From: Ulva prolifera
Lineage: Eukaryota; Chlorophyta; Ulvophyceae; Ulvales; Ulvaceae
Length of the DNA: 64,000 nt
NCBI GenBank assembly: GCA_023078555.1
Contig: CM041199.1
Coordinates: 11,085,943 to 11,149,942 of the forward strand
Direction of reading: 5' to 3'
Part shown: positions 1 to 64,000 of the stretch, one piece after another
How positions within the stretch are numbered: the stretch's first letter is position 1
How the letters are laid out: each line of letters begins with the position of its first letter
Position numbers and translations under genes: made by a program
The notes under the pieces: generated by a model
Database searches by the model: none
What the model saw: the letters and a program-made list of their open reading frames with translations, nothing else
Told to the model about the DNA's origin: nothing

Positions 1-177
1 TTTTCTGCAGACACCATGGAGTGGTGTGGTGCAAAAGTGCACACTTTCCACCAACCCATGTGAATGGACTTGGTTGTAGCCACGCAACCCCCCGCGCATC
101 AAAAGGTACGTCGCCATGAACATTCCAAGATGTTGGGGGGTATGGGATGATTATCGTTCATTGCATATTTGCTGCTG

Positions 178-215
178 ACTCCCAGGAGTGGCGTGGGGCA
201 AAAGTGCACACTTTT
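178..215 (+). other. Paired short dyad symmetries inside the conserved box
   Basis: The first dyad, 178-189, has 5-bp arms ACTCC and GGAGT around CA. The second, 200-215, has 6-bp arms AAAAGT and ACTTTT around GCAC. They are 10 bp apart and recur in every class A monomer. Class B replaces the first dyad with CACCA-TGGAG-TGGTG, which has 5-bp arms, and keeps 5 bp of the second (AAAGT-GCAC-ACTTT). Class C keeps the second and often one mismatch in the first. Dyad-rich satellites are known at centromeres lacking a CENP-B box. A function here is inference. Confidence 0.5.
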
Positions 216-239
216 CACCAACCATGTGAATGGACTTGG
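182..239 (+). other. Conserved monomer box (representative copy)
   Basis: These 58 bp run from ccaggagtggcgtgggg through caaaagtgcacac to gaatggacttgg. Class A and class C monomers match here at all but about two or three positions, although the rest of the unit differs at over a third of sites. Class B keeps caaaagtgcacacttt through gaatggacttgg apart from one C/T change and one inserted C. Selective retention of a subsegment is typical of protein-binding boxes in centromeric satellites. It could also reflect preferential gene conversion here. No known box consensus is recognised. Confidence 0.7.
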
Positions 240-405
240 TTGTAGCCACGCAACCCCCCGCGCATGAAAAGGTACGTCGCCATGAACATTCCAAGATGTT
301 GGGGGGTATGGGATGATTATCGTTCATTGCATATTTGCTGCTGATTCCCAGGAGTGGCGTGGGGCAAAAGTGCACACTTTTCACCAACCATGTGAATGGA
401 CTTGG
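240..405 (+). repeat. Representative class A monomer (166 bp)
   Basis: Phased from ttgtagccac to the next ttgtag. Class A is marked by gatgattatc, gcatatttgctgctgactc, ccaggagtggcgtgggg, cttttcacc and a single-C-shorter caaccatgtg. Its variable part carries gcatgaaaagg or gcatcaaaagg followed by catgaacattcc. A hand count gives 84 G+C of 166. Class A dominates 1-1.6 kb and supplies the monomer immediately before essentially every class C monomer in the window. Confidence 0.95.
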
Positions 406-1068
406 TTGTAGCCACGCAACCCCCCGCGCATGAAAAGGTACGTCGCCATGAACATTCCAAGATGTTGGGGGGTATGGGATGATTATCATTCATTGCATAT
501 TTGCTGCTGACTCCCAGGAGTGGCGTGGGGCAAAAGTGCACACTTTTCACCAACCATGTGAATGGACTTGGTTGTAGCCACGCAACCCCCCGCGCATGAA
601 AAGGTACGTCGCCATGAACATTCCAAGATGTTGGGGGGTATGGGATGATTATCATTCATTGCATATTTGCTGGTGACTCCCAGGAGTGGCGTGGGGCAAA
701 AGTGCACACTTTTCACCAACCATGTGAATGGACTTGGCTATAGACAAGCATACCCCCGCGCACCATAGGGAAGTTGCCAGAAACATCCTTTGATTCTGAA
801 AGATCTAGGACGTCAAGTATGCATTTCACAGTTGTTGCTAACTTCCAGGAGTGGCGTGGGGCAAAAGTGCACACTTTTCACCAACCATGTGAATGGACTT
901 GGTTGTAGCCACGCAACCCCCCGCGCATGAAAAGGTACGTCGCCATGAACATTCCAAGATGTTGGGGGGTATGGGATGATTATCATTCATTGCATATTTG
1001 CTGGTGACTCCCAGGAGTGGCGTGGGGCAAAAGTGCACACTTTTCACCAACCATGTGAATGGACTTGG

Positions 1069-1233
1069 CTATAGACAAGCATACCCCCGCGCACCATAGG
1101 GAAGTTGCCAGAAACATCCTTTGATTCTGAAAGATCTAGGACGTCAAGTATGCATTTCACAGTTGTTGCTAACTTCCAGGAGTGGCGTGGAACAAAAGTG
1201 CACACTTTTCACCAACCATGTGAATGGACTTGG
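1069..1233 (+). repeat. Representative class C monomer (165 bp), divergent punctuating type
   Basis: Starts at ctatagacaagcat, where A and B have ttgtagccacgcaa, and continues through accatagggaagttgcc, ctttgattctgaaagatc, taggacgtcaagtatgc and gttgttgctaac before rejoining the common box as ggagtggcgtggaac. Hand alignment of its 114-bp variable part to class A gives about 60-65% identity with nearly collinear spacing, so it is an old homologous variant rather than an insertion. Its AGATCT and GACGTC sites mark it uniquely. Essentially all copies follow a class A box and most are followed by the ggaac signature. Confidence 0.93.
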
Positions 1234-1732
1234 TTGTAGCCACGCAACCCCCCGCGCATCAAAAGGTACGTCGCCATGAACATTCCAAGATGTTGGGGGG
1301 TATGGGATGATTATCGTTCATTGCATATTTGCTGCTGACTCCCAGGAGTGGCGTGGGGCAAAAGTGCACACTTTTCACCAACCATGTGAATGGACTTGGT
1401 TGTAGCCACGCAACCCCCCGCGCATCAAAAGGTACGTCGCCATGAACATTCCAAGATGTTGGAGGGTATGGGATGATTATCATTCATTGCATATTTGCTG
1501 CTGACTCCCAGGAGTGGCGTGGGGCAAAAGTGCACACTTTTCACCAACCTTGTGAATGGACTTGGTTGTAGCCACGCAACCCCCCGCGCAGCAAAAGGTA
1601 CGTCGCCATCAACATTCCAAGATTTTGGGGGGTATGGGATGTCCATCATTCATTGCGTATTTTCTGCAGACACCATGGAGTGGTGTGGTGCAAAAGTGCA
1701 CACTTTCCACCAACCCATGTGAATGGACTTGG

Positions 1733-1899
1733 TTGTAGCCACGCAACCCCCCGCGCATCAAAAGGTACGTCCCCATGAACATTCAAAGATGTTGGGGGGT
1801 ATTGGATGTCCATCATCCATTGCGTATTTTCTGCAGACACCATGGAGTGGTGTGGTGCAAAAGTGCACACTTTCCACCAACCCATGTGAATGGACTTGG
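1733..1899 (+). repeat. Representative class B monomer (167 bp)
   Basis: Phased as for class A. Class B has gatgtccatcat, gcgtattttctgcagacac, catggagtggtgtggtg, ctttccacc and caacccatgtg, whose extra C makes it 167 bp. It contains ctgcag and ccatgg palindromes that class A lacks. This example is the B2 subtype with cgtccccatgaacattcaaag. Other B monomers carry cgtcgccatgaac, cgtcgccatcaac or catcgccatcaac. Class B forms long runs at 14.7-15.5, 41.4-43 and 56.2-62 kb. Confidence 0.95.
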
Positions 1900-2509
1900 T
1901 TGTAGCCACGCAACCCCCCGCGCATCAAAAGGTACGTCGCCATGAACATTCCAAGATGTTGGGGGGTATGGGATGATTATCGTTCATTGCATATTTGCTG
2001 CTGACTCCCAGGAGTGGCGTGGGGCAAAAGTGCACACTTTTCACCAACCATGTGAATGGACTTGGTTGTAGCCACGCAACCCCCCGCGCATGAAAAGGTA
2101 CGTCGCCATGAACATTCCAAGATGTTGGGGGGTATGGGATGATTATCATTCATTGCATATTTGCTGGTGACTCCCAGGAGTGGCGTGGGGCAAAAGTGCA
2201 CACTTTTCACCAACCATGTGAATGGACTTGGCTATAGACAAGCATACCCCCGCGCACCATAGGGAAGTTGCCAAAAACATCCTTTGATTCTGAAAGATCT
2301 AGGACGTCAAGTATGCATTGCACAGTTGTTGCTAACTCCCAGGAGTGGCGTGGAACAAAAGTGCACACTTTTCACCAACCATGTGAATGGACTTGGTTGT
2401 AGCCACGCAACCCCCCGCGCATCAAAAGGTACGTCGCCATCAACATTCCAAGATGTTGGGGGGTATGGGATGTCCATCAATCATTGCGTATTTGCTGCTG
2501 ACTCCCAGG

Positions 2510-2584
2510 AGTGGCGTGGGGCAAAAGTGCACACTTTTCACCAACCAGTGGCGTGGGGCAAAAAGTGCACACTTTTCACCAACC
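2510..2584 (+). repeat. 37/38-bp micro-duplication inside the conserved box
   Basis: The box segment beginning agtggcgtggggcaaaag and ending tcaccaacc is present twice in a row (2,510-2,546 and 2,547-2,584). The second copy has one extra A (caaaaagtgc). This lengthens the interval between neighbouring C monomers from 331 to 369 bp. The same structure recurs in HOR copy II at 6,038-6,112. Confidence 0.9.
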
Positions 2585-3954
2585 ATGTGAATGGACTTGG
2601 CTATAGACAAGCATACCCCCGCGCACAATAGGGAAGTTGCCAAAAACATCCTTTGATTCTGAAAGATCTAGGACGTCAAGTATGCATTGCACAGTTGTTG
2701 CTAACTCCTAGGAGTGGCGTGGAACAAAAGTGCACACTTTTCACCAACCATGTGAATGGACTTGGTTGTAGCCACGCAACCCCCCGCGCATCAAAAGGTA
2801 CATCGCCATCAACATTCCAAGATGTTGGGGGGTATGGGATGTCCATCATTCATTGCGTATTTTCTGCAGACACCATGGAGTGGTGTGGTGCAAAAGTGCA
2901 CACTTTCCACCAACCCATGTGAATGGACTTGGTTGTAGCCACGCAGCCCCCCGCGCATCAAAAGGTACGTCCCCATGAACATTCAAAGATGTCGGGGGGT
3001 ATGGGATGTCCATCATCCATTGCGTATTTTCTGCAGACACCATGGAGTGGTGTGGTGCAAAAATATACACTTTCCACCAACCCATGTGAATGGACTTGGT
3101 TGTAGCCACGCAACCCCCCGCGCATCAAAAGGTACGTCCCCATGAACATTCAAAGATGTTGGGGGGTATTGGATGTCCATCATCCATTGCGTATTTTCTG
3201 CAGACACCATGGAGTGGTGTGGTGCAAAAGTGCACACTTTCCACCAACCCATGTGAATGGACTTGGTTGTAGCCACGCAACCCCCCGCGCATCAAAAGGT
3301 ACGTCGCCATGAACATTCCAAGATGTTGGGGGGTATGGGATGATTATCGTTCATTGCATATTTGCTGCTGACTCCCAGGAGTGGCGTGGGGCAAAAGTGC
3401 ACACTTTTCACCAACCATGTGAATGGACTTGGTTGTAGCCACGCAACCCCCCGCGCATGAAAAGGTACGTCGCCATGAACATTCCAAGATGTTGGGGGGT
3501 ATGGGATGATTATCATTCATTGCATATTTGCTGGTGACTCCCAGGAGTGGCGTGGGGCAAAAGTGCACACTTTTCACCAACCATGTGAATGGACTTGGCT
3601 ATAGACAAGCATACCCCCGCGCACCATAGGGAAGTTGCCAGAAACATCCTTTGATTCTGAAAGATCTAGGACGTCAAGTATGCATTTCACAGTTGTTGCT
3701 AACTTCCAGGAGTGGCGTGGAACAAAAGTGCACACTTTTCACCAACCATGTGAATGGACTTGGTTGTAGCCACGCAACCCCCCGCGCATCAAAAGGTACG
3801 TCGCCATGAACATTCCAAGATGTTGGGGGGTATGGGATGATTATCGTTCATTGCATATTTGCTGCTGACTCCCAGGAGTGGCGTGGGGCAAAAGTGCACA
3901 CTTTTCACCAACCATGTGAATGGACTTGGTTGTAGCCACGCAACCCCCCGCGCA

Positions 3955-4954
3955 TCAAAAGGTACGTCGCCATGAACATTCCAAGATGTTGGAGGGTATG
4001 GGATGATTATCATTCATTGCATATTTGCTGCTGACTCCCAGGAGTGGCGTGGGGCAAAAGTGCACACTTTTCACCAACCTTGTGAATGGACTTGGTTGTA
4101 GCCACGCAACCCCCCGCGCAGCAAAAGGTACGTCGCCATCAACATTCCAAGATTTTGGGGGGTATGGGATGTCCATCATTCATTGCGTATTTTCTGCAGA
4201 CACCATGGAGTGGTGTGGTGCAAAAGTGCACACTTTCCACCAACCCATGTGAATGGACTTGGTTGTAGCCACGCAACCCCCCGCGCATCAAAAGGTACGT
4301 CCCCATGAACATTCAAAGATGTTGGGGGGTATTGGATGTCCATCATCCATTGCGTATTTTCTGCAGACACCATGGAGTGGTGTGGTGCAAAAGTGCACAC
4401 TTTCCACCAACCCATGTGAATGGACTTGGTTGTAGCCACGCAACCCCCCGCGCATCAAAAGGTACGTCGCCATGAACATTCCAAGATGTTGGAGGGTATG
4501 GGATGATTATCATTCATTGCATATTTGCTGCTGACTCCCAGGAGTGGCGTGGGGCAAAAGTGCACACTTTTCACCAACCTTGTGAATGGACTTGGTTGTA
4601 GCCACGCAACCCCCCGCGCAGCAAAAGGTACGTCGCCATCAACATTCCAAGATTTTGGGGGGTATGGGATGTCCATCATTCATTGCGTATTTTCTGCAGA
4701 CACCATGGAGTGGTGTGGTGCAAAAGTGCACACTTTCCACCAACCCATGTGAATGGACTTGGTTGTAGCCACGCAACCCCCCGCGCATCAAAAGGTACGT
4801 CCCCATGAACATTCAAAGATGTTGGGGGGTATTGGATGTCCATCATCCATTGCGTATTTTCTGCAGACACCATGGAGTGGTGTGGTGCAAAAGTGCACAC
4901 TTTCCACCAACCCATGTGAATGGACTTGGTTGTAGCCACGCAACCCCCCGCGCA
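3955..4954 (+). repeat. 500-bp three-monomer tandem duplication
   Basis: The interval 3,955-4,454 is followed by an apparently identical 4,455-4,954: one A-type unit with gatgttggaggg and caaccttgtg, one B with gattttgggg, and one B2 unit with cattcaaag and a ggtattggatg variant. HOR copy II contains this trio once (7,483-7,982). Exact breakpoints cannot be placed because the crossover lies within homologous monomers. Confidence 0.85.
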
Positions 4955-5096
4955 TCAAAAGGTACGTCGCCATGAACATTCCAAGATGTTGGGGGGTATG
5001 GGATGATTATCGTTCATTGCATATTTGCTGCTGACTCCCAGGAGTGGCGTGGGGCAAAAAGTGCACACTTTTCACCAACCATGTGAATGGACTTGG

Positions 5097-5262
5097 CTAT
5101 AGACAAGCATCCCCCCGCGCATGAAAAGGTACGTCGCCATGAACATTCCAAGATGTTGGGGGGTATGGGATGAATATCATTCATTGCATATTTGCTGGTG
5201 ACTCCCAGGAGTGGCGTGGGGCAAAAGTGCACACTTTTCACCAACCATGTGAATGGACTTGG
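5097..5262 (+). repeat. C/A chimeric monomer
   Basis: Begins as class C (ctatagacaagcat) but after about 14 bases continues as class A (ccccccgcgcatgaaaagg). The exchange point falls at the shared C-run, where both classes read cccccgcgca. The next C start is only 166 bp away, unlike any normal C pair. An identical chimera is at 8,125-8,290. Confidence 0.9.
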
Positions 5263-6037
5263 CTATAGACAAGCATACCCCCGCGCACCATAGGGAAGTT
5301 GCCAGAAACATCCTTTGATTCTGAAAGATCTAGGACGTCAAGTATGCATTTCACAGTTGTTGCTAACTTCCAGGAGTGGCGTGGAACAAAAGTGCACACT
5401 TTTCACCAACCATGTGAATGGACTTGGTTGTAGCCACGCAACCCCCCGCGCATCAAAAGGTACGTCGCCATGAACATTCCAAGATGTTGGGGGGTATGGG
5501 ATGATTATCGTTCATTGCATATTTGCTGCTGACTCCCAGGAGTGGCGTGGGGCAAAAGTGCACACTTTTCACCAACCATGTGAATGGACTTGGTTGTAGC
5601 CACGCAACCCCACGCGCATCAAAAGGTACGTCGCCATGAACATTCCAAGATGTTGGAGGGTATGGGATGATTATCGTTCATTGCATATTTGCTGCTGACT
5701 CCCAGGAGTGGCGTGGGGCAAAAGTGCACACTTTTCACCAACCATGTGAATGGACTTGGCTATAGACAAGCATACCCCCGCGCACCATAGGGAAGTTGCC
5801 AAAAACATCCTTTGATTCTGAAAGATCTAGGACGTCAAGTATGCATTGCACAGTTGTTGCTAACTCCCAGGAGTGGCGTGGAACAAAAGTGCACACTTTT
5901 CACCAACCATGTGAATGGACTTGGTTGTAGCCACGCAACCCCCCGCGCATCAAAAGGTACGTCGCCATCAACATTCCAAGATGTTGGGGGGTATGGGATG
6001 TCCATCAATCATTGCGTATTTGCTGCTGACTCCCAGG

Positions 6038-6112
6038 AGTGGCGTGGGGCAAAAGTGCACACTTTTCACCAACCAGTGGCGTGGGGCAAAAAGTGCACAC
6101 TTTTCACCAACC
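6038..6112 (+). repeat. 37/38-bp micro-duplication (HOR copy II)
   Basis: Same structure as at 2,510-2,584, including the five-A run in the second copy. It therefore arose once and was carried along by the 3.5 kb HOR duplication. Confidence 0.9.
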
Positions 6113-8124
6113 ATGTGAATGGACTTGGCTATAGACAAGCATACCCCCGCGCACAATAGGGAAGTTGCCAAAAACATCCTTTGATTCTGAAAGATCTAGG
6201 ACGTCAAGTATGCATTGCACAGTTGTTGCTAACTCCCAGGAGTGGCGTGGAACAAAAGTGCACACTTTTCACCAACCATGTGAATGGACTTGGTTGTAGC
6301 CACGCAACCCCCCGCGCATCAAAAGGTACATCGCCATCAACATTCCAAGATGTTGGGGGGTATGGGATGTCCATCATTCATTGCGTATTTTCTGCAGACA
6401 CCATGGAGTGGTGTGGTGCAAAAGTGCACACTTTCCACCAACCCATGTGAATGGACTTGGTTGTAGCCACGCAGCCCCCCGCGCATCAAAAGGTACGTCC
6501 CCATGAACATTCAAAGATGTCGGGGGGTATGGGATGTCCATCATCCATTGCGTATTTTCTGCAGACACCATGGAGTGGTGTGGTGCAAAAATATACACTT
6601 TCCACCAACCCATGTGAATGGACTTGGTTGTAGCCACGCAACCCCCCGCGCATCAAAAGGTACGTCCCCATGAACATTCAAAGATGTTGGGGGGTATTGG
6701 ATGTCCATCATCCATTGCGTATTTTCTGCAGACACCATGGAGTGGTGTGGTGCAAAAGTGCACACTTTCCACCAACCCATGTGAATGGACTTGGTTGTAG
6801 CCACGCAACCCCCCGCGCATCAAAAGGTACGTCGCCATGAACATTCCAAGATGTTGGGGGGTATGGGATGATTATCGTTCATTGCATATTTGCTGCTGAC
6901 TCCCAGGAGTGGCGTGGGGCAAAAGTGCACACTTTTCACCAACCATGTGAATGGACTTGGTTGTAGCCACGCAACCCCCCGCGCATGAAAAGGTACGTCG
7001 CCATGAACATTCCAAGATGTTGGGGGGTATGGGATGATTATCATTCATTGCATATTTGCTGGTGACTCCCAGGAGTGGCGTGGGGCAAAAGTGCACACTT
7101 TTCACCAACCATGTGAATGGACTTGGCTATAGACAAGCATACCCCCGCGCACCATAGGGAAGTTGCCAGAAACATCCTTTGATTCTGAAAGATCTAGGAC
7201 GTCAAGTATGCATTTCACAGTTGTTGCTAACTTCCAGGAGTGGCGTGGAACAAAAGTGCACACTTTTCACCAACCATGTGAATGGACTTGGTTGTAGCCA
7301 CGCAACCCCCCGCGCATCAAAAGGTACGTCGCCATGAACATTCCAAGATGTTGGGGGGTATGGGATGATTATCGTTCATTGCATATTTGCTGCTGACTCC
7401 CAGGAGTGGCGTGGGGCAAAAGTGCACACTTTTCACCAACCATGTGAATGGACTTGGTTGTAGCCACGCAACCCCCCGCGCATCAAAAGGTACGTCGCCA
7501 TGAACATTCCAAGATGTTGGAGGGTATGGGATGATTATCATTCATTGCATATTTGCTGCTGACTCCCAGGAGTGGCGTGGGGCAAAAGTGCACACTTTTC
7601 ACCAACCTTGTGAATGGACTTGGTTGTAGCCACGCAACCCCCCGCGCAGCAAAAGGTACGTCGCCATCAACATTCCAAGATTTTGGGGGGTATGGGATGT
7701 CCATCATTCATTGCGTATTTTCTGCAGACACCATGGAGTGGTGTGGTGCAAAAGTGCACACTTTCCACCAACCCATGTGAATGGACTTGGTTGTAGCCAC
7801 GCAACCCCCCGCGCATCAAAAGGTACGTCCCCATGAACATTCAAAGATGTTGGGGGGTATTGGATGTCCATCATCCATTGCGTATTTTCTGCAGACACCA
7901 TGGAGTGGTGTGGTGCAAAAGTGCACACTTTCCACCAACCCATGTGAATGGACTTGGTTGTAGCCACGCAACCCCCCGCGCATCAAAAGGTACGTCGCCA
8001 TGAACATTCCAAGATGTTGGGGGGTATGGGATGATTATCGTTCATTGCATATTTGCTGCTGACTCCCAGGAGTGGCGTGGGGCAAAAAGTGCACACTTTT
8101 CACCAACCATGTGAATGGACTTGG

Positions 8125-8290
8125 CTATAGACAAGCATCCCCCCGCGCATGAAAAGGTACGTCGCCATGAACATTCCAAGATGTTGGGGGGTATGGGATG
8201 AATATCATTCATTGCATATTTGCTGGTGACTCCCAGGAGTGGCGTGGGGCAAAAGTGCACACTTTTCACCAACCATGTGAATGGACTTGG
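8125..8290 (+). repeat. C/A chimeric monomer (second copy)
   Basis: Same exchange point as at 5,097-5,262, 3,028 bp downstream. It was copied as part of the HOR rather than formed independently. Confidence 0.9.
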
Positions 8291-10615
8291 CTATAGACAA
8301 GCATACCCCCGCGCACCATAGGGAAGTTGCCAGAAACATCCTTTGATTCTGAAAGATCTAGGACGTCAAGTATGCATTTCACAGTTGTTGCTAACTTCCA
8401 GGAGTGGCGTGGAACAAAAGTGCACACTTTTCACCAACCATGTGAATGGACTTGGTTGTAGCCACGCAACCCCCCGCGCATCAAAAGGTACGTCGCCATG
8501 AACATTCCAAGATGTTGGGGGGTATGGGATGATTATCGTTCATTGCATATTTGCTGCTGACTCCCAGGAGTGGCGTGGGGCAAAAGTGCACACTTTTCAC
8601 CAACCATGTGAATGGACTTGGTTGTAGCCACGCAACCCCACGCGCATCAAAAGGTACGTCGCCATGAACATTCCAAGATGTTGGAGGGTATGGGATGATT
8701 ATCGTTCATTGCATATTTGCTGCTGACTCCCAGGAGTGGCGTGGGGCAAAAGTGCACACTTTTCACCAACCATGTGAATGGACTTGGTTGTAGCCACGCA
8801 ACCCCCCGCGCATGAAAAGGTACGTCGCCATGAACATTCCAAGATGTTGGGGGGTATGGGATGAATATCATTCATTGCATATTTGCTGGTGACTCCCAGG
8901 AGTGGCGTGGGGCAAAAGTGCACACTTTTCACCAACCTTGTGAATGGACTTGGCTATAGACAAGCATACCCCCGCGCACCATAGGGAAGTTGCCAGAAAC
9001 ATCCTTTGATTCTGAAAGATCTAGGACGTCAAGTATGCATTTCACAGTTGTTGCTAACTTCCAGGAGTGGCGTGGAACAAAAGTGCACACTTTTCACCAA
9101 CCATGTGAATGGACTTGGTTGTAGCCACGCAACCCCCCGCGCATCAAAAGGTACGTCGCCATGAACATTCCAAGATGTTGGGGGGTATGGGATGATTATC
9201 GTTCATTGCATATTTGCTGCTGACTCCCAGGAGTGGCGTGGGGCAAAAGTGCACACTTTTCACCAACCATGTGAATGGACTTGGTTGTAGCCACGCAACC
9301 CCCCGCGCATCAAAAGGTACGTCGCCATGAACATTCCAAGATGTTGGAGGGTATGGGATGATTATCATTCATTGCATATTTGCTGCTGACTCCCAGGAGT
9401 GGCGTGGGGCAAAAGTGCACACTTTTCACCAACCTTGTGAATGGACTTGGCTATAGACAAGCATACCCCCGCGCACCATAGGGAAGTTGCCAGAAACATC
9501 CTTTGATTCTGACAGATCTAGGACGTCAAGTATGCATTGCACAGTTGTTGCTAACTCCTAGGAGTGGCGTGGAACAAAAGTGCACACTTTTCACCAACCA
9601 TGTGAATGGACTTGGTTGTAGCCACGCAACCCCCCGCGCAGCAAAAGGTACGTCGCCATCAACATTCCAAGATTTTGGGGGGTATGGGATGTCCATCATT
9701 CATTGCGTATTTTCTGCAGACACCATGGCGTGGTGTGGTGCAAAAGTGCACACTTTCCACCAACCCATGTGAATGGACTTGGTTGTAGCCACGCTACCCC
9801 CCGCGCAGCAAAAGGTACATCGCGATCAACATTCCAAGATGTTGGGGGGTATGGGATGTCCATCATTCATTGCGTATTTTCTGCAGACACCATGGCGTGG
9901 TGTGGTGCAAAAGTGCACATTTTCCACCAACCCATGTGAATGGACTTGGTTGTACCCACGCACCCCCTGCGCATCAAAAGGTACGTCGCCATCAACATTC
10001 CAAGATGTTGGGGGGTATGGGATGTCCATCATTCATTGCGTATTTTCTGCAGACACCATGGAGTGGTGTGGTGCAAAAGTGCACACTTTCCACCAACCCA
10101 TGTGAATGGACTTGGTTGTAGCCACGCAACCCCCCGCGCATCAAAAGGTACGTCGCCATGAACATTCCAAGATGTTGGGGGGTATGGGATGATTATCGTT
10201 CATTGCATATTTGCTGCTGACTCCCAGGAGTGGCGTGGGGCAAAAGTGCACACTTTTCACCAACCATGTGAATGGACTTGGTTGTAGCCACGCAACCCCC
10301 CGCGCATCAAAAGGTACGTCGCCATGAACATTCCAAGATGTTAGGGGTATGGGATGATTATCGTTCATTGCATATTTGCTGCTGACTCCCAGGAGTGGCG
10401 TGGGGCAAAAGTGCACACTTTTCACCAACCATGTGAATGGACTTGGTTGTAGCCACGCAACCCCCCCCCGCGCATGAAAAGGTACGTCGCCATGAACATT
10501 CCAAGATGTTGGGGGGTATGGGATGAATATCATTCATTGCATATTTGCTGGTGACTCCCAGGAGTGGCGTGGGGCAAAAGTGCACACTTTTCACCAACCA
10601 TGTGAATGGACTTGG
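8291..10615 (+). repeat. 2,325-bp HOR, copy 1 of 3
   Basis: Fourteen monomers with C starts at 8,291, 8,954 and 9,451 (663, 497 and 1,165 bp spacing). Diagnostic variants are gattctgacagatctagg in the third C monomer, two B monomers with accatggcgtgg, a monomer reading gtacccacgcaccccctgcg, a shortened gatgttaggggtatggg, and a nine-C run after cgcaa near 10,460. The first ~500 bp are shared with the preceding 3 kb HOR. Confidence 0.92.
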
Positions 10616-12940
10616 CTATAGACAAGCATACCCCCGCGCACCATAGGGAAGTTGCCAGAAACATCCTTTGATTCTGAAAGATCTAGGACGTCAAGTATGC
10701 ATTTCACAGTTGTTGCTAACTTCCAGGAGTGGCGTGGAACAAAAGTGCACACTTTTCACCAACCATGTGAATGGACTTGGTTGTAGCCACGCAACCCCCC
10801 GCGCATCAAAAGGTACGTCGCCATGAACATTCCAAGATGTTGGGGGGTATGGGATGATTATCGTTCATTGCATATTTGCTGCTGACTCCCAGGAGTGGCG
10901 TGGGGCAAAAGTGCACACTTTTCACCAACCATGTGAATGGACTTGGTTGTAGCCACGCAACCCCACGCGCATCAAAAGGTACGTCGCCATGAACATTCCA
11001 AGATGTTGGAGGGTATGGGATGATTATCGTTCATTGCATATTTGCTGCTGACTCCCAGGAGTGGCGTGGGGCAAAAGTGCACACTTTTCACCAACCATGT
11101 GAATGGACTTGGTTGTAGCCACGCAACCCCCCGCGCATGAAAAGGTACGTCGCCATGAACATTCCAAGATGTTGGGGGGTATGGGATGAATATCATTCAT
11201 TGCATATTTGCTGGTGACTCCCAGGAGTGGCGTGGGGCAAAAGTGCACACTTTTCACCAACCTTGTGAATGGACTTGGCTATAGACAAGCATACCCCCGC
11301 GCACCATAGGGAAGTTGCCAGAAACATCCTTTGATTCTGAAAGATCTAGGACGTCAAGTATGCATTTCACAGTTGTTGCTAACTTCCAGGAGTGGCGTGG
11401 AACAAAAGTGCACACTTTTCACCAACCATGTGAATGGACTTGGTTGTAGCCACGCAACCCCCCGCGCATCAAAAGGTACGTCGCCATGAACATTCCAAGA
11501 TGTTGGGGGGTATGGGATGATTATCGTTCATTGCATATTTGCTGCTGACTCCCAGGAGTGGCGTGGGGCAAAAGTGCACACTTTTCACCAACCATGTGAA
11601 TGGACTTGGTTGTAGCCACGCAACCCCCCGCGCATCAAAAGGTACGTCGCCATGAACATTCCAAGATGTTGGAGGGTATGGGATGATTATCATTCATTGC
11701 ATATTTGCTGCTGACTCCCAGGAGTGGCGTGGGGCAAAAGTGCACACTTTTCACCAACCTTGTGAATGGACTTGGCTATAGACAAGCATACCCCCGCGCA
11801 CCATAGGGAAGTTGCCAGAAACATCCTTTGATTCTGACAGATCTAGGACGTCAAGTATGCATTGCACAGTTGTTGCTAACTCCTAGGAGTGGCGTGGAAC
11901 AAAAGTGCACACTTTTCACCAACCATGTGAATGGACTTGGTTGTAGCCACGCAACCCCCCGCGCAGCAAAAGGTACGTCGCCATCAACATTCCAAGATTT
12001 TGGGGGGTATGGGATGTCCATCATTCATTGCGTATTTTCTGCAGACACCATGGCGTGGTGTGGTGCAAAAGTGCACACTTTCCACCAACCCATGTGAATG
12101 GACTTGGTTGTAGCCACGCTACCCCCCGCGCAGCAAAAGGTACATCGCGATCAACATTCCAAGATGTTGGGGGGTATGGGATGTCCATCATTCATTGCGT
12201 ATTTTCTGCAGACACCATGGCGTGGTGTGGTGCAAAAGTGCACATTTTCCACCAACCCATGTGAATGGACTTGGTTGTACCCACGCACCCCCTGCGCATC
12301 AAAAGGTACGTCGCCATCAACATTCCAAGATGTTGGGGGGTATGGGATGTCCATCATTCATTGCGTATTTTCTGCAGACACCATGGAGTGGTGTGGTGCA
12401 AAAGTGCACACTTTCCACCAACCCATGTGAATGGACTTGGTTGTAGCCACGCAACCCCCCGCGCATCAAAAGGTACGTCGCCATGAACATTCCAAGATGT
12501 TGGGGGGTATGGGATGATTATCGTTCATTGCATATTTGCTGCTGACTCCCAGGAGTGGCGTGGGGCAAAAGTGCACACTTTTCACCAACCATGTGAATGG
12601 ACTTGGTTGTAGCCACGCAACCCCCCGCGCATCAAAAGGTACGTCGCCATGAACATTCCAAGATGTTAGGGGTATGGGATGATTATCGTTCATTGCATAT
12701 TTGCTGCTGACTCCCAGGAGTGGCGTGGGGCAAAAGTGCACACTTTTCACCAACCATGTGAATGGACTTGGTTGTAGCCACGCAACCCCCCCCCGCGCAT
12801 GAAAAGGTACGTCGCCATGAACATTCCAAGATGTTGGGGGGTATGGGATGAATATCATTCATTGCATATTTGCTGGTGACTCCCAGGAGTGGCGTGGGGC
12901 AAAAGTGCACACTTTTCACCAACCATGTGAATGGACTTGG
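10616..12940 (+). repeat. 2,325-bp HOR, copy 2 of 3
   Basis: C starts at 10,616, 11,279 and 11,776, exactly 2,325 bp after those of copy 1. All diagnostic variants, including the nine-C run and the gatgttagggg deletion, are repeated. I noticed no base difference in the portions compared by eye. Confidence 0.93.
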
Positions 12941-14804
12941 CTATAGACAAGCATACCCCCGCGCACCATAGGGAAGTTGCCAGAAACATCCTTTGATTCT
13001 GAAAGATCTAGGACGTCAAGTATGCATTTCACAGTTGTTGCTAACTTCCAGGAGTGGCGTGGAACAAAAGTGCACACTTTTCACCAACCATGTGAATGGA
13101 CTTGGTTGTAGCCACGCAACCCCCCGCGCATCAAAAGGTACGTCGCCATGAACATTCCAAGATGTTGGGGGGTATGGGATGATTATCGTTCATTGCATAT
13201 TTGCTGCTGACTCCCAGGAGTGGCGTGGGGCAAAAGTGCACACTTTTCACCAACCATGTGAATGGACTTGGTTGTAGCCACGCAACCCCACGCGCATCAA
13301 AAGGTACGTCGCCATGAACATTCCAAGATGTTGGAGGGTATGGGATGATTATCGTTCATTGCATATTTGCTGCTGACTCCCAGGAGTGGCGTGGGGCAAA
13401 AGTGCACACTTTTCACCAACCATGTGAATGGACTTGGTTGTAGCCACGCAACCCCCCGCGCATGAAAAGGTACGTCGCCATGAACATTCCAAGATGTTGG
13501 GGGGTATGGGATGAATATCATTCATTGCATATTTGCTGGTGACTCCCAGGAGTGGCGTGGGGCAAAAGTGCACACTTTTCACCAACCTTGTGAATGGACT
13601 TGGCTATAGACAAGCATACCCCCGCGCACCATAGGGAAGTTGCCAGAAACATCCTTTGATTCTGAAAGATCTAGGACGTCAAGTATGCATTTCACAGTTG
13701 TTGCTAACTTCCAGGAGTGGCGTGGAACAAAAGTGCACACTTTTCACCAACCATGTGAATGGACTTGGTTGTAGCCACGCAACCCCCCGCGCATCAAAAG
13801 GTACGTCGCCATGAACATTCCAAGATGTTGGGGGGTATGGGATGATTATCGTTCATTGCATATTTGCTGCTGACTCCCAGGAGTGGCGTGGGGCAAAAGT
13901 GCACACTTTTCACCAACCATGTGAATGGACTTGGTTGTAGCCACGCAACCCCCCGCGCATCAAAAGGTACGTCGCCATGAACATTCCAAGATGTTGGAGG
14001 GTATGGGATGATTATCATTCATTGCATATTTGCTGCTGACTCCCAGGAGTGGCGTGGGGCAAAAGTGCACACTTTTCACCAACCTTGTGAATGGACTTGG
14101 CTATAGACAAGCATACCCCCGCGCACCATAGGGAAGTTGCCAGAAACATCCTTTGATTCTGACAGATCTAGGACGTCAAGTATGCATTGCACAGTTGTTG
14201 CTAACTCCTAGGAGTGGCGTGGAACAAAAGTGCACACTTTTCACCAACCATGTGAATGGACTTGGTTGTAGCCACGCAACCCCCCGCGCAGCAAAAGGTA
14301 CGTCGCCATCAACATTCCAAGATTTTGGGGGGTATGGGATGTCCATCATTCATTGCGTATTTTCTGCAGACACCATGGCGTGGTGTGGTGCAAAAGTGCA
14401 CACTTTCCACCAACCCATGTGAATGGACTTGGTTGTAGCCACGCTACCCCCCGCGCAGCAAAAGGTACATCGCGATCAACATTCCAAGATGTTGGGGGGT
14501 ATGGGATGTCCATCATTCATTGCGTATTTTCTGCAGACACCATGGCGTGGTGTGGTGCAAAAGTGCACATTTTCCACCAACCCATGTGAATGGACTTGGT
14601 TGTACCCACGCACCCCCTGCGCATCAAAAGGTACGTCGCCATCAACATTCCAAGATGTTGGGGGGTATGGGATGTCCATCATTCATTGCGTATTTTCTGC
14701 AGACACCATGGAGTGGTGTGGTGCAAAAGTGCACACTTTCCACCAACCCATGTGAATGGACTTGGTTGTAGCCACGCAACCCCCCGCGCATCAAAAGGTA
14801 CGTC
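12941..14804 (+). repeat. 2,325-bp HOR, copy 3 (truncated, 1,864 bp)
   Basis: C starts at 12,941, 13,604 and 14,101 continue the 2,325-bp register. The match ends at 14,805, where this copy reads cgtccccatgaacattcaaag (B2) and copies 1-2 read cgtcgccatgaacattccaag. The terminal part with gatgttagggg and the nine-C run is therefore missing. Confidence 0.92.
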
Positions 14805-15466
14805 CCCATGAACATTCAAAGATGTTGGGGGGTATTGGATGTCCATCATCCATTGCGTATTTTCTGCAGACACCATGGAGTGGTGTGGTGCAAAAGAGCA
14901 CACTTTCCACCAACCCATGTGAATGGACTTGGTTGTAGCCACGCAACCCCCCGCGCATCAAAAGGTACGTCCCCATGAACATTCAAAGATGTTGGGGGGT
15001 ATGGGATGTCCATCATCCATTGCGTATTTTCTGCAGACACCATGGCGTGGTGTGGTGCAAAAGTGCACATTTTCCACCAACCCATGTGAATGGACTTGGT
15101 TGTACCCACGCACCCCCTGCGCATCAAAAGGTACGTCGCCATCAACATTCCAAGATGTTGGGGGGTATGGGATGTCCATCATTCATTGCGTATTTTCTGC
15201 AGACACCATGGAGTGGTGTGGTGCAAAAGTGAACACTTTCCACCAACCCATGTGAATGGACTTGGTTGTAGCCACGCAACCCCCCGCGCATCAAAAGGTA
15301 CGTCCCCATGAACATTCAAAGATGTTGGGGGGTATTGGATGTCCATCATCCATTGCGTATTTTCTGCAGACACCATGGAGTGGTGTGGTGCAAAAGTGCA
15401 CACTTTCCACCAACCCATGTGAATGGACTTGGTTGTAGCCACGCAACCCCCCGCGCATCAAAAGGT
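14500..15466 (+). repeat. 500-bp B-type duplication
   Basis: About 14,500-14,966 matches about 15,000-15,466 with an offset of 500 bp (three B monomers). Both contain the gtacccacgcaccccctgcg unit followed by a B2 unit. Differences include caaaagagcac at about 14,893 against caaaagtgcac in the second copy, and caaaagtgaacac at about 15,225. The stretch 15,467-15,764 is class A leading to the C monomer at 15,765. Confidence 0.8.
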
Positions 15467-16377
15467 ATGTCGCCATGAACATTCCAAGATGTTGGGGGGT
15501 ATGGGATGATTATCGTTCATTGCATATTTGCTGCTGACTCCCAGGAGTGGCGTGGGGCAAAAGTGCACACTTTTCACCAACCATGTGAATGGACTTGGTT
15601 GTAGCCACGCAACCCCCCGCGCATGAAAAGGTACGTCGCCATGAACATTCCAAGATGTTGGGGGGTATGGGATGATTATCATTCATTGCATATTTGCTGG
15701 TGACTCCCAGGAGTGGCGTGGGGCAAAAGTGCACACTTTTCACCAACCATGTGAATGGACTTGGCTATAGACAAGCATACCCCCGCGCACCATAGGGAAG
15801 TTGCCAGAAACATCCTTTGATTCTGAAAGATCTAGGACGTCAAGTATGCATTTCACAGTTGTTGCTAACTTCCAGGAGTGGCGTGGAACAAAAGTGCACA
15901 CTTTCCACCAACCCATGTGAATAGACTTGGTTGTAGCCACGCAACCCCCTGCGCATCAAAAGGTACGTCGCCATCAACATTCCAAGCTGTTGGAGGGTAT
16001 GGGATGTCCATCATTCATTGCGTATTTTCTGCAGACACCATGGAGTGGTGTGGTGCAAAAGAGCACACTTTCCACCAACCCATGTGAATGGACTTGGTTG
16101 TAGCCACGCAACCCCCCGCGCATCAAAAGGTACGTCCCCATGAACATTCAAAGATGTTGGGGGGTATGGGATGTCCATCATCCATTGCGTATTTTCTGCA
16201 GACACCATGGCGTGGTGTTGTGCAAAAGTGTACACTTTCCACCAACGCATGTGAATGGACTTGGTTGTAGCCACGCAACCCCCCGCGCATGAAAAGGTAC
16301 GTCGCCATGAACATTCAAAGATGTTGGGGGGTATGGGATGTCCATCATTCATTGCGTATTTGCTGCTGACTCCCAGG

Positions 16378-16451
16378 AGTGGCGTGGGGCAAAAGTGCAC
16401 ACTTTTCACCAACCAGTGGCGTGGGGCAAAAGTGCACACTTTTCACCAACC
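16378..16451 (+). repeat. 37-bp micro-duplication in the conserved box
   Basis: 16,378-16,414 is repeated at 16,415-16,451, this time without the extra A seen at 2,547-2,584. It stretches the C-to-C spacing from 665 to 703 bp. Apart from that A, the join is the same as at 2.5 and 6.0 kb. Confidence 0.9.
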
Positions 16452-16467
16452 ATGTGAATGGACTTGG

Positions 16468-17797
16468 CTATAGACAAGCATACCCCCGCGCACCATAGGG
16501 AAGTTGCCAGAAACATCCTTTGATTCTGAAAGATCTAGGACGTCAAGTATGCATTGCACAGTTGTTGCTAACTCCCAGGAGTGGCGTGGAACAAAAGTGC
16601 ACACTTTTCACCAACCATGTGAATGGACTTGGTTGTAGCCACGCAGCCCCCCGCGCAGCAAAAGGTACGTCGCCATCAACATTCCAAGATGTTGGAGGGT
16701 ATGGGATGTCCATCATTCATTGCGTATTTTCTGCAGACACCATGGAGTGGTGTAATGCAAAAGTGCACACTTTCCACCAACCCATGTGAACGGACTTGGT
16801 TGCAGCCACGCAACCCCCCCGCACATCAAAGGTACGACGACATGAACATTCCAAGATGTTGGGAGGCATGGGATGTCCATCATTCATTGCGTATTTTCTG
16901 CAGACACCATGGAGTGGTGTGGTGCAAAAGTGCACACTTTCCACCAACCCATGTGAATGGACTTGGTTGTGGCCACGCAACCCCCCGCGCATGAAAAGGT
17001 ACGTCGCCATGAACATTCCAAGATGTTGGGGGGTATGGGATAATTATCATTCATTGCATATTTGCTGCTGACTCCCAGGAGTGGCGTGGGGCAAAAGTGC
17101 ACACTTTTCACCAACCATGTGAATGGACTTGGCTATAGACAAGCATACCCCCGCGCACCATAGGGAAGTTGCCAGAAACATCCTTTGATTCTGAAAGATC
17201 TAGGACGTCAAGTATGCATTGCACAGTTGTTGCTAACTCCCAGGAGTGGCGTGGAACAAAAGTGCACACTTTTCACCAACCATGTGAATGGACTTGGTTG
17301 TAGCCACGCAAACCCCCGCGCAGCAAAAGGTACGTCGCCATCAACATTCCAAGATGTTGGAGGGTATGGGATGTCCATCATTCATTGCGTATTTTCTGCA
17401 GACACCATGGAGTGGTGTAATGCAAAAGTGCACACTTTCCACCAACCCATGTGAACGGACTTGGTTGCAGCCACGCAACCCCCCCGCACATCAAAGGTAC
17501 GACGACATGAACATTCCAAGATGTTGGGAGGCATGGGATGTCCATCATTCATTGCGTATTTTCTGCAGACACCATGGAGTGGTGTGGTGCAAAAGTGCAC
17601 ACTTTCCACCAACCCATGTGAATGGACTTGGTTGTAGCCACGCAACCCCCCGCGCATGAAAAGGTACGTCGCCATGAACATTCCAAGATGTTGGGGGGTA
17701 TGGGATGATTATCATTCATTGCATATTTGCTGCTGACTCCCAGGAGTGGCGTGGGGCAAAAGTGCACACTTTTCACCAACCATGTGAATGGACTTGG
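16468..17797 (+). repeat. 665-bp sub-unit duplicated within the 2,033-bp HOR
   Basis: 16,468-17,132 and 17,133-17,797 have the same order, C-A/B-D-B-A, at 665-bp offset. They differ at a few bases, such as cgcagccccccgcg against cgcaaacccccgcg, and ttgtggccacg against ttgtagccacg. The duplication predates the 2,033-bp one because both HOR copies contain the pair. Confidence 0.85.
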
Positions 17798-19830
17798 CTA
17801 TAGACAAGCATACCCCCGCGCACCATAGGGAAGTTGCCAGAAACATCCTTTGATTCTGAAAGATCTAGGACGTCAAGTATGCATTGCACAGTTGTTGCTA
17901 ACTTCCAGGAGTGGCGTGGAACAAAAGTGCACACTTTCCACCAACCCATGTGAATAGACTTGGTTGTAGCCACGCAACCCCCTGCGCATCAAAAGGTACG
18001 TCGCCATCAACATTCCAAGCTGTTGGAGGGTATGGGATGTCCATCATTCATTGCGTATTTTCTGCAGACACCATGGAGTGGTGTGGTGCAAAAGAGCACA
18101 CTTTCCACCAACCCATGTGAATGGACTTGGTTGTAGCCACGCAACCCCCCGCGCATCAAAAGGTACGTCCCCATGAACATTCAAAGATGTTGGGGGGTAT
18201 GGGATGTCCATCATCCATTGCGTATTTTCTGCAGACACCATGGCGTGGTGTTGTGCAAAAGTGTACACTTTCCACCAACGCATGTGAATGGACTTGGTTG
18301 TAGCCACGCAACCCCCCGCGCATGAAAAGGTACGTCGCCATGAACATTCAAAGATGTTGGGGGGTATGGGATGTCCATCATTCATTGCGTATTTGCTGCT
18401 GACTCCCAGGAGTGGCGTGGGGCAAAAGTGCACACTTTTCACCAACCAGTGGCGTGGGGCAAAAGTGCACACTTTTCACCAACCATGTGAATGGACTTGG
18501 CTATAGACAAGCATACCCCCGCGCACCATAGGGAAGTTGCCAGAAACATCCTTTGATTCTGAAAGATCTAGGACGTCAAGTATGCATTGCACAGTTGTTG
18601 CTAACTCCCAGGAGTGGCGTGGAACAAAAGTGCACACTTTTCACCAACCATGTGAATGGACTTGGTTGTAGCCACGCAACCCCCCGCGCAGCAAAAGGTA
18701 CGTCGCCATCAACATTCCAAGATGTTGGAGGGTATGGGATGTCCATCATTCATTGCGTATTTTCTGCAGACACCATGGAGTGGTGTAATGCAAAAGTGCA
18801 CACTTTCCACCAACCCATGTGAACGGACTTGGTTGCAGCCACGCAACCCCCCCGCACATCAAAGGTACGACGACATGAACATTCCAAGATGTTGGGAGGC
18901 ATGGGATGTACATCATTCATTGCGTATTTTCTGCAGACACCATGGAGTGGTGTGGTGCAAAAGTGCACACTTTCCACCAACCCATGTGAATGGACTTGGT
19001 TGTGGCCACGCAACCCCCCGCGCATGAAAAGGTACGTCGCCATGAACATTCCAAGATGTTGGGGGGTATGGGATGATTATCATTCATTGCATATTTGCTG
19101 CTGACTCCCAGGAGTGGCGTGGGGCAAAAGTGCACACTTTTCACCAACCATGTGAATGGACTTGGCTATAGACAAGCATACCCCCGCGCACCATAGGGAA
19201 GTTGCCAGAAACATCCTTTGATTCTGAAAGATCTAGGACGTCAAGTATGCATTGCACAGTTGTTGCTAACTCCCAGGAGTGGCGTGGAACAAAAGTGCAC
19301 ACTTTTCACCAACCATGTGAATGGACTTGGTTGTAGCCACGCAAACCCCCGCGCAGCAAAAGGTACGTCGCCATCAACATTCCAAGATGTTGGAGGGTAT
19401 GGGATGTCCATCATTCATTGCGTATTTTCTGCAGACACCATGGAGTGGTGTAATGCAAAAGTGCACACTTTCCACCAACCCATGTGAACGGACTTGGTTG
19501 CAGCCACGCAACCCCCCCGCACATCAAAGGTACGACGACATGAACATTCCAAGATGTTGGGAGGCATGGGATGTCCATCATTCATTGCGTATTTTCTGCA
19601 GACACCATGGAGTGGTGTGGTGCAAAAGTGCACACTTTCCACCAACCCATGTGAATGGACTTGGTTGTAGCCACGCAACCCCCCGCGCATGAAAAGGTAC
19701 GTCGCCATGAACATTCCAAGATGTTGGGGGGTATGGGATGATTATCATTCATTGCATATTTGCTGCTGACTCCCAGGAGTGGCGTGGGGCAAAAGTGCAC
19801 ACTTTTCACCAACCATGTGAATGGACTTGG
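17798..19830 (+). repeat. 2,033-bp HOR, copy 2
   Basis: C starts at 17,798, 18,501 and 19,166 mirror copy 1 exactly. Small differences from copy 1 include gatgtacatcat at about 18,906 (gatgtccatcat in copy 1), catgcattgcacag in the first C monomer here against catgcatttcacag in copy 1, and gataattatc at about 17,039 in copy 1 against gatgattatc here. Confidence 0.92.
18411..18484 (+). repeat. 37-bp micro-duplication (2,033-bp HOR copy 2)
   Basis: Copy of the 16,378-16,451 structure, 2,033 bp downstream. Confidence 0.9.
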
Positions 19831-21827
19831 CTATAGACAAGCATACCCCCGCGCACCATAGGGAAGTTGCCAGAAACATCCTTTGATTCTGAAAGATCTA
19901 GGACGTCAAGTATGCATTGCACAGTTGTTGCTAACTCCCAGGAGTGGTGTGGAACAAAAGTGCACACTTTTCACCAACCATGTGAATGGACTTGGTTGTA
20001 GCCACGCAACCCCCCGCGCATCAAAAGGTACATCGCCATCAACATTCCAAGATGTTGGGGGGTATGGGATGTCCATCATTCATTGCGTATTTTCTGCAGA
20101 CACCATGGAGTGGTGTGGTGCAAAAGTGCACACTTTCCACCAACCCATGTGAATGGACTTGGTTGTAGCCACGCAACCCCCCGCGCATCAAAAGGTACGT
20201 CCCCATGAACATTCAAAGATGTCGGGGGGTATGGGATGTCCATCATCCATTGCGTATTTTCTGCAGACACCATGGAGTGGTGTGGTGCAAAAATATACAC
20301 TTTCCACCAACACATGTGAATGGACTTGGTTGCAGCCACGCAACCCCCCCGCACATCAAAGGTACGACGACATGAACATTCCAAGATGTTGGGAGGCATG
20401 GGATGTACATCATTCATTGCGTATTTTCTGCAGACACCATGGAGTGGTGTGGTGCAAAAGTGCACACTTTCCACCAACCCATGTGAATGGACTTGGTTGT
20501 GGCCACGCAACCCCCCGCGCATGAAAAGGTACGTCGCCATGAACATTCCAAGATGTTGGGGGGTATGGGATGATTATCATTCATTGCATATTTGCTGCTG
20601 ACTCCCAGGAGTGGCGTGGGGCAAAAGTGCACACTTTTCACCAACCATGTGAATGGACTTGGCTATAGACAAGCATACCCCCGCGCACCATAGGGAAGTT
20701 GCCAGAAACATCCTTTGATTCTGAAAGATCTAGGACGTCAAGTATGCATTGCACAGTTGTTGCTAACTCCCAGGAGTGGCGTGGAACAAAAGTGCACACT
20801 TTTCACCAACCATGTGAATGGACTTGGTTGTAGCCACGCAAACCCCCGCGCAGCAAAAGGTACGTCGCCATCAACATTCCAAGATGTTGGAGGGTATGGG
20901 ATGTCCATCATTCATTGCGTATTTTCTGCAGACACCATGGAGTGGTGTAATGCAAAAGTGCACACTTTCCACCAACCCATGTGAACGGACTTGGTTGCAG
21001 CCACGCAACCCCCCCGCACATCAAAGGTACGACGACATGAACATTCCAAGATGTTGGGAGGCATGGGATGTCCATCATTCATTGCGTATTTTCTGCAGAC
21101 ACCATGGAGTGGTGTGGTGCAAAAGTGCACACTTTCCACCAACCCATGTGAATGGACTTGGTTGTAGCCACGCAACCCCCCGCGCATGAAAAGGTACGTC
21201 GCCATGAACATTCCAAGATGTTGGGGGGTATGGGATGATTATCATTCATTGCATATTTGCTGCTGACTCCCAGGAGTGGCGTGGGGCAAAAGTGCACACT
21301 TTTCACCAACCATGTGAATGGACTTGGCTATAGACAAGCATACCCCCGCGCACCATAGGGAAGTTGCCAGAAACATCCTTTGATTCTGAAAGATCTAGGA
21401 CGTCAAGTATGCATTGCACAGTTGTTGCTAACTCCCAGGAGTGGTGTGGAACAAAAGTGCACACTTTTCACCAACCATGTGAATGGACTTGGTTGTAGCC
21501 ACGCAACCCCCCGCGCATCAAAAGGTACATCGCCATCAACATTCCAAGATGTTGGGGGGTATGGGATGTCCATCATTCATTGCGTATTTTCTGCAGACAC
21601 CATGGAGTGGTGTGGTGCAAAAGTGCACACTTTCCACCAACCCATGTGAATGGACTTGGTTGTAGCCACGCAACCCCCCGCGCATCAAAAGGTACGTCCC
21701 CATGAACATTCAAAGATGTCGGGGGGTATGGGATGTCCATCATCCATTGCGTATTTTCTGCAGACACCATGGAGTGGTGTGGTGCAAAAATATACACTTT
21801 CCACCAACACATGTGAATGGACTTGGT
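18830..21827 (+). repeat. 1,497-bp tandem duplication overlapping the 2,033-bp HOR
   Basis: About 18,830-20,330 matches about 20,327-21,827 at an offset of 1,497 bp (nine monomers). C starts 19,166 and 19,831 pair with 20,663 and 21,328. The join is visible at about 20,310-20,335, where a B2-derived box (caaaaatatacac, caacacatgtg) runs into the D-specific ggttgcagcc. The gatgtacatcat variant of HOR copy 2 is repeated at about 20,403, so this event is younger than the 2,033-bp duplication. Confidence 0.85.
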
Positions 21828-24656
21828 TGTAGCCACGCAACCCCCCGCGCATGAAAAGGTACGTCGCCATGAACATTCCAAGATGTTGGGGGGTATGGGA
21901 TGATTATCATTCATTGCGTATTTTCTGCAGACACCATGGCGTGGTGTGGTGCAAAAGTGCACACTTTCCACCAGCCCATGTGAATGGACTTGGTTGTAGC
22001 CACGCAACCCCCCGCGCAGCAAAAGGTACGTCGCCATCAACATTCCAAGATGTTGGGGGGTATGGGATGATTATCATTCATTGCATATTTGCTGCTGACT
22101 CCCAGGAGTGGCGTGGGGCAAAAGTGCACACTTTTCACCAACCATGTGAATGGACTTGGTTGTAGCCACGCAACCCCCCGCGCATGAAAAGGTACGTCGC
22201 CATGAACATTCCAAGATGTTGGGGGGTATGGGATGATTATCATTCATTGCATATTTGCTGCTGACTCCCAGGAGTGGCGTGGGGCAAAAGTGCACACTTT
22301 TCACCAACCATGTGAATGGACTTGGTTGTAGCCACGCAACCCCCCGCGCAGCAAAAGGTACATCGCGATCAACATTCCAAGATGTTGGGGGGTATGGGAT
22401 GATTATCATTCATTGCATATTTGCTGCTGACTCCCAGGAGTGGTGTGGTGCAAAAGTGCACACTTGCCACCAACCCATGTGAATGGACTTGGTTGTAGCC
22501 ACGCAACCCCCCGCGCATCAAAAGGTACATCGCCATCAACATTCCAAGATGTTGGGGGGTATGGGATGTCCATCATTCATTGCGTATTTGCTGCTGACTC
22601 CCGGGAGTGGCGTGGGGCAAAAGTGCACACTTTTCACCAACCATGTGAATGGACTTGGTTGTAGCCGCGCAACCCCCCGCGCATGAAAAGGTACGTCGCC
22701 ATGAACATTCCAAGATGTTGGGGGGTATGGGATGATTATCATTCATTGCATATTTGCTGCTGACTCCCAGGAGTGGCGTGGGGCAAAAGTGCACACTTTT
22801 CACCAACCATGTGAATGGACTTGGCTATAGACAAGCATACCCCCGCGCACAATAGGGAAGTTGCCAGAAACATCCTTTGATTCTGAAAGATCTAGGACGT
22901 CAAGTATGCATTGCACAGTTGTTGCTAACTCCTAGGAGTGGCGTGGAACAAAAGTGTACACTTTCCACCAACCCATGTGAATGGACTTGGTTGTAGCCAC
23001 GCAACCCCCCGCGCATCAAAAGGTACGTTGCCATCAACATTCCAAGATGTTGGGGGGTATGGGATGTCCATCATTCATTGCGTATTTTCTGCAGACACCA
23101 TGGAGTGGTGTGGTGCAAAAGTGCACACTTTCCACCAACCCATGTGAATGGACTTGGTTGTAGCCACGCAACCCCCCGCGCATCAAAAGGTACGTCGACA
23201 TGAACATTCAAAGATGTTGGGGGGTATGGGATGTCCATCATTCATTGCGTATTTTCTGCAGACACCATGGAGTGGTGTGGTGCAAAAATATACACTTTCC
23301 ACCAACACATGTGAATGGACTTGGTTGTAGCCACGCAACCCCCCGCGCATGAAAAGGTACGTCGCCATGAACATTCCAAGATGTTGGGGGGTATGGGATG
23401 ATTATCATTCATTGCGTATTTTCTGCAGACACCATGGCGTGGTGTGGTGCAAAAGTGCACACTTTCCACCAGCCCATGTGAATGGACTTGGTTGTAGCCA
23501 CGCAACCCCCCGCGCAGCAAAAGGTACGTCGCCATCAACATTCCAAGATGTTGGGGGGTATGGGATGATTATCATTCATTGCATATTTGCTGCTGACTCC
23601 CAGGAGTGGCGTGGGGCAAAAGTGCACACTTTTCACCAACCATGTGAATGGACTTGGTTGTAGCCACGCAACCCCCCGCGCATGAAAAGGTACGTCGCCA
23701 TGAACATTCCAAGATGTTGGGGGGTATGGGATGATTATCATTCATTGCATATTTGCTGCTGACTCCCAGGAGTGGCGTGGGGCAAAAGTGCACACTTTTC
23801 ACCAACCATGTGAATGGACTTGGCTATAGACAAGCATACCCCCGCGCACAATAGGGAAGTTGCCAGAAACATCCTTTGATTCTGAAAGATCTAGGACGTC
23901 AAGTATGCATTGCACAGTTGTTGCTAACTCCTAGGAGTGGCGTGGAACAAAAGTGTACACTTTCCACCAACCCATGTGAATGGACTTGGTTGTAGCCACG
24001 CAACCCCCCGCGCATCAAAAGGTACGTTGCCATCAACATTCCAAGATGTTGGGGGGTATGGGATGTCCATCATTCATTGCGTATTTTCTGCAGACACCAT
24101 GGAGTGGTGTGGTGCAAAAGTGCACACTTTCCACCAACCCATGTGAATGGACTTGGTTGTAGCCACGCAACCCCCCGCGCATCAAAAGGTACGTCGACAT
24201 GAACATTCAAAGATGTTGGGGGGTATGGGATGTCCATCATTCATTGCGTATTTTCTGCAGACACCATGGAGTGGTGTGGTGCAAAAATGCACACTTTCCA
24301 CCAACCAATGTGAATGGACTTGGTTGTAGCCACGCAACCCCCCGCGCAGCAAAAGGTACGTTGCCATCAACATTCAAAGATGTTGGGGGGTATGGGATGT
24401 CCATCATTCATTGCGTATTTTCTGCAGACACCATGGCGTGGTGTGGTGCAAAAGTGTACACTTTTCACCAACCATGTGAATGGACTTGGTTGTAGCCACG
24501 CAACCCCCCGCGCATGAAAAGGTACGTCGCCATGAACATTCCAAGATGTTGGGGGGTATGGGATGATTATCATTCATTGCATATTTGCTGGTGACTCCCA
24601 GGAGTGGCGTGGGGCAAAAGTGCACACTTTTCACCAACCATGTGAATGGACTTGGC
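21828..24656 (+). repeat. 999-bp tandem duplication and flanks
   Basis: About 22,573-23,285 matches 23,572-24,284 at an offset of 999 bp, including C monomers at 22,825 and 23,824 that run into class B at their box (gcgtggaacaaaagtgtacac). The segment just upstream, about 21,851-22,165, matches 23,349-23,663 at 1,498 bp. The caaaaatatacac variant at about 21,786 and 23,286 links this block to the B2 monomers at 3.06, 6.59 and 20.29 kb. Confidence 0.8.
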
Positions 24657-27427
24657 TATAGACAAGCATACCCCCGCGCACCATAGGGAAGTTGCCAGAA
24701 ACATCCTTTGATTCTGAAAGATCTAGGACGTCAAGTATGCATTGCACAGTTGTTGCTAACTCCCAGGAGTGGCGTGGAACAAAAGTGCACACTTTTCACC
24801 AACCATGTGAATGGACTTGGTTGTAGCCACGTAACCCCCCGCGCAGCAAAAGGTACGTCGCCATCAACATTCCAAGATTTTGGGGGGTATGGGATGTCCA
24901 TCATTCATTGCGTATTTTCTGCAGACACCATGGCGTGGTGTGGTGCAAAAGTGCACACTTTCCACCAGCCCATCTGAATGGACTTGGTTGTAGCCACGCA
25001 ACCCCCCGCGCAGCAAAAGGTACATCGCGATCAACATTCCAAGATGTTGGGGGGTATGGGATGATTATCATTCATTGCATATTTGCTGCTGACTCCCAGG
25101 AGTGGTGTGGTGCAAAAGTGCACACTTGCCACCAACCCATGTGAATGGACTTGGTTGTAGCCACGCAACCCCCCGCGCATCAAAAGGTACATCGCCATCA
25201 ACATTCCAAGATGTTGGGGGGTATGGGATGTCCATCATTCATTGCGTATTTGCTGCTGACTCCCGGGAGTGGCGTGGGGCAAAAGTGCACACTTTTCACC
25301 AACCATGTGAATGGACTTGGTTGTAGCCGCGCAACCCCCCGCGCATGAAAAGGTACGTCGCCATGAACATTCCAAGATGTTGGGGGGTATGGGATGATTA
25401 TCATTCATTGCATATTTGCTGCTGACTCCCAGGAGTGGCGTGGGGCAAAAGTGCACACTTTTCACCAACCATGTGAATGGACTTGGCTATAGACAAGCAT
25501 ACCCCCGCGCACCATAGGGAAGTTGCCAGAAACATCCTTTGATTCTGAAAGATCTAGGACGTCAAGTATGCATTGCACAGTTGTTGCTAACTCCCAGGAG
25601 TGGCGTGGAACAAAAGTGCACACTTTTCACCAACCATGTGAATTGACTCGGTTGTAGCCACGCAACCCCCCGCGCAGCAAAAGGTACGTCGCCATCAACA
25701 TTCCAAGATGTTGGGGGGTATGGGATGTCCATCATGCATTGCGTATTTTCTGCAGACACCATGGCGTGGTGTGGTGCAAAACTGCACACTTTCCACCAAC
25801 CCATGTGAATGGACTTGGTTGTAGCCACGCAACCCCCCGCGCAGCAAAAGGTACGTCGCCATCAACATTCCAAGATGTTGGGGGGTATGGGATGTCCATC
25901 ATTCATTGCATATTTGCTGCTGACTCCCAGGAGTGGCGTGGGGCAAAAGTGCACACTTTTCACCAACCATGTGAATGGACTTGGTTGTAGCCGCGCAACC
26001 CCCCGCGCATGAAAAGGTACGTCGCCATGAACATTCCAAGATGTTGGGGGGTATGGGATGATTATCATTCATTGCATATTTGCTGCTGACTCCCAGGAGT
26101 GGCGTGGGGCAAAAGTGCACACTTTTCACCAACCATGTGAATGGACTTGGCTATAGACAAGCATACCCCCGCGCACCATAGGGAAGTTGCCAGAAACATC
26201 CTTTGATTCTGAAAGATCTAGGACGTCAAGTATGCATTGCACAGTTGTTGCTAACTCCCAGGAGTGGCGTGGAACAAAAGTGCACACTTTTCACCAACCA
26301 TGTGAATTGACTCGGTTGTAGCCACGCAACCCCCCGCGCAGCAAAAGGTACATCGCGATCAACATTCCAAGATGTTGGGGGGTATGGGATGATTATCATT
26401 CATTGCATATTTGCTGCTGACTCCCAGGAGTGGTGTGGTGCAAAAGTGCACACTTGCCACCAACCCATGTGAATGGACTTGGTTGTAGCCACGCAACCCC
26501 CCGCGCATCAAAAGGTACATCGCCATCAACATTCCAAGATGTTGGGGGGTATGGGATGTCCATCATTCATTGCGTATTTTCTGCTGACTCCCAGGAGTGG
26601 CGTGGGGCAAAAGTGCACACTTTTCACCAACCATGTGAATGGACTTGGTTGTAGCCACGCAACCCCCCGCGCATGAAAAGGTACGTCGCCATGAACATTC
26701 CAAGATGTTGGGGGGTATGGGATGATTATCATTCATTGCATATTTGCTGCTGACTCCCAGGAGTGGCGTGGGGCAAAAGTGCACACTTTTCACCAACCAT
26801 GTGAATGGACTTGGCTATAGACAAGCATACCCCCGCGCACCATAGGGAAGTTGCCAGAAACATCCTTTGATTCTGAAAGATCTAGGACGTCAAGTATGCA
26901 TTGCACAGTTGTTGCTAACTCCCAGGAGTGGCGTGGAACAAAAGTGCACACTTTTCACCAACCATGTGAATTGACTCGGTTGTAGCCACGCAACCCCCCG
27001 CGCAGCAAAAGGTACATCGCGATCAACATTCCAAGATGTTGGGGGGTATGGGATGATTATCATTCATTGCATATTTGCTGCTGACTCCCAGGAGTGGTGT
27101 GGTGCAAAAGTGCACACTTGCCACCAACCCATGTGAATGGACTTGGTTGTAGCCACGCAACCCCCCGCGCATCAAAAGGTACATCGCCATCAACATTCCA
27201 AGATGTTGGGGGGTATGGGATGTCCATCATTCATTGCGTATTTTCTGCAGACACCATGGCGTGGTGTGGTGCAAAAGTGCACACTTTCCACCAACCCATG
27301 TGAATGGACTTGGTTGTAGCCACGCAACCCCCCGCGCAGCAAAAGGTACATCGCGATCAACATTCCAAGATGTTGGGGGGTATGGGATGATTATCATTCA
27401 TTGCATATTTGCTGCTGACTCCCAGGA
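24657..27427 (+). repeat. Mosaic block with 664-bp repeats
   Basis: C starts at 24,656, 25,487, 26,151 and 26,815. Two consecutive 664-bp units (25,487-26,150 and 26,151-26,814) share a post-C box reading gaattgactcggttg. The region 25,030-25,520 is a copy of 22,370-22,860 at an offset of 2,662 bp, including a cccgggagtgg variant. A chimeric monomer at about 26,571-26,600 reads gcgtattttctgc (B) and then tgactcccaggag (A). Confidence 0.78.
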
Positions 27428-29816
27428 GTGGTGTGGTGCAAAAGTGCACACTTGCCACCAACCCATGTGAATGGACTTGGTTGTAGCCACGCAATCCCCC
27501 GCGCATCAAAAGGTACATCGCCATCAACATTCCAAGATGTTGGGGGGTATGGGATGTCCATCATTCATTGCGTATTTTCTGCAGACACCATGGAGTGGTG
27601 TGGTGCAAAAGTGCACACTTTCCACCAACCCATGTGAATGGACTTGGTTGTAGCCACGCAATCCCCCGCGCATCAAAAGGTACGTCGCCATCAACATTCC
27701 AAGATGTTGGGGGGTATGGGATGTCCATCATTCATTGCGTATTTTCTGCAGACACCATGGAGTGGTGTAATGCAAAAGTGCACACTTTCCACCAACCCAT
27801 GTGAATGGACTTGGTTGTAGCCACGCAACCCCCCGCGCAGCAAAAGGTACGTCGCCATCAACATTCCAAGATGTTGGGGGGTATGGGATGTCCATCATTC
27901 ATTGCATATTTGCTGCTGACTCCCAGGAGTGGCGTGGGGCAAAAGTGCACACTTTTCACCAACCATGTGAATGGACTTGGTTGTAGCCGCGCAACCCCCC
28001 GCGCATGAAAAGGTACGTCGCCATGAACATTCCAAGATGTTGGGGGGTATGGGATGTCCATCATGCATTGCGTATTTTCTGCACACACCATGGCGTGGTG
28101 TGGTGCAAAAGTGCACACTTTCCACCAACCCATGTGAATGGACTTGGTTGTAGCCACGCAACCCCCCGCGCAGCAAAAGGTACGTCGCCATCAACATTCC
28201 AAGATGTTGGGGGGTATGGGATGTCCATCATGCATTGCGTATTTTCTGAAGACACCATGGCGTGGTGTGGTGCAAAACTGCACACTTTCCACCAACCCAT
28301 GTGAATGGACTTGGTTGTAGCCACGCAACCCCCCGCGCAGCAAAAGGTACGTCGCCATCAACATTCCAAGATGTTGGGGGGTATGGGATGTCCATCATTC
28401 ATTGCATATTTGCTGCTGACTCCCAGGAGTGGCGTGGGGCAAAAGTGCACACTTTTCACCAACCATGTGAATGGACTTGGCTATAGACAAGCATACCCCC
28501 GCGCACCATAGGGAAGTTGCCAGAAACATCCTTTGATTCTGAAAGATCTAGGACGTCAAGTATGCATTGCACAGTTGTTGCTAACTCCCAGGAGTGGCGT
28601 GGAACAAAAGTGCACACTTTTCACCAACCATGTGAATGGACTTGGTTGTAGCCACGCAACCCCCCGCGCAGCAAAAGGTACGTCGCCATCAACATTCCAA
28701 GATTTTGGGGGGTATGGGATGTCCATCATTCATTGCATATTTGCTGATGACTCCCAGGAGTGGCGTGGGGCAAAAGTGCACACTTTTCACCAACCATGTG
28801 AATGGACTTGGCTATAGACAAGCATACCCCCGCGCACCATAGGGAAGTTGCCAGAAACATCCTTTGATTCTGAAAGATCTAGGACGTCAAGTATGCATTG
28901 CACAGTTGTTGCTAACTCCCAGGAGTGGCGTGGAACAAAAGTGCACACTTTTCACCAACCATGTGAATGGACTTGGTTGTAGCCACGCAACCCCCCGCGC
29001 AGCAAAAGGTACGTCGCCATCAACATTCCAAGATTTTGGGGGGTATGGGATGTCCATCATTCATTGCGTATTTTCTGCAGACACCATGGCGTGGTGTGGT
29101 GCAAAAGTGCACACTTTCCACCAACCCATGTGAATGGACTTGGTTGTAGCCACGCAACCCCCCGCGCAGCAAAAGGTACATCGCGATCAACATTCCAAGA
29201 TGTTGGGGGGTATGGGATGATTATCATTCATTGCATATTTGCTGCTGACTCCCAGGAGTGGTGTGGTGCAAAAGTGCACACTTGCCACCAACCCATGTGA
29301 ATGGACTTGGTTGTAGCCACGCAATCCCCCGCGCATCAAAAGGTACATCGCCATCAACATTCCAAGATGTTGGGGGGTATGGGATGTCCATCATTCATTG
29401 CGTATTTTCTGCAGACACCATGGAGTGGTGTGGTGCAAAAGTGCACACTTTCCACCAACCCATGTGAATGGACTTGGTTGTAGCCACGCAATCCCCCGCG
29501 CATCAAAAGGTACGTCGCCATCAACATTCCAAGATGTTGGGGGGTATGGGATGTCCATCATTCATTGCGTATTTTCTGCAGACACCATGGAGTGGTGTAA
29601 TGCAAAAGTGCACACTTTCCACCAACCCATGTGAATGGACTTGGTTGTAGCCACGCAACCCCCCGCGCAGCAAAAGGTACGTCGCCATCAACATTCCAAG
29701 ATGTTGGGGGGTATGGGATGTCCATCATTCATTGCATATTTGCTGCTGACTCCCAGGAGTGGCGTGGGGCAAAAGTGCACACTTTTCACCAACCATGTGA
29801 ATGGACTTGGTTGTAG
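27428..29816 (+). repeat. Repeated segments at 1,830- and 331-bp offsets
   Basis: The trio at about 27,428-27,986, with cgcaatcccccgcg in two successive B monomers and then a gtgtaatgc monomer, recurs at 29,258-29,816 (offset 1,830 bp). Between them, 28,481-28,811 and 28,812-29,142 are a 331-bp C+A dimer in tandem, marked by gattttgggg. B monomers at 28.0-28.3 kb have private changes (tctgcacacacc, tctgaagacacc) that destroy the ctgcag site. Confidence 0.78.
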
Positions 29817-32800
29817 CCGCGCAACCCCCCGCGCATGAAAAGGTACGTCGCCATGAACATTCCAAGATGTTGGGGGGTATGGGATGATTATCATTCATTG
29901 CATATTTGCTGCTGACTCCCAGGAGTGGCGTGGGGCAAAAGTGCACACTTTTCACCAACCATGTGAATGGACTTGGCTATAGACAAGCATACCCCCGCGC
30001 ACCATAGGGAAGTTGCCAGAAACATCCTTTGACTCTGAAAGATCTAGGACGTCAAGTATGCATTGCACAGTTGTTGCTAACTCCCAGGAGTGGCGTGGAA
30101 CAAAAGTGCACACTTTTCACCAACCATGTGAATTGACTCGGTTGTAGCCACGCAACCCCCCGCGCAGCAAAAGGTACATCGCGATCAACATTCCAAGATG
30201 TTGGGGGGTATGGGATGATTATCATTCATTGCATATTTGCTGCTGACTTCCAGGAGTGGTGTGGTGCAAAAGTGCACACTTGCCACCAACCCATGTGAAT
30301 GGACTTGGTTGTAGCCACGCAACCCCCCGCGCATCAAAAGGTACATCGCCATCAACATTCCAAGATGTTGGGGGGTATGGGATGTCCATCATTCATTGCG
30401 TATTTTCTGCAGACACCATGGAGTGGTGTGGTGCAAAAGTGCACACTTTCCACCAACCCATGTGAATGGACTTGGTTGTAGCCACGCAACCCCCCGCGCA
30501 TCAAAAGGTACGTCGCCATGAACATTCCAAGATGTTGGGGGGTAAGGGATGATTATCGTTCATTGCATATTTGCTGCTGACTCCCAGGAGTGGCGTGGGG
30601 CAAAAGTGCACACTTTTCACCAACCATGTGAATGGACTTGGTTGTAGCCGCGCAACCCCCCGCGCATGAAAAGGTACGTCGCCATGAACATTCCAAGATG
30701 TTGGGGGGTATGGGATGATTATCATTCATTGCATATTTGCTGCTGACTCCCAGGAGTGGCGTGGGGCAAAAGTGCACACTTTTCACCAACCATGTGAATG
30801 GACTTGGCTATAGACAAGCATACCCCCGCGCACCATAGGGAAGTTGCCAGAAACATCCTTTGATTCTGAAAGATCTAGGACGTCAAGTATGCATTGCACA
30901 GTTGTTGCTAACTCCCAGGAGTGGCGTGGAACAAAAGTGCACACTTTTCACCAACCATGTGAATTGACTCGGTTGTAGCCACGCAACCCCCCGCGCAGCA
31001 AAAGGTACATCGCGATCAACATTCCAAGATGTTGGGGGGTATGGGATGATTATCATTCATTGCATATTTGCTGCTGACTCCCAGGAGTGGTGTGGTGCAA
31101 AAGTGCACACTTGCCACCAACCCATGTGAATGGACTTGGTTGTAGCCACGCAACCCCCCGCGCATCAAAAGGTACATCGCCATCAACATTCCAAGATGTT
31201 GGGGGGTATGGGATGTCCATCATTCATTGCGTATTTTCTGCAGACACCATGGCGTGGTGTGGTGCAAAAGTGCACACTTTCCACCAACCCATGTGAATGG
31301 ACTTGGTTGTAGCCACGCAACCCCCCGCGCAGCAAAAGGTACATCGCGATCAACATTCCAAGATGTTGGGGGGTATGGGATGATTATCATTCATTGCATA
31401 TTTGCTGCTGACTCCCAGGAGTGGTGTGGTGCAAAAGTGCACACTTGCCACCAACCCATGTGAATGGACTTGGTTGTAGCCACGCAATCCCCCGCGCATC
31501 AAAAGGTACGTCGCCATCAACATTCCAAGATGTTGGGGGGTATGGGATGTCCATCATTCATTGCGTATTTTCTGCAGACACCATGGAGTGGTGTAATGCA
31601 AAAGTGCACACTTTCCACCAACCCATGTGAATGGACTTGGTTGTAGCCACGCAACCCCCCGCGCAGCAAAAGGTACGTCGCCATCAACATTCCAAGATGT
31701 TGGGGGGTATGGGATGTCCATCATTCATTGCATATTTGCTGCTGACTCCCAGGAGTGGCGTGGGGCAAAAGTGCACACTTTTCACCAACCATGTGAATGG
31801 ACTTGGTTGTAGCCGCGCAACCCCCCGCGCATGAAAAGGTACGTCGCCATGAACATTCCAAGATGTTGGGGGGTATGGGATGATTATCATTCATTGCATA
31901 TTTGCTGCTGACTCCCAGGAGTGGCGTGGGGCAAAAGTGCACACTTTTCACCAACCATGTGAATGGACTTGGCTATAGACAAGCATACCCCCGCGCACCA
32001 TAGGGAAGTTGCCAGAAACATCCTTTGATTCTGAAAGATCTAGGACGTCAAGTATGCATTGCACAGTTGTTGCTAACTCCCAGGAGTGGCGTGGAACAAA
32101 AGTGCACACTTTTCACCAACCATGTGAATTGACTCGGTTGTAGCCACGCAACCCCCCGCGCAGCAAAAGGTACATCGCGATCAACATTCCAAGATGTTGG
32201 GGGGTATGGGATGATTATCATTCATTGCATATTTGCTGCTGACTCCCAGGAGTGGTGTGGTGCAAAAGTGCACACTTGCCACCAACCCATGTGAATGGAC
32301 TTGGTTGTAGCCACGCAACCCCCCGCGCATCAAAAGGTACATCGCCATCAACATTCCAAGATGTTGGGGGGTATGGGATGTCCATCATTCATTGCGTATT
32401 TTCTGCAGACACCATGGAGTGGTGTGGTGCAAAAGTGCACACTTTCCACCAACCCATGTGAATGGACTTGGTTGTAGCCACGCAACCCCCCGCGCATCAA
32501 AAGGTACGTCGCCATGAACATTCCAAGATGTTGGGGGGTATGGGATGATTATCGTTCATTGCATATTTGCTGCTGACTCCCAGGAGTGGCGTGGGGCAAA
32601 AGTGCACACTTTTCACCAACCATGTGAATGGACTTGGTTGTAGCCGCGCAACCCCCCGCGCATGAAAAGGTACGTCGCCATGAACATTCCAAGATGTTGG
32701 GGGGTATGGGATGATTATCATTCATTGCATATTTGCTGCTGACTCCCAGGAGTGGCGTGGGGCAAAAGTGCACACTTTTCACCAACCATGTGAATGGACT

Positions 32801-33002
32801 TGGCTATAGACAAGCATACCCCCGCGCACCATAGGGAAGTTGCCAGAAACATCCTTTGATTCTGAAAGATCTAGGACGTCAAGTATGCATTGCACAGTTG
32901 TTGCTAACTCCCAGGAGTGGCGTGGAACAAAAGTGCACACTTTTCACCAACCATGTGAATTGACTCGGTTGTAGCCACGCAACCCCCCGCGCAGCAAAAG
33001 GT
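29450..33002 (+). repeat. 1,996-bp HOR, two copies
   Basis: About 29,450-31,006 matches about 31,446-33,002 at an offset of 1,996 bp (twelve monomers). C starts 29,977 and 30,808 pair with 31,973 and 32,804. Differences include tttgactctg at about 30,030 (tttgattctg in copy 2), ggtaaggg at about 30,542 (ggtatggg), and cttccaggagtggtg at about 30,247. The match ends where copy 2 switches from gtacatcgcg to gtacgtcgcc. Confidence 0.85.
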
Positions 33003-35014
33003 ACGTCGCCATCAACATTCCAAGATGTTGGGGGGTATGGGATGTCCATCATGCATTGCGTATTTTCTGCAGACACCATGGCGTGGTGTGGTGCAAAACT
33101 GCACACTTTCCACCAACACATGTGAATGGACTTGGTTGTAGCCACGCAACCCCCCGCGCAGCAAAAGGTACGTCGCCATCAACATTCCAAAATGTTGGGG
33201 GGTATGGGATGTCCATCATTCATTGCATATTTGCTGCTGACTCCCAGGAGTGGCGTGGGGCAAAAGTGCACACTTTTCACCAACCATGTGAATGGACTTG
33301 GTTGTAGCCGCGCAACCCCCCGCGCATGAAAAGGTACGTCGCCATGAACATTCCAAGATGTTGGGGGGTATGGGATGATTATCATTCATTGCATATTTGC
33401 TGCTGACTCCCAGGAGTGGCGTGGGGCAAAAGTGCACACTTTTCACCAACCATGTGAATGGACTTGGCTATAGACAAGCATACCCCCGCGCACCATAGGG
33501 AAGTTGCCAGAAACATCCTTTGATTCTGAAAGATCTAGGACGTCAAGTATGCATTGCACAGTTGTTGCTAACTCCCAGGAGTGGCGTGGAACAAAAGTGC
33601 ACACTTTTCACCAACCATGTGAATGGACTTGGTTGTAGCCACGCAACCCCCCGCGCAGCAAAAGGTACGTCGCCATCAACATTCCAAGATTTTGGGGGGT
33701 ATGGGATGTCCATCATTCATTGCATATTTGCTGCTGACTCCCAGGAGTGGCGTGGGGCAAAAGTGCACACTTTTCACCAACCATGTGAATGGACTTGGCT
33801 ATAGACAAGCATACCCCCGCGCACCATAGGGAAGTTGCCAGAAACATCCTTTGATTCTGAAAGATCTAGGACGTCAAGTATGCATTGCACAGTTGTTGCT
33901 AACTCCCAGGAGTGGCGTGGAACAAAAGTGCACACTTTTCACCAACCATGTGAATGGACTTGGTTGTAGCCACGCAACCCCCCGCGCAGCAAAAGGTACG
34001 TCGCCATCAACATTCCAAGATGTTGGGGGGTATGGGATGTCCATCATGCATTGCGTATTTTCTGCAGACACCATGGCGTGGTGTGGTGCAAAACTGCACA
34101 CTTTCCACCAACCCATGTGAATGGACTTGGTTGTAGCCACGCAACCCCCCGCGCAGCAAAAGGTACGTCGCCATCAACATTCCAAGATGTTGGGGGGTAT
34201 GGGATGTCCATCATTCATTGCATATTTGCTGCTGACTCCCAGGAGTGGCGTGGGGCAAAAGTGCACACTTTTCACCAACCATGTGAATGGACTTGGTTGT
34301 AGCCGCGCAACCCCCCGCGCATGAAAAGGTACGTCGCCATGAACATTCCAAGATGTTGGGGGGTATGGGATGATTATCATTCATTGCATATTTGCTGCTG
34401 ACTCCCAGGAGTGGCGTGGGGCAAAAGTGCACACTTTTCACCAACCATGTGAATGGACTTGGCTATAGACAAGCATACCCCCGCGCACCATAGGGAAGTT
34501 GCCAGAAACATCCTTTGATTCTGAAAGATCTAGGACGTCAAGTATGCATTGCACAGTTGTTGCTAACTCCCAGGAGTGGCGTGGAACAAAAGTGCACACT
34601 TTTCACCAACCATGTGAATGGACTTGGTTGTAGCCACGCAACCCCCCGCGCAGCAAAAGGTACGTCGCCATCAACATTCCAAGATTTTGGGGGGTATGGG
34701 ATGTCCATCATTCATTGCATATTTGCTGCTGACTCCCAGGAGTGGCGTGGGGCAAAAGTGCACACTTTTCACCAACCATGTGAATGGACTTGGCTATAGA
34801 CAAGCATACCCCCGCGCACCATAGGGAAGTTGCCAGAAACATCCTTTGATTCTGAAAGATCTAGGACGTCAAGTATGCATTGCACAGTTGTTGCTAACTC
34901 CCAGGAGTGGCGTGGAACAAAAGTGCACACTTTTCACCAACCATGTGAATGGACTTGGTTGTAGCCACGCAACCCCCCGCGCAGCAAAAGGTACGTCGCC
35001 ATCAACATTCCAAG
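32960..35014 (+). repeat. 995-bp HOR, two copies
   Basis: About 32,960-34,019 matches 33,955-35,014 at 995 bp (six monomers). C starts 33,468 and 33,799 pair with 34,463 and 34,794. The unit contains a B monomer with gatgtccatcatgcattg and caaaactgcacac, and a C+A dimer of 331 bp with gattttgggg. The stretch 35,015-35,791 continues with the cgcaatccccc monomer and class A units. Confidence 0.83.
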
Positions 35015-35791
35015 ATTTTGGGGGGTATGGGATGTCCATCATTCATTGCGTATTTTCTGCAGACACCATGGCGTGGTGTGGTGCAAAAGTGCACACTTTC
35101 CACCAACCCATGTGAATGGACTTGGTTGTAGCCACGCAACCCCCCGCGCAGCAAAAGGTACATCGCGATCAACATTCCAAGATGTTGGGGGGTATGGGAT
35201 GATTATCATTCATTGCATATTTGCTGCTGACTCCCAGGAGTGGTGTGGTGCAAAAGTGCACACTTGCCACCAACCCATGTGAATGGACTTGGTTGTAGCC
35301 ACGCAATCCCCCGCGCATCAAAAGGTACATCGCCATCAACATTCCAAGATGTTGGGGGGTATGGGATGTCCATCATTCATTGCGTATTTTCAGCAGACAC
35401 CATGGAGTGGTGTGGTGCAAAAGTGCACACTTTCCACCAACCCATGTGAATGGACTTGGTTGTAGCCACGCAACCCCCCGCGCATCAAAAGGTACGTCGC
35501 CATGAACATTCCAAGATGTTGGGGGGTATGGGATGATTATCGTTCATTGCATATTTGCTGCTGACTCCCAGGAGTGGCGTGGGGCAAAAGTGCACACTTT
35601 TCACCAACCATGTGAATGGACTTGGTTGTAGCCACGCAACCCCCCGCGCATGAAAAGGTACGTCGCCATGAACATTCCAAGATGTTGGGGGGTATGGGAT
35701 GATTATCATTCATTGCATATTTGCTGCTGACTCCCAGGAGTGGCGTGGGGCAAAAGTGCACACTTTTCACCAACCATGTGAATGGACTTGG

Positions 35792-37951
35792 CTATAGACA
35801 AGCATACCCCCGCGCACCATAGGGAAGTTGCCAGAAACATCCTTTGATTCTGAAAGATCTAGGACGTCAAGTATGCATTTCACAGTTGTTGCTAACTTCC
35901 AGGAGTGGCGTGGAACAAAAGTGCACACTTTTCACCAACCATGTGAATGGACTTGGTTGTAGCCACGCAACCCCCCGCGCAGCAAAAGGTACGTCGCCAT
36001 CAACATTCCAAGATGTTGGGGGGTATGGGATGTCCATCATTCATTGCGTATTTTCTGCAGACACCATGGAGTGGTGTAATGCAAAAGTGCACACTTTCCA
36101 CCAACCCATGTGAATGGACTTGGTTGTAGCCACGCAACCCCCCGCGCATCAAAAGGTACGTCGCCATGAACATTCCAAGATGTTGGGGGGTATGGGATGA
36201 TTATCGTTCATTGCATATTTGCTGCTGACTCCCAGGAGTGGCGTGGGGCAAAAGTGCACACTTTTCACCAACCATGTGAATGGACTTGGCTATAGACAAG
36301 CATACCCCCGCGCACCATAGGGAAGTTGCCAGAAACATCCTTTGATTCTGAAAGATCTAGGACGTCAAGTATGCATTGCACAGTTGTTGCTAACTCCCAG
36401 GAGTGGCGTGGAACAAAAGTGCACACTTTTCACCAACCATGTGAATTGACTCGGTTGTAGCCACGCAACCCCCCGCGCAGCAAAAGGTACATCGCGATCA
36501 ACATTCCAAGATGTTGGGGGGTATGGGATGATTATCATTCATTGCATATTTGCTGCTGACTCCCAGGAGTGGTGTGGTGCAAAAGTGCACACTTGCCACC
36601 AACCCATGTGAATGGACTTGGTTGTAGCCACGCAACCCCCCGCGCATCAAAAGGTACATCGCCATCAACATTCCAAGATGTTGGGGGGTATGGGATGTCC
36701 ATCATTCATTGCGTATTTTCTGCAGACACCATGGAGTGGTGTGGTGCAAAAGTGCACACTTTCCACCAACCCATGTGAATGGACTTGGTTGTAGCCACGC
36801 AACCCCCCGCGCATCAAAAGGTACGTCGCCATGAACAGTCCAAGAAGTTGGGGGGTATGGGATGATTATCGTTCATTGCATATTTGCTGCTGACTCCCAG
36901 GAGTGGCGTGGGGCACAAGTGCACACTTTTCACCAACCATGTGAATGGACTTGGTTGTAGCCGCGCAACCCCCCGCGCATGAAAAGGTACGTCGCCATGA
37001 ACATTCCAAGATGTTGGGGGGTATGGGATGATTATCATTCATTGCATATTTGCTGCTGACTCCCAGGAGTGGCGTGGGGCAAAAGTGCACACTTTTCACC
37101 AACCGTGTGAATGGACTTGGCTATAGACAAGCATACCCCCGCGCACCATAGGGAAGTTGCCAGAAACATCCTTTGATTCTGAAAGATCTAGGACGTCAAG
37201 TATGCATTGCACAGTTGTTGCTAACTCCCAGGAGTGGCGTGGAACAAAAGTGCACACTTTTCACCAACCATGTGAATTGACTCGGTTGTAGCCACGCAAC
37301 CCCCCGCGCAGCAAAAGGTACATCGCGATCAACATTCCAAGATGTTGGGGGGTATGGGATGATTATCATTCATTGCATATTTGCTGCTGACTCCCAGGAG
37401 TGGTGTGGTGCAAAAGTGCACACTTGCCACCAACCCATGTGAATGGACTTGGTTGTAGCCACGCAACCCCCCGCGCATCAAAAGGTACATCGCCATCAAC
37501 ATTCCAAGATGTTGGGGGGTATGGGATGTCCATCATTCATTGCGTATTTTCTGCAGACACCATGGAGTGGTGTGGTGCAAAAGTGCACACTTTCCACCAA
37601 CCCATGTGAATGGACTTGGTTGTAGCCACGCAACCCCCCGCGCATCAAAAGGTACGTCGCCATGAACATTCCAAGATGTTGGGGGGTATGGGATGATTAT
37701 CGTTCATTGCATATTTGCTGCTGACTCCCAGGAGTGGCGTGGGGCAAAAGTGCACACTTTTCACCAACCATGTGAATGGACTTGGTTGTAGCCGCGCAAC
37801 CCCCCGCGCATGAAAAGGTACGTCGCCATGAACATTCCAAGATGTTGGGGGGTATGGGATGATTATCATTCATTGCATATTTGCTGCTGACTCCCAGGAG
37901 TGGCGTGGGGCAAAAGTGCACACTTTTCACCAACCGTGTGAATGGACTTGG
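35792..37951 (+). repeat. 831-bp tandem HOR pair with upstream 498-bp unit
   Basis: 36,290-37,120 and 37,121-37,951 are five-monomer units at 831-bp offset. Copy 1 has private changes (gaacagtccaagaag at about 36,834, gggcacaagtgc at about 36,912). Both share the rare accgtgtgaatgg at their ends. The unit 35,792-36,289 (C-B-A, 498 bp) recurs at 38,947, 39,445 (modified) and 40,109. Confidence 0.83.
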
Positions 37952-38946
37952 CTATAGACAAGCATACCCCCGCGCACCATAGGGAAGTTGCCAGAAACAT
38001 CCTTTGATTCTGAAAGATCTAGGACGTCAAGTATGCATTGCACAGTTGTTGCTAACTCCCAGGAGTGGCGTGGAACAAAAGTGCACACTTTTCACCAACC
38101 ATGTGAATTGACTCGGTTGTAGCCACGCAACCCCCCGCGCAGCAAAAGGTACGTCGCCATCAACATTCCAAGATGTTGGGGGGTATGGGATGTCCATCAT
38201 GCATTGCGTATTTTCTGCAGACACCATGGCGTGGTGTGGTGCAAAACTGCACACTTTCCACCAACCCATGTGAATGGACTTGGTTGTAGCCACGCAACCC
38301 CCCGCGCAGCAAAAGGTACGTCGCCATCAACATTCCAAGATGTTGGGGGGTATGGGATGTCCATCATTCATTGCATATTTGCTGCTGACTCCCAGGAGTG
38401 GCGTGGGGCAAAAGTGCACACTTTTCACCAACCATGTGAATGGACTTGGTTGTAGCCACGCAACCCCCCGCGCAGCAAATGGTACGTCGCCATCAACATT
38501 CCAAGATTTTGGGGGGTATGGGATGTCCATCATTCATTGCATATTTGCTGCTGACTCCCAGGAGTGGCGTGGGGCAAAAGTGCACACTTTTCACCAACCA
38601 TGTGAATGGACTTGGCTATAGACAAGCATACCCCCGCGCACCATAGGGAAGTTGCCAGAAACATCCTTTGATTCTGAAAGATCTAGGACGTCAAGTATGC
38701 ATTGCACAGTTGTTGCTAACTCCCAGGAGTGGCGTGGAACAAAAGTGCACACTTTTCACCAACCATGTGAATGGACTTGGTTGTAGCCACGCAACCCCCC
38801 GCGCAGCAAAAGGTACGTCGCCATCAACATTCCAAGATTTTGGGGGGTATGGGATGTCCATCATTCATTGCATATTTGCTGCTGACTCCCAGGAGTGGCG
38901 TGGGGCAAAAGTGCACACTTTTCACCAACCATGTGAATGGACTTGG
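37952..38946 (+). repeat. C-C segment of 664 + 331 bp with two gattttgg dimers
   Basis: C starts at 37,952 and 38,616. The layout resembles the 995-bp HOR but includes a gcagcaaatggtacg variant at about 38,474. That AAATGG change is also seen at about 62,427, far downstream. The neighbouring gattttgggg monomers are the same lineage as at 33.7 and 34.7 kb. Confidence 0.75.
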
Positions 38947-41437
38947 CTATAGACAAGCATACCCCCGCGCACCATAGGGAAGTTGCCAGAAACATCCTTT
39001 GATTCTGAAAGATCTAGGACGTCAAGTATGCATTTCACAGTTGTTGCTAACTTCCAGGAGTGGCGTGGAACAAAAGTGCACACTTTTCACCAACCATGTG
39101 AATGGACTTGGTTGTAGCCACGCAACCCCCCGCGCAGCAAAAGGTACGTCGCCATCAACATTCCAAGATGTTGGGGGGTATGGGATGTCCATCATTCATT
39201 GCGTATTTTCTGCAGACACCATGGAGTGGTGTAATGCAAAAGTGCACACTTTCCACCAACCCATGTGAATGGACTTGGTTGTAGCCACGCAACCCCCCGC
39301 GCATCAAAAGGTACGTCGCCATGAACATTCCAAGATGTTGGGGGGTATGGGATGATTATCGTTCATTGCATATTTGCTGCTGACTCCCAGGAGTGGCGTG
39401 GGGCAAAAGTGCACACTTTTCACCAACCATGTGAATGGACTTGGCTATAGACAAGCATACCCCCGCGCACCATAGGGAAGTTGCCAGAAACATCCTTTGA
39501 TTCTGAAAGATCTAGGACGTCAAGTATGCATTTCACAGTTGTTGCTAACTTCCAGGAGTGGCGTGGAACAAAAGTGCACACTTTTCACCAACCATGTGAA
39601 TGGACTTGGTTGTAGCCACGCAACCCCCCGCGCAGCAAAAGGTACGTCGCCATCAACATTCCAAGATGTTGGGGGGTATGGGATGTCCATCATTCATTGC
39701 GTATTTTCTGCAGACACCATGGAGTGGTGTGGTGCAAAAGTGCACACTTTCCACCAACCCATGTGAATGGACTTGGTTGTAGCCACGCAACCCCCCGCGC
39801 ATCAAAAGGTACGTCGCCATGAACATTCCAAGATGTTGGGGGGTATGGGATGATTATCGTTCATTGCATATTTGCTGCTGACTCCCAGGAGTGGCGTGGG
39901 GCAAAAGTGCACACTTTTCACCAACCATGTGAATGGACTTGGTTGTAGCCGCGCAACCCCCCGCGCATGCAAAGGTACGTCGCCATGAACATTCCAAGAT
40001 GTTGGGGGGTATGGGATGATTATCATTCATTGCATATTTGCTGCTGACTCCCAGGAGTGGCGTGGGGCAAAAGTGCACACTTTTCACCAACCATGTGAAT
40101 GGACTTGGCTATAGACAAGCATACCCCCGCGCACCATAGGGAAGTTGCCAGAAACATCCTTTGATTCTGAAAGATCTAGGACGTCAAGTATGCATTTCAC
40201 AGTTGTTGCTAACTTCCAGGAGTGGCGTGGAACAAAAGTGCACACTTTTCACCAACCATGTGAATGGACTTGGTTGTAGCCACGCAACCCCCCGCGCAGC
40301 AAAAGGTACGTCGCCATCAACATTCCAAGATGTTGGGGGGTATGGGATGTCCATCATTCATTGCGTATTTTCTGCAGACACCATGGAGTGGTGTAATGCA
40401 AAAGTGCACACTTTCCACCAACCCATGTGAATGGACTTGGTTGTAGCCACGCAACCCCCCGCGCATCAAAAGGTACGTCGCCATGAACATTCCAAGATGT
40501 TGGGGGGTATGGGATGATTATCGTTCATTGCATATTTGCTGCTGACTCCCAGGAGTGGCGTGGGGCAAAAGTGCACACTTTTCACCAACCATGTGAATGG
40601 ACTTGGCTATAGACAAGCATACCCCCGCGCACCATAGGGAAGTTGCCAGAAACATCCTTTGATTCTGAAAGATCTAGGACGTCAAGTATGCATTGCACAG
40701 TTGTTGCTAACTCCCAGGAGTGGCGTGGAACAAAAGTGCACACTTTTCACCAACCATGTGAATTGACTCGGTTGTAGCCACGCAACCCCCCGCGCAGCAA
40801 AAGGTACATCGCGATCAACATTCCAAGATGTTGGGGGGTATGGGATGATTATCATTCATTGCATATTTGCTGCTGACTCCCAGGAGTGGTGTGGTGCAAA
40901 AGTGCACACTTGCCACCAACCCATGTGAATGGACTTGGTTGTAGCCACGCAACCCCCCGCGCATCAAAAGGTACATCGCCATCAACATTCCAAGATGTTG
41001 GGGGGTATGGGATGTCCATCATTCATTGCGTATTTTCTGCAGACACCATGGAGTGGTGTGGTGCAAAAGTGCACACTTTCCACCAACCCATGTGAATGGA
41101 CTTGGTTGTAGCCACGCAACCCCCCGCGCATCAAAAGGTACGTCACCATGAACATTCCAAGATGTTGGGGGGTATGGGATGATTATCGTTCATTGCATAT
41201 TTGCTGCTGACTCCCAGGAGTGGCGTGGGGCAAAAGTGCACACTTTTCACCAACCATGTGAATGGACTTGGTTGTAGCCGCGCAACCCCCCGCGCATGAA
41301 AAGGTACGTCGCCATGAACATTCCAAGATGTTGGGGGGTATGGGATGATTATCATTCATTGCATATTTGCTGCTGACTCCCAGGAGTGGCGTGGGGCAAA
41401 AGTGCACACTTTTCACCAACCATGTGAATGGACTTGG
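38947..41437 (+). repeat. 498/664/498/831-bp block, copy of 35.8-37.1 kb
   Basis: C starts at 38,947, 39,445, 40,109 and 40,607. The interval 40,109-41,437 matches 35,792-37,120 at an offset of 4,317 bp. The 38,947-39,444 unit also matches 40,109-40,606 at 1,162 bp. Small changes include gcgcatgcaaagg at about 39,965, cgtcaccatg at about 41,143 and cacaattttcacc at about 41,571. Confidence 0.8.
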
Positions 41438-43436
41438 CTATAGACAAGCATACCCCCGCGCACCATAGGGAAGTTGCCAGAAACATCCTTTGATTCTGAA
41501 AGATCTAGGACGTCAAGTATGCATTTCACAGTTGTTGCTAACTTCCAGGAGTGGCGTGGAACAAAAGTGCACAATTTTCACCAACCATGTGAATGGACTT
41601 GGTTGTAGCCACGCAACCCCCCGCGCAGCAAAAGGTACGTCGCCATCAACATTCCAAGATGTTGGGGGGTATGGGATGTCCATCATTCATTGCGTATTTT
41701 CTGCAGACACCATGGAGTGGTGTAATGCAAAAGTGCACACTTTCCACCAACCCATGTGAACAGACTTGGTTGCAGCCACGCAACCCCCCGCACATCAAAG
41801 GTACGATGACATGAACATTCCAAGATGTTGGGGGGCATGGGATGTCCATCATTCATTGCGTATTTTCTGCAGACACCATGGAGTGGTGTGGTGCAAAAGT
41901 GCACACTTTCCACCAACCCATGTGAAAAGACTTGGTTGTAGCCACGCAACCCCCCGCGCAGCAAAAGGTACGTTGCCATCAACATTCCAAGATGTTGGGG
42001 GGTATGGGATGTCCATCATTCATTGCGTATTTTCTGCAGACACCATGGCGTGGTGTGGTGCAAAAGTGTACACTTTCCACCAACCCATGTGAATGGACTT
42101 GGTTGTAGCCACGCAACCCCCCGCGCATCAAAAGGTACATCGCCATCAACATTCCAAGATGTTGGGGGGTATGGGATGTCCATCATTCATTGCGCATTTT
42201 CTTCAGACACCATGGAGTGGTGTGGTGCAAAAGTGCACACTTTCCACCAACCCATGTGAATGGACTTGGTTGTAGCCACGCAACCCCCCGCGCATCAAAA
42301 GGTACATCGCCATCAACATTCCAAGATGTTGGGGGGTATGGGATGATTATCGTTCATTGCATATTTTCTGCAGACACCATGGAGTGGTGTAATGCAAAAG
42401 TGCACACTTTCCACCAACCCATGTGAACGGACTTGGTTGCAGCCACGCAACCCCCCGCACATCAAAGGTACGATGACATGAACATTCCAAGATGTTGGGG
42501 GGCATGGGATGTCCATCATTCATTGCGTATTTTCTGCAGACACCATGGAGTGGTGTGGTGCAAAAGTGCACACTTTCCACCAACCCATGTGAATGGACTT
42601 GGTTGTAGCCACGCAACCCCCCGCGCATCAAAAGGTACGTCGACATGAACATTCAAAGATGTTGGGGGGTATGGGATGTCCATCATTCATTGCGTATTTT
42701 CTGCAGACACCATGGCGTGGTGTGGTGCAAAAGTGTACACTTTCCACCAACCCATGTGAATGGACTTGGTTGTAGCCACGCAACCCCCCGCGCATCAAAA
42801 GGTACATCGCCATCAACATTCCAAGATGTTGGGGGGTATGGGATGTCCATCATTCATTGCGCATTTTCTGCAGACACCATGGAGTGGTGTGGTGCAAAAG
42901 TGCACACTTTCCACCAACCCATGTGAATGGACTTGGTTGTAGCCACGCAACCCCCCGCGCATCAAAAGGTACGTCGCCATGAACATTCCAAGATGTTGGG
43001 GGGTATGGGATGATTATCGTTCATTGCATATTTGCTGCTGACTCCCAGGAGTGGCGTGGGGCAAAAGTGCACACTTTTCACCAACCATGTGAATGGACTT
43101 GGTTGTAGCCACGCAACCCCCCGCGCATCAAAAGGTACGTCGCCATGAACATTCCAAGATGTTAGGGGTATGGGATGATTATCGTTCATTGCATATTTGC
43201 TGCTGACTCCCAGGAGTGGCGTGGGGCAAAAGTGCACACTTTTCACCAACCATGTGAATGGACTTGGTTGTAGCCACGCAACCCCCCCCCGCGCATGAAA
43301 AGGTACGTCGCCATGAACATTCCAAGATGTTGGGGGGTATGGGATGATTATCATTCATTGCATATTTGCTGGTGACTCCCAGGAGTGGCGTGGGGCAAAA
43401 GTGCACACTTTTCACCAACCATGTGAATGGACTTGG
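41438..43436 (+). repeat. B/D-rich segment without C monomers (about 2.0 kb)
   Basis: After the C at 41,438 the next is at 43,437. The segment has two D monomers (about 41,771 and 42,438), B monomers with caaaagtgtacac, and a B pair repeated at 667-bp spacing (42,093 and 42,760) with gcgcattttc. At about 42,340-42,366 a class A end (gatgattatcgttcattgc) runs straight into atattttctgcag of class B, a clear A/B junction. Confidence 0.8.
42962..43436 (+). repeat. Distant copy of the 2,325-bp HOR terminal segment
   Basis: This stretch carries both rare variants of the 2,325-bp HOR end: gatgttaggggtatggg at about 43,161 and a nine-C run after cgcaa at about 43,281. They are in the same order as at 10,141-10,615 (offset 32,821 bp) and 12,466-12,940. 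It differs by gatgattatc where the HOR has gatgaatatc. Confidence 0.85.
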
Positions 43437-44100
43437 CTATAGACAAGCATACCCCCGCGCACCATAGGGAAGTTGCCAGAAACATCCTTTGATTCTGAAA
43501 GATCTAGGACGTCAAGTATGCATTGCACAGTTGTTGCTAACTCCCAGGAGTGGCGTGGAACAAAAGTGCACACTTTTCACCAACCATGTGAATGGACTTG
43601 GTTGTAGCCACGCAACCCCCCGCGCAGCAAAAGGTACGTCGCCATCAACATTCCAGGATTTTGGGGGGTATGGGATGTCCATCATTCATTGCGTATTTTC
43701 TGCAGACACCATGGAGTGGTGTGGTGCAAAAGTGCACACTTTCCACCAACCCATGTGAATGGACTTGGTTGTAGCCACGCAACCCCCCGCGCATCAAAAG
43801 GTACGTCGCCATGAACATTCCAAGATGTTGGGGGGTATGGGATGATTATCGTTCATTGCATATTTGCTGCTGACTCCCAGGAGTGGCGTGGGGCAAAAGT
43901 GCACACTTTTCACCAACCATGTGAATGGACTTGGTTGTAGCCACGCAACCCCCCGCGCATGAAAAGGTACGTCGCCATGAACATTCCAAGATGTTGGGGG
44001 GTATGGGATGATTATCATTCATTGCATATTTGCTGCTGACTCCCAGGAGTGGCGTGGGGCAAAAGTGCACACTTTTCACCAACCATGTGAATGGACTTGG
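43437..44100 (+). repeat. 664-bp C-B-A-A unit
   Basis: C start 43,437. The second monomer has ttccaggattttgg (an A to G change in the gattttgg lineage). The unit links the distant HOR copy to the 44-52 kb family. Confidence 0.75.
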
Positions 44101-45595
44101 CTATAGACAAGCATACCCCCGCGCACCATAGGGAAGTTGCCAGAAACATCCTCTGATTCTGAAAGATCTAGGACGTCAAGTATGCATTTCACAGTTGTTG
44201 CTAACTTCCAGGAGTGGCGTGGAACAAAAGTGCACACTTTTCACCAACCATGTGAATGGACTTGGTTGTAGCCACGCAACCCCCCGCGCAGCAAAAGGTA
44301 CGTCGCCATCAACATTCCAAGATGTTGGGGGGTATGGGATGTCCATCATTCATTGCGTATTTTCTGCAGACACCATGGAGTGGTGTAATGCAAAAGTGCA
44401 CACTTTCCACCAACCCATGTGAACGGACTTGGTTGCAGCCACGCAACCCCCCGCACATCAAAGGTACGATGACATGAACATTCCAAGATGTTGGGGGGTA
44501 TGGGATGTCCATCATTCATTGCGTATTTTCTGCAGACACCATGGAGTGGTGTAATGCAAAAGTGCACACTTTCCACCAACCCATGTGAACGGACTTGGTT
44601 GCAGCCACGCAACCCCCCGCACATCAAAGGTACGACTACATGAACATTCCAAGATGTTGGGGGGCATGGGATGTCCATCATTCATTGCGTATTTTCTGCA
44701 GACACCATGGAGTGGTGTGGTGCAAAAGTGCACACTTTCCACCAACCCATGTGAATGGACTTGGTTGTAGCCAAGCAACCCCCCGCGCATCAAAAGGTAC
44801 GTCGCCATGAACATTCAAAGATGTTGGGGGGTATGAGATGTCCATCATTCATTGCGTATTTTCTGCAGACACCATGGAGTGGTGTGGTGCAAAAATGCAC
44901 ACTTTCCACCAACCCATGTGAATGGACTTGGTTGTAGCCACGCAACCCCCCGCGCAGCAAAAGGTACGTTGCCATCAACATTCTAAGATGTTGGGGGGTA
45001 TGGGATGTTCATCATTCATTGCGTATTTTCTGCAGACACCATGGAGTGGTGTGGTGCAAAAGTGCACACTTTCCACCAACCCATGTGAATGGACTTGGTT
45101 GTAGCCACGCAACCCCCCGCGCATCAAAAGGTACGTCCCCATGAAGATTCCAAGATGTTGGGGGGTATGAGATGATTATCGTTCATTGCATATTTGCTGC
45201 TGACTCCCAGGAGTGGCGTGGGGCAAAAGTGCACACTTTTCACCAACCATGTGAATGGACTTGGTTGTAGCCACGCAACCCCCCGCGCATCAAAAGGTAC
45301 GTCGCCATGAACATTCCAAGATGTTAGGGGTATGGGATGATTATCGTTCATTGCATATTTGCTGCTGACTCCCAGGAGTGGCGTGGGGCAAAAGTGCACA
45401 CTTTTCACCAACCATGTGAATGGACTTGGTTGTAGCCACGCAACCCCCCGCGCATGAAAAGGTACGTCGCCATGAACATTCCAAGATGTTGGGGGGTATG
45501 GGATGATTATCATTCATTGCATATTTGCTGCTGACTCCCAGGAGTGGCGTGGGGCAAAAGTGCACACTTTTCACCAACCATGTGAATGGACTTGG
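44101..45595 (+). repeat. 1,495-bp sub-HOR, copy 1 of 3
   Basis: Starts with a C monomer carrying cctctgattctg (cctttgattctg elsewhere) and contains two D monomers, a ccaagcaacc B monomer, a ggtatgagatgtcc monomer, attctaagatg, and gatgttagggg. Copies at 46,594-48,088 and 50,085-51,579 have the same order. Private to this copy are gatgttcatc at about 45,006 and catgaagattcc at about 45,142. Confidence 0.88.
44433..44598 (+). repeat. Representative class D monomer (166 bp), B derivative
   Basis: Marked by gaacggacttggttgcag before the variable part, then cgcacatcaaaggtacga (one A fewer than B) and, at its end, gtgtaatgcaaaag in place of gtgtggtgcaaaag. The rest is class B. D monomers occur in 16.8-21.1 kb, 41.7-42.6 kb, 44.4-50.7 kb and 62.5-62.8 kb. 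A related form, with gcacatcaaaaggtacatcg restoring the A, is frequent in 45.9-59.5 kb, which suggests exchange between D and B downstream of the cag variant. Confidence 0.88.
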
Positions 45596-48500
45596 CTATA
45601 GACAAGCATACCCCCGCGCACCATAGGGAAGTTGCCAGAAACATCCTCTGATTCTGAAAGATCTAGGACGTCAAGTATGCATTTCACAGTTGTTGCTAAC
45701 TTCCAGGAGTGGCGTGGAACAAAAGTGCACACTTTTCACCAACCATGTGAATGGACTTGGTTGTAGCCACGCAACCCCCCGCGCAGCAAAAGGTACGTCG
45801 CCATCAACATTCCAAGATGTTGGGGGGTATGGGATGTCCATCATTCATTGCGTATTTTCTGCAGACACCATGGAGTGGTGTAATGCAAAAGTGCACACTT
45901 TCCACCAACCCATGTGAACGGACTTGGTTGCAGCCACGCAACCCCCCGCACATCAAAAGGTACATCGCGATCAACATTCCAAGATGTTGGGGGGTATGGG
46001 ATGATTATCATTCATTGCATATTTGCTGCTGACTCCCAGGAGTGGTGTGGTGCAAAAGTGCACACTTGCCACCAACCCATGTGAATGGACTTGGTTGTAG
46101 CCACGCAACCCCCCGCGCATCAAAAGGTACATCGCCATCAACATTCCAAGATGTTGGGGGGTATGGGATGTCCATCATTCATTGCGTATTTTCTGCAGAC
46201 ACCATGGAGTGGTGTGGTGCAAAAGTGCACACTTTCCACCAACCCATGTGAATGGACTTGGTTGTAGCCACGCAACCCCCCGCGCATCAAAAGGTACGTC
46301 GCCATGAACATTCCAAGATGTTGGGGGGTATGGGATGATTATCGTTCATTGCATATTTGCTGCTGACTCCCAGGAGTGGCGTGGGGCAAAAGTGCACACT
46401 TTTCACCAACCATGTGAATGGACTTGGTTGTAGCCACGCAACCCCCCGCGCATGAAAAGGTACGTCGCCATGAACATTCCAAGATGTTGGGGGGTATGGG
46501 ATGATTATCATTCATTGCATATTTGCTGCTGACTCCCAGGAGTGGCGTGGGGCAAAAGTGCACACTTTTCACCAACCATGTGAATGGACTTGGCTATAGA
46601 CAAGCATACCCCCGCGCACCATAGGGAAGTTGCCAGAAACATCCTCTGATTCTGAAAGATCTAGGACGTCAAGTATGCATTTCACAGTTGTTGCTAACTT
46701 CCAGGAGTGGCGTGGAACAAAAGTGCACACTTTTCACCAACCATGTGAATGGACTTGGTTGTAGCCACGCAACCCCCCGCGCAGCAAAAGGTACGTCGCC
46801 ATCAACATTCCAAGATGTTGGGGGGTATGGGATGTCCATCATTCATTGCGTATTTTCTGCAGACACCATGGAGTGGTGTAATGCAAAAGTGCACACTTTC
46901 CACCAACCCATGTGAACGGACTTGGTTGCAGCCACGCAACCCCCCGCACATCAAAGGTACGATGACATGAACATTCCAAGATGTTGGGGGGTATGGGATG
47001 TCCATCATTCATTGCGTATTTTCTGCAGACACCATGGAGTGGTGTAATGCAAAAGTGCACACTTTCCACCAACCCATGTGAACGGACTTGGTTGCAGCCA
47101 CGCAACCCCCCGCACATCAAAGGTACGACTACATGAACATTCCAAGATGTTGGGGGGCATGGGATGTCCATCATTCATTGCGTATTTTCTGCAGACACCA
47201 TGGAGTGGTGTGGTGCAAAAGTGCACACTTTCCACCAACCCATGTGAATGGACTTGGTTGTAGCCAAGCAACCCCCCGCGCATCAAAAGGTACGTCGCCA
47301 TGAACATTCAAAGATGTTGGGGGGTATGAGATGTCCATCATTCATTGCGTATTTTCTGCAGACACCATGGAGTGGTGTGGTGCAAAAATGCACACTTTCC
47401 ACCAACCCATGTGAATGGACTTGGTTGTAGCCACGCAACCCCCCGCGCAGCAAAAGGTACGTTGCCATCAACATTCTAAGATGTTGGGGGGTATGGGATG
47501 TCCATCATTCATTGCGTATTTTCTGCAGACACCATGGAGTGGTGTGGTGCAAAAGTGCACACTTTCCACCAACCCATGTGAATGGACTTGGTTGTAGCCA
47601 CGCAACCCCCCGCGCATCAAAAGGTACGTCCCCATGAACATTCCAAGATGTTGGGGGGTATGAGATGATTATCGTTCATTGCATATTTGCTGCTGACTCC
47701 CAGGAGTGGCGTGGGGCAAAAGTGCACACTTTTCACCAACCATGTGAATGGACTTGGTTGTAGCCACGCAACCCCCCGCGCATCAAAAGGTACGTCGCCA
47801 TGAACATTCCAAGATGTTAGGGGTATGGGATGATTATCGTTCATTGCATATTTGCTGCTGACTCCCAGGAGTGGCGTGGGGCAAAAGTGCACACTTTTCA
47901 CCAACCATGTGAATGGACTTGGTTGTAGCCACGCAACCCCCCGCGCATGAAAAGGTACGTCGCCATGAACATTCCAAGATGTTGGGGGGTATGGGATGAT
48001 TATCATTCATTGCATATTTGCTGGTGACTCCCAGGAGTGGCGTGGGGCAAAAGTGCACACTTTTCACCAACCATGTGAATGGACTTGGCTACAGACAAGC
48101 ATACCCCCGCGCACCATAGGGAAGTTGCCAGAAACATCCTTTGATTCTGAAAGATCTAGGACGTCAAGTATGCATTGCACAGTTGTTGCTAACTCCCAGG
48201 AGTGGCGTGGAACAAAAGTGCACACTTTTCACCAACCATTTGAATGGACTTGGTTGTAGCCACGCAACCCCCCGCGCAGCAAAAGGTACGTCGCCATCAA
48301 CATTCCAAGATTTTGGGGGGTATGGGATGTCCATCATTCATTGCGTATTTTCTGCAGACACCATGGCGTGGTGTGGTGCAAAAGTGCACACTTTCCACCA
48401 ACCCATGTGAATGGACTTGGTTGTAGCCACGCAACCCCCCGCGCAGCAAAAGGTACATCGCGATCAACATTCCAAGATGTTGGGGGGTATGGGATGATTA

Positions 48501-48830
48501 TCATTCATTGCATATTTGCTGCTGACTCCCAGGAGTGGTGTGGTGCAAAAGTGCACACTTGCCACCAACCCATGTGAATGGACTTGGTTGTAGCCACGCA
48601 ACCCCCCGCGCATCAAAAGGTACATCGCCATCAACATTTCAAGATGTTGGGGGGTATGGGATGTCCATCATTCATTGCGTATTTTCTGCAGACACCATGG
48701 AGTGGTGTGGTGCAAAAGTGCACACTTTCCACCAACCCATGTGAATGGACTTGGTTGTAGCCACGCAACCCCCCGCGCATCAAAAGGTACGTCGCCATGA
48801 ACATTCCAAGATGTTGGGGGGTATGGGATT
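45340..48830 (+). repeat. 3,491-bp HOR, copy 1
   Basis: Twenty-one monomers. C starts 45,596, 46,594 and 48,089 (the last with ctacagac instead of ctatagac) pair with 49,087, 50,085 and 51,580 at exactly 3,491 bp. Sub-structure is 998 + 1,495 + ~998 bp. A rare caaccatttgaatgg after the ctacagac C monomer (about 48,236) is repeated in copy 2. Confidence 0.9.
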
Positions 48831-51800
48831 ATTATCGTTCATTGCATATTTGCTGCTGACTCCCAGGAGTGGCGTGGGGCAAAAGTGCACACTTTTCACC
48901 AACCATGTGAATGGACTTGGTTGTAGCCACGCAACCCCCCGCGCATGAAAAGGTACGTCGCCATGAACATTCCAAGATGTTGGGGGGTATGGGATGATTA
49001 TCATTCATTGCATATTTGCTGCTGACTCCCAGGAGTGGCGTGGGGCAAAAGTGCACACTTTTCACCAACCATGTGAATGGACTTGGCTATAGACAAGCAT
49101 ACCCCCGCGCACCATAGGGAAGTTGCCAGAAACATCCTCTGATTCTGAAAGATCTAGGACGTCAAGTATGCATTTCACAGTTGTTGCTAACTTCCAGGAG
49201 TGGCGTGGAACAAAAGTGCACACTTTTCACCAACCATGTGAATGGACTTGGTTGTAGCCACGCAACCCCCCGCGCAGCAAAAGGTACGTCGCCATCAACA
49301 TTCCAAGATGTTGGGGGGTATGGGATGTCCATCATTCATTGCGTATTTTCTGCAGACACCATGGAGTGGTGTAATGCAAAAGTGCACACTTTCCACCAAC
49401 CCATGTGAACGGACTTGGTTGCAGCCACGCAACCCCCCGCACATCAAAAGGTACATCGCGATCAACATTCCAAGATGTTGGGGGGTATGGGATGATTATC
49501 ATTCATTGCATATTTGCTGCTGACTCCCAGGAGTGGTGTGGTGCAAAAGTGCACACTTGCCACCAACCCATGTGAATGGACTTGGTTGTAGCCACGCAAC
49601 CCCCCGCGCATCAAAAGGTACATCGCCATCAACATTCCAAGATGTTGGGGGGTATGGGATGTCCATCATTCATTGCGTATTTTCTGCAGACACCATGGAG
49701 TGGTGTGGTGCAAAAGTGCACACTTTCCACCAACCCATGTGAATGGACTTGGTTGTAGCCACGCAACCCCCCGCGCATCAAAAGGTACGTCGCCATGAAC
49801 ATTCCAAGATGTTGGGGGGTATGGGATGATTATCGTTCATTGCATATTTGCTGCTGACTCCCAGGAGTGGCGTGGGGCAAAAGTGCACACTTTTCACCAA
49901 CCATGTGAATGGACTTGGTTGTAGCCACGCAACCCCCCGCGCATGAAAAGGTACGTCGCCATGAACATTCCAAGATGTTGGGGGGTATGGGATGATTATC
50001 ATTCATTGCATATTTGCTGCTGACTCCCAGGAGTGGCGTGGGGCAAAAGTGCACACTTTTCACCAACCATGTGAATGGACTTGGCTATAGACAAGCATAC
50101 CCCCGCGCACCATAGGGAAGTTGCCAGAAACATCCTCTGATTCTGAAAGATCTAGGACGTCAAGTATGCATTTCACAGTTGTTGCTAACTTCCAGGAGTG
50201 GCGTGGAACAAAAGTGCACACTTTTCACCAACCATGTGAATGGACTTGGTTGTAGCCACGCAACCCCCCGCGCAGCAAAAGGTACGTCGCCATCAACATT
50301 CCAAGATGTTGGGGGGTATGGGATGTCCATCATTCATTGCGTATTTTCTGCAGACACCATGGAGTGGTGTAATGCAAAAGTGCACACTTTCCACCAACCC
50401 ATGTGAACGGACTTGGTTGCAGCCACGCAACCCCCCGCACATCAAAGGTACGATGACATGAACATTCCAAGATGTTGGGGGGTATGGGATGTCCATCATT
50501 CATTGCGTATTTTCTGCAGACACCATGGAGTGGTGTAATGCAAAAGTGCACACTTTCCACCAACCCATGTGAACGGACTTGGTTGCAGCCACGCAACCCC
50601 CCGCACATCAAAGGTACGACTACATGAACATTCCAAGATGTTGGGGGGCATGGGATGTCCATCATTCATTGCGTATTTTCTGCAGACACCATGGAGTGGT
50701 GTGGTGCAAAAGTGCACACTTTCCACCAACCCATGTGAATGGACTTGGTTGTAGCCAAGCAACCCCCCGCGCATCAAAAGGTACGTCGCCATGAACATTC
50801 AAAGATGTTGGGGGGTATGAGATGTCCATCATTCATTGCGTATTTTCTGCAGACACCATGGAGTGGTGTGGTGCAAAAATGCACACTTTCCACCAACCCA
50901 TGTGAATGGACTTGGTTGTAGCCACGCAACCCCCCGCGCAGCAAAAGGTACGTTGCCATCAACATTCTAAGATGTTGGGGGGTATGGGATGTCCATCATT
51001 CATTGCGTATTTTCTGCAGACACCATGGAGTGGTGTGGTGCAAAAGTGCACACTTTCCACCAACCCATGTGAATGGACTTGGTTGTAGCCACGCAACCCC
51101 CCGCGCATCAAAAGGTACGTCCCCATGAACATTCCAAGATGTTGGGGGGTATGAGATGATTATCGTTCATTGCATATTTGCTGCTGACTCCCAGGAGTGG
51201 CGTGGGGCAAAAGTGCACACTTTTCACCAACCATGTGAATGGACTTGGTTGTAGCCACGCAACCCCCCGCGCATCAAAAGGTACGTCGCCATGAACATTC
51301 CAAGATGTTAGGGGTATGGGATGATTATCGTTCATTGCATATTTGCTGCTGACTCCCAGGAGTGGCGTGGGGCAAAAGTGCACACTTTTCACCAACCATG
51401 TGAATGGACTTGGTTGTAGCCACGCAACCCCCCGCGCATGAAAAGGTACGTCGCCATGAACATTCCAAGATGTTGGGGGGTATGGGATGATTATCATTCA
51501 TTGCATATTTGCTGGTGACTCCCAGGAGTGGCGTGGGGCAAAAGTGCACACTTTTCACCAACCATGTGAATGGACTTGGCTACAGACAAGCATACCCCCG
51601 CGCACCATAGGGAAGTTGCCAGAAACATCCTTTGATTCTGAAAGATCTAGGACGTCAAGTATGCATTGCACAGTTGTTGCTAACTCCCAGGAGTGGCGTG
51701 GAACAAAAGTGCACACTTTTCACCAACCATTTGAATGGACTTGGTTGTAGCCACGCAACCCCCCGCGCAGCAAAAGGTACGTCGCCATCAACATTCCAAG

Positions 51801-52229
51801 ATTTTGGGGGGTATGGGATGTCCATCATTCATTGCGTATTTTCTGCAGACACCATGGCGTGGTGTGGTGCAAAAGTGCACACTTTCCACCAACCCATGTG
51901 AATGGACTTGGTTGTAGCCACGCAACCCCCCGCGCAGCAAAAGGTACATCGCGATCAACATTCCAAGATGTTGGGGGGTATGGGATGATTATCATTCATT
52001 GCATATTTGCTGCTGACTCCCAGGAGTGGTGTGGTGCAAAAGTGCACACTTGCCACCAACCCATGTGAATGGACTTGGTTGTAGCCACGCAACCCCCCGC
52101 GCATCAAAAGGTACATCGCCATCAACATTTCAAGATGTTGGGGGGTATGGGATGTCCATCATTCATTGCGTATTTTCTGCAGACACCATGGAGTGGTGTG
52201 GTGCAAAAGTGCACACTTTCCACCAACCC
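48831..52229 (+). repeat. 3,491-bp HOR, copy 2 (about 97% of the unit)
   Basis: Matches copy 1 through the rare cattt, ctacagac and aacatttcaag variants, and stops at about 52,230, where cccatgtgaatgg becomes cccatgtgaacgg of the D lineage. The near end is marked by a private gggattattatc at about 48,828. Confidence 0.9.
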
Positions 52230-53895
52230 ATGTGAACGGACTTGGTTGCAGCCACGCAACCCCCCGCACATCAAAAGGTACATCGCGATCAACATTCCAA
52301 GATGTTGGGGGGTATGGGATGTCCATCATTCATTGCGTATTTTCTGCAGACACCATGGAGTGGTGTGGTGCAAAAGTGCACACTTTCCACCAACCCATGT
52401 GAATGGACTTGGTTGTACCCACGCACCCCCTGCGCATCAAAAGGTAAGTCGCCATCAACATTCCAAGATGTTGGAGGGTATGGGATGTCCATCATTCATT
52501 GCGTATTTTCTGCAGACACCATGGAGTGGTGTGGTGCAAAAGTGCACACTTTCCACCAACCCATGTGAATGGACTTGGTTGTACCCACGCACCCCCTGCG
52601 CATCAAAAGGTAAGTCGCCAACAACATTCCAAGATGTTGGAGGGTATGGGATGTCCATCATTCATTGCGTATTTTCTGCAGACACCATGGAGTGGTGTGG
52701 TGCAAAAGTGCACACTTTCCACCAACCATGTGAATGGACTTGGTTGTAGCCACGCAACCCCCCGCGCAGCAAAAGGTACGTCGCCATGAACATTCCAAGA
52801 TGTTGGGGGGTATGGGATGTCCATCATTCATTGCATATTTGTTGCTGACTCCCAGGAGTGGCGTGGGGCAAAAGTGCACACTTTTCACCAACCATGTGAA
52901 TGGACTTGGTTGTAGCCACGCAACCCCCCGCGCATGAAAAGGTACGTCGCCATGAACATTCCAAGATGTTGGGGGGTATGGGATGATTATCATTCATTGC
53001 ATATTTGCTGCTGACTCCCAGGAGTGGCGTGGGGCAAAAGTGCACACTTTTCACCAACCATGTGAATGGACTTGGCTATAGACAAGCATACCCCCGCGCA
53101 CCATAGGGAAGTTGCCAGAAACATCCTCTGATTCTGAAAGATCTAGGACGTCAAGTATGCATTTCACAGTTGTTGCTAACTTCCAGGAGTGGCGTGGAAC
53201 AAAAGTGCACACTTTTCACCAACCATGTGAATGGACTTGGTTGTAGCCACGCAACCCCCCGCGCAGCAAAATGTACGTCGCCATCAACATTCCAAGATGT
53301 TGGGGGGTATGGGATGTCCATCATTCATTGCGTATTTTCTGCAGACACCATGGAGTGGTGTAATGCAAAAGTGCACACTTTCCACCAACCCATGTGAACG
53401 GACTTGGTTGCAGCCACGCAACCCCCCGCACATCAAAAGGTACATCGCGATCAACATTCCAAGATGTTGGGGGGTATGGGATGTCCATCATTCATTGCGT
53501 ATTTTTTGCAGACACCATGGAGTGGTGTGGTGCAAAAGTGCACACTTTCCACCAACCCATGTGAATGGACTTGGTTGTACCCACGCACCCCCTGCGCATC
53601 AAAAGGTAAGTCGCCATCAACATTCCAAGATGTTGGAGGGTATGGGATGTCCATCATTCATTGCGTATTTTCTGCAGACACCATGGAGTGGTGTGGTGCA
53701 AAAGTGCACACTTTCCACCAACCCATGTGAATGGACTTGGTTGTACCCACGCACCCCCTGCGCATCAAAAGGTAAGTCGCCAACAACATTCCAAGATGTT
53801 GGAGGGTATGGGATGTCCATCATTCATTGCGTATTTTCTGCAGACACCATGGAGTGGTGTGGTGCAAAAGTGCACACTTTCCACCAACCATGTGA
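52230..53895 (+). repeat. Segment with stop-less gtaccc monomers, repeated at 1,162 bp
   Basis: About 52,242-52,730 matches 53,404-53,892 at 1,162 bp. It holds two B monomers reading ggttgtacccacgcacccc and ctgcgcatcaaaaggtaag, then a B unit lacking the extra C (caaccatgtg), a B/A join. Because TAG is changed to TAC in these monomers, an open frame of 226 codons appears at 52,069-52,749 and 53,231-53,911. It has no start context, domain or composition suggesting a gene. Confidence 0.82.
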
Positions 53896-56800
53896 ATGGA
53901 CTTGGTTGTAGCCACGCAACCCCCCGCGCAGCAAAAGGTACGTCGCCATCAACATTCCAAGATGTTGGGGGGTATGGGATGTCCATCATTCATTGCGTAT
54001 TTTCTGCAGACACCATGGAGTGGTGTAATGCAAAAGTGCACACTTTCCACCAACCCATGTGAACGGACTTGGTTGCAGCCACGCAACCCCCCGCACATCA
54101 AAAGGTACATCGCGATCAACATTCCAAGATGTTGGGGGGTATGGGATGTCCATCATTCATTGCGCATTTTCTGCAGACACCATGGAGTGGTGTGGTGCAA
54201 AAGTGCACACTTTCCACCAACCCATGTGAATGGACTTGGTTGTAGCCACGCAACCCCACGCGCATCAAAAGGTACGTCGCCATGAACATTCAAAGATGTT
54301 GGGGGGTATGGGATGTCCATCATTCATTGCGTATTTTCTGCAGACACCATGGAGTGGTGTGGTGCAAAAGTGCACACTTTCCACCAACCCATGTGAATGG
54401 ACTTGGTTGTAGCCACGCAACCCCACGCGCATCAAAAGGTACGTCGCCATGAACATTCCAAGATGTTGGAGGGTATGGGATGTCCATCATTCATTGCGTA
54501 TTTTCTGCAGACACCATGGAGTGGTGTGGTGCAAAAGTGCACACTTTCCACCAACCATGTGAATGGACTTGGTTGTAGCCACGCAACCCCCCGCGCAGCA
54601 AAAGGTACGTCGCCATGAACATTCCAAGATGTTGGGGGGTATGGGATGTCCATCATTCATTGCATATTTGTTGCTGACTCCCAGGAGTGGCGTGGGGCAA
54701 AAGTGCACACTTTTCACCAACCATGTGAATGGACTTGGTTGTAGCCACGCAACCCCCCGCGCATGAAAAGGTACGTCGCCATGAACATTCCAAGATGTTG
54801 GGGGGTATGGGATGATTATCATTCATTGCATATTTGCTGCTGACTCCCAGGAGTGGCGTGGGGCAAAAGTGCACACTTTTCACCAACCATGTGAATGGAC
54901 TTGGCTATAGACAAGCATACCCCCGCGCACCATAGGGAAGTTGCCAGAAACATCCTCTGATTCTGAAAGATCTAGGACGTCAAGTATGCATTTCACAGTT
55001 GTTGCTAACTTCCAGGAGTGGCGTGGAACAAAAGTGCACACTTTTCACCAACCATGTGAATGGACTTGGTTGTAGCCACGCAACCCCCCGCGCAGCAAAA
55101 GGTACGTCGCCATCAACATTCCAAGATGTTGGGGGGTATGGGATGTCCATCATTCATTGCGTATTTTCTGCAGACACCATGGAGTGGTGTAATGCAAAAG
55201 TGCACACTTTCCACCAACCCATGTGAACGGACTTGGTTGCAGCCACGCAACCCCCCGCACATCAAAAGGTACATCGCGATCAACATTCCAAGATGTTGGG
55301 GGGTATGGGATGTCCATCATTCATTGCGCATTTTCTGCAGACACCATGGAGTGGTGTGGTGCAAAAGTGCACACTTTCCACCAACCCATGTGAATGGACT
55401 TGGTTGTAGCCACGCAACCCCACGCGCATCAAAAGGTACGTCGCCATGAACATTCAAAGATGTTGGGGGGTATGGGATGTCCATCATTCATTGCGTATTT
55501 TCTGCAGACACCATGGAGTGGTGTGGTGCAAAAGTGCACACTTTCCACCAACCCATGTGAATGGACTTGGTTGTAGCCACGCAACCCCACGCGCATCAAA
55601 AGGTACGTCGCCATGAACATTCCAAGATGTTGGAGGGTATGGGATGTCCATCATTCATTGCGTATTTTCTGCAGACACCATGGAGTGGTGTGGTGCAAAA
55701 GTGCACACTTTCCACCAACCATGTGAATGGACTTGGTTGTAGCCACGCAACCCCCCGCGCAGCAAAAGGTACGTCGCCATGAACATTCCAAGATGTTGGG
55801 GGGTATGGGATGTCCATCATTCATTGCATATTTGTTGCTGACTCCCAGGAGTGGCGTGGGGCAAAAGTGCACACTTTTCACCAACCATGTGAATGGACTT
55901 GGTTGTAGCCACGCAACCCCCCGCGCATGAAAAGGTACGTCGCCATGAACATTCCAAGATGTTGGGGGGTATGGGATGATTATCATTCATTGCATATTTG
56001 CTGCTGACTCCCAGGAGTGGCGTGGGGCAAAAGTGCACACTTTTCACCAACCATGTGAATGGACTTGGCTATAGACAAGCATACCCCCGCGCACCATAGG
56101 GAAGTTGCCAGAAACATCCTCTGATTCTGAAAGATCTAGGACGTCAAGTATGCATTTCACAGTTGTTGCTAACTTCCAGGAGTGGCGTGGAACAAAAGTG
56201 CACACTTTTCACCAACCATGTGAATGGACTTGGTTGTAGCCACGCAACCCCCCGCGCAGCAAAATGTACGTCGCCATCAACATTCCAAGATGTTGGGGGG
56301 TATGGGATGTCCATCATTCATTGCGTATTTTCTGCAGACACCATGGAGTGGTGTAATGCAAAAGTGCACACTTTCCACCAACCCATGTGAACGGACTTGG
56401 TTGCAGCCACGCAACCCCCCGCACATCAAAAGGTACATCGCGATCAACATTCCAAGATGTTGGGGGGTATGGGATGTCCATCATTCATTGCGTATTTTCT
56501 GCAGACACCATGGAGTGGTGTGGTGCAAAAGTGCACACTTTCCACCAACCCATGTGAATGGACTTGGTTGTACCCACGCACCCCCTGCGCATCAAAAGGT
56601 AAGTCGCCATCAACATTCCAAGATGTTGGAGGGTATGGGATGTCCATCATTCATTGCGTATTTTCTGCAGACACCATGGAGTGGTGTGGTGCAAAAGTGC
56701 ACACTTTCCACCAACCCATGTGAATGGACTTGGTTGTACCCACGCACCCCCTGCGCATCAAAAGGTAAGTCGCCAACAACATTCCAAGATGTTGGAGGGT

Positions 56801-57343
56801 ATGGGATGTCCATCATTCATTGCGTATTTTCTGCAGACACCATGGAGTGGTGTGGTGCAAAAGTGCACACTTTCCACCAACCATGTGAATGGACTTGGTT
56901 GTAGCCACGCAACCCCCCGCGCAGCAAAAGGTACGTCGCCATCAACATTCCAAGATGTTGGGGGGTATGGGATGTCCATCATTCATTGCGTATTTTCTGC
57001 AGACACCATGGAGTGGTGTAATGCAAAAGTGCACACTTTCCACCAACCCATGTGAACGGACTTGGTTGCAGCCACGCAACCCCCCGCACATCAAAAGGTA
57101 CATCGCGATCAACATTCCAAGATGTTGGGGGGTATGGGATGTCCATCATTCATTGCGCATTTTCTGCAGACACCATGGAGTGGTGTGGTGCAAAAGTGCA
57201 CACTTTCCACCAACCCATGTGAATGGACTTGGTTGTAGCCACGCAACCCCACGCGCATCAAAAGGTACGTCGCCATGAACATTCAAAGATGTTGGGGGGT
57301 ATGGGATGTCCATCATTCATTGCGTATTTTCTGCAGACACCAT
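52640..57343 (+). repeat. 2,993-bp period block with internal 1,164-bp duplication
   Basis: About 52,640-54,350 matches 55,633-57,343 at 2,993 bp. Inside, about 53,910-55,058 matches 55,074-56,222 at 1,164 bp (seven monomers). C starts are 53,076, 54,905 and 56,069, all with cctctgattctg. The gcaaaatgtacg variant at about 53,267 recurs at about 56,260 but not at about 55,096. That shows the 2,993-bp relation is real and not just two steps of the 1,164-bp one. Confidence 0.83.
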
Positions 57344-57354
57344 AGAGTGGTGTA

Positions 57355-59723
57355 ATGCAAAAGTGCACACTTTCCACCAACCCATGTGAACGGACTTGGT
57401 TGCAGCCACGCAACCCCCCGCACATCAAAAGGTACATCGCGATCAACATTCCAAGATGTTGGGGGGTATGGGATGTCCATCATTCATTGCGCATTTTCTG
57501 CAGACACCATGGAGTGGTGTGGTGCAAAAGTGCACACTTTCCACCAACCCATGTGAATGGACTTGGTTGTACCCACGCACCCCCTGCGCATCAAAAGGTA
57601 AGTCGCCAACAACATTCCAAGATGTTGGAGGGTATGGGATGTCCATCATTCATTGCGTATTTTCTGCAGGCACCATGGAGTGGTGTGGTGCAAAAGTGCA
57701 CACTTTCCACCAACCCATGTGAATGGACTTGGTTGTACCCACGCACCCCCTGCGCATCAAAAGGTAAGTCGCCATCAACATTCCAAGATGTTGGAGGGTA
57801 TGGGATGTCCATCATTCATTGCGTATTTTCTGCAGACACCATGGTGTGGTGTGGTGCAAAAGTGCACACTTTCCACCAACCCATGTGAATGGACTTGGTT
57901 GATGCCACGCAACCCCACGCGCATCAAAAGGTACGTCGCCATGAACATTCAAAGATGTTGGGGGGTATGGGATGTCCATCATTCATTGCGCATTTTCTGC
58001 AGACACCATGGAGTGGTGTGGTGCAAAAGTGCACACTTTCCACCAACCCATGTGAATGGACTTGGTTGTAGCCACGCAACCCCACGCGCATCAAAAGGTA
58101 CGTCGCCATGAACATTCAAAGATGTTGGGGGGTATGGGATGTCCATCATTCATTGCGTATTTTCTGCAGACACCATGGAGTGGTGTGGTGCAAAAGTGCA
58201 CACTTTCCACCAACCCATGTGAATGGACTTGGTTGTAGCCACGCAACCCCACGCGCATCAAAAGGTACGTCGCCATGAACATTCAAAGATGTTGGGGGGT
58301 ATGGGATGTCCATCATTCATTGCGTATTTTCTGCAGACACCATGGTGTGGTGTGGTGCAAAAGTGCACACTTTCCACCAACCCATGTGAATGGACTTGGT
58401 TGTAGCCACGCAACCCCCCGCGCAGCAAAAGGTACATCGTGATCAACATTCCAAGATGTTGGGGGGTATGGGATGTCCATCATTCATTGCGTATTTTCTG
58501 CAGACACCATGGAGTGGTGTGGTGCAAAAGTGCACACTTTCCACCAACCATGTGAATGGACTTGGTTGTAGCCACGCAACCCCCCGCGCAGCAAAAGGTA
58601 CGTCGCCATCAACATTCCAAGATGTTGGGGGGTATGGGATGTCCATCATTCATTGCGTATTTTCTGCAGACACCATGGAGTGGTGTAATGCAAAAGTGCA
58701 CACTTTCCACCAACCCATGTGAACGGACTTGGTTGCAGCCACGCAACCCCCCGCACATCAAAAGGTACATCGCGATCAACATTCCAAGATGTTGGGGGGT
58801 ATGGGATGTCCATCATTCATTGCGCATTTTCTGCAGACACCATGGAGTGGTGTGGTGCAAAAGTGCACACTTTCCACCAACCCATGTGAATGGACTTGGT
58901 TGTAGCCACGCAACCCCACGCGCATCAAAAGGTACGTCGCCATGAACATTCAAAGATGTTGGGGGGTATGGGATGTCCATCATTCATTGCGTATTTTCTG
59001 CAGACACCATGGAGTGGTGTGGTGCAAAAGTGCACACTTTCCACCAACCCATGTGAATGGACTTGGTTGTAGCCACGCAACCCCACGCGCATCAAAAGGT
59101 ACGTCGCCATGAACATTCAAAGATGTTGGGGGGTATGGGATGTCCATCATTCATTGCGTATTTTCTGCAGACACCATGGTGTGGTGTGGTGCAAAAGTGC
59201 ACCCTTTCCACCAACCCATGTGAATGGACTTGGTTGTAGCCACGCAACCCCCCGCGCAGCAAAAGGTACATCGTGATCAACATTCCAAGATGTTGGGGGG
59301 TATGGGATGTCCATCATTCATTGCGTATTTTCTGCAGACACCATAGAGTGGTGTAATGCAAAAGTGCACACTTTCCACCAACCCATGTGAACGGACTTGG
59401 TTGCAGCCACGCAACCCCCCGCACATCAAAAGGTACATCGCGATCAACATTCCAAGATGTTGGGGGGTATGGGATGTCCATCATTCATTGCGCATTTTCT
59501 GCAGACACCATGGAGTGGTGTGGTGCAAAAGTGCACACTTTCCACCAACCCATGTGAATGGACTTGGTTGTACCCACGCACCCCCTGCGCATCAAAAGGT
59601 AAGTCGCCAACAACATTCCAAGATGTTGGAGGGTATGGGATGTCCATCATTCATTGCGTATTTTCTGCAGACACCATGGAGTGGTGTGGTGCAAAAGTGC
59701 ACACTTTCCACCAACCCATGTGA
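57355..59723 (+). repeat. 2,001-bp period within the B zone
   Basis: About 57,340-57,722 matches 59,341-59,723 at 2,001 bp (twelve monomers), starting with a catagagtggtgtaatg variant that destroys ccatgg. Between them a caccatggtgtgg monomer followed by gtacatcgtgatc recurs at about 58,340 and 59,176, and again at about 60,177 and 63,010. Confidence 0.78.
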
Positions 59724-60129
59724 ATGGACTTGGTTGTACCCACGCAACCCCACGCGCATCAAAAGGTACGTCGCCATGAACATTCAAAGATGTTGGGGGG
59801 TATGGGATGTCCATCATTCATTGCGCATTTTCTGCAGACACCATGGAGTGGTGTGATGCAAAAGTGCACACTTTCCACCAACCCATGTAAACTGACTTGG
59901 TTGCAGCCACGCAACCCCCCGCACATCAAAAGGTACGTCGCCATGAACATTCAAAGATGTTGGGGGGCATGGGATGTCCATCATTCATTGCGTATTTTCT
60001 GCAGACACCATGGAGTGGTGTGGTGCAAAAGTGCACACTTTCCACCAACCCATGTGAATGGACTTGGTTGTAGCCACGCAACCCCACGCGCATCAAAAGG
60101 TACGTCGCCATGAACATTCAAAGATGTTG

Positions 60130-63100
60130 GGGGGTATGGGATGTCCATCATTCATTGCGTATTTTCTGCAGACACCATGGTGTGGTGTGGTGCAAAAGTG
60201 CACACTTTCCACCAACCCATGTGAATGGACTTGGTTGTAGCCACGCAACCCCCCGCGCAGCAAAAGGTACATCGTGATCAACATTCCAAGATGTTGGGGG
60301 GTATGGGATGTCCATCATTCATTGCGTATTTTCTGCAGACACCATGGAGTGGTGTGGTGCAAAAGTGCACACTTTTCACCAACCCATGTGAATGGACTTG
60401 GTTGTAGCCACGCAACCCCACGCGCATCAAAAGGTACGTCGCCATGAACATTCAAAGATGTTGGGGGGTATGGGATGTCCATCATTCATTGCGTATTTTC
60501 TGCAGACACCATGGAGTGGTGTGGTGCAAAAGTGCACACTTTCCACCAACCCATGTGAATGGACTTGGTTGTAGCCACGCAACCCCACGCGCATCAAAAG
60601 GTACGTCGCCATGAACATTCAAAGATGTTGGGGGGTATGGGATGTCCATCATTCATTGCGTATTTTCTGCAGACACCATGGAGTGGTGTGGTGCAAAAAT
60701 GCACACTTTCCACCAACCCATGTGAATGGACTTGGTTGTAGCCACGCAACCCCCCGCGCATCAAAAGGTACGTCGCCATGAACATTCCAAGATGTTGGGG
60801 GGTATGGGATGATTATCATTCATTGCATATTTGCTGCTGACTCCCAGGAGTGGCGTGGGGCAAAAGTGCACACTTTTCACCAACAATGTGAATGGACTTG
60901 GTTGTAGCCACGCAACCCCCCGCGCATGAAAAGGTACATCGCCATCAACATTCCAAGATGTTGGGGGGTATGGGATGTCCATCATTCATTGCGTATTTTC
61001 TGCAGACACCATGGAGTGGTGTGGTGCAACAGTGCACACTTTCCACCAACCCATGTGAATGGACTTGGTTGTAGCCACGCAACCCCCCGCGCATCAAAAG
61101 GTACGTCCCCATGAACATTCAAAGATGTCGGGGGGTATGGGATGTCCATCATCCATTGCGTATTTTCTGCAGACACCATGGAGTGGTGTGGTGCAAAAGT
61201 GCACACTTTCCACCAACCCATGTGAATGGACTTGGTTGTAGCCACGCAACCCCCCGCGCATCAAAAGGTACGTCCCCATGAACATTCAAAGATGTCGGGG
61301 GGTATGGTATGTCCATCATCCATTGCGTATTTTCTGCAGACACCATGGAGTGGTGTGGTGCAAAAATGCACACTTTCCACCAACCCATGTGAATGGACTT
61401 GGTTGTAGCCACGCAACCCCCCGCGCATCAAAAGGTACGTCGCCATGAACATTCCAAGATGTTGGGGGGTATGGGATGATTATCATTCATTGCATATTTG
61501 CTGCTGACTCCCAGGAGTGGCGTGGGGCAAAAGTGCACACTTTTCACCAACAATGTGAATGGACTTGGTTGTAGCCACGCAACCCCCCGCGCATGAAAAG
61601 GTACATCGCCATCAACATTCCAAGATGTTGGGGGGTATGGGATGTCCATCACTCATTGCGTATTTTCTGCAGACACCATGGAGTGGTGTGGTGCAAAAGT
61701 GGACACTTTCCACCAACCCATGTGAATGGACTTGGTTGTAGCCACGCAACCCCCCGCGCATCAAAAGGTACGTCCCCATGAACATTCAAAGATGTCGGGG
61801 GGTATGGGATGTCCATCATCCATTGCGTATTTTCTGCAGACACCATGGAGTGGTGTGGTGCAAAAGTGCACACTTTCCACCAACCCATGTGAATGGACTT
61901 GGTTGTAGCCACGCAACCCCCCGCGCATCAAAAGGTACGTCCCCATGAACATTCAAAGATGTCGGGGGGTATGGGATGTCCATCATCCATTGCGTATTTT
62001 CTGCAGACACCATGGAGTGGTGTGGTGCAAAAGTGCACACTTTCCACCAACCCATGTGAATGGACTTGGTTGTAGCCACGCAACCCCCCGCGCATGAAAA
62101 GGTACGTCGCCATGAACATTCCAAGATGTTGGGGGGTATGGGATGATTATCATTCATTGCATATTTGCTGCTGACTCCCAGGAGTGGCGTTGGGCAAAAG
62201 TGCACACTTTTCACCAACCATGTGAATGGACTTGGCTATAGACAAGCATACCCCCGCGCACCATAGGGAAGTTGCCAGAAACATCCTTTGATTCTGAAAG
62301 ATCTATGACGTCAAGTATGCATTGCACAGTTGTTGCTAACTCCCAGGAGTGGCGTGGAACAAAAGTGCACACCTTTCACCAACCATGTGAATGGACTCGG
62401 TTGTAGCCACGCAACCCCCCGCGCAGCAAATGGTACGTCGGCATCAACATTCCAAGATGTTGGGGGGTATGGGATGTCCATCATGCATTGCGTATTTTCT
62501 GCAGACACCATGGCGTGGTGTGGTGCAAAACTGCACACTTTCCACCAACCCATGTGAATGGACTTGGTTGTAGCCACGCAACCCCCCGCACATCAAAGGT
62601 ACGACGACATGAACATTCCAAGATGTTGGGAGGCATGGGATGTCCATCATTCATTGCGTATTTTCTGCAGACACCATGGAGTGGTGTAATGCAAAAGTGC
62701 ACACTTTCCACCAACCCATGTAAACTGACTTGGTTGCAGCCACGCAACCCCCCGCACATCAAAGGTACGACGACATGAACATTCCAAGATGTTGGGGGGC
62801 ATGGGATGTCCATCATTCATTGCGTATTTCCTGCAGACACCATGGAGTGGTGTGGTGCAAAAGTGCACACTTTCCACCAACCCATGTGAATGGACTTGGT
62901 TGTAGCCACGCAACCCCCTGCGCATCAAAAGGTACGTCCCCATGAACATTCAAAGATGTTGGGGGGTATGGGATGTCCATCATTCATTGCGTATTTTCTG
63001 CAGACACCATGGTGTGGTGTGGTGCAAAAGTGCACACTTTCCACCAACCCATGTGAATGGACTTGGTTGTAGCCACGCAACCCCCCGCGCAGCAAAAGGT

Positions 63101-64000
63101 ACATCGTGATCAACATTCCAAGATGTTGGGGGGTATGGGATGTCCATCATTCATTGCGTATTTTCTGCAGACACCATGGAGTGGTGTGGTGCAAAAGTGC
63201 ACACTTTCCATCAACCCATGTGAATGGACTTGGTTGTAGCCACGCAACCCCACGCGCATCAAAAGGTACGTCGCCATGAACATTCAAAGATGTTGGGGGG
63301 TATGGGATGTCCATCATTCATTGCGTATTTTCTGCAGACACCATGGAGTGGTGTGGTGCAAAAGTGCACACTTTCCACCAACCCATGTGAATGGACTTGG
63401 TTGTAGCCACGCAACCCCACGCGCATCAAAAGGTACGTCGCCATGAACATTCAAAGATGTTGGGGGGTATGGGATGTCCATCATTCATTGCGTATTTTCT
63501 GCAGACACCATGGAGTGGTGTGGTGCAAAAATGCACACTTTCCACCAACCCATGTGAATGGACTTGGTTGTAGCCACGCAACCCCCCGCGCATCAAAAGG
63601 TACGTCGCCATGAACATTCCAAGATGTTGGGGGGTATGGGATGATTATCATTCATTGCATATTTGCTGCTGACTCCCAGGAGTGGCGTGGGGCAAAAGTG
63701 CACACTTTTCACCAACAATGTGAATGGACTTGGTTGTAGCCACGCAACCCCCCGCGCATGAAAAGGTACATCGCCATCAACATTCCAAGATGTTGGGGGG
63801 TATGGGATGTCCATCATTCATTGCGTATTTTCTGCAGACACCATGGAGTGGTGTGGTGCAACAGTGCACACTTTCCACCAACCCATGTGAATGGACTTGG
63901 TTGTAGCCACGCAACCCCCCGCGCATCAAAAGGTACGTCCCCATGAACATTCAAAGATGTCGGGGGGTATGGGATGTCCATCATCCATTGCGTATTTTCT
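60130..64000 (+). repeat. 2,832-bp period at the window end
   Basis: About 60,130-61,168 matches about 62,962-64,000 at 2,832 bp (seventeen monomers) and runs off the window. The rare gtgcaacagtgc of 61,025 recurs at about 63,857, and caacaatgtg recurs at both. The intervening 62,236-62,961 contains the last C monomer, whose agatctatgacg differs from the usual agatctaggacg, and two D monomers. Confidence 0.85.
60761..62094 (+). repeat. 667-bp HOR, two copies (A-B-B2-B2)
   Basis: 60,761-61,427 and 61,428-62,094 have the same four-monomer order. Both contain caacaatgtgaatgg in the class A unit and gatgtcgggg in the B2 units. Private differences include gtgcaacagtgc at about 61,025, ggtatggtatg at about 61,303, catcactcattg at about 61,649 and aagtggacac at about 61,697. 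Confidence 0.86.

Follow-up and report, generated by a model that had tools for sequence, protein, structure and literature searches.

A box common to diverged monomer classes of an Ulva prolifera satellite array, and its possible origin in exchange limited by homology

Satellite Array

The stretch of DNA analyzed here, referred to as the window, comprises 64,000 nucleotides of the green alga Ulva prolifera (C4:11085943-11149942, in an assembly of 88,887,114 bases in 44 contigs). It is filled throughout by a satellite array (Table 1), spanned by tandem-repeat (TRF) rows of period 166-167, its multiples and short duplications. The anchor GTGAATGGACTTGG, with up to three substitutions allowed, was found 384 times on the forward strand of the window and 0 times on the other. 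Among the 383 anchor spacings, 376 measured 165-167, 3 measured 169 and 4 measured 203/204. The array is satellite DNA in the sense of a long head-to-tail succession of near-identical units, with a monomer of 165-167 bp.

A 21-base core pattern, present in 326 exact copies inside the window, was also searched genome-wide. It was detected 4867 times in forward orientation. Among the matches listed, all places were on C4, from 10,095,687 on, and the copies extend over at least 1.05 Mb of this contig, with the window at one end. One array could hold all 4867 copies. The size and structure of the array suggest that it is centromeric. No inverted stretch of the array was seen, as the whole genome contained 0 reverse copies of the pattern.

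Matches in two regions of C4, at 10.68-10.75 Mb and at 11.07-11.14 Mb (the latter including the window), come in pairs with equal scores at an offset of ~389-391 kb. For example, the matches at 11086124 and 10694843 are both 100% identical to the query. The paired blocks represent either a large recent block duplication or duplicated assembly.

A scan of viral contigs for relatives of the satellite gave 0 matches. Five short satellite stretches had no match in the literature searched (most subscription journals are outside its scope), and an 11-base stretch matched only an unrelated microsatellite.

Table 1. Features of the satellite array, in positions of the window
Feature	Position	Strand	Basis
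Satellite array, period 166-167 bp, filling the whole window	18..63997	+	tandem-repeat (TRF) rows; 384 anchors
58-bp box, class A example	182..239	+	sequence; best window for C-A and C-B
Box core, kept in all three classes	200..239	+	window ranking, sequence
7-bp dyad AAAAGTG-CA-CACTTTT	200..215	no strand	best short dyad in C and A consensuses; no shuffle control
Class A variable part	240..347	+	class alignment, sequence
Class C variable part	738..844	+	class alignment, sequence
Mixed box after C variable part, with A-type GGGGC; 1/65 C monomers	845..902 (monomer 738-902)	+	
Class C variable part	1069..1175	+	class alignment, sequence
Box with usual C-type GGAAC	1176..1233	+	box typing, sequence
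Class B version of box	1674..1732	+	class alignment, sequence
37/38-bp tandem duplication of box around dyad	2510..2585, 6038-6113, 16378-16452, 18411-18485	+	TRF, junctions
C/A chimera, C alleles in columns 0-13, A from column 17	5097..5262; identical copy 8125-8290	+	
C monomers with B-type core	15765..15930, 17798-17963, 22825-22990, 23824-23989	+	
A monomer with box turning B-type, first of 18 such	22326..22492	+	

Monomer Classes and Their Order

Monomers were cut after GACTTGG, and 379 of them were aligned in 171 columns; the four units of 203/204 bp, which contain a duplicated box, were left out. The columns fall into a variable part (0-105), the left third of the box (106-129) and the core (130-170). 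Average-linkage clustering gave three classes at cut-offs of 0.08 and 0.10, and two classes at 0.12-0.25. With three classes, the 379 aligned monomers are partitioned into 147 of class A (mostly 166 bp), 167 of class B (mostly 167 bp) and 65 of class C (mostly 165 bp). Only 17 of the 65 class C monomers are unique.

The order of the classes is only loosely regular. A higher-order repeat test found no single period in the class string, with frequent block offsets of 2325, 3491 and 3528, and exact 300-mers recur most at the same three offsets. The mix of classes shifts along the window, and its right end (~56000-63997) is nearly pure class B.

Class C was preceded by class A in 61/61 contiguous entries, with one box haplotype at the A-to-C junction. 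The remaining four C monomers come after the long units with duplicated box, whose ends are A-like. Since class C always enters from A, and with one haplotype, it travels mainly as an A-C pair.

Contrast Between Box and Variable Part

The initial annotation had described class A and class C monomers as collinear, with variable parts of 60-65% identity next to an almost unchanged box, about 40 bp of which would be kept in class B. Our alignments bear out this description. The variable parts of C and A are identical in 67/104 aligned columns (64%), and the same figures (67/104, 64%) were obtained for C and B. The alignment score of the variable parts was 26, compared with maxima of -3 (C-A) and -5 (C-B) in 2000 dinucleotide shuffles each. 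Because the scores are so far above those of the shuffles, the variable parts must be homologous and collinear, and a fusion of unrelated variable parts to a common box is ruled out.

Over the 61 columns of the box (from column 110), identity reaches 96.6% for C-A and 88.3% for C-B, and over the 41 columns of the core (from column 130) it is 100% and 95.1%, respectively; each of these values ranks first of 171 circular windows. When columns were permuted, the best 40-column window was matched in 3 (C-A) and 24 (C-B) of 10,000 cases. In the A-B comparison, the box is only 105th and the core 65th among the 171 windows. The high rank of the box is thus confined to pairs that include class C and does not hold for the classes in general. 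The 58-bp box is in fact a composite of a core common to all three classes and a left third that is mainly common to A and C.

Runs of identical bases lead to a similar picture. The longest run for C-A is 41 bp and lies in the core, the longest ones for C-B (18 and 16 bp) are also in the core, and the longest for A-B (62 bp) spans the border between the end of the box and the variable part. Hence, each pair of classes has a different segment in common. Outside the box, class C shares no identical run of more than 10 bp with A or B. A 10-bp patch, CCCCCGCGCA (monomer columns 18-27), is identical in all three consensuses.

CpG decay was considered as a source of the contrast and rejected. CpG columns hold only 4/39 of the C-A and 6/46 of the C-B differences. 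The core consensus is free of CpG.

Dyad, Box Duplications and CENP-B Box

The dyad listed in Table 1 for the C and A consensuses is reduced in class B, where its arms are 6 bp long and it is tied with two other dyads. Four units carry a tandem duplication of the box around the dyad. All four have one junction in common and are always followed by class C; the single junction rules out four independent duplications. The CENP-B box TTCGNNNNANNCGGG has 0 exact occurrences in the window, and matches with 2 mismatches are below chance (23 versus 115 expected), which excludes a CENP-B-box satellite.

Variation Within Classes

The per-position diversity profile that had been proposed as a check gave a divided result. 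Between classes, the box is the best-conserved segment for C-A and C-B. It is not so for A-B, and within classes its diversity is not generally low. For unique monomers, the diversity of the core ranks 143 in class C, 1 in class A and 36 in class B, counted from the lowest of 171 windows. In class C, variability is higher within the box than in the rest of the monomer.

We then counted rare variants, defined as those present in at most two copies. They were found at 2/40 core sites versus 20/103 variable sites in class A, at 13/41 versus 20/103 in class B, and at 5/40 versus 3/102 in class C. In the pooled data (20/121 core versus 43/308 variable sites), the core shows no shortage of rare variants relative to the variable part, and a deficit is confined to class A. 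Without CpG sites, the core-to-variable ratio was 0.83, 1.22 and 1.09 for variants in at most 1, 2 and 4 copies (p 0.48-0.73). Variation in the window thus provides no support for constraint, although weak constraint or a box-binding protein would remain a candidate. Variant tests of this kind have little power, because any single monomer, as one of thousands, is under weak selection.

Mixed Boxes, Chimeras and the Mosaic Class A

Some boxes change along their length from one class to that of the monomer that follows. In 374 contiguous monomer pairs, boxes with an A or C start had a B-type core (columns 145 and 152) in 19/63 cases when B was next, compared with 3/147 when A or C was next. After removal of repeated contexts, the proportions were 12/36 and 2/75 (Fisher p = 1.7e-5). 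A B-type core was found in four C monomers and an A-type box in one. Two C monomers carry a T at column 121, a CpG, and this single transition could be decay rather than exchange. Many of the mixed boxes go back to a small number of events that were then copied, as indicated by the recurrence of 300-mers at fixed offsets.

At the 34 C-specific sites, there was no switch between C and A or between C and B, except in one chimera. It switches from C to A between columns 13 and 17, which is just before or beside the 10-bp identical run and not inside it. Mixtures of A and B have their switches both in the box and at columns 81-105.

Class A looks like a mosaic whose left part resembles B and whose right part resembles C (maximum chi-square reached in 2/2000 permutations, 43 informative sites). 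As the comparison involves three classes and lacks an outgroup, clustered change on single branches is also possible.

Discussion

A binding site or a hotspot of conversion had been suggested as the cause of the uneven divergence. Exchange in the box is indeed seen, in the mixed boxes and in the mosaic of class A, and the binding-site part of the suggestion lacks support in the variation data. The word "hotspot" overstates the data, as the box may be only the place where class C still resembles A and B. On balance, we consider it somewhat probable that the classes of this array exchange mainly where they are still alike, and that the box pattern results from homology-limited exchange. The core (with the left third of the box for A and C) is the only long stretch that class C has in common with the other classes, so that exchange would be possible there and would keep the core uniform. 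Crossover, conversion or break-induced copying between classes would start and end in the common stretch, and classes could swap neighbors. With runs of at most 10 bp between C and A or B outside the box, the variable parts would escape homogenization and go on diverging. We infer a requirement for homology as the cause, without any need for selection on the box, and likewise the direction of the exchanges and their molecular nature.

In toy simulations without selection and with a 12-bp seed, a 40-bp stretch with at most 5% divergence was obtained in 3/4 runs, compared with 0/4 without exchange. With a 20-bp seed, a ready-made box was not kept in the same kind of simulation. The outcome depends on seed length, and the simulations show only that the idea can work. 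Several observations speak against exchange limited by homology. Class C has spread mostly together with A, as a pair, rather than by continuing exchange, the switch of the chimera adjoins an identical run rather than falling within it, the core diversity of class A is the lowest of 171 windows, and many mixed boxes trace to few events. The absence of an outgroup also counts here, since clustered single-branch change is possible with three classes.

Constraint on the core, with a DNA-binding protein or a dyad hairpin being needed and monomers with a changed core being lost, appears possible but doubtful. It would fit the first rank of the core for C-A and C-B, the 7-bp dyad in C and A, and the low diversity and scarce rare variants of the class A core. 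The rare variants of classes B and C do not fit, and neither do those of the pooled data (with or without CpG sites), the rank of only 65 for A-B, the shorter dyad arms in B and the absence of a CENP-B box. The mixed boxes and the four duplications surrounding the dyad might instead point to an active hotspot, in which the dyad or a bound factor would provoke breaks, and conversion would start more often than homology alone allows. This is quite improbable, as the same mixed boxes would also arise from leftover homology alone, four duplications with one junction amount to one event, and A/B mixtures switch outside the box too.

A further explanation is historical. A single old fusion of a diverged C variable part with an A-type box could have been copied ever since, the box being inert today. 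The invariable entry of C from A with one box haplotype and the small number of unique C monomers are what such a history would leave behind. Several further mixed boxes and the near-identity of the core between C and B as well argue against it, and we regard it as having little chance of being correct. Finally, the core and its dyad could be a sequence-specific exchange portal, at which a factor or an extruded hairpin would swap modules and make composite classes such as A, beyond what leftover homology alone would do. This is unlikely, if slightly less so than a hotspot or an old fusion. All copies of the putative portal that were found have the same orientation, and a single chromosome may harbor them all.

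Studies have reportedly dealt with conserved and variable domains in Arabidopsis satellites, and with a box of 19 bp in centromere repeats of Meloidogyne. Satellites of Meloidogyne chitwoodi and M. fallax with 32-64% identity have a Box 1 (17 bp, similar to the CENP-B box) and a Box 2 (20 bp) in common; one monomer gives way to another within these boxes, for which the authors suggest a role in promoting rearrangement (PMC3694981). The array in U. prolifera likewise has a box common to diverged monomers and class transitions inside the box. It differs in that the box extends over 41-61 columns and is without a CENP-B box, that the classes are collinear at 64%, and that single boxes can be split between classes. 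Its A/B mixtures also switch outside the box. In other Meloidogyne, a CENP-B-box-like motif occurs in 11 satellites of 36-74% similarity, for which the authors, who refer to the former study as their own earlier work, prefer kept protein binding as a hypothesis (PMC9673304). As in these satellites, one motif is kept across diverged units in U. prolifera, but it is not a CENP-B box, and variation does not support constraint. Short dyads (<10 bp) are described as common at centromeres without CENP-B boxes (PMC8997354). Nucleosome-length monomers, classes in mixed order and dyads below 10 bp are features that our array has in common with alpha satellite higher-order repeats and dyad-rich centromeres; it differs in being devoid of a CENP-B box and in a class order that is only loosely regular.

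The Meloidogyne satellites are thus a close published precedent, and the array described here adds another case of that kind. When a satellite monomer has diverged unevenly along its length, a binding site is often assumed. In this array, most of the pattern would be explained by exchange that depends on local similarity. Two simple tests separate these readings, namely which segment each pair of classes has in common, and whether or not the box is avoided by rare variants. Should the full array agree, it would provide a usable case for viewing the "conserved boxes" of satellites as exchange portals.
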